DNA of 31,404 bases from a virus. Positions within the stretch are counted from its first letter, which is position 1; every line of letters starts with the position of its first letter. Location: positions 1 through 31,404 of the IMG/VR virus record IMGVR_UViG_3300049845_000024. One strand, 5' to 3'. The notes under the pieces are model-generated. The model did not search any database. It was not told the origin of the DNA and saw only the letters and a list, made by a program, of their open reading frames with translations. The position numbers and the translations under genes were made by a program. Shown piece by piece: positions 1 through 31,404 of this stretch.

Positions 1-15
1 TATAAACATAATGTA

Positions 16-3000
16 TTATGGAGTATAATTTTGTGCTACTGTTCCATACCAATTTCTTCCATCGGCAAAGAATGAAAAAATATCTATTCTAGATGCGGAA
101 ATTGATAGGGTTGGTGATGTATTATTTGGCCATTTAACATTTACGAAGTTGCCTGATAAGTTAGTAGTTCCTGTGCTTAGTAATAGAACAAAAGAGGTTC
201 CCGGTGTTTTTGCTGGCATGTTAAATGCACAGTTTGATGTTAGGGTTATTGTTTGGAATGTTCCGTTAGCAAGTGATAATGTTATCGAAGATCCATAGAA
301 TCCTAATGTTACTGGTGTTTCTCTATATTCTTCAACAACTAATTCTGTTGAAGTTAGACTTCCAACTTTCAACCCACCACCACTATCGCTCTTAAGAACA
401 CTTAGAGGAGATACAGTAGCATCAGATGTTGCGCCATTAACTAAGAAGTAAGTGGTGTCCCAATTTGCAGAAGATGCACGAACCTTTGAAGATGCTTGAA
501 CATCATCCTGCCATGTAGTAGAGAGATTTGTTACAGTATTGTAAGTGCTTACCCATGTTCCAGAAAGATTAGTAACAGTATTGTAATTAGACTCCCACTT
601 AGCACTAAGATTGGTAAGTGTATTGTAGGTAGAATCCCAAACAGCACTACTTGCACGAATCTTGGCAGATGCATATGTATCATCCTGCCATGTGGAGCTT
701 AAGTTGAAAACTGTAAGATTTGTAGAATCCCAAGCACCACTTCTGGTATTAACAGTGTTGTAAGCACTATTCCAGTTAGTGGAAAGATTAGTGACAGTGT
801 TGTAATTAGACTCCCATTTGTCACTTAGGTTGAAAACCGTAAGGTTGGTAGAATCCCATGCACCACTTCTAGTATTAACTGTGCTGTATGCACTCTGCCA
901 ATTACCTGAAAGATTAGTAACAGTGTTATAGTTCGATTCCCACTTGTTACTTAAATTGTAAACCGTAAGATTGGTTGAATCCCAAGCACCACTTCTAGTG
1001 TTGACAGTGTTATAAGCACTCTGCCAGTTGCTGCTGAAGCTGTTTACTGTATTATTAGTAGAATCCCATGCCGACATTCTAGCATAGGTATTTTCCCACC
1101 CATTGCTCAAATTGTATACAGTAAGATTTGTAGAATCCCATGCACCACTTCTAGTGTTAGTTGTGTTATAAGCACTATTCCAATTACTACTCAGTGTATT
1201 GACAGTATTATATGCACTCTCCCAATTACTTGAAAGCGATCCTAAATATGCGAGATCGTCAAGAAGAGCAAATGTTCCATCTTTATCAGGAAGTTGATAA
1301 CCTCTCTTACCTGTTAAGAGATTGTTAGTCTTAATATTACCCGTAAACCCGCTAGAATCTCGCGCACCTATTGTTAATATTTGACCTACCACAGTATCGC
1401 CAGCGGTATAAATCCCTGTTACTGATAATAGACCAGATCCCGTTGTTGATTTTAGTAATGTATTTGCATATGTGACACCATCCGTTGTTGCGCTTAAGAC
1501 TTGACTATATGCGGTGTTCCAATTAGAACTAAAGCTGTTTACTGTATTATTAGTAGCATCCCATGCAGACATTCTAGCATAAGCAGTATCCCAATTAGCA
1601 CTACTTGCGCGAACTTTGGTAGATACTGCTGTATCATCCCCATTATCTACTGCCCAAGAAGTACTAAGGGCATTGACAGTAGAGTAGACAGTATTCCAAT
1701 TTGCAGAAACATTAAATACCGTATTATATGTAGATTGCCAATTAGATGACAGGGATCTTACACCTATCAAATTATCAGAAATATCCCCAAGTACTGCAAT
1801 AGACCCATCCCTTACAGGCCAATAAACATTCACATCAGATAATAATCCACTCGCATGAACAGTAACTTGGTATGGAGATCCACCATCTTTATGCCAAAGT
1901 GGATAGTCAATAAATGTACCATTATTTCCAATGGTTAAATAACCCAAAGTTATTCCACTAGAACTATCAGATTTGATGAGACTGTTTGGTTGGGATATCG
2001 CATTTGGTGTAGCATTAATGGCACTAAGATAAGCACTATCCCATAGTGCAGACATATATCTAACTTTAGCAGATGCTTGAGTATCATCCGTGTTGTTCCA
2101 CGTTGTACTAAGAGCGTTAACAGTAGAATATGTTGTATTCCAATTTGCAGAAACATTTGTTACGGTATTGTAATTTGATTCCCATTTTCCACTAAAACTG
2201 TTAACAGTGTTGTTAGTAGTATCATATGCAGACATTCTTGCATAGGTATTATCCCAATTTGCACTACTTGCTCTAACCTTTAATGACGCTTGAGTATCGT
2301 CCGTATTATCTACTGCCCAAGAAGTGCTAAGAGCATTTACTGTAGAGTATACAGTATTCCAATTTGCGGAAACATTCGTTACAGTGTTATAAACACTCAC
2401 CCATGTTCCAGAAAGATTAGTGGTTGTATTATAATTTGATTCCCATTTGTCACTTAAGTTATATACAGTAAGATTAGTAGCATTCCATGCAGACATTCTA
2501 GCATAGGTGTTATCCCAATTGGCTGATGATGCTCTAACCTTAGCAGAAACCTGTGTATCATCATCGATATTAAACCATTGGCTAGAAATGTTAGTAACAG
2601 TGTTATAGGTAGCATCCCAATTTGCAGAAGATGAACGAACCTTAGACGAAGCCTGTGTGTCGTCCGCATTATCTACTGCCCAAGAAGTACTAAGGGCATT
2701 GACAGTAGAGTAGACAGTATTCCAATTTGCAGATACATTTGTGACCGTATTGTAGTTTGATTCCCACTTATCACTAAGACTATTAACAGTATTGTTAGTA
2801 GAATCCCATGCGGACATTCTAGCATAGGTGTTATCCCAATTAGCACTACTTGCGCGAACTTTAGACGAAACTTGTGTGTCATCATCTATGTTAAACCACT
2901 GACTAGAAATGTTAGTAACGGTGTTATAAGTTGAATCCCATTTACTTGAAAGACTATACAGAGAATTATTAGTGGAATCCCATGCAGACATTCTAGCATA

Positions 3001-3684
3001 AGTATTATCCCAATTTGCGCTACTTGCTCTAACCTTTAGGGACACTTGGGTATCGTCTCCATTGTCTACTGCCCATGATGTACTAAGAGCATTAACAGTA
3101 GAATAAACTGTCTGCCAGTTGGCAGAAATATTTGTTACAGTGTTATAATTTGATTCCCACTTATCACTTAAACTATACACTGAGTTGTTAGTAGAATCCC
3201 ATGCGGACATTCTACTGTATGTGGTATCCCAATTAGCACTACTTGCTCTTAATTTTGTAGAAGCTCCTACATCATCATCTATGTTAAACCACTGACTAGA
3301 AACGTTAGTAACAGTGTTATATGTAGAGTCCCAGAAGGCACTAGATGCTCTCAACTTGGTAGAGGCTTCCACATCATCCTGTGAGTCTACTCCCCATGCA
3401 GCACTATTATTAAGAACTGTGGTGTAAGTGCTATCCCAAAATGCACTACTTGATCTTAACTTAGTTGATGCTTGAGTATCATCACCCCCTCCGACAATTC
3501 CCAAATAATTTGCCGCACTTAAATTTCCATAAACAATTAGATTATTTAAAACATCGACAGAACTTACAGTAATAGACCTTGTAGCAGACAGATCAACAGT
3601 CAATGTTAATAATCCACTATCATTGATGTTCTGTTGTGCTGCCCCATCAGCTAGGTAATTACTTGTTACTTTCGTTTTAGACAT
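16..3684 (-). CDS. Giant repetitive tail fibre / virion adhesin (1222 aa)
   Basis: Probable structural fibre. After a short N-terminal beta region ending in YLGIVGG (around residues 58-64), most of the protein is a Trp-rich repeat in which W recurs every 14 residues, pattern W-x-S-x-Y-x-T-V-x-x-x-S-x-x-W, with more than fifty copies. Three non-repeat cassettes interrupt or end the array; each opens with a motif like LLKSDSGGGL, and the first two contain a DGTFALL-type strand seen in phage tail fibres. The C-terminus (about residues 1085-1222) is a beta-rich domain ending in DGRNWYGTVAQ, as in other phage fibre tips. Spacing W(0)-Y(4)-V(7)-S(11) fits the core positions of a coiled coil with two heptads per repeat; that is inference. 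The ATG overlaps the stop of the 1632-aa gene by one base (TAATG), so the two are probably translationally coupled. The stop lies near the window edge, and another gene may start at base 9. Fibre role likely; receptor unknown. Confidence 0.75.
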   Translation of the reverse strand: MSKTKVTSNYLADGAAQQNINDSGLLTLTVDLSATRSITVSSVDVLNNLIVYGNLSAANYLGIVGGGDDTQASTKLRSSSAFWDSTYTTVLNNSAAWGVDSQDDVEASTKLRASSAFWDSTYNTVTNVSSQWFNIDDDVGASTKLRASSANWDTTYSRMSAWDSTNNSVYSLSDKWESNYNTVTNISANWQTVYSTVNALSTSWAVDNGDDTQVSLKVRASSANWDNTYARMSAWDSTNNSLYSLSSKWDSTYNTVTNISSQWFNIDDDTQVSSKVRASSANWDNTYARMSAWDSTNNTVNSLSDKWESNYNTVTNVSANWNTVYSTVNALSTSWAVDNADDTQASSKVRSSSANWDATYNTVTNISSQWFNIDDDTQVSAKVRASSANWDNTYARMSAWNATNLTVYNLSDKWESNYNTTTNLSGTWVSVYNTVTNVSANWNTVYSTVNALSTSWAVDNTDDTQASLKVRASSANWDNTYARMSAYDTTNNTVNSFSGKWESNYNTVTNVSANWNTTYSTVNALSTTWNNTDDTQASAKVRYMSALWDSAYLSAINATPNAISQPNSLIKSDSSSGITLGYLTIGNNGTFIDYPLWHKDGGSPYQVTVHASGLLSDVNVYWPVRDGSIAVLGDISDNLIGVRSLSSNWQSTYNTVFNVSANWNTVYSTVNALSTSWAVDNGDDTAVSTKVRASSANWDTAYARMSAWDATNNTVNSFSSNWNTAYSQVLSATTDGVTYANTLLKSTTGSGLLSVTGIYTAGDTVVGQILTIGARDSSGFTGNIKTNNLLTGKRGYQLPDKDGTFALLDDLAYLGSLSSNWESAYNTVNTLSSNWNSAYNTTNTRSGAWDSTNLTVYNLSNGWENTYARMSAWDSTNNTVNSFSSNWQSAYNTVNTRSGAWDSTNLTVYNLSNKWESNYNTVTNLSGNWQSAYSTVNTRSGAWDSTNLTVFNLSDKWESNYNTVTNLSTNWNSAYNTVNTRSGAWDSTNLTVFNLSSTWQDDTYASAKIRASSAVWDSTYNTLTNLSAKWESNYNTVTNLSGTWVSTYNTVTNLSTTWQDDVQASSKVRASSANWDTTYFLVNGATSDATVSPLSVLKSDSGGGLKVGSLTSTELVVEEYRETPVTLGFYGSSITLSLANGTFQTITLTSNCAFNMPAKTPGTSFVLLLSTGTTNLSGNFVNVKWPNNTSPTLSISASRIDIFSFFADGRNWYGTVAQNYTP
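440..3460 (-). repeat. Trp-repeat arrays, 42-base period (1222-aa fibre)
   Basis: In-frame tandem repeats encoding W-x-S-x-Y-x-T-V-x-x-x-S, 14 residues (42 bases) per unit, in three blocks at about 440-1240, 1500-1750 and 2040-3460, separated by the two beta cassettes. Units differ slightly, and higher-order groups recur, for example the RASSANWD / ARMSAWDST / KWESNYNTV series. Boundaries are approximate. Confidence 0.85.
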
Positions 3685-6600
3685 TATGTTAAGTCAGTAT
3701 TATGAGGAATTAATTTCGATGCTTTCTTAATTCCATTATTAATAATTGTTTGATTATTTTGAATTGCAGTAATGGCTGCACTTTCAGATGGAGTAAGACC
3801 GCTTGTGCCAGTTTCCACTACGAACACCTTATCTCTCCACACAACGTCGATACCACCACCACCTGATGAGTGAACAGGATATGCACCATCAGAACGATAA
3901 AGACGAATATTATCTAGTTGTTTGATATTTGTTGCAGTTGTATTGTCAAGATATAAACTAGCAACATCAACATGATTGATGATATTTGCCGCATCAATAG
4001 CCTCGACAGCACCACAGAAATTTCTAATACCATCAGCAGTTGTTAATATATATGCACACCAAGAGTAAAGGTCTGCACCATAGAAATCTGAACCAATAAT
4101 AACATCTACCTCATTATTAACAATGTCTGCACTAAATGATGAAATTGTGCTTCCGTCAGTTCCGTATGTTGCATAGACTGTATCATCTTCCTGACTTGCT
4201 AGAACAGACCATCCCGCAGCACCTGCAACAGTGTTTGTTTCGTAACACAATTTGGCAGATAATCCAGATTGATAAGCCAGTCTCACATTAACAACATCTC
4301 CTGTAGTGTAATCTGATCCTTCGGTATATGTTGTAGAATAAGAAGTACCCGGAACAATATCATTATAAACTTCTGTTGCAGTTGTTTCGTTATAAATACG
4401 AAGTCTAGAACCAGCGGTAATGTTAGAGATTAGAACATCATTAAGAACTGGTGGAGTTCCATATGTACCATCATCAGATTGGAATCTAGTGAAATCTGGG
4501 TGAGGAGTTCCTGAGAGATCGATCACGCGAACACCACATATTGTGTCTCCTCCAACTTTATGTAAATTACCACGAACTGTTTCATAAGTAGTTCCAACTC
4601 TCAACACCATTTCTGGCCAGAAGAAGGGATCTTTACCTTGGAATGATGCATCAAGAGATAAATTATAATTCAACCAACGAAGAATTTCTTCCCCACTATT
4701 AGAACCTGTATCAGTAATAGTTATGCTATAATTTTTAGCACCATCACCAGCATCCCAAGAAATAGGCGCATCGGAATCATCAGTTATAGACACTCCGCTT
4801 ATTGCGGGATCGCCCAATGTTAGGTTCGAAATTTCGACCTCTGGTAGTGCCACCACATAGAATGTTTCTTCAAGAGGACCATAAACATCAACAATACTAG
4901 TTTCCGCTTGACGATAACCATTGGTTTGAACTTTTAGGTCAAAATAATTTGTATGGTCTATATTACCATGTGATGCGTCCCCGTAGAATTGAACCACTTG
5001 GTCAATGTTACCAGTGCTAAGAGCATCTATAACTGTCATATTATCGTGATAATACTCCACCTGAGATCCGCCCATAACACCTTGGGATAATACTGCGCAG
5101 TATTTTGCAGTAACCACATCACTTGAATTTAGATACCTAAATCCGTCTCTCTTCAAATATTGAATAGAACCTGATGAAAATTCATGGTCGTGAGTAAGTG
5201 TGAATGAGTTTGCACCGAATGGTTCAATTGGGAATAAAGCGTTTGCGTGTTCGGACTGTGATATCCAAGATTCGATCCAGAATGAATACCAGTTTTGAAC
5301 TGTTGTTGGAACTGTAACAGTGAATGTTGTTCCCGACAAACTAGCAGTAGTACCATGAGTCAATCCTGAGGATGTTGCATATGCTCTATCCACGGTTTGT
5401 TGAATAGCGACATCAACAGATGTTGTATCAATATCTACTCCAGTAACTCTAATCGGCAAATAACCAGTTTTCATTACGGTATAGTCATATGAACCTGCTG
5501 CAAGACCGTTTGCGGTTTCTGATGTTCCGCTAGAGTTTGTTCTAAAGACTTCGGTTTGAGTTCCAGTATTAAACACTACAACTTGAGATCCTGTCACTAA
5601 ACCAGAGAAATTAAATCCAATCGGGACAACATAATATGTACCATCATCTGCTTGGAATTGAACAAAGTCTGGAACTGCTGTAGTTCCATCGCTTCGAACA
5701 ACGCGAACACCCTTAGAGGCTGCTCCCGCAGATCCAAAAAGTCTTCCTCTGGCAGTTTCAAATTGAGAACCGTTGGGAACTATCATTTTAGGCCATGCCA
5801 TTCCTCTAAATCCGAAGAAAGTATCATTTTTAGCAATATTCCAATGAATATATTCTGCGATTTGCTCTGCTGTTAAATTATCATTCGATGTTTGAATAGT
5901 AATACTAAAATCTTTACCGTTCCATGAAACGGGATTTGCCCCATGATTTATTACGGAAATTCCCAAAACACCAAGATCGCCCCCAGAAATAGATGTCCAA
6001 TCGGTTTGCACTACTGGAATTGTTTGGCTGGTGTCGGTTATAGTTAATGTGTTTTCGTCTGGTTGATAACCCGCCTTTCGGTGACGAACAACTACACTAT
6101 AATTACTGCTCCAAGGATTGGTTAAAGTAATACTAGTTCCTGTTGATGTTTGATAATCAACTAGATAATCATCACTATCTCTAAAGGAGGCCATTGAAGA
6201 TCCCGAAACAAGACCAGTATATGTTAATGTTGGCTCCTCAAGAGGATATTGAACCTGTTGAGAGGATGCATCGGTAAGTGTTGATAACGATATATAAGAT
6301 ATTGCGTTAACTGCTGATGCGGCAATTGTGGTGGATCTAACTTTTAATTTAAATCCTAAGGTATGATCGATACTAGATTCTGCCGATAGATTTAAAGCAT
6401 TCAGAGTCTTCCAAGATCCGAACCCACTTCCATCATTTTTATCTATTTGATACTCATGTGTTAAATTAACACCTGTTCCCACACCACGGACAACTACAGG
6501 TAAAGTTGAGAACCCAGTATGACCAATACAATAGTATGGAATTGTCCATGTTATTTGATCCCCATAACTAGGCATACTTACTTGACCAGTTGAGGTAAAT

Positions 6601-8582
6601 TTGGGGGTTCCTGATGTTGCAGAGCATTGCGTTGAAGTAGAAGATGTTGGTTCATTACAGTGAATTTGTATTCTACCTGTAGTAGATCCTGTAAATGCAT
6701 CAGTCCAGTGAGTTCCATACACGGCAGTTTGACCAGCAAGAGAACCTGTCCATCTTCCCCCCTTATGAGTTGTATTTAAAGTTGTAAATGCTTGGGAATC
6801 TGCAAAATCTCCCCACACATTTGACACTACAAAGTTTGAGTCGGAGTTGGTCTGTGTAAAAGCACCAGTTCTTAAGTTCTGTGCATATAAACGTTGCAGT
6901 TTATGACCACTATTATTACCCCCAGAATTTACAATTACACCAGTGGGGCTAATTGTTCCAAGATTTATTGGACTTGTAGGTGTTCCCATGTCACGAACAA
7001 CACAGTTATAACTATCTGTTAAGGATACTAATCCGTTATATGGTTGAAGGTTTGCAAGCCCACCATAAGGAAAATAATTATACATTCTGATATTATCACA
7101 ACCTGCGATAACTCTGTATAAGTATACAGGGTTGCTTGTTGCAGTATTTCCAGAAATACTATCAGCGTAAGTATTACCAGATAATATAACATTTTGACAT
7201 TCCGTTAATAGAGTTTCACCGTTTATAAAATTGTTACCAATAATTCTAGAATTGTTCGTTCTAACTAAACTCATTGGACCTACTGCTGCGGCTCCTCTAA
7301 TACCTGCTGCGGTGGAACCAAATAATTCAATATTAGTTGAAGAAATGGTAACATTTTCACATGAAGTAATTAATGCACCATATCCGTTGTTGTTTGCAGA
7401 AGAATATCTTACTACCCTAGAGTTTACGATATTAGTTCCCGCAAGATTTGAGGTTAGAGTTATTGGATGGGTGGGATCTGTGGTTGAGTTACATCCAATA
7501 GCAAAACTATCAATATATATTGGTGTTGCACATTCTGAAATGTTAATAGCATGTAGCGTTGATGAGTTAGTAAGTTTTACAGAATATGGTTGTGCAAATG
7601 AGTAGTATATATTTGCAGCAGCTTTATCTATATCAATAACCCCCGATGATGTTGTTGTGAAATCCCATCTAGTAGCTAGAGTAGCATTGATCGTGTTAGC
7701 TTGGAATGAAGATGGAGCAAATGTGTTCGAAAAATGAACATTTGGACATCTCACTCTTAGTCCAGAAGCAGGTAAATAACCGCAACCGTTAGCTCCTGAT
7801 GCTGCTATAGTAATCAACCCCGTGGTATTGCTCATTCCAAAGAACTTACCTCTTATATCATTTGGAACAAATTTACCAGCAACATTCCATCTTGAACCAG
7901 CGTTTATCCACCATTCATAAGTATTACTACCAACACTAGTCTCAATTTGAATAGCAGGACATGCATCTGCCACATAATATTGAAAAGTTTGGCTACTTAA
8001 TCCTAAAGTAGTTCCAAGATCAAACCAATCCCCTGTGACTTTAAATTCTCCAAGACGAGGAACAGTAATCGTGGTGGCTTCCATACCTGTGACATTAAGC
8101 CATCCCCTTCGTCCTCCAGTTGGGGAATTTACAGTTAAGGATACTCCACCGCTTAGTGTAATAACCTCATTATCGACAAATGGACTTGCTACATTCCTAA
8201 GTTTAACAAATCCTGTTGCGGGAACTGCTTCGCTTGCGGTTAGGGGTCTTGTCGCAAGGGCGGAATAAATACCCAAAAGCTCACCCAATCCCCCAGAAGA
8301 TCCACTTAGGGTATAAGTTCCCAATGGGGGAAGAGGGGGGGTAGTTCCTGAACCAGCGTCAAACGGAATCCACCATACAGATGTGCCATCGACAAGGACT
8401 TTTCCGCCAGTTGCGGAATCAATTGTAAGGTTTCCTATTACAGCAGCTTGTTGGCTATACCTATTATCGGAGTTGATTGTAAGGATGGCTCCATTATTAA
8501 TAGTCACGGTTTCTCCGTGATTCAAAGCTAAGTTGGCTGTTGAGTCTAAATTGCTAGTTGTTGATACTGTAATGTTAGCCAT
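3684..8582 (-). CDS. Giant tail-fibre / tailspike-like structural protein (1632 aa)
   Basis: Large virion surface protein. The N-terminus (residues 1 to about 90) is short beta repeats. The middle, about residues 230-620, is rich in Asn, Gly and Ser with patterns such as NSRIIGNNFINGE and ILSGNTYADS that look like coils of a right-handed parallel beta-helix, the fold of many tailspikes. After this come Ig-like or beta-sandwich stretches and a module of about 110 residues present twice (see the repeat entry). The C-terminus has RLYRSDGAYPVHSSGGGG and then SESAAITAIQNNQTIINNG, both typical of marine phage fibre proteins. An exact T4-type late box TATAAATA lies 16 bases before the ATG, overlapping the stop of the previous gene. 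There is no Shine-Dalgarno sequence. I see no depolymerase active site, so enzymatic activity is not claimed. Confidence 0.7.
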   Translation of the reverse strand: MANITVSTTSNLDSTANLALNHGETVTINNGAILTINSDNRYSQQAAVIGNLTIDSATGGKVLVDGTSVWWIPFDAGSGTTPPLPPLGTYTLSGSSGGLGELLGIYSALATRPLTASEAVPATGFVKLRNVASPFVDNEVITLSGGVSLTVNSPTGGRRGWLNVTGMEATTITVPRLGEFKVTGDWFDLGTTLGLSSQTFQYYVADACPAIQIETSVGSNTYEWWINAGSRWNVAGKFVPNDIRGKFFGMSNTTGLITIAASGANGCGYLPASGLRVRCPNVHFSNTFAPSSFQANTINATLATRWDFTTTSSGVIDIDKAAANIYYSFAQPYSVKLTNSSTLHAINISECATPIYIDSFAIGCNSTTDPTHPITLTSNLAGTNIVNSRVVRYSSANNNGYGALITSCENVTISSTNIELFGSTAAGIRGAAAVGPMSLVRTNNSRIIGNNFINGETLLTECQNVILSGNTYADSISGNTATSNPVYLYRVIAGCDNIRMYNYFPYGGLANLQPYNGLVSLTDSYNCVVRDMGTPTSPINLGTISPTGVIVNSGGNNSGHKLQRLYAQNLRTGAFTQTNSDSNFVVSNVWGDFADSQAFTTLNTTHKGGRWTGSLAGQTAVYGTHWTDAFTGSTTGRIQIHCNEPTSSTSTQCSATSGTPKFTSTGQVSMPSYGDQITWTIPYYCIGHTGFSTLPVVVRGVGTGVNLTHEYQIDKNDGSGFGSWKTLNALNLSAESSIDHTLGFKLKVRSTTIAASAVNAISYISLSTLTDASSQQVQYPLEEPTLTYTGLVSGSSMASFRDSDDYLVDYQTSTGTSITLTNPWSSNYSVVVRHRKAGYQPDENTLTITDTSQTIPVVQTDWTSISGGDLGVLGISVINHGANPVSWNGKDFSITIQTSNDNLTAEQIAEYIHWNIAKNDTFFGFRGMAWPKMIVPNGSQFETARGRLFGSAGAASKGVRVVRSDGTTAVPDFVQFQADDGTYYVVPIGFNFSGLVTGSQVVVFNTGTQTEVFRTNSSGTSETANGLAAGSYDYTVMKTGYLPIRVTGVDIDTTSVDVAIQQTVDRAYATSSGLTHGTTASLSGTTFTVTVPTTVQNWYSFWIESWISQSEHANALFPIEPFGANSFTLTHDHEFSSGSIQYLKRDGFRYLNSSDVVTAKYCAVLSQGVMGGSQVEYYHDNMTVIDALSTGNIDQVVQFYGDASHGNIDHTNYFDLKVQTNGYRQAETSIVDVYGPLEETFYVVALPEVEISNLTLGDPAISGVSITDDSDAPISWDAGDGAKNYSITITDTGSNSGEEILRWLNYNLSLDASFQGKDPFFWPEMVLRVGTTYETVRGNLHKVGGDTICGVRVIDLSGTPHPDFTRFQSDDGTYGTPPVLNDVLISNITAGSRLRIYNETTATEVYNDIVPGTSYSTTYTEGSDYTTGDVVNVRLAYQSGLSAKLCYETNTVAGAAGWSVLASQEDDTVYATYGTDGSTISSFSADIVNNEVDVIIGSDFYGADLYSWCAYILTTADGIRNFCGAVEAIDAANIINHVDVASLYLDNTTATNIKQLDNIRLYRSDGAYPVHSSGGGGIDVVWRDKVFVVETGTSGLTPSESAAITAIQNNQTIINNGIKKASKLIPHNTDLT
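4440..5960 (-). repeat. Duplicated module of about 110 residues in the 1632-aa fibre
   Basis: Two diverged copies, at about 5620-5960 and 4440-4790. Shared landmarks are an (A)E-x-I-x-x-x-(I/L)-x-(W/Y)-N helix, FFG or FFW-P-(K/E)-M, a (F/Y)ET-(A/V)-RG-x-L segment, GVRV, P-DF-x-(Q/R)-FQ-(A/S)-DDGTY. The copies differ at many positions, so this is an old duplication. Confidence 0.75.
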
Positions 8583-8598
8583 GTGTTATGTGTGTTAA

Positions 8599-8606
8599 TA
8601 TTTATA
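8599..8606 (-). promoter_or_regulatory. T4-type late promoter box TATAAATA
   Basis: Exact TATAAATA on the minus strand, with 16 bases between it and the ATG of the 1632-aa fibre gene at 8582, overlapping the stop codon of the 1253-aa gene. Exact match to the T4 late consensus; use by a gp55-like sigma factor is inferred. Confidence 0.55.
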
Positions 8607-11600
8607 TAGCCTGTCCTCTTATTGCAACTACATTTGACAATACTGGATTGTTGAAAGTAGCATAAAAAATATCTTCTAAACTATTATAAATGTTTGGAAC
8701 ATATCTATAATATATTGTACTGCCATAAATGTATCTATAAACATCTCCAGCACTTAAAGAGGCACTTAATGTTGGTTCGGTTGTCCATGAGTTTGCTAAA
8801 TTGAGCCATGATGCGGGGAACGTTTCTGTTAAAACTGGTTCAGTGTTTGGAGCTATAATAGTAGCAATTGATCCGTTAGAAATAGCACTAGTAAATGTTA
8901 TTATATTATTATTAATAGTATAATCAACTTCTGGGGTCTGAACGACACCATCTATAGATACTCTCAAGGCGGAAGAATTATTCAAATTATCTGCTCCAGA
9001 AATTGTAAACACGGTAGTAATACCGTTACCAACCAAAATAGAGGTTACAGGGTTAGATGCAGCACCCCCCCACAATGCACTATTATTAAGAACTGTAGTA
9101 TAGGTAGAGTCCCAATTAGCACTACTTGCTCTAACCTTTAAAGAAGCATAGGTATCATCCCCACCACCAGTCCCCCACGCTGAACTATTAGCAAGAACAG
9201 TAGTATAAGTAGATTGCCAGCCCACACTAAGGGTATTAACTGTAACATATGTAGAGTTCCAGCTTGCACTATTGGGAGCAACATCGGTATAAACATTTTC
9301 CCACCTGTTACTTAAATTGTAAACAGTAAGGTTAGTAGAATCCCAAGCACCACTTCTAGTGTTGGTTGTGCTGTAAGCACTATTCCAATTGGTACTTAAA
9401 GAGTTTACTGTATTATTAGTAGCATCCCATGCAGACATTCTTGCATAGGTGTTCTCCCAATTGTTACTAAGATTATAAACAGTAAGGTTTGTTGAATCCC
9501 ATACACCACTTCTAGTGTTGACAGTGTTATATGTGCTATTCCAGTTAGAACTTAAAGCGTTTACGGTATTGTTGGTGGAGTCCCATGCAGATAATCTAGC
9601 ATAAGCATTTTCCCATCCATTGCTCAAATTGTATACAGTAAGATTTGTGGAATCCCATGCACCACTTCTAGTATTAACAGTATTATAAGCACTCTGCCAG
9701 TTGCTACTAAAGCTGTTTACTGTGTTATTAGTAGAATCCCATGCCGACATTCTTACATAAGTATTTTCCCATCTGCTACTCAATGTATTAACGGTTACAT
9801 GAGTGGAGTTCCACTGTGTCGGATGCACATTATTCCATGTGCTTAGGGAAGAATTGTAAGATAAAATATCGCCATTTGTTAGTGATGAGAGGCTAACATC
9901 ATGAAGATATGATAGTCCTTCTCCCGTATCTACGTGAACCAATAAAATTCCTTGGGTGGCATGATTAGATACAACTTCTCCAATTCTTATACTATGATAT
10001 GGAGTAGATGGTTCTACATTTGTTAATGTTCCTGCACTAAGGGCAAGATATAATATGTCACCATCGGCAAATTGACTAAGATTTAAATCACGAACCAATC
10101 CGAAAGTGGTCACATAACCATTATTATTATTGCCAATATTTTGTGTTGTGACACCGATTGTTTTGTGTACTGCATCAAAGGAGTTGAGGTCTACCACATC
10201 AATCGTGGGTCTGTTTCCTTGTGCGCCATTAATATAAACTACTCTTCCATTTGGAATGTCCGCACCAGTCTTATTAACAACACGGACCCACATCTCTTGA
10301 CCAATCTGAAGTGCAACTCCTGCTTGATCGGCATATAAACTAAGGGTCTTATCATCCGAATCGTAGAATAACATCCCCTCTTCATATGTGGGAGCAGATG
10401 TAAGAGGATGAAAATGCATGTGATACACATGCATTGTGGATACAGGATTAGTATGTGTTCCAATTGTTGGGGTTTGAATTAAATTAGAAACACTTAAATT
10501 ACCAACGATTGTGGAATCTCCCGTTACAGTAAACCCAGACAATTCATATTGTTTGATGTCGATTACAGTAATATTTGCTGAAAGAGCATACAGATTGGTA
10601 ACAGATAGACTATTTGTTACCACCAAATCACCAACGATTGTTCCGCCTGATAGTCGAAGATAATCATTTAATCCCCAAGAATCCGAAAGATTATAAACCG
10701 TGAGGTTAGTGGAATCCCATGCTGACATTCTTGCATAGGTGTTATCCCAATTAGCAGAAGATGCTCTAACCTTTAGAGATGCATAGGTATCATCACTACT
10801 ACCTCCCCACGAAGCACTATTATTAAGAACTGTAGTATAAGTTGATTGCCAATCAGAACTCAATGCTCTAACTGTAGCATTAACATTTGCGTCACCACTA
10901 CCACCACCCCAACCAGAACTTAAATTAAGGACTGTAATGTATGTAGAATCCCAATTTGCAGATGATGCACGAATCTTTGTGGTTGCTGCTGTATCTCCAC
11001 TACCCCCTGCTATACCAAGATATTGTGATGCACTTATAGAACCAGTGATAACAAGATCACCTTCCATAAGACCACCATTAGCGAACTGTTTAGCATTTGT
11101 ACCACCACCAGATGAGTAGATGCTGACATATTTTCTAAGTCTTACCACTTCATCATCAATCTTAGTTTTGATCTTCTTATCAAAATCCTTAATGAGATCC
11201 TCCTCTTTGATGGACTTTGTTTCTCCCTTAGATTCAACGATGTATTCGATGCTCTTGATTCCATCTTTATAAGATTTAACTTCTTCCAGAAGGGCATCTC
11301 TCGTCTCCTGAATCTGATCGGCAATATATTTTCTAGTTTCTTCAGTAAGTTCTAAAGTCTTTTCTTCCAGATTTTTAAGTTCTTCTGTGTAGAAATCCTT
11401 AATCTTCTTTTCTGAACTATTGAGTTTATCATACAGTTCGATGTGTCCTTCAACAACCACATCTACTCTATTACCTAAATTTTTACTTACATCCTCAAAT
11501 CTAGTTCCGATAGTCTTTACCTTATTCCCAAAATCCTTTTCAATGTTATCAACTCTATCGATAACACTTTCCTTAATATCCTTAAGTTCTTCCGCGATCT

Positions 11601-12363
11601 TTGGAGTTAGGCTAGAGTATATACTCTGAACTAACTCATCCAATTTTTCTTTGATGATCTTCGATGAATTTCTTAAGTCTCTATCTAAATTTTCCTTTAG
11701 GGAGTTTGCGACATCTTCAATCTTATTATCAATAGTCTTATTAATCTCCTCAAACCTAGAGTCATTAATATTAATAACATCTTTCTTAATTTTATTTGAC
11801 AGATTAACAAATTCATTAACCAGATTCTCCTTGGCAGAATTTAATGTCTTCTTAAAGATTCTTACCTTTTCTGCCTTCTCTTCACGCAGAGCATCTAATT
11901 TATGCTGTTGCTCTAATTGAATCTGTTTAAGAGCTTCTTTCTTGGCTTTTTGAATCTGCTCAAGAACCACATCCTTATTATCAACAATGGGAAGAACGGG
12001 TTGTCTTTCCTCTTCTTCAACTTTTTTCAGACATTCATCCAAAATAGTTGTCTCTTCTTCGATTGTTATCTGTTCGTTGACAATTTCTACATCCCCATCA
12101 TAAGAATTGTTCTCATTGAAGATTATTGAAGGGGAACCCTTGGAAAGCACAAATGGGTAGTTTTTCTTAACTTTTCCATTATCAATGGGAACCAAAACTA
12201 CAGGTTTGCCCTCATATTCGGAAACTTTCTCCGCTAAATATTTGCCATTATTGAGTTCTATTTCGAAAACGTTAAAAAATACCTCTTCAAAATTCTTAAC
12301 TGTTAAAAAGTTAATGGGAGAAGTGGTATTAATTGGGGAAAACTTTTCTTCGAAAATTCTCAT
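8602..12363 (-). CDS. Giant tail fibre with coiled-coil shaft (1253 aa)
   Basis: Likely virion fibre with a clear domain order. Residues 1 to about 95 form a globular head beginning MRIFEEKF, possibly the particle attachment end. Residues 100-415 are a long charged coiled coil rich in E, K and I/L. Residues 420-560 carry beta segments (GDLVITGSISASQYLGIAGG) and the first block of Trp repeats. Residues 620-840 are a fibre module with EGMLFYDSDDKTLSLYAD and QEMWVRVVNKTGADIPNG. Residues 845-1105 are the second Trp-repeat block, with the same 14-residue period as the 1222-aa fibre. The rest is a beta-rich tip starting SILVGNGITTVFTISG. It shares near-identical DNA with the 1222-aa gene. The hexamer TAAATA sits 6 bases before the ATG. 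Fibre function is inferred from architecture; the receptor is unknown. Confidence 0.75.
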   Translation of the reverse strand: MRIFEEKFSPINTTSPINFLTVKNFEEVFFNVFEIELNNGKYLAEKVSEYEGKPVVLVPIDNGKVKKNYPFVLSKGSPSIIFNENNSYDGDVEIVNEQITIEEETTILDECLKKVEEEERQPVLPIVDNKDVVLEQIQKAKKEALKQIQLEQQHKLDALREEKAEKVRIFKKTLNSAKENLVNEFVNLSNKIKKDVININDSRFEEINKTIDNKIEDVANSLKENLDRDLRNSSKIIKEKLDELVQSIYSSLTPKIAEELKDIKESVIDRVDNIEKDFGNKVKTIGTRFEDVSKNLGNRVDVVVEGHIELYDKLNSSEKKIKDFYTEELKNLEEKTLELTEETRKYIADQIQETRDALLEEVKSYKDGIKSIEYIVESKGETKSIKEEDLIKDFDKKIKTKIDDEVVRLRKYVSIYSSGGGTNAKQFANGGLMEGDLVITGSISASQYLGIAGGSGDTAATTKIRASSANWDSTYITVLNLSSGWGGGSGDANVNATVRALSSDWQSTYTTVLNNSASWGGSSDDTYASLKVRASSANWDNTYARMSAWDSTNLTVYNLSDSWGLNDYLRLSGGTIVGDLVVTNSLSVTNLYALSANITVIDIKQYELSGFTVTGDSTIVGNLSVSNLIQTPTIGTHTNPVSTMHVYHMHFHPLTSAPTYEEGMLFYDSDDKTLSLYADQAGVALQIGQEMWVRVVNKTGADIPNGRVVYINGAQGNRPTIDVVDLNSFDAVHKTIGVTTQNIGNNNNGYVTTFGLVRDLNLSQFADGDILYLALSAGTLTNVEPSTPYHSIRIGEVVSNHATQGILLVHVDTGEGLSYLHDVSLSSLTNGDILSYNSSLSTWNNVHPTQWNSTHVTVNTLSSRWENTYVRMSAWDSTNNTVNSFSSNWQSAYNTVNTRSGAWDSTNLTVYNLSNGWENAYARLSAWDSTNNTVNALSSNWNSTYNTVNTRSGVWDSTNLTVYNLSNNWENTYARMSAWDATNNTVNSLSTNWNSAYSTTNTRSGAWDSTNLTVYNLSNRWENVYTDVAPNSASWNSTYVTVNTLSVGWQSTYTTVLANSSAWGTGGGDDTYASLKVRASSANWDSTYTTVLNNSALWGGAASNPVTSILVGNGITTVFTISGADNLNNSSALRVSIDGVVQTPEVDYTINNNIITFTSAISNGSIATIIAPNTEPVLTETFPASWLNLANSWTTEPTLSASLSAGDVYRYIYGSTIYYRYVPNIYNSLEDIFYATFNNPVLSNVVAIRGQAI
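9060..9830 (-). repeat. Trp-repeat array, second block (1253-aa fibre)
   Basis: Same 42-base unit as in the 1222-aa gene, with units such as TRSGAWDSTNLTVYNLS and ARMSAWDSTNNTVNS. The stretch 9618-9672 matches 1101-1155 with one mismatch in 55 bases. Boundaries are approximate. Confidence 0.85.
10680..10980 (-). repeat. Trp-repeat array, first block (1253-aa fibre)
   Basis: Short block of the same repeat, with units RASSANWDSTYITVLNLS, ALSSDWQSTYTTVLNNS and ARMSAWDSTNLTVYNLS, partly interrupted by Gly-rich linkers (GGGSGD). Boundaries are approximate. Confidence 0.75.
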
Positions 12364-12369
12364 TTATCT

Positions 12370-12375
12370 TATTTA
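12370..12375 (-). promoter_or_regulatory. TAAATA box 6 bases before fibre ATG
   Basis: Minus strand TAAATA-AGATAA-ATG for the 1253-aa fibre gene, in a gap of 9 bases. One of six such boxes at 5 or 6 bases from a start codon. Confidence 0.45.
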
Positions 12376-12882
12376 CCCCCAAGATTCACAAGTCAACGAA
12401 GAATAGGCATCATATTTGTGTCTTGGGAAGAATTTAGTTCCCAATCTTACCCCAAAATAGTATATTGCTCTCAACGGAAATTTGCTAAGTTTAAGTATTT
12501 CTTTGAAAATGTGATCGATTTGATCCCTTTTTAATGGAAAGTGTTGTGTTTTATGGAATTGTAGAAGTATATCATGAACTAATGAGGCGAAAATTGTTTT
12601 CTCAAAATCCGGGGTTCCCCACCAGATTCCGAACCATATTTTGGGAGAACAACCGTTCCAAGCATATCCCTTTTTAATAGTTATAATGTTGTCAAAAATC
12701 ATCATCCAACATTTACCCTTAGAGTCTAAAAAGTAATAATGTTTATTGTCTGTAAACAGGGGAGATTTAAACTTAACTCTGATGGTCCTATTGGTAGCAT
12801 AACGATACCTATTTCCAGATTTTTCTGGATCTAACTCACAAAAATCTATACCTTTTTCGAATTTTGGTAGTCTTGATATCAT
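12373..12882 (-). CDS. DUF1353-like phage protein (169 aa)
   Basis: Small protein resembling the DUF1353 family, which is common in tailed phages near structural genes and has no settled function. The supporting features are a Trp/Gly segment YAWNGCSP (residues 73-80), then IWFGIWWGTPDF, and a VHD motif at residues 102-104 inside a helix, matching the family pattern of a WNG-type loop followed by a conserved His-Asp. The length is ordinary for the family. The start codon overlaps the stop of the upstream neck-like gene by one base (TAATG), and the fibre gene starts 9 bases after its stop, so it belongs to the structural transcription unit. The conserved His-Asp hints at a catalytic or metal site, but no reaction can be named. 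Confidence 0.5.
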   Translation of the reverse strand: MISRLPKFEKGIDFCELDPEKSGNRYRYATNRTIRVKFKSPLFTDNKHYYFLDSKGKCWMMIFDNIITIKKGYAWNGCSPKIWFGIWWGTPDFEKTIFASLVHDILLQFHKTQHFPLKRDQIDHIFKEILKLSKFPLRAIYYFGVRLGTKFFPRHKYDAYSSLTCESWG

Positions 12883-14027
12883 TATCTTACAAACATCATT
12901 ATTGGTTCCACATCACCATAACCACCTTCAATTAATCTTGTTTCAAGGGCTTCTTTTTCTGCAAGACCTTCCTGTAGAATTGGTTCACCATTTAAGGTTC
13001 CTCCTCCAAGAAGTGTAGTTCCCGTGATCTTAGTCAGGATTCTTCCCCACATCACTTTAGCTAGGGCTACAGAGTATTCAAGCACCCACTTTTCCTTAAT
13101 AATGTCTCTTAGTGGTCTTTCAACATAACACTCCAATACTCCCACAAAATGATGGGTATCGGTAGGTTGGGGGTAAAATTTTAGATATTGTGTCCTATTA
13201 TCGAAATGTATATCTCGTCTAATTGCTAGGAGTTTTTCTCTAGTATTTTGCCAATCTTTGACAACATGCCATGAAAGAAGGTCAAATCCGAAGTTGCCCA
13301 TTGCGTAGCTATAGAAGGTCTGTTGGGCCAATGTCTGTTCCAATGAGAACAAACTATTGATACCTGAACTGGTTCCTTCTTGAAAGTCGATAACATCAAC
13401 AACCTTACGATAATCCATAATATCATAGTCAAATGCGTTATTAAACTTAGTAACACCTGTCTGTGGTTGACATTGAATTGTGAAGTTTTGTTTGGCAACT
13501 GTTCTAAAGACAGCAGATAATCCAGCATCAAATGTTGTTAGGGATGCATAAGATGATTTATCAAGAATCTGCATTGCGGTAATTCCCTCTGTGGGAATAG
13601 ATGCAGATAATGCAGAAGATCCTAAGAAGTAACTGTAGGATAGGTCTGATAGTAAAATATATTTTGTATCAATCAAATCAACTTCAAAGTCTGGACTTGA
13701 GTGGGTAGAAGCTTCAAGTTTTTCAGCAAGGGTAAATCCAGTATTTACCGCAGTGAATAAGTGATCCAATCTAATCCCCCTATCAGTCTCATAGATGTCA
13801 GAATCAAACACCAAATACTCTTTTGTATATCCAGCATACTTTGTAAAGAACTCACATGACATTGCAATAGCATCGTAAAGTTGGTCTGGATGGAGTTCCA
13901 CATTAACCATAGGATGACCCAACATTCGTAATACTCTAGCCCCTAACTCTTGAAAACATTGAATTTTTGAATTCAAGTTAGTGGACATAAATGCCGTAAT
14001 CGGGGTAATTGTGCAAAGCTCTGACAT
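12882..14027 (-). CDS. Neck / head-tail connector-like structural protein (381 aa)
   Basis: Probable virion connector. The N-terminal part reads ELGARVLRMLGHPMVNVELHPDQLYDAIA and then a helix with an aromatic tail. This layout, with a beta strand NVEL followed by a D-Q-L-x-D-A helix, is the one I recall for gp13-like neck proteins of marine T4-like phages. The remaining 250 residues are mixed and not diagnostic. Position next to the portal supports a head-tail interface role. Start choice is uncertain: ATG at 14027 gives the listed protein, but an in-frame ATG at 13988 gives a start (MSTNLNSKIQ) just before the recognisable domain. A TAAATA box lies 11 bases before the 14027 start. It could instead be another minor virion protein. 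Confidence 0.45.
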   Translation of the reverse strand: MSELCTITPITAFMSTNLNSKIQCFQELGARVLRMLGHPMVNVELHPDQLYDAIAMSCEFFTKYAGYTKEYLVFDSDIYETDRGIRLDHLFTAVNTGFTLAEKLEASTHSSPDFEVDLIDTKYILLSDLSYSYFLGSSALSASIPTEGITAMQILDKSSYASLTTFDAGLSAVFRTVAKQNFTIQCQPQTGVTKFNNAFDYDIMDYRKVVDVIDFQEGTSSGINSLFSLEQTLAQQTFYSYAMGNFGFDLLSWHVVKDWQNTREKLLAIRRDIHFDNRTQYLKFYPQPTDTHHFVGVLECYVERPLRDIIKEKWVLEYSVALAKVMWGRILTKITGTTLLGGGTLNGEPILQEGLAEKEALETRLIEGGYGDVEPIMMFVR

Positions 14028-14038
14028 AATACTAAAAT

Positions 14039-14044
14039 TATTTA
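14039..14044 (-). promoter_or_regulatory. TAAATA box, 11 bases before neck-like ATG
   Basis: Minus strand ACTAAATA in the 48-base gap between divergent genes; pairs with the plus-strand box at 14055-14060. Confidence 0.35.
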
Positions 14045-14054
14045 GTCTATTGGT

Positions 14055-14060
14055 TAAATA
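14055..14060 (+). promoter_or_regulatory. TAAATA box, 15 bases before the 98-aa gene
   Basis: Plus strand GTTAAATA followed by tatctgtaag and the ATG at 14076; candidate promoter for the isolated plus-strand gene. Confidence 0.35.
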
Positions 14061-14075
14061 TATCTGTAAGTAGTT

Positions 14076-14372
14076 ATGAGTTTGACAACCAACGCAGGAA
14101 CACAGTACTACGGAATATCTTGTAATGTTCCGTCGGCCTCTGGTATTAATATTAATAGCAATGCTGGTACTAGGTATTATTACCTATCGACAAATGACTA
14201 TATTTTATGGGGGCAGGAAAATGCCATGTCACACCCAACAACCAACATATCAACACAGTATCGTTTCTTACAATGTGATGTTTTAAGCGAATCAGGTCTT
14301 AATTTGACAACCAACGCAGGAACGAAGTATTACTATAATTCGGCGTTTAACTGTGTAAGTTTTTGTGATTAA
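14076..14372 (+). CDS. Small plus-strand protein with four internal repeats (98 aa)
   Basis: I do not recognise this protein. It is the only plus-strand gene inside the minus-strand structural block, filling a hole between the neck-like and portal genes. It contains four degenerate repeats of about 24 residues with a core like TTNAGTQYY, NSNAGTRYY, TTNISTQYR and TTNAGTKYY, each followed by a segment often containing Cys (Cys residues near positions 16, 67, 93 and 97). A perfect 21-base direct repeat encodes the first and last cores. The alternating polar/aromatic pattern suggests beta strands. In-frame preservation of the repeats argues that it is translated. Its stop abuts the portal stop with no gap, so the two transcripts converge. 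A TAAATA box lies 15 bases upstream. It may be a late-acquired (moron-like) gene or a small decoration protein. Confidence 0.55.
   Translation: MSLTTNAGTQYYGISCNVPSASGININSNAGTRYYYLSTNDYILWGQENAMSHPTTNISTQYRFLQCDVLSESGLNLTTNAGTKYYYNSAFNCVSFCD
14081..14323 (+). repeat. Perfect 21-base direct repeat inside the 98-aa gene
   Basis: Identical copies at 14081-14101 and 14303-14323 (starting tttgacaacc, ending gcaggaac), both in the same frame and encoding LTTNAGT. Exact identity over 21 bases suggests recent duplication or recombination within the gene. Confidence 0.85.
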
Positions 14373-16211
14373 TTAGGCAGGTTGTTCTGGGGGAACAATC
14401 GGAGCTTCAGGGGCTACGCCAGCATTAGGTGGTGGATTTTGTTCCACCCCAACACCCTCTGTAGCGTCTCCTGCACCGAATTCAGGAGGAAGGCCACCAC
14501 TTGAAGGGACTCCACCGCCAGCACCACCGCCAAGACCACCCATGTCTCCCGCAGCACCAGCAGCACCAGCATTTGCTTGGGCAATGATTTGTTCTTTCCA
14601 GTTAGGACCAAGTGCCATGATCTGTTGAAGTTCCCACTCCAATTCAGCGTCTTTGCGTCTTAATTCTCTATCGGCAAGAATATCTTTATCCTTCCAACCC
14701 ATAACCTTTTTCTTAGCATATGTATCAGAAACCTTCTGAGTAGACATTAAATTGTTATAAGCATTAACCTTAAGCTCAAGCTTTTGGTTGTTTCTCATAT
14801 CATAGAAGTTGGATGGGGGATTGAACTGAACAATAATATTTTGTTCAGTCAAATCATACTCATCGAACATTCTGCGAAGTTTAAGGTGAGTTATAAATCC
14901 TCTCTTAAGACCAGCAGCAAACTTTTTCTGCTGTCTCATAATCATGGTAGCAAACTTCAACTCTTCTCTTAGAATGTCGGTTCCGTCCCTATAAGAATCT
15001 TCTGGGTCTAATCTTGATGTTGGAACATTTAATGATCTATAAAGTTTCTTAATAAAGAACATTAAATCATGAAGTTCTCCAAGACCCGGAGTTCCCCCGA
15101 TTTCATCAACAGTAGTGGGTTCTTGTCCTTGTCTCTTGGCAAACCAGTAGGAGTCAAGAGTTGATTGGGGGCTATACTTTTTGACAATATCACCCTGATC
15201 GGCATCAAAGGTCTTAGTAGACCAGTATTGAGCCTGTAGCTTTCTCAGATAAGCTTCCGCTTGGGGAACAGGCAAACTACCCACATCAACATTGAATACG
15301 AATCTAAGGGGAGCATGAACCATTCTGTGAATAACCACAGCATCCTCAATCATGGACAATTGGCGATAAGCTCTTCTACAATTTTCGATGAAGGGAATGA
15401 CAAATTCCTTGGTATCGTTATAAGAAGCATTGTTTACATAAACCACTTGATTTTCTTCAAATGGAATGGGTTCATACTTAATAACTCTTTTTGGATCGTT
15501 TTGGTCAAAGATTGGCTTATTATAAATAAACCCTTTAACAATCATGTTTTGAATATTGGAATAAACTGGATCAATTAAGTCCGCAGGAATATTAATAATA
15601 CCAAGAACACCCTCATTGGTATACTCTTCATGAATAATTTGTTCAAAGAATAATTCCCCTTCTGTCAAAAATTGTCTAAAATATTGCCACCCGTTATCCT
15701 CAAAATTATAATGTTCAACATACTTATACCACTCTTCTTCAATCTCCCTTTTCTTGTCAGACTCTAATGTGGTGTTCTTAAATTTTAAAAGAGCAACCTC
15801 ACCATTCTCATCCACATTAATAGTCTCATCACAGATTTCGTCTAGGGCATTGGCAATTTCCGAGAATGCTGCCATCGTTCTATAGTCCCTAAGTCTTCCG
15901 GGCTTGTCCTCAGAAGCTGTGGCATACATAACATCACCGAAGGTCTTGTCTCTCTCAATGGCAGAGAATGCGGTGTTGTTATATGGGTTACTTAAAGTTA
16001 TAGAGTTCTTAGCTAGTGCTTCAGGTCTACGCATTCCCACCTTTTGGAAATACTTATACTTGGTATTTTTGGCCTCATCAGAGTCTAAAACACTGTAATT
16101 ATAAGGAATACGTTCCTTTAAGTATGATTTCATTGTTCTATCATACATTCCCGATTTACCATCGCCTGTGGTATTAGCCCTGTTTGCGGGATTATTTATT
16201 ATACCTGCCAT
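14373..16211 (-). CDS. gp20: Portal protein, T4 gp20-like (612 aa)
   Basis: Forms the dodecameric DNA gateway at the capsid vertex, joined to the neck. Recognisable gp20-type signatures are ALDEICDE near the N-terminus, the segment VHAPLRFVFNVDVGSLP, then DSYWFAKRQGQEPTTVDEIGG with GLGELHDLMFFIKKLYRSLNVP shortly after, and RDGTDILREELKF. It is somewhat longer than T4 gp20 because of a C-terminal tail of about 70 residues rich in Gly, Pro and Ala. I place the start at the ATG at 16211 (MAGIINNPANR); a TTG at 16226 would add five residues. TAAATA occurs 5 bases before the ATG. The gp15-like gene ends 21 bases upstream. No prohead protease or scaffold gene follows it here, unlike the T4 order. 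Confidence 0.9.
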   Translation of the reverse strand: MAGIINNPANRANTTGDGKSGMYDRTMKSYLKERIPYNYSVLDSDEAKNTKYKYFQKVGMRRPEALAKNSITLSNPYNNTAFSAIERDKTFGDVMYATASEDKPGRLRDYRTMAAFSEIANALDEICDETINVDENGEVALLKFKNTTLESDKKREIEEEWYKYVEHYNFEDNGWQYFRQFLTEGELFFEQIIHEEYTNEGVLGIINIPADLIDPVYSNIQNMIVKGFIYNKPIFDQNDPKRVIKYEPIPFEENQVVYVNNASYNDTKEFVIPFIENCRRAYRQLSMIEDAVVIHRMVHAPLRFVFNVDVGSLPVPQAEAYLRKLQAQYWSTKTFDADQGDIVKKYSPQSTLDSYWFAKRQGQEPTTVDEIGGTPGLGELHDLMFFIKKLYRSLNVPTSRLDPEDSYRDGTDILREELKFATMIMRQQKKFAAGLKRGFITHLKLRRMFDEYDLTEQNIIVQFNPPSNFYDMRNNQKLELKVNAYNNLMSTQKVSDTYAKKKVMGWKDKDILADRELRRKDAELEWELQQIMALGPNWKEQIIAQANAGAAGAAGDMGGLGGGAGGGVPSSGGLPPEFGAGDATEGVGVEQNPPPNAGVAPEAPIVPPEQPA

Positions 16212-16216
16212 TACTA

Positions 16217-16222
16217 TATTTA
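16217..16222 (-). promoter_or_regulatory. TAAATA box 5 bases before portal ATG
   Basis: Minus strand TAAATA-TAGTA-ATG, in the 21-base gap after the gp15-like gene. It also supports the ATG at 16211 over the TTG at 16226, because the box would lie downstream of the TTG. Confidence 0.45.
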
Positions 16223-16232
16223 GCAATCTTTA

Positions 16233-17333
16233 TCAAATAACAAGTACCTGTTGCTCTATTTTCGCCCATCCTGCACTATTGGCGGTAACAAATGTGAAGT
16301 TACCTGCTGATAAGTAGTCATATTTCATTGTTATAACGGCAATATTGTCATTATATGTAGAAACCATTGAACTTGGAATTTTATATGCAGAAATAATTGG
16401 GGATCTTGCGGTTGTAACCTGTTCAAGATCCACAGGAATCACCCTCTCACCACTCAGATACCAAATATTATTAAATCCATATCTTTTACCATAGAATGTA
16501 AATGTATGGTCTTGTTGGTCTGATATAGTGGTATCGGAAACCACAGGAACTCCCTTATAGAAGAAATTGGTGAATTCTGGCATTGCAGACACCGAAATTA
16601 TCTCCATGTTGCCAGATAGATAGGCGAAGTTGGATAGGGCTGAAAGAGACTGATAAGACTCGTAACCACTTATAGTTGATCCCGAAGAAAGAGTAATGAA
16701 GTTATTATTAATAACATAGATGGGAGCAGCAGGTTCTTGTGCTGGGGGAAACAACCATCCCTTGAGATTGAAAGAGGTATTGCCGATAATTTTATACTTA
16801 TCACTTTTATCAATTTCTATGGGGGTTTCGTATTCCACAGAACCAGACCAAGTAACTTCTGTTCTTAACTCGTCCGTGAAATCCAAACCAAATTCGTCTG
16901 GAATCTTCCAAGAGATTATAAAGTATGGATTACACCAAGGAATGAAATTCGAAACAATCTGGTCAATGTCCTCTTTATACTTTGCGATAATGGACACATT
17001 AACATCCATCGTAATCGGAATGGGGGTAGGGATTTTTATAACAGAACCTCCCGCCCTTTTTGGACGAATTATCTGCTGATCCTTAAATTGAACTCTGGTA
17101 GGATCTCTTTTAACATTGGTCTGATCTATGGCAATGGCAGGTAGGGTAATATTCTTAGCCTGATTAACCATATCGAAGAGAACCCTGTTTTTGGGTCCAA
17201 GTATGTATCTAACACCAATCTTTTCCTTTGGAACGAAGTCTTTGGTATACCTGAACACAAAACACCCATCAAATGCAGCAACGAACTGTGCTAGGGTGTT
17301 GTATTGTTCTCTAAAGTATGAGTAGTCTTCCAC
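16233..17333 (-). CDS. gp15: Tail terminator / proximal sheath stabiliser, gp15-like (366 aa)
   Basis: Resembles T4 gp15, the hexameric protein that caps the tail tube and sheath and joins the tail to the neck. Matches to what I know of gp15 run in order: an N-terminal YSYFREQYNTLAQFVAAF (T4 has an equivalent FRRYATLMGDLF), LPAIAI, then PIPITMDVNVSIIAKYKEDIDQI followed by IPWCNPYF, and finally SFNLKGWLFPPA (T4 EVNGWMYPP). It is about 100 residues longer than T4 gp15, with the extra part C-terminal and beta-rich. The start appears to be GTG at 17333: the nearby ATG at 17337 is in another frame and soon hits a stop. TAAATA is 5 bases upstream. Head-tail joining fits its position directly before the portal gene. 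Recognised by residue pattern, not by a database search. Confidence 0.7.
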   Translation of the reverse strand: MEDYSYFREQYNTLAQFVAAFDGCFVFRYTKDFVPKEKIGVRYILGPKNRVLFDMVNQAKNITLPAIAIDQTNVKRDPTRVQFKDQQIIRPKRAGGSVIKIPTPIPITMDVNVSIIAKYKEDIDQIVSNFIPWCNPYFIISWKIPDEFGLDFTDELRTEVTWSGSVEYETPIEIDKSDKYKIIGNTSFNLKGWLFPPAQEPAAPIYVINNNFITLSSGSTISGYESYQSLSALSNFAYLSGNMEIISVSAMPEFTNFFYKGVPVVSDTTISDQQDHTFTFYGKRYGFNNIWYLSGERVIPVDLEQVTTARSPIISAYKIPSSMVSTYNDNIAVITMKYDYLSAGNFTFVTANSAGWAKIEQQVLVI

Positions 17334-17338
17334 ACATT

Positions 17339-17344
17339 TATTTA
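17339..17344 (-). promoter_or_regulatory. TAAATA box 5 bases before gp15-like GTG
   Basis: Minus strand TAAATA-AATGT-GTG in the 30-base gap after the AAA+ gene; supports GTG as the start. Confidence 0.45.
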
Positions 17345-17363
17345 GCCCAAGCGGGGATTTTTA

Positions 17364-18647
17364 TCACTCATTAATAAAGCTGAATCCCATACTTCTCTTC
17401 TCACTTATATGACTTGCCTTGTTTTCTTCGGGATTGAAGAGTTCCGCTAGGGTCTTATCCCCCTTGGCAACAATATCATTTCTTCCTAGATAATCTAGGA
17501 GTTTTTGACACTCATCTTCCTTCAGCTTGTCGAACTTGTATTCGTAGTAGAGTCTTCCCTTTCTCATAAGGGCAGCATCAATTTCCCCCACATCACAGTT
17601 AAAAGTTGCAATAACTTTAAGTCCCAGAGAATCCTTAAGGAAACCGTCTGTCAACCCCAGAAGATTGTTTGTTGCAGAATTTCTATGTGTGGAAAGAACT
17701 TCTTCAGCATCTTCGATTAGTAGAATACTATTGGCATTCTCCATCATGAAGGTAATAAATCCCGGCGAAGAGATTACTTCCAACATAGATGGCGGAATAT
17801 AGATGACCTTCTTTTCTGAATTGGTTATCAGGTGTTTGATGTAGTTAGACTTTCCTGTGCCGGGATCACCGTGTAGAAGCATCAGGTTTTCAGTTTCTCC
17901 TGTCACAAACTTCTTTATCTTTTCGTGTGGAAACTTCGAACCGTAGAACAGATCGAAACGATCATCCTTAACTGGAAGTGCTTTGAAATTTGTTCTCTTC
18001 GTAAATAGTCCTTGTCTGTTTTGTGCGATGATGAAGAACTTGCTATCTTCTCTTCCAAGGTCTACCAGATTTTTGAAAAGAGTCTTGATGATCTTCTCAA
18101 TAAATTCACGATTGCTTTTCGTTGGAAGAAGAGAAATATAAAGATCGTCTGGATCGATTCTTGTTTCACGCATATCATCTTCATCCCCCGGAGAATACTC
18201 ATCCTTCACTCCTCCAAAATTTTCAATATTTGATTTTTTGGAATCTTCTGAACAATCACCACTAATCAGAATTCTCTTTTCTTTATGAAAGTATGCATAG
18301 CTGTGGTAGGATCTGCGGAAAACTAAGAAACCCAAGCTGTCTAGGTATTTTTCAACATCCTTCATCTTAGAAGTTGGAAGTCTCTTATCAACAATTCTCA
18401 GAGAGATGTGGGGTGCGCTTCCGAATAAAATCTGATATTCCGAAGGATACTCTGGTCTTAGTTCATATTTGGAATACGAAGCACATAGAGCATCTTCGCT
18501 TCTATCATACCAATAGAAACTATCTAAATATTTTGTTAATCCTTTTTCGGTGTTTTTATTCATATTTTTAATATCGTACTTTTCGTTAAGCTCTTTTGTA
18601 ACTTCCCTTAGAATTTTATCATAGAAATCTTCTGGGGTTTTTTTCAT
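17364..18647 (-). CDS. AAA+ ATPase, BCS1-like (427 aa)
   Basis: Single AAA+ module at the C-terminal half: Walker A GDPGTGKS (residues 260-267), Walker B ILLIEDAE (308-315) with the Glu-Asp order typical of BCS1-type AAA proteins, sensor 1 ATFN (347-350) and an arginine-finger segment RKGR (362-365). The first 230 residues are unique, acidic in part, and presumably give substrate specificity. Such enzymes remodel or unfold protein complexes using ATP; the target here is unknown. The gene starts with an ATG overlapping the helicase stop (TAATG), so the two are likely co-translated, and it ends 30 bases before the gp15-like gene. It carries no DNA clamp-loader signature, so I do not call it gp44. 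Confidence 0.75.
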   Translation of the reverse strand: MKKTPEDFYDKILREVTKELNEKYDIKNMNKNTEKGLTKYLDSFYWYDRSEDALCASYSKYELRPEYPSEYQILFGSAPHISLRIVDKRLPTSKMKDVEKYLDSLGFLVFRRSYHSYAYFHKEKRILISGDCSEDSKKSNIENFGGVKDEYSPGDEDDMRETRIDPDDLYISLLPTKSNREFIEKIIKTLFKNLVDLGREDSKFFIIAQNRQGLFTKRTNFKALPVKDDRFDLFYGSKFPHEKIKKFVTGETENLMLLHGDPGTGKSNYIKHLITNSEKKVIYIPPSMLEVISSPGFITFMMENANSILLIEDAEEVLSTHRNSATNNLLGLTDGFLKDSLGLKVIATFNCDVGEIDAALMRKGRLYYEYKFDKLKEDECQKLLDYLGRNDIVAKGDKTLAELFNPEENKASHISEKRSMGFSFINE

Positions 18648-20260
18648 TATTCAAACCTTTCGATGAAGTATTTCGGAAGCTTCTTTGTGTTGTCCTTTAT
18701 AACATCATAAATCGATCCGTCAAGTATATATGTCACACATTCGTCATCTAATGATCTAATTCCTCTCCCGCAAGCCTGAATTAATGCACAAAGCATCTTA
18801 TTTACATACCACTCTCTGTCAATCTCCATCATTTTTCCAACCCTTTTATCCTTGGTTGGAAGCCAAGGGGCTTTAAGAACTATCTGAAATTCTGCCAAAT
18901 CACCCTTCAGGTCAACCCCATAAGTCATGCTTGGGGACACCAAAACTGTAGGATCTGTTGAATTTTCATGCATCTTAAGTATCTCTTCGTTCTTCACTCC
19001 TGCTTCTCTACATAGTAACCTATCATTATCAACATTATTCCTAATATAATCTGCTATGTATTGTGTATGCGTATGAATAATTCCCTTATGATTTTGGTGG
19101 TGTTCAAGTAAATCTTCAACTTGTTCCGCCAATTTGGGAAGCATAGTGTTTAAATTCTTGTAATTAATTCTCTGTTTAGTATTAATTTTGATGGGTGCTT
19201 TTGTGGCATCGAACTCAGTATCAACTTCAATATATTCATATTTTTTAATACCCAAACTCTTACAGAAATTTGGAGGATCGATAATTGTTGCAGACATTAT
19301 AATCACATAATCAGCATGATCGAAAATCTGTTGTGCCAACACATCAACCTTTAGAGGAGTGAATTTAATCACCTTATCAATTCTTTCGATAATGTATTCG
19401 CTATGATAAAAGGTTGCAATAAGAAGTTGAATATTTTTCAGTATAGTTGAAAGCTTGGTATAATCCCCCGATACTTTATAAAAGGTAGGCTTACCCTTAT
19501 GTTCTTTCATCTGTAATTTATGATCCTCAATATTTGTAATCAGGTTCAGCATCAGATCATTCAACCATGCCAATACCTTTTTTGGAGATTCTTCCACAGG
19601 AAACGACAACATCTTTGTTTTGGTTTTTACTAAAAATGCAATATCGATTTCACATGAGAATTGTCCAACAAGTTGTTCTTCCAATTCAGAACCCTCATCA
19701 CACACAATAATTTTTCTCTGCTTCAAATGTTCTGGAAGACTGAAGAACATACTATAGTTCAATGTTGAGAATTTCTTTTTCAACATTTCGTTTCTCGCAT
19801 TATAATAGTAACACTTATTCGATCTACAACAATCTGCCTTCAATCCCTGAACATAAACACATGGAGCAACATCAACACTCAATGTTTCATCTAATGCACA
19901 TTCATAGTTAGATTGACCTTTTAAAATTCCCGTATTCTTGAATGTAGAGTAATACTGATCTTGAAGGGACTTTGTGATCGTAAGGGTGTAGCACCCAAAT
20001 CTACCTTGTTCTTCCATAATATCGGGACCATCTTCTCCAAAGATAGAATAATTATCAACAGCCTTTATAAACTCATCTGTTGGTTCATTGGTCGAATTCG
20101 CCAACGTTTTTGAAATATAAGATTTACCAGATCCCGTGGGAGCATTTACTACTATAAATTTTACTCCCTTACTTATAGCTTTCTCAACTTCCTTTAATAT
20201 TTTTATTTGAGATTTGTTTGGTGTAGCACCATCGGGGAAATTTATCAGTAAGTTTGCCAT
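18647..20260 (-). CDS. DinG/XPD-like iron-sulfur superfamily 2 DNA helicase (537 aa)
   Basis: ATP-driven helicase, probably 5'-to-3' as for the Rad3/XPD/DinG group. Motifs: Walker A APTGSGKS (40-47); four Cys positions that could ligate a 4Fe-4S cluster, Cys121, Cys134, Cys144 or 145 and Cys150; an XPD-like NYSMFF after the cluster; motif II DEGS (188-191) where the family normally has DEAH; SAT of motif III; and in the second RecA domain VLVSPSMTYGVDLKGD and motif VI QACGRGIR (495-502). The start is taken as the ATG at 20260; a TTG one codon upstream is possible. No TAAATA box and no Shine-Dalgarno sequence are seen. A role in replication, recombination or R-loop removal is inferred from the family. 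Confidence 0.85.
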   Translation of the reverse strand: MANLLINFPDGATPNKSQIKILKEVEKAISKGVKFIVVNAPTGSGKSYISKTLANSTNEPTDEFIKAVDNYSIFGEDGPDIMEEQGRFGCYTLTITKSLQDQYYSTFKNTGILKGQSNYECALDETLSVDVAPCVYVQGLKADCCRSNKCYYYNARNEMLKKKFSTLNYSMFFSLPEHLKQRKIIVCDEGSELEEQLVGQFSCEIDIAFLVKTKTKMLSFPVEESPKKVLAWLNDLMLNLITNIEDHKLQMKEHKGKPTFYKVSGDYTKLSTILKNIQLLIATFYHSEYIIERIDKVIKFTPLKVDVLAQQIFDHADYVIIMSATIIDPPNFCKSLGIKKYEYIEVDTEFDATKAPIKINTKQRINYKNLNTMLPKLAEQVEDLLEHHQNHKGIIHTHTQYIADYIRNNVDNDRLLCREAGVKNEEILKMHENSTDPTVLVSPSMTYGVDLKGDLAEFQIVLKAPWLPTKDKRVGKMMEIDREWYVNKMLCALIQACGRGIRSLDDECVTYILDGSIYDVIKDNTKKLPKYFIERFE

Positions 20261-20290
20261 CAACTAAGTATAGTGTATTGGGCAGGGTTG

Positions 20291-20638
20291 TCAAGACGAT
20301 AAAGACGATAGGGGGATAATATACAGGTATTTTTCGTGAATCTTCGAATTCTTCTCACGGGACACGGTTTTCATCTTCCAGAACACTTCCTCCGTGTTGG
20401 GAATGAATGCGGAAAGACAATAATCAAACAAAAATCCATTTTCCAACCTCTGAACCCTATACGGGTAGGGAATCTCATAGTCCTTAATTCCAGAATGTTC
20501 TGTCTCTAGCTTAAATTTAATAAAGAATTGTTTTGTATTAAAAACTTTAATTTTACCCTTGCGTAAGATCTTATTATCGACACGCATCTCGACATTCTTC
20601 AACATCAATTCTTTTAACTTATCTTCAATCTTATACAT
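20291..20638 (-). CDS. Hypothetical protein, unrecognised (115 aa)
   Basis: Not recognised. It is a basic, soluble small protein: a short N-terminal helix, then beta-rich segments (GKIKVFNTKQFFIKFKL, YEIPYPYRVQRLENGFLFDY) and a C-terminal Ser-rich end. There are no Cys clusters, signal peptide or membrane segment. It lies between the SH3-like protein and the helicase with gaps of about 30 bases on each side, on the same strand, and so is probably co-transcribed with them. Small basic beta proteins in this position are often nucleic-acid associated, but nothing in the sequence proves it. The length, ATG and steady codon use support a real gene. Confidence 0.6.
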   Translation of the reverse strand: MYKIEDKLKELMLKNVEMRVDNKILRKGKIKVFNTKQFFIKFKLETEHSGIKDYEIPYPYRVQRLENGFLFDYCLSAFIPNTEEVFWKMKTVSREKNSKIHEKYLYIIPLSSLSS

Positions 20639-20671
20639 ATATTAATTACGTGAGAGGTAAAGAAAAATCAA

Positions 20672-21241
20672 CTATCTCCACCCAATAAAACTCATCTTCT
20701 GTTCCTGAGACATTTTAGATAGAACATCATCATAGTATTTCCAGAAGGTTTCGTCACCGGGAATTACCTGTCGGAGATAACAAGTCATTTTAGATGGTCC
20801 CTTGTCCGTATGGGGGGATTCTGGAGTAGAAATAGATATATTTCTATAACTTTGCATGAAGATATCCCACGCACATGCTAGGTCATGTTTTTGTCTATCT
20901 ATATTAGTCCCCTTCACAGGAGAAACATAGTGTAATATGTCTCTGCCCCTATCTGAATTCAGAATAGCATGGGAATTTGTACACAACATTCGCCTCACCT
21001 TAAATTTTTCAATCGCCCTTTCTGGTCGTCTTCGAACAAAAACAATCTCACAAACGTTGTTTTTTAACAGATATTCTAGCTCCATTCTTGAAACTAGTTT
21101 TCTGGTTTGTTTAATATTGGACTTATAATTCTCTACTACTTGAAAAGATTTAACGAACCTATTCCACGCATCTCTAAGATTACCCTTAGCATCAATGGTA
21201 ATTCTTTCAAATCTTTCCTTCTTTTTATCTACGGGTGGCAT
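20672..21241 (-). CDS. Possible SH3-like beta-barrel (DUF2693-like) protein (189 aa)
   Basis: The central part reads EYLLKNNVCEIVFVRRRPE, then KVRRMLCTNSHAIL, and later ACAWDIFMQSYRNISI. This strand-basic loop-RRMLCT order followed by an AWDIF strand is like the small phage proteins annotated as SH3 beta-barrel or DUF2693, but this one is longer, with a basic N-terminal segment and a C-terminal helix. Function in that family is not established. The ATG at 21241 is preferred to the TTG just before it; TAAATA lies 6 bases upstream (AATAAATA matches seven of eight positions of the late box). It follows the co-chaperonin-like gene by 12 bases. Family assignment is tentative. Confidence 0.5.
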   Translation of the reverse strand: MPPVDKKKERFERITIDAKGNLRDAWNRFVKSFQVVENYKSNIKQTRKLVSRMELEYLLKNNVCEIVFVRRRPERAIEKFKVRRMLCTNSHAILNSDRGRDILHYVSPVKGTNIDRQKHDLACAWDIFMQSYRNISISTPESPHTDKGPSKMTCYLRQVIPGDETFWKYYDDVLSKMSQEQKMSFIGWR

Positions 21242-21247
21242 CAATAA

Positions 21248-21253
21248 TATTTA
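21248..21253 (-). promoter_or_regulatory. TAAATA box 6 bases before the SH3-like gene
   Basis: Minus strand AATAAATA-TTATTG-ATG in a 12-base gap; AATAAATA matches the late box at seven of eight positions. Confidence 0.45.
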
Positions 21254-21682
21254 TTAACTATTCTTAGGTTTACAAATTCCAAACATTCTTTGTTCGTTTA
21301 AGAAAATTCCTTTATTAACTTTGCCATGATTTTCAACCTCAACATTAGTGATTTGAATACCCATATTAGAGGGGAACATTACAATATCTCCAACCTGTGT
21401 AAACCGAACATTTGGTCCCTTAAGAATGACCCTACCCTTTCTCCACATGTTATTAACCTGTGCGGTAGGGATGAAAATTGCCCCTCTTTGAACGAAATCC
21501 TGACCATCCACACTTGCCGCTAGGTCACAGAATTCAAGCAACATCACATCATCCATTAGGCTTGATAGTAGGTAATCCTCTAATCCGAAATCGGTAGGTA
21601 GTCCACCACTAGATAGGTCGATGTGGGATTTTTGAACTGGAAGGGCTTCAATTGGAACTTTTGGTTGTTCTACAGTATTCAT
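21254..21682 (-). CDS. GroES / gp31-like co-chaperonin (142 aa)
   Basis: Resembles GroES-fold co-chaperonins of T4-like phages such as gp31, which cap the host GroEL chamber so that the large capsid protein can fold. Evidence: after about 45 variable residues, a strand LLEFCDLAA, a disordered-looking loop region, RGAIFIPTA (GroES has a GGI-P equivalent), MWRKGRVILKGPNV followed by VGDIVMFP, and a terminal strand FLNEQRMFGIC equivalent to the GroES end. The length is a little above T4 gp31. TAAATA is 6 bases before the ATG, followed by GGG, the nearest thing to a Shine-Dalgarno sequence among these starts. It lies 5 bases after the sulfotransferase gene. Some marine phages carry this protein in the virion instead, an alternative I cannot exclude. 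Confidence 0.55.
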   Translation of the reverse strand: MNTVEQPKVPIEALPVQKSHIDLSSGGLPTDFGLEDYLLSSLMDDVMLLEFCDLAASVDGQDFVQRGAIFIPTAQVNNMWRKGRVILKGPNVRFTQVGDIVMFPSNMGIQITNVEVENHGKVNKGIFLNEQRMFGICKPKNS

Positions 21683-21687
21683 ATACC

Positions 21688-22299
21688 CTATTTACTATCA
21701 GTCATCGAATATGTCAATACTGCCTTATTACTATCTTCTTTGACAGCATTATACAATTCAAAATCTTCCTTATACATACATTTCAGATATTCTATACTTC
21801 TTTCACTATATTCAAATGGGACTCTTGGGGAAGCATTGATTTTTGGAATTTTAATATTTAAGCCTGTCTCTTCATTGAGTTTTTCGATTTCCTGTTCTAA
21901 ATCATCAAACAATAAAAACTTGTATGGTTTATATACCCATAATATTTGTTTAGCAAATACCCAATCAGTATGAACAGGCTTACCATTTATACTATGATAG
22001 TGATCCTGTATCTTCATGTAGGATAATGCTCTAGCATCAAATTCCAGTAGTGATTGAATTAGTTGTTCTGGGTTATTGAGATGGTCGCGCATCTTATTCT
22101 TCTCATATCTTTTTAAATAGAAAAACGCAGATGTGAATCTATCTACAGGATTCCTAACAACATATATATTCTTCGTCTTATCAAGCCACCAAAACTGAAC
22201 ACCATGTCCACGGTAAATTATATTTGGTTTACCAGCCAACGCTTTTTGAAATGACATTCCAGCATTTTTAGGAATGTGTATAAACGAATATTCAACCAT
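21688..22299 (-). CDS. Sulfotransferase-family protein (203 aa)
   Basis: Transfers sulfate from PAPS to a hydroxyl, most likely on a sugar given its neighbours. The 5'-phosphosulfate loop is IHIPKNAGMSF (residues 7-17) and the 3'-phosphate site is VVRNPVDRFTSAFFYL (47-62), both in the form seen in carbohydrate sulfotransferases. There is no signal peptide or transmembrane segment, so it would act in the cytoplasm. The ATG at 22299 overlaps the previous stop by 8 bases (ATGGTTGA); a TTG at 22311 would add four residues but is less convincing. It is the last gene of the glycan block. The acceptor is unknown; a sugar made by the block is the natural candidate. Confidence 0.8.
   Translation of the reverse strand: MVEYSFIHIPKNAGMSFQKALAGKPNIIYRGHGVQFWWLDKTKNIYVVRNPVDRFTSAFFYLKRYEKNKMRDHLNNPEQLIQSLLEFDARALSYMKIQDHYHSINGKPVHTDWVFAKQILWVYKPYKFLLFDDLEQEIEKLNEETGLNIKIPKINASPRVPFEYSERSIEYLKCMYKEDFELYNAVKEDSNKAVLTYSMTDSK
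21689..21694 (-). promoter_or_regulatory. TAAATA box 6 bases before co-chaperonin-like ATG
   Basis: Minus strand GTAAATA-GGGTAT-ATG, overlapping the end of the sulfotransferase gene. Confidence 0.45.
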
Positions 22300-22636
22300 T
22301 GTAGTATTCAAACAATTCCAATTCTCTTCTGGAGTAAAATTCAGGAACTATGAGAGATTCCTTCTTTTCGTCTTCTCTATTCCTCTTTATGTAATTAACA
22401 TGTTTCTTCTTCTGAATTGGAATCATGTATTCATAAAATCGAAATTGATCTTCTTTACATTTATGAATGTTATCATACATGTTTATCGTATCGTTAATAT
22501 ACGACACCAATTTTCCTTTTTCATAAAAGGATAACATCTTTCTCGCCATCCAAGGACTGAATTCCGATAGAAGTTCTCCATCCAATTCCTTCCTTCTTTC
22601 CTCAAACATTAGATAATTTGTGGCATTGAAACTCAT
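22292..22636 (-). CDS. Small protein resembling clamp-loader subunit gp62 (114 aa)
   Basis: Helical, basic protein. The segment SPWMARKMLSFYEKGKLVSY, then INMYDNIHKCKEDQFRFYEY and IPIQKKKHVNYIKR, has the order of conserved positions I recall for small gp62 clamp-loader subunits of T4-like phages (short helix ending LS, Asn-containing helix, aromatic helix, then a proline and a basic K/R-rich W/Y-K end). It would pair with gp44 to load the sliding clamp, but gp44 and gp45 are not in this window, and the setting inside a glycan block is odd. It overlaps GT11 by 4 bases (ATGA) and the sulfotransferase by 8 bases. If the gp62 idea is wrong it is simply a hypothetical protein. Confidence 0.4.
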   Translation of the reverse strand: MSFNATNYLMFEERRKELDGELLSEFSPWMARKMLSFYEKGKLVSYINDTINMYDNIHKCKEDQFRFYEYMIPIQKKKHVNYIKRNREDEKKESLIVPEFYSRRELELFEYYNG

Positions 22637-23373
22637 ATTTTTATCATTCCATCGTAATATATATCAGAGCAATCCCTATCATGTAGCCATTTACTAGGAA
22701 CATAAACTTTCTTCTTTGGAACTCCAAGTAATGAAGCCCACCAAGAAAATGATGAATTACTACAAACCAGTATCTCATGTTGAGCCAATGCTGTCAAGTC
22801 TTTTAATTCAGAATTCGAACTAAAGATATTAAACTCTCCCTCATTCAAAAATCTATTAACATATTCTGGAGAATCAGTAAAAACATTAATATTATGATCC
22901 TTATATTCTCTGAATAATTTTCTAAAGTATTCTTCGTTATTACCGAAGATTGTAGGGAATCTTGAATAATCCCCCATTCTAATATGAAATGCAACGGATT
23001 TATTTGTGATAAATATTGTGTTGATCTTAGGAAGAACCAGTTTACTGACGAACTCGTCTTTATAATCCTGAAAGTATTTTAGAGACTGAAAATATCCATT
23101 CAATACCACATCTCCATCATAATAGGGTAGTTCGTTATAATTGAATTCCTTTTCGTCTATGCTATGAACATTCTGCAAAGGTCCATTATGAAATTCGAAA
23201 TTTTGTAATAGATTATCTGCATAGTTGTTAGGTTGTTTACCTTGCGATGCAGTCCATTCAGTGACATTGATGAATAATTCCTTTTCATACTTTTTCGAAT
23301 ATGCATATCCCGCAGCTATTTGAAATAACTGATTTCCAATCCCTCCACATACATTAACATAACATTTACTCAT
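22633..23373 (-). CDS. GT11-family glycosyltransferase, alpha-1,2-fucosyltransferase-like (246 aa)
   Basis: Transfers a sugar, typically L-fucose from GDP-fucose in an alpha-1,2 linkage. Family hallmarks are all present: GGIGNQLFQ (residues 10-18), the donor-binding HIRMGDY (130-136, usually HIRRGDY), and the C-terminal NSSFSWWAS (206-214). The length is slightly short for GT11, with no membrane segment. An exact late-type box TATAAATA lies 17 bases before the ATG, inside the preceding gene, so this gene may also be expressed late on its own. It overlaps the FkbM gene by 8 bases and the gp62-like gene by 4. The Arg-to-Met change in HIRRGDY is unusual and may alter donor choice. Confidence 0.85.
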   Translation of the reverse strand: MSKCYVNVCGGIGNQLFQIAAGYAYSKKYEKELFINVTEWTASQGKQPNNYADNLLQNFEFHNGPLQNVHSIDEKEFNYNELPYYDGDVVLNGYFQSLKYFQDYKDEFVSKLVLPKINTIFITNKSVAFHIRMGDYSRFPTIFGNNEEYFRKLFREYKDHNINVFTDSPEYVNRFLNEGEFNIFSSNSELKDLTALAQHEILVCSNSSFSWWASLLGVPKKKVYVPSKWLHDRDCSDIYYDGMIKI

Positions 23374-24589
23374 TCACTACCTCGATTTTGTATTTATATC
23401 CTACATTAACAATACCAGTTCCAGAGTAATGTGCAACATCAGAAACTTCCCATTTTTCATATGGAAGACCATTCCACCATTCATTCATGGCTTTTGGATT
23501 TGCCCCCGGAATAGCACAAGGCCAATTATCAAGAACATCATCAAGAATAAGAATTCCCTTCCAACCCACATCCTCCAGAAAGGTCATAAATTCTCTTTCC
23601 TTGATACCATCGTGAGGGTCAACATCAATCATGATAATATCGACATTCTTCCAATCAATACCATGCTCCATGAAGTTACCTATAACGAATTCGATATTGT
23701 CTTTTTTAATTGTTGGTTTCCAGTCAAAAATATCAAAGGTTGTAACTTTATTGCTATCATTATATGCCAATGCTAATGCGGAATCCCCGTGTCTGGTTCC
23801 AACTTCAACAATATGCCCATTATTGATTAATGTGCTGATATACGCATAAAATTTATACGCTTCAACACCTGCTTTAGCATTGAGTGCTTCGTCCGATCCT
23901 CCAAATTGCTTCAGGGGACTCAAATCAATATTAGCAACATCCTTTTTGTTTATTCTCACAGTCTTAATTTCACTGTTTAGATTTTTTCTAACATAAAGTG
24001 CATCTCCCCAACCACATCCAGTATCTTCTTCCAACACCTTTTCAAATCCCTTTTCAGCCAAGAATGCTGTTATTTCGCTAATGTGTGGGCAACCCTTATA
24101 CATCTCCTTATAATTAACTTCAGTAAACACCGCTTCAATATAATCCCAATTAGTCAGACCCTTCATTGCCTTCAATTCTGCACCCTGAATATCTAAATTT
24201 AGAATATTCAAACTCGGAATAAATACATTAATTTTCTTTAAAATGGTATCGAGAGTGACCGTTTTCATTTTAACAGAATCAACATTTTTGATGTGGGGAT
24301 ATATTTGAGCATGTTCTCCCAATTCTAAAATAGAAGAACTCTCAGAATTGTTAGTAATATGAAACTCTACCTCCTCTACTTTATCAGAAACTGCTGCATG
24401 AACAATTATACAACTTTCATCATCAATATTACAATTGTAAGCTAATTCTTTATTAGCTTCGATGAATATAATATTATTAACACAAGCCTTTTTATAGATC
24501 GGGTATTCCTCTGCTTTATGCATTCCCACATGGATTACACCAAATGGGGTTATTCCATATTCTCTAACTTTTTCAAATTGTATCAGCAT
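23366..24589 (-). CDS. Fused double methyltransferase: FkbM domain plus second class I domain (407 aa)
   Basis: Two SAM-dependent methyltransferases in one chain. Residues 1-205 are FkbM-like: VIHVGMHKAEEYPIY (18-32), FIEAN after strand 2, VTLDTIL (111-117) and LNLDIQGAELKAMKGL (130-145). Residues 225-400 are a separate class I domain with SAM loop VEVGTRHGDSALAL (261-274), TFDIFDW (284-290), and IIMIDVDPHDGIKEREF (318-334), resembling methyltransferases that act on sugars in surface polysaccharide clusters. Both glycine/acidic motifs look intact, so two methyl transfers are possible. It overlaps SDR by 17 bases. The likely substrate is the glycan made by the adjacent transferases; the positions methylated are unknown. 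Confidence 0.8.
   Translation of the reverse strand: MLIQFEKVREYGITPFGVIHVGMHKAEEYPIYKKACVNNIIFIEANKELAYNCNIDDESCIIVHAAVSDKVEEVEFHITNNSESSSILELGEHAQIYPHIKNVDSVKMKTVTLDTILKKINVFIPSLNILNLDIQGAELKAMKGLTNWDYIEAVFTEVNYKEMYKGCPHISEITAFLAEKGFEKVLEEDTGCGWGDALYVRKNLNSEIKTVRINKKDVANIDLSPLKQFGGSDEALNAKAGVEAYKFYAYISTLINNGHIVEVGTRHGDSALALAYNDSNKVTTFDIFDWKPTIKKDNIEFVIGNFMEHGIDWKNVDIIMIDVDPHDGIKEREFMTFLEDVGWKGILILDDVLDNWPCAIPGANPKAMNEWWNGLPYEKWEVSDVAHYSGTGIVNVGYKYKIEVVNE
23391..23398 (-). promoter_or_regulatory. T4-type late promoter box TATAAATA
   Basis: Exact TATAAATA on the minus strand inside the end of the FkbM gene, 17 bases before the GT11 ATG at 23373. It may be a chance match, since it is within coding DNA, but its distance from the start is the same as at 8599-8606. 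Confidence 0.4.
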
Positions 24590-25394
24590 ATATTTTTTCT
24601 ATACCCTCTCTCAAGGATGTTTTTGGTTTCCAGAAATTAAGAATGTAAGGATCTGGCTCATTCATGGCATTTTTCTGCGTCTCATCTTTTCTATTCGCAG
24701 GAACCACTTCACAACCACTAATATCCTTTAAAATATTAGCAACATCGAGAATGGAACTCCATTCAAAACTTGTAATATGATAATTCTTAGTTTTATCAAG
24801 TTTATCATATAATTCAGTTAATGTCAAGAAGCATTCGGCACAATCTCTAGCATATAGAAGTTGGCGAGATTCTGTTCCATCGGTTCTCATGTTGATAACA
24901 CCATCATGTTTCGCCATTCTACAAAAGTCTGTAATAACATGGGCTTTATCTTCTTCATGTTCCATACCATAAACATTCCATAAACGAACAACAAGCCCTC
25001 CAATATCATTCGTAAGTTTTTCTCCAATCGACTTAAGTTGTCCATATGTGGAATAACCCAATTCAGACATTTGTGAAGATGTGAACAAGAAGGGCTTCTT
25101 AGTCTCTTTTAATGCAGTAAAAACATTAATCATTATTTTCATGTTTTCATCAATAAAAGGGAATGTGTCTTGATGTTTTTCTAGGTATTTTGCTCCTCCC
25201 ACATTCGATGCAAAGTAGTAAACAAAATCACATTCATTCATGTAATTATAAAGGGGATATTTACATTGCCAAGAAAGATCTTGATATGGAGTAATTTTCT
25301 TATCATAACGAATTACTTCATGTCCCATTTCTTCCAAATACTTACAAGTTGGATGCCCAATCTGCCCCTCTGATCCTAATACTAATATTTTCAT
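24573..25394 (-). CDS. NAD(P)-dependent nucleotide-sugar epimerase/reductase, extended SDR (273 aa)
   Basis: Extended short-chain dehydrogenase/reductase: cofactor loop GSEGQIG (residues 7-13), FASNVGGAKYL (61-71), SSQ (106-108) and the catalytic Tyr117-x3-Lys121 pair (YGQLK). The NVGG stretch is like that of GDP-L-fucose synthase and related epimerases, and two fucosyltransferase-like enzymes lie nearby, so supply of GDP-fucose or a similar donor is a sensible inference, not proof. It is about 40 residues shorter than typical family members, mainly at the C-terminus. No GDP-mannose 4,6-dehydratase is present here, so the host or another part of the genome would have to supply the precursor. 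It overlaps its neighbours by 4 and 17 bases. Confidence 0.75.
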   Translation of the reverse strand: MKILVLGSEGQIGHPTCKYLEEMGHEVIRYDKKITPYQDLSWQCKYPLYNYMNECDFVYYFASNVGGAKYLEKHQDTFPFIDENMKIMINVFTALKETKKPFLFTSSQMSELGYSTYGQLKSIGEKLTNDIGGLVVRLWNVYGMEHEEDKAHVITDFCRMAKHDGVINMRTDGTESRQLLYARDCAECFLTLTELYDKLDKTKNYHITSFEWSSILDVANILKDISGCEVVPANRKDETQKNAMNEPDPYILNFWKPKTSLREGIEKIYADTI

Positions 25395-27100
25395 TGATTA
25401 TAAATTTCTATTGTGTTGTTATTAATTACACGACTTGGGTATTTTGTAAATCCCCACCCTTCCCTATTATTATACCCTTCTCTAGAGTATCCACCACTTT
25501 TGGCCTGTCTAAGATGAAAAACATGATAGTATTCAAGATCCACAAGAACCATCTTTGATCCATTTTTGACTAATTGCCACAGAATTTCCCCATCCATAGA
25601 TGCTTGTCCAATCGGATTTCTATGTTCAGTATTCACTTCATCATATCCTTTGGCAATTTCAACGAATACCTTACGAGGGAATAGTGTAGCATCTCCTGAA
25701 TAACCACCACAAATCACCCCATCAATATCATCAGGAGAATGTAGGTCCAATCTTTCACTAAAATTAGCACCATCTTTGTAATTTTGTCTATATCTAAACC
25801 TATAAAAGTTGTTTTCATCTTGTTTATCAGAGATGGTTTTAATATAGTCCGCTATCTCTTTAGAAATAAAGATATCAGCATTGGTCATGAAGAGAAATTT
25901 ACCTTTAGATTTTAATGCTGCAATATTTTTAGCATAATATTCATGAAATGCTCGATCTGGAAGGCCATCGTCAACTAATACGGATCTATCAACAATGATG
26001 TTTTTGACTCTTTTATGTGATAGAAGTCTCTTCATCCTGCTATTATTGATGAGTAGTTTGCCATCAATTGGGTTATAATCCACCACAATAATCTCATATG
26101 AAAGACCCGAACTATCTAAAACATCTAAATTTTTAGATAAAGCTATTTCAAAACGGTTAATGAAGTCTCCACCATAACCATCATCCCTTCCTGAGAGAAT
26201 GAAACTAACATCCACTTCTCTATGAGATTCTAAAATTTCTGATATTGAATCATCAACATTACGATCTTCTATGAGAGATTCTAAAATTCTTGATATATAA
26301 TCATCCGTGTGGAGGAATTCTTTACATCTAAAAAAGTTCTCTTTAGCCCCCTTCAAATATTCCTTATATGGTTTCAGGTTCTTAAGAACATATTCCAACT
26401 CTTCCAAATTAGAGAATGTTTCCATTCCGCGAAGATCAAATATATCACCAACATTAGGACATCCCCACAAAATAGGAATTGTCCCCAATCTCATAGGATC
26501 GATGAGAATTTCAGTGAAATAATTATCAATTCTACCATTTAGAACACAAATACTGAATTGATAGTCGATCAATGGCTCTTTTTTGTGTCCAAAAGGCTTT
26601 CCAAGCCCATAACCCCACCCATCGACCCCGTATTTTCGTGCTACATTATACACATCATCACGGAATCTATGACCTTCACTCATCTTTTTACCTGACGAAA
26701 TCATCGAAATGTGCTTAGTTTTTTCGTAAAAATTAGCCAAATCGTCTTCGATTCTACTCTGTCCAACGAAATATTTGATGTATTTTGGTGATCTTTTTAA
26801 TAAATTTGACTCAAAAGTTAAAATATAATCAAATTTATCCTCAACCTTTATAATATCCTCATACAACCAAGGATGAATTGCGGGTGGTTCCATTAACCAA
26901 GCCACCTTTAACTTACTTTTAACCTGATCTACTATGGGATCATTAATAAATCCATCAGTAAAAACAGTAATTCCATCATATTCCATCAATCTATCCAACC
27001 ATTCAATATTTTTTGGGGGATAGAGATAGGTTGATGTGTAGACACCGATCATGTCTTTCACATGTCGGAAATTATTATCGAACAAATTAACCTTTATCAT
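25391..27100 (-). CDS. Bifunctional glycosyltransferase: GT10-like fused to GT-A domain (569 aa)
   Basis: Two transferases in one polypeptide. Residues 1-285 are GT10-like (alpha-1,3-fucosyltransferase type), with the C-terminal donor region YQFSICVLNGRIDNYFTE (180-197) and PILWGCPNVGDIFD (209-222). Residues 296-550 are a GT-A domain: VSFILSGRDDGYGG at its start, TNADIF (406-411) as the DxD-like metal site, and ASMDGEILWQLVKNG with a later YYHVFH. Each could add a different residue to the same chain. The ATG overlaps the upstream gene by 14 bases. A GGAGGAG sequence lies 13 bases before the ATG, but it is inside the coding region of the upstream gene and rather far away. Donors and linkages are unknown. 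Confidence 0.8.
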   Translation of the reverse strand: MIKVNLFDNNFRHVKDMIGVYTSTYLYPPKNIEWLDRLMEYDGITVFTDGFINDPIVDQVKSKLKVAWLMEPPAIHPWLYEDIIKVEDKFDYILTFESNLLKRSPKYIKYFVGQSRIEDDLANFYEKTKHISMISSGKKMSEGHRFRDDVYNVARKYGVDGWGYGLGKPFGHKKEPLIDYQFSICVLNGRIDNYFTEILIDPMRLGTIPILWGCPNVGDIFDLRGMETFSNLEELEYVLKNLKPYKEYLKGAKENFFRCKEFLHTDDYISRILESLIEDRNVDDSISEILESHREVDVSFILSGRDDGYGGDFINRFEIALSKNLDVLDSSGLSYEIIVVDYNPIDGKLLINNSRMKRLLSHKRVKNIIVDRSVLVDDGLPDRAFHEYYAKNIAALKSKGKFLFMTNADIFISKEIADYIKTISDKQDENNFYRFRYRQNYKDGANFSERLDLHSPDDIDGVICGGYSGDATLFPRKVFVEIAKGYDEVNTEHRNPIGQASMDGEILWQLVKNGSKMVLVDLEYYHVFHLRQAKSGGYSREGYNNREGWGFTKYPSRVINNNTIEIYNQ

Positions 27101-27818
27101 GCCAAGATTTAATCTCCTCCTTTAAAATTTCAACAGGGACTCGACAAATATGATTGTAAATTCCCATATTATAGTTGAGATGTGGACTCTTTTCCACGGA
27201 AGTTTCCGATCTATAGTGGTCTAAATGTAATATTGGACTTGAAGTTCTACCCATTTTGTATCCCAAACGATAGAATCTCATTTGAATTTCGTTATCATCA
27301 AACCCAACATTCTTAAAGTTTGGATTGCACATACCACCTTCGATGAATACGCTCTTTTTGAAGATGACACAACCCCCATAAGAGTTTGGATTACATAATT
27401 CACACTTAGCTAAATCTATTTTTCTCTCATTTAAAAATCCATCGATGAGTGGTTTAGGGATATTATAGAATTCTCCATTATATGGATAGACGAAATCGAA
27501 TCCATTACTCAACATATCTATACTCTGTTTCAGATCTTTAGGCAAAACAATAACATCAACATCATAAACAGCCAGATTATCATGAGAACAATCCTTAACC
27601 ATTTCATTAACACATCTCATCTTGTTGAAATTGTCTTCGGTAAGTTCCACACTTGAATACGAACAATTTGATCCGTCATATTTGGGAGAATCTTTATAGT
27701 ATTCTCTAACATGTATTGATTCAACACCGTATTCTCTCAGTGTCTTAATAACATTTTTCAGATTCGTTATTCGATCTTCGTGATCGACATATAGTGGTAT
27801 TAGTATATCAATATTCAT
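27087..27818 (-). CDS. GT-A glycosyltransferase with galactosyltransferase-like C-terminal domain (243 aa)
   Basis: Glycosyltransferase of GT-A fold: N-terminal strand MNIDILIPLYVDHEDR, a DVD metal site in YDVDVIVLP (around residues 85-93), and GGCVIFKKSVFIEGG followed by FDDNEIQMRFYRLGYKM, which is the acceptor-side pattern of the galactosyltransferase C-terminal family (GT7-like). An H-x-DHYRSE motif follows (LHLDHYRSE), also expected. There is no signal peptide or membrane anchor. It overlaps the next GT2 gene by 4 bases (ATGA). The donor cannot be deduced; galactose or N-acetyl sugars are the usual donors in this group. Confidence 0.75.
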   Translation of the reverse strand: MNIDILIPLYVDHEDRITNLKNVIKTLREYGVESIHVREYYKDSPKYDGSNCSYSSVELTEDNFNKMRCVNEMVKDCSHDNLAVYDVDVIVLPKDLKQSIDMLSNGFDFVYPYNGEFYNIPKPLIDGFLNERKIDLAKCELCNPNSYGGCVIFKKSVFIEGGMCNPNFKNVGFDDNEIQMRFYRLGYKMGRTSSPILHLDHYRSETSVEKSPHLNYNMGIYNHICRVPVEILKEEIKSWHDKG

Positions 27819-28561
27819 TTAAAAATTCCCTTTATATCTATGGGTTCTAGAATCTTAACATCTTCATCATACTGCGCTTTAACACGCAAACTCAGTTCGT
27901 ATAATCCCCTGTGAGGATGTGTCCCCCCAAAATCAATATCAGTATCTTCTTGATTTGGATTAAATTTCTGTCCTCTCCAAGACATTCCACCATAATGTAT
28001 AAATGTTTTTCCTTCAACGGAAATATCTGCTATGGAATAACCAATTTTTGTAACATCTTCAAACATGGTTGAACCAATATCGTAGATTCTATCGACATTA
28101 TAAATATGTCTCAACATATGTCTGTCTCTATCAAAGAATTTGATCTTATGATTCTTGAGTTTCTGGTTATCAATAAAGCAGAACCAAGGCTCAACTCTGG
28201 GATATAATTTCTTACCAGCACAATCTCCCACAACTTTACCCATCAATGCAAATTCATTCATCGACTTAAATTTTTCAAACATCTTCTTAATGTCTTTGAG
28301 AAAGATAATATCGCTATCAACAAGTAAAACATATCTAGTCTTAACCTTACTAAGACCAAGATTCACTGCTTCTCCATGAATACCATTTCTAAAATTAAAA
28401 TATGGTATTTCATTTTCATCCAATAAATCTGAAGGTGTTTCACTGGAGGTATTCATTACCATAACTTCTGGCAATTCTTCGAATACATTTTTAACTGATT
28501 TTAGAAGATTCACAATCAGTTCAGGGGTGTTATAGTTGCATGTTAAAAGTGTTAAGTCCAT
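27815..28561 (-). CDS. GT2-family glycosyltransferase (248 aa)
   Basis: Typical GT2 start MDLTLLTCNYNTPELIVNLL, then GEAVNLGLSKVKTRYVLLVDSDI with the DSD metal site. The C-terminal part (HYGGMSWRGQKF) holds conserved His and Trp residues that may bind the acceptor. I take the ATG at 28561 because the family starts directly with the beta strand; an ATG at 28582 would add seven residues of unlikely sequence and lengthen the overlap with the methyltransferase gene to 31 bases. A cytoplasmic enzyme adding one sugar to the growing glycan is expected. Linkage unknown. Confidence 0.8.
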   Translation of the reverse strand: MDLTLLTCNYNTPELIVNLLKSVKNVFEELPEVMVMNTSSETPSDLLDENEIPYFNFRNGIHGEAVNLGLSKVKTRYVLLVDSDIIFLKDIKKMFEKFKSMNEFALMGKVVGDCAGKKLYPRVEPWFCFIDNQKLKNHKIKFFDRDRHMLRHIYNVDRIYDIGSTMFEDVTKIGYSIADISVEGKTFIHYGGMSWRGQKFNPNQEDTDIDFGGTHPHRGLYELSLRVKAQYDEDVKILEPIDIKGIFK

Positions 28562-29106
28562 AAAATTCCGATTCCCGCCCATTCTTTATTTGTTATAATT
28601 TCTTTAAATTCTCCACCATTATATTCTTCCTTTAAGTCTCTCCAGAACTCTCCAACATAGCATCCATGTGTATGATGAAAATCTGTGATAATAATATCGT
28701 GAAATGCTACAGGTGTTTTCTTTTTCAGATAAGGCAATACATTATAAAAGTCTGCCTTAACTCCTTCGTATGAATGATCACCATCAATAAAGACAAAATC
28801 CCACTCATGTTCTGCGAAAAGTTTTCCCATTGCTGGGTCATGACTATCACCAGCAACATATTTGTAATTGGGACATGGTAATTTACTTGGATCAAATCGA
28901 CATGGATCATTATTATCGATGGTAATCATGTTCTTAGCAAAGTTGCTGAGATAATAACTCGATCCCCCATCATAACATCCAATCTCAAGAATGTTTAAAT
29001 CCTTTTTATCACCAATAGCATTTTCAATCAACCACTCCCATTCTTCTTGGAGTTGTTGAATTTTATATTGTGACTTTGCTACTTCCCAGATTTTATCCTT
29101 GTCCAT
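28552..29106 (-). CDS. Class I SAM-dependent methyltransferase (184 aa)
   Basis: Methyltransferase of the small Methyltransf_24 / CmcI type. SAM loop ILEIGCYDGGSSYYL, a TIDNND second strand, and FVFIDGDHSYEGVKADF, the acidic metal/active-site segment characteristic of this group, all in the right order and spacing. The length is normal for a single-domain enzyme, with a helical lid at the N-terminus. It most likely O-methylates a sugar in the glycan. It overlaps the upstream GT2 by 14 bases and the downstream GT2 by 10. With the fused enzyme at 23366-24589 the block has three predicted methyltransferase domains. Confidence 0.8.
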   Translation of the reverse strand: MDKDKIWEVAKSQYKIQQLQEEWEWLIENAIGDKKDLNILEIGCYDGGSSYYLSNFAKNMITIDNNDPCRFDPSKLPCPNYKYVAGDSHDPAMGKLFAEHEWDFVFIDGDHSYEGVKADFYNVLPYLKKKTPVAFHDIIITDFHHTHGCYVGEFWRDLKEEYNGGEFKEIITNKEWAGIGILWT

Positions 29107-29938
29107 ATTCCTTTTTGATTCTTTTTAGTTCTTTTGCTGCAACCATAGGGTCAACAAGAGGAATTTGCATAGGTAAACATCCGTGTTTATTAACGAAAAT
29201 TTTATCAGCATCCTTCATCATTTGTTGATGGTTGGGTTTAGATGAGATAGTGGACTTCTCAATAGTCCACGGTTCATCACCAAGTAATGTATGACTAAGT
29301 GCTAAATCTGCAAAATACCAGAATGGAGGATGCATACCAGCCTTAATAACTTCGTAAGTGTGATCCACATGTTCACATGCATTAACATATCTCTCATCAA
29401 TTATTCCAACTTCCTCCAAACACTTTTTAGAATAGTATGAAAACGCACCAACGCAATGTGGATATAATGCAATATCTTTACCTTCACCGTAGTTGATGGT
29501 AATTCTCGGATTTGGATCTTTATTACCATCAAAAGTTTTATTCATTATTCCATGTTGAGAATAATTAAAATGTTGAATGCCTGTCAGTTTTGATGCATTG
29601 ATATATTGGTCAAACACTGACTCAGATTTGATAAAAATATCGTCTTCAATAATAAAGATATGATCGCATCCTTTATTCATCAATGCGCGAAAAGCTTTAT
29701 TCTTTGATCTACCAACGCCAATATTTTCTTCATTAGTGATCCATTCAGTATGTTCTTTCAACCATTTTTCGGTTAAGAACTCTGATGGACTCAAATTTCC
29801 CCCATCATCCACCACTACAATGTGATCTAAAATAAAATCACATGGTAATAATGACTTTAGGAGTTTGGCTAAGAGGAATGGACGCTTGTAAGTAACGATA
29901 CCCACTCCGACAGTTTCAGGATTATTCGTATGTGTCAT
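29093..29938 (-). CDS. GT2-family glycosyltransferase (281 aa)
   Basis: GT-A fold: VGVGIVTYKRPFLLAKLLKSL at the N-terminus, VVVDDGG, then NIGVGRSKNKAFRAL and the metal motif FIIEDDIFI. The later CVGAFSYYSKKCLEEVG and ERYVNACEHVDHTYEVIKAG are also as in GT2 enzymes that modify glycoproteins or polysaccharides. There is no membrane anchor. Its start overlaps the stop of the kinase-like gene by one base (TAATG). As the first glycosyltransferase of the block it could act early in chain building, but gene order alone does not show this. Confidence 0.8.
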   Translation of the reverse strand: MTHTNNPETVGVGIVTYKRPFLLAKLLKSLLPCDFILDHIVVVDDGGNLSPSEFLTEKWLKEHTEWITNEENIGVGRSKNKAFRALMNKGCDHIFIIEDDIFIKSESVFDQYINASKLTGIQHFNYSQHGIMNKTFDGNKDPNPRITINYGEGKDIALYPHCVGAFSYYSKKCLEEVGIIDERYVNACEHVDHTYEVIKAGMHPPFWYFADLALSHTLLGDEPWTIEKSTISSKPNHQQMMKDADKIFVNKHGCLPMQIPLVDPMVAAKELKRIKKEYGQG

Positions 29939-30708
29939 TATTTTCTACCCTTTTTAGATTTTTTACCATCATTGGCGTATGGATTTTTAAATTCTTGAAC
30001 TATTTTATCAATTCTTTCCTCATTTTCAAGTTCATGTTCGTGTTCCTTGAGCATTTTTTCGAACATTTCCATGTTACTTGGGTCAAGAACACTATCACCC
30101 TCGATAAGATCACCCCTATAGTCGATAAATTCACCAATAAACATAAGTTTATCATCAACACTTGGAAAGCTTTCATCAATACAGACGATTGCAGGACAAT
30201 CTTCCTTTGGATAGAACACATCACTCTCTAGATTGTCCATGTATTGTTTAAATAATCCATCAAAGACTGAATCTACCTCCGCAATATACTGTTCATCAGT
30301 ATCTCTAAGATCATCCTTTATAATTTTGATGTGGGGATTTCTTTTTAGCCAGAAAATTATATCAAGATCCTTCATGGATTCTTTTACAAAGGATATGGTG
30401 GCTGCTGCAATCTCGTCCGTGACTAATCCCTTACTGTTGGCATGGAGAGTATATGCTAGATTATCCCACGGACACCTATCATAAATAATTTTAGATCCTT
30501 TGGGGTATTTGGCTTGCTCTTCCATCATCCAGTTCAGAATATGAAGCTGAGTTTCATCACTTGTTTTACTGGAATGATTCAACCCGTTTTCTTTAATAAC
30601 ATCTCTGTAAGTCTTAATAGGAGTGGTATACATATTCCACTTATTAAGAAATGCTTTCAATAAAGTCGTCTTTCCCGTATTTGCGGTCCCTGAAATTGCT
30701 ATCCTCAT
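29938..30708 (-). CDS. P-loop nucleotide/nucleoside kinase-like NTPase (256 aa)
   Basis: P-loop protein of the AAA_28 / NadR-kinase or thymidylate-kinase-like type. Walker A GTANTGKT (residues 7-14), and IIYDRCPWDNLAYT (74-87) with the DR pair found in nucleoside and nucleotide kinases. The C-terminal 60 residues are strongly charged: acidic first, then a Lys-rich end (KKSKKGRK) likely to be disordered. The substrate is unknown: a nucleoside, nucleotide or NAD precursor are all possible. It is the first gene of the glycan block and is read away from PhoH; the intergenic inverted repeat lies 27 to 42 bases upstream of its ATG. No Shine-Dalgarno sequence or TAAATA box is visible. Confidence 0.65.
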   Translation of the reverse strand: MRIAISGTANTGKTTLLKAFLNKWNMYTTPIKTYRDVIKENGLNHSSKTSDETQLHILNWMMEEQAKYPKGSKIIYDRCPWDNLAYTLHANSKGLVTDEIAAATISFVKESMKDLDIIFWLKRNPHIKIIKDDLRDTDEQYIAEVDSVFDGLFKQYMDNLESDVFYPKEDCPAIVCIDESFPSVDDKLMFIGEFIDYRGDLIEGDSVLDPSNMEMFEKMLKEHEHELENEERIDKIVQEFKNPYANDGKKSKKGRK

Positions 30709-30734
30709 ATATCTAATTTAATATAAGAATTCCA

Positions 30735-30750
30735 ATTGTCAAATGACAAT
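30735..30750. promoter_or_regulatory. Inverted repeat between divergent genes (candidate operator)
   Basis: Perfect 7-base arms ATTGTCA / TGACAAT around AA, extended by CC/GG after one mismatch on each side. It lies 19 bases before the phoH ATG and 26 bases before the kinase ATG. The minus strand half contains TTGACA, a perfect sigma-70 -35 hexamer, but no convincing -10 at the right spacing. Either a repressor operator or part of a divergent promoter. Confidence 0.5.
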
Positions 30751-30757
30751 CGGGTGA

Positions 30758-30763
30758 TAAATA
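30758..30763 (+). promoter_or_regulatory. TAAATA box 6 bases before phoH ATG
   Basis: Plus strand GATAAATA-ATATAA-ATG; GATAAATA differs from TATAAATA only in the first base. Confidence 0.45.
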
Positions 30764-30769
30764 ATATAA

Positions 30770-31404
30770 ATGTCAACTAAAAAAGCACCTCGCAAGAGGA
30801 AGGAAGTCGATATCACTAACGAAATGTCTGAACACATGAAGAAGAATTTCGACTGTGAACACTTGGTTCTCAAAAACCGTTTTCAATTAACATCAAACCA
30901 AACAAAGTTTTACTACTTAACACAGAATCCTAATACTAATATGGTATTTGTTGACGGGGTTGCGGGAACAGCAAAGACATATGTTGCAGTATATGGAGCC
31001 TTGGAGTTGCTAAAGGACAGACATGTTGACCAAATCATCTACATTAGAACAGTGGTTGAGAGTTCTTCCAAGTCAATTGGTGCATTGCCGGGAGAGTTGG
31101 ATGATAAATTTTCCCCATATTCCATGCCATTGATGGATAAATTGGGGGAAATTCTATCTCTTAATGATTCAAGATGTTTAATTGATAATCATTATATTAA
31201 AGCAATACCTGTAAACTTCACTAGAGGTTTAACATTTAATAACTCTGCGGTCATTCTAGATGAAACACAGAATATGACTAAGAGTGAAATTACAACGATT
31301 CTTACCAGATTTGGTAGAAGATCTAAGTATTTTGTCTGTGGTGATACTAATCAAACAGACATTAAAGACTCAGGATTTAAGGAAGTATTTAAAGCATTTA
31401 ATAC
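30770..31404 (+). CDS. phoH: PhoH-like P-loop ATPase, 3' end cut by window edge
   Basis: Translating from the ATG at 30770 gives 211 residues with no stop before the edge. Walker A is GVAGTAKT (residues 63-70), Walker B VILDETQNMT (161-170), and FGRRSKYFVCGDTNQTD (181-197) is the PhoH/helicase-like C-terminal pattern. A basic N-terminal tail (KKAPRKRK) precedes the domain. PhoH proteins are frequent in marine phages and bind ATP; their role in infection is unsettled, although some are phosphate-regulated in bacteria. TAAATA is 6 bases before the ATG, and there is no Shine-Dalgarno sequence. It is divergent from the glycan block. Confidence 0.9.
   Translation, partial: MSTKKAPRKRKEVDITNEMSEHMKKNFDCEHLVLKNRFQLTSNQTKFYYLTQNPNTNMVFVDGVAGTAKTYVAVYGALELLKDRHVDQIIYIRTVVESSSKSIGALPGELDDKFSPYSMPLMDKLGEILSLNDSRCLIDNHYIKAIPVNFTRGLTFNNSAVILDETQNMTKSEITTILTRFGRRSKYFVCGDTNQTDIKDSGFKEVFKAFN

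Follow-up and report, generated by a model that had tools for sequence, protein, structure and literature searches.

The window analysed here, positions 1 to 31,404 of IMG/VR record IMGVR_UViG_3300049845_000024, belongs to a T4-like phage, with a portal protein 27% identical to T4 gp20 and with a gp15 tail sheath stabiliser, Ad2 and PhoH also present. Its island at 21688-30708 runs from 30708 down to 21688 as eleven gapless minus-strand ORFs whose neighbours overlap by 1-31 nt. The initial annotation had read all eleven as glycan genes; the overlapping run stands, whereas the count is ruled out, the 114-aa ORF being gp62-like and the 256-aa ORF nucleoside/thymidylate-kinase-like. Nine of the ORFs are glycan genes, comprising together six glycosyltransferase (GT) and three methyltransferase domains, and they occupy 21688-29938 on the same strand with the gp62 ORF as sole interruption. 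All gene families originally named (sulfotransferase, GT11, GT10/GT-A fusion, GT7-like, two GT2, methyltransferases and SDR) are present, and the nine glycan ORFs support the claim of a dense glycan pathway in a phage. Two other IMG/VR contigs carry the island at 99.99% identity, which makes assembly error an unlikely source of its fused ORFs. Promoter and terminator counts were no different from chance.

The island has conserved edges. Upstream stands a P-loop kinase of deoxynucleoside/thymidylate kinase type (29938..30708, minus strand, 256 aa; PF13521/PF01712; phrog_2107 thymidylate kinase, 4.8e-17), the model of which matches deoxynucleoside and thymidylate kinases in fold, and which is found immediately 5' of the GT2a gene in most relatives. 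Beyond it, on the opposite strand, a PhoH-like ATPase (30770..31402, plus; tblastn to annotated PhoH-like proteins) constitutes a constant boundary, seen in 16 of 18 slot loci. The downstream edge is the gp62-like clamp-loader small subunit (22292..22636, minus, 114 aa), which alone gave no profile match and is assigned via its homologues, 5 of 12 of which matched the gp62 clamp-loader family phrog_225 (best E 4.7e-7). A GroES-like co-chaperonin (21254..21682, minus; phrog_3188, 0.0025) is the constant downstream neighbour, located 3' of gp62 in all 64 loci having 3 kb of sequence there. Genes for replication and nucleotide metabolism directly flank the cassette.

Of the island's glycosyltransferases, GT2a (29093..29938, minus; PF00535, 1.4e-5; IEDD motif) is the most constant and a candidate for the first transferase, and PF00535 was recognised in 11 of its 13 homologues. 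It is accompanied by GT2b (27815..28582, minus; PF00535, 7.4e-11; DSD motif) and by a GT7-like enzyme with a DVD motif (27087..27818, minus; PF02709, 0.0041, below cut-off; phrog_15655, 1.6e-29; phrog_1721 galactosyl transferase). The ORF at 25391..27100 (minus) fuses a GT10-type domain (residues ∼1-285) to a GT-A domain (∼290-569), which in the related locus L095 are two separate ORFs. The GT10 domain matched PF00852 weakly, slightly below cut-off (9.7e-5), and H. pylori FucT 5zoi in phmmer (2.8e-6); for the C-terminal domain, a structure model (pLDDT 68) points with modest confidence to a GT-A fold (E ∼1e-8), with no finer family assigned. The GT10 donor-binding motif is present except for a single change of K to I, reading TEI in the window, L095 and L098 as against TEK in most homologues, the more distant ones included. 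The GT11 of the alpha-1,2-fucosyltransferase family (22633..23373, minus; PF01531, 6.6e-11; phrog_2644, 1.2e-25), which in 42 of 57 loci lies no more than 2.5 kb upstream of gp62, has SNSSFSWW intact and shows HIRM in place of the HIRR/HVRR of most relatives (HxRR expected). Because the donor motif is changed in both fucosyltransferase-like enzymes and the window holds no GDP-fucose synthesis genes, a fucose product is uncertain; we did not accept it as given, and the glycan is described as fucosylated with less assurance than initially claimed. PF16363 matches checked in relatives were dTDP-glucose dehydratase-like in G004, G009 and G011, and GMD in G027.

Among the remaining glycan enzymes, the nucleotide-sugar SDR (24573..25394, minus; PF01370 NAD-dependent epimerase, 4.1e-22) is of the 4-reductase/epimerase type and carries both GxxGxIG and YxxxK; its assignment as GDP-fucose synthase was rejected, as that model scored 40.6 bits where its cut-off demands 500. 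A Methyltransf_24 enzyme (28552..29106, minus; PF13578, 1.5e-12) has homologues of 66-71% identity in L098 and L106, and an FkbM methyltransferase is fused to a second methyltransferase domain (23366..24589, minus; PF05050, 7.5e-18; PF13578, 0.0011), the two being unfused and in reversed order in L095 and L098. The PAPS-dependent sulfotransferase (21688..22311, minus; PF00685, 2.9e-5, 24.1 bits against a 22-bit cut-off; phrog_3347) has TTG as listed start, with an in-frame ATG 12 bases downstream. Methylation and sulfation are plausible, as first proposed: the sulfotransferase has both PAPS-binding motifs (5'-phosphosulfate, HIPKNAGMS; 3'-phosphate, RNPVDRFTSAF), and sulfotransferases recur at the slot in relatives, homologues of the window's enzyme in L093, L167, L168 and L169 and a second family besides. 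APS kinase matches in relatives were weak.

Judged by its gene content and synteny, the region is an exchangeable glycan cassette of uncultured phages forming a T4-like lineage. Across 18 related loci the kinase/GT2 and gp62-GroES ends are conserved and the genes between them differ. With families counted as shared at ≥40% identity, L096 (portal 81% identical) has just one of nine glycan families in common with the window, and L098 (portal 74%) has seven of nine; most relatives keep GT2a and GT11. The 136 variable slot proteins are mostly glycan enzymes by Pfam (GT2 28, Epimerase 8, FkbM 8, GT7C 7, GT17 5, GT11 5, UDP-galactopyranose mutase 3). Sugar pathways vary likewise, with RmlB passing its NCBIfam cut-off in G011 and GMD its cut-off in G027, and with RfbH-like, PseB/FnlA-like, RmlD-like and Fcl-like enzymes and UDP-galactopyranose mutase also occurring among the relatives. 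The nearest isolate sequences are remote (at most ∼37% identity). Scanned for a host, bacterial genomes gave no match to the portal, and the SDR scan gave distant or partial matches only. Four core GT orthogroups have been described in the 'moraphages', which have Bacteroidota hosts (PMC12619734).

The proposed mechanism starts from the observed gene content, fixed slot, cassette turnover and absence of predicted polytopic membrane proteins. We consider it about an even chance that soluble enzymes build a glycan particular to each clade on an acceptor in the cytoplasm, most likely a virion protein. The cassette is held between the nucleoside-kinase-like gene and the gp62-GroES-helicase block, and its nucleotide sugars would be drawn from the host and, in relatives, be partly phage-made. 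GT2a would probably start or extend the chain; GT2b, GT7, GT10/GT-A and GT11 would lengthen and branch it; the three methyltransferase domains would O-methylate the glycan, which the sulfotransferase may also sulfate. The large fibres or a head protein could serve as acceptor, each phage type thus perhaps displaying its own surface glycan. More tentatively, the slot may be viewed as a 'serotype locus', in which whole cassettes are swapped at a fixed site, each making a different O-methylated, sometimes sulfated, deoxyhexose-rich virion glycan via a soluble cytoplasmic pathway.

Location of the acceptor is where this proposal meets its main alternative, namely that the cassette remodels a host-surface glycan (O-chain, capsule or lipooligosaccharide) early in infection against superinfecting phages, grazers or re-adsorption, using host lipid-linked intermediates and export. 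None of the 290 slot proteins of at least 100 aa had three or more predicted transmembrane segments, the same script assigning six to wbbH and nine to rfbX of the E. coli K-12 O16 cluster; hence neither the window's block nor any of the 19 related slots showed a flippase, polymerase, transporter or other polytopic protein. This absence leans towards a cytoplasmic acceptor and speaks against a surface role. However, cyanophage clusters described as LPS genes are likewise without polytopic proteins, and the feature alone therefore cannot separate virion from host-surface roles; the phage pathway could borrow host membrane machinery. The slot's situation among replication and nucleotide genes fits early or middle expression and would suit a host-surface role equally. 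The O-antigen-like sugar repertoire of the relatives (RfbH-like, PseB/FnlA-like, RmlB, GMD, UDP-galactopyranose mutase) favours such a role. The authors of the pelagimyophage and cyanophage studies favoured such a role for their own clusters (PMC7029224, PMC9602691). A de novo chain built by many enzymes would nevertheless be a costly way to alter the host surface, and relatives whose cores are highly identical carry different cassettes, though this might also reflect host tracking. On balance we regard remodelling of the host surface as rather unlikely, and glycosylation of the phage's own DNA against restriction, as in T4 or YerA41, as less likely, indeed improbable. Oligosaccharide-like groups do exist on phage DNA, the thymidine of YerA41 bearing a substitution of ∼1 kDa (PMC9023294). 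The cassette moreover begins next to a nucleoside-kinase-like gene, and GT2a shows a weak match, below cut-off, to the TET-associated GT family (TAGT; E 0.005), as do 3 of its 13 homologues. Against this, the thymidylate synthase/hydroxymethylase family PF00303 was found in 0 of 14 related records, several of them fragments, with the control positive in 9 of 14 genomes; Tet_JBP matched 0 of 14 with its control equally silent. No T4-type DNA glucosyltransferase gave a Pfam match among the scanned window proteins. Family searches lent DNA glucosylation little support. We know of no FkbM or sulfotransferase enzymes in DNA modification.

The least probable account treats the block as mainly accessory cargo (morons) at a recombination-prone junction, several of its enzymes being inactive or part of no common pathway. 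In relatives, this junction has indeed taken up homing endonucleases as well as GT or sulfotransferase genes on the opposite strand, and the donor-motif change in both fucosyltransferase-like enzymes would agree with such a view. The ORFs, however, are long, intact and overlapping, nearly all of them preserve their key motifs, most relatives retain GT2a and GT11, and the two-domain fusions are intact in three contigs.

GT clusters are common in large phages, and their acceptor is usually guessed. Here the fixed slot, the turnover of whole cassettes, the pathways specific to particular sugars and the lack of membrane proteins together open the acceptor question to testing; cassette content predicts sugars, and the slot can serve as a metagenomic marker for finding cassettes. 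Should the glycan be attached to the virion, exchange of cassettes would alter phage surface chemistry, affecting adsorption, immune recognition and phage-phage competition. The turnover parallels bacterial strains exchanging surface-sugar genes: like O-antigen loci of the E. coli galF-gnd type, the slot has fixed flanks and exchangeable sugar-specific genes, but it lacks a Wzx- or Wzy-like polytopic protein. In mycobacteriophages, phage-encoded GTs reportedly decorate capsid and tail tube (Freeman et al., 2023, as cited in PMC12619734). The analogy lies in the use of phage GTs; mycobacteriophage GTs are among the nearest isolate matches of GT2a, at ∼27% identity over part of it only, with no larger common cassette. 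The initial annotation had named no phage precedent for this exact combination, a point partly answered by the cyanophages and a pelagimyophage island, the closest isolates being distant. The Synechococcus cyanophages S-SRM01, S-SM2 and S-SCSM1 are T4-like and have overlapping GT10-like, GT11, FkbM, GT2 and nucleotide-sugar genes without polytopic proteins (PMC9602691), in another genome slot and with homologues only ∼25-35% identical. The single run of S-SRM01 comprises GT10-like, FkbM, two GT11, GT2, GT25, NodZ, GMD and GDP-fucose synthase, thus including the GDP-fucose pathway that the window lacks; a sulfotransferase, present here, is annotated in neither of the two cyanophage regions viewed. 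The pelagimyophage host recognition cluster is similarly a hypervariable GT-rich island within otherwise conserved synteny of T4-like phages, but holds tail fibres (PMC7029224). Megavirinae clusters are also virus-encoded and clade-specific, with GTs, sugar pathways, methyltransferases and in some cases sulfotransferase and APS kinase; in these giant amoeba viruses capsid fibril decoration was shown chemically (PMC10117803), whereas here decoration is predicted from genes.

Lastly, the island had been placed next to giant Ser/Thr/Asn-rich fibres. The richness is borne out (29-41% in the giant ORFs against 16-21% in five other window proteins) and speaks for a virion acceptor; the adjacency is not, and the distance counts against one: ∼9.3 kb lie between, consisting of one small plus-strand ORF and nine minus-strand genes (GroES, two unknown ORFs, helicase, AAA ATPase, gp15, portal, Ad2 and tail assembly chaperone). 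A fibre-annotated homologue was shown for only one giant ORF, and low-complexity fibres are common without glycosylation. Examination of related phages for the gene set and its link to fibres, as had been suggested, revealed a shared slot of varying contents, lying as in the window between the kinase-like gene and gp62-GroES and fibre-free except in the L100/L109 group, where alone GTs are intermixed with tail fibres. There the arrangement favours a virion acceptor: in both L100 and L109, a long fibre 33-38% identical to the window's 1253-aa ORF is encoded among the glycan genes, and the L100 slot also holds the genes for head closure, maturation protease and major head protein.

The minus strand of the window carries, from 30708 down to 21688, an uninterrupted run of eleven ORFs overlapping their neighbours by 1 to 31 nt, and the same 11.3 kb is present at 99.99% identity in two other IMG/VR contigs. 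Pfam and PHROGs matches assign a kinase (29938-30708), a GT2 glycosyltransferase termed GT2a (29093-29938), a Methyltransf_24 protein (28552-29106), a second GT2 (27815-28582), a GT7-like enzyme (27087-27818), a GT10 with a second domain (25391-27100), an NAD-dependent SDR (24573-25394), an FkbM domain joined to a second methyltransferase domain (23366-24589), a GT11 (22633-23373) and a sulfotransferase (21688-22311), the GT7-like and GT10 matches lying below the Pfam curated cut-offs. Between GT11 and sulfotransferase lies a 114-aa ORF (22292-22636) whose window copy is too diverged to match Pfam or PHROGs by itself; because phrog_225 (clamp loader of DNA polymerase) is matched by 5 of the 12 homologues gathered from relatives, with a best E of 4.7e-7, it is assigned as a gp62-like clamp-loader subunit. 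The 256-aa ORF at 29938-30708 matches thymidylate-kinase PHROGs and Pfam dNK/AAA_28, and the folds nearest to its predicted structure (pLDDT 81) are deoxynucleoside and thymidylate kinases. The eleven-ORF run of the initial annotation is thus real, but two of its members are non-glycan genes, hence the glycan set comprises nine ORFs, in which six GT domains and three methyltransferase domains are encoded. Elsewhere in the window, a plus-strand 98-aa ORF (14076-14372) between the portal and Ad2 genes opposes the surrounding gene direction.

The encoded enzymes retain characteristic motifs: both PAPS-binding motifs in the sulfotransferase, GxxGxIG and YxxxK in the SDR, and acidic metal-binding-type motifs in the GTs. 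Support for the GT10 domain comes from a phmmer match to H. pylori FucT (2.8e-6) and from related GT10-like genes of cyanophages and megaphages. The domain's aligned motif reads TEI in the window and in the related loci L095 and L098, and TEK in homologues further removed, those of S-SM2, S-SRM01 and a 735-kb megaphage among them; in GT11, the second motif SNSSFSWW is intact and the first is HIRM, where most relatives have HIRR or HVRR. The SDR was rejected as GDP-fucose synthase, scoring 40.6 bits against a model cut-off of 500. Of the fucosylation proposed initially, the GT10 and GT11 families are present, while fucose in the product is, given TEI, HIRM and the low SDR score, a reasonable guess rather than a result. 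The GT10/GT-A protein is a fusion, its GT-A part modelling with modest confidence as a GT-A fold near GT2-type enzymes; the two parts are separate adjoining ORFs in L095, and the GT-A part is missing in L098. The fused FkbM and second methyltransferase are two genes in reversed order in both loci.

Around 25 related contigs, reached via portal and helicase proteins, place these genes in a common genomic slot. In most of them, one edge consists of PhoH (usually on the opposite strand), kinase and GT2a, and the other of gp62, GroES, two small ORFs and helicase. A further survey, covering 80 gp62 loci, places GroES downstream of gp62 in all 64 where the sequence extends far enough; in 42 of 57, GT11 lies no more than 2.5 kb upstream. 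The closest isolates are remote (portal 27% to T4), and kinase, gp62-like ORF and sulfotransferase have no match among 50,697 phage records. Judged by gene content, the slot interior turns over independently of core similarity: counting families shared at 40% identity or more, L096 (portal 81%) has 1 of the window's nine, L094 (portal 83%) four and L098 (portal 74%) seven. Glycan enzymes make up the majority of variable slot genes, which include RfbH-like enzymes, a PseB/FnlA-like dehydratase, RmlD-like and Fcl-like reductases, UDP-galactopyranose mutase, a C-methyltransferase and a second sulfotransferase family (Sulfotransfer_3). An opposite-strand GT2 with a small Sulfotransfer_3-type protein recurs between GroES/gp62 and a 190-aa ORF in L093, L097 and L103, as if a mobile pair. 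Elsewhere in their genomes, the related records G004, G009 and G011 carry dTDP-glucose 4,6-dehydratase-like genes and G027 a GDP-mannose 4,6-dehydratase. Genes of the former type (L119, L120 and L121) lie outside the island, with neighbours alike in at least G004 and G011; their similar surroundings suggest a lineage-wide 6-deoxyhexose precursor.

Regarding the acceptor, of 290 slot proteins of at least 100 aa, taken from 19 relatives, none is predicted to have more than two membrane segments. Run on the E. coli K-12 O16 cluster, the same script gives six for the polymerase and nine for the flippase; the cassette thus lacks the apparatus for exporting a lipid-linked polymer. This argument does not decide between virion and host surface, since cyanophage clusters described as LPS genes are likewise without polytopic proteins; we regard remodelling of the host surface as rather unlikely. 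As for DNA, where the thymidine of YerA41 bears an oligosaccharide-like substitution (PMC9023294), 14 related records contain no member of the thymidylate synthase/hydroxymethylase family (control positive), a Tet/JBP search of related records gave no matches with its control silent as well, and GT2a homologues are generic GT2 in 11 of 13, TET-associated GT matching weakly. L100 and L109 have a long fibre gene, a homologue of the window's 1253-aa ORF, inside the slot among glycan genes; in L100 the genes for head closure, maturation protease and major head protein come after it, with homing endonucleases in between. The window's giant ORFs are Ser/Thr/Asn-rich (29-41%) as first described, but lie ~9.3 kb from the glycan run rather than adjoining it. 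Taken together, the missing membrane machinery, the DNA-modification family results, the fibre gene in the slot and the composition of the giant ORFs favour an acceptor in the cytoplasm, with a virion protein the likeliest, a reading to which we give an even chance. The 1222-aa ORF (16-3684; Ser+Thr+Asn 41%) contains 21 W[DEQN][ST]xYxxV motifs, frequently 14 or ~59 residues apart; a Pfam match of this ORF to RuBisCO_small is probably spurious.

Similar gene sets are known from cyanophages (PMC9602691), a hypervariable island of GTs and tail fibres from pelagimyophages (PMC7029224), four core GT orthogroups from moraphages, another aquatic lineage (PMC12619734), and clade-specific glycosylation clusters for capsid fibrils, some with a sulfotransferase, from Megavirinae (PMC10117803). 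New in the present uncultured lineage is that the slot is fixed beside gp62-GroES, that cassettes turn over as a whole and that sulfotransferases recur. Two adjoining ORFs in the L096 glycan cassette (2624-3807) resemble halves of a TPP-dependent E1/transketolase-type enzyme, and the S-SM2 cluster likewise has a transketolase-like gene.
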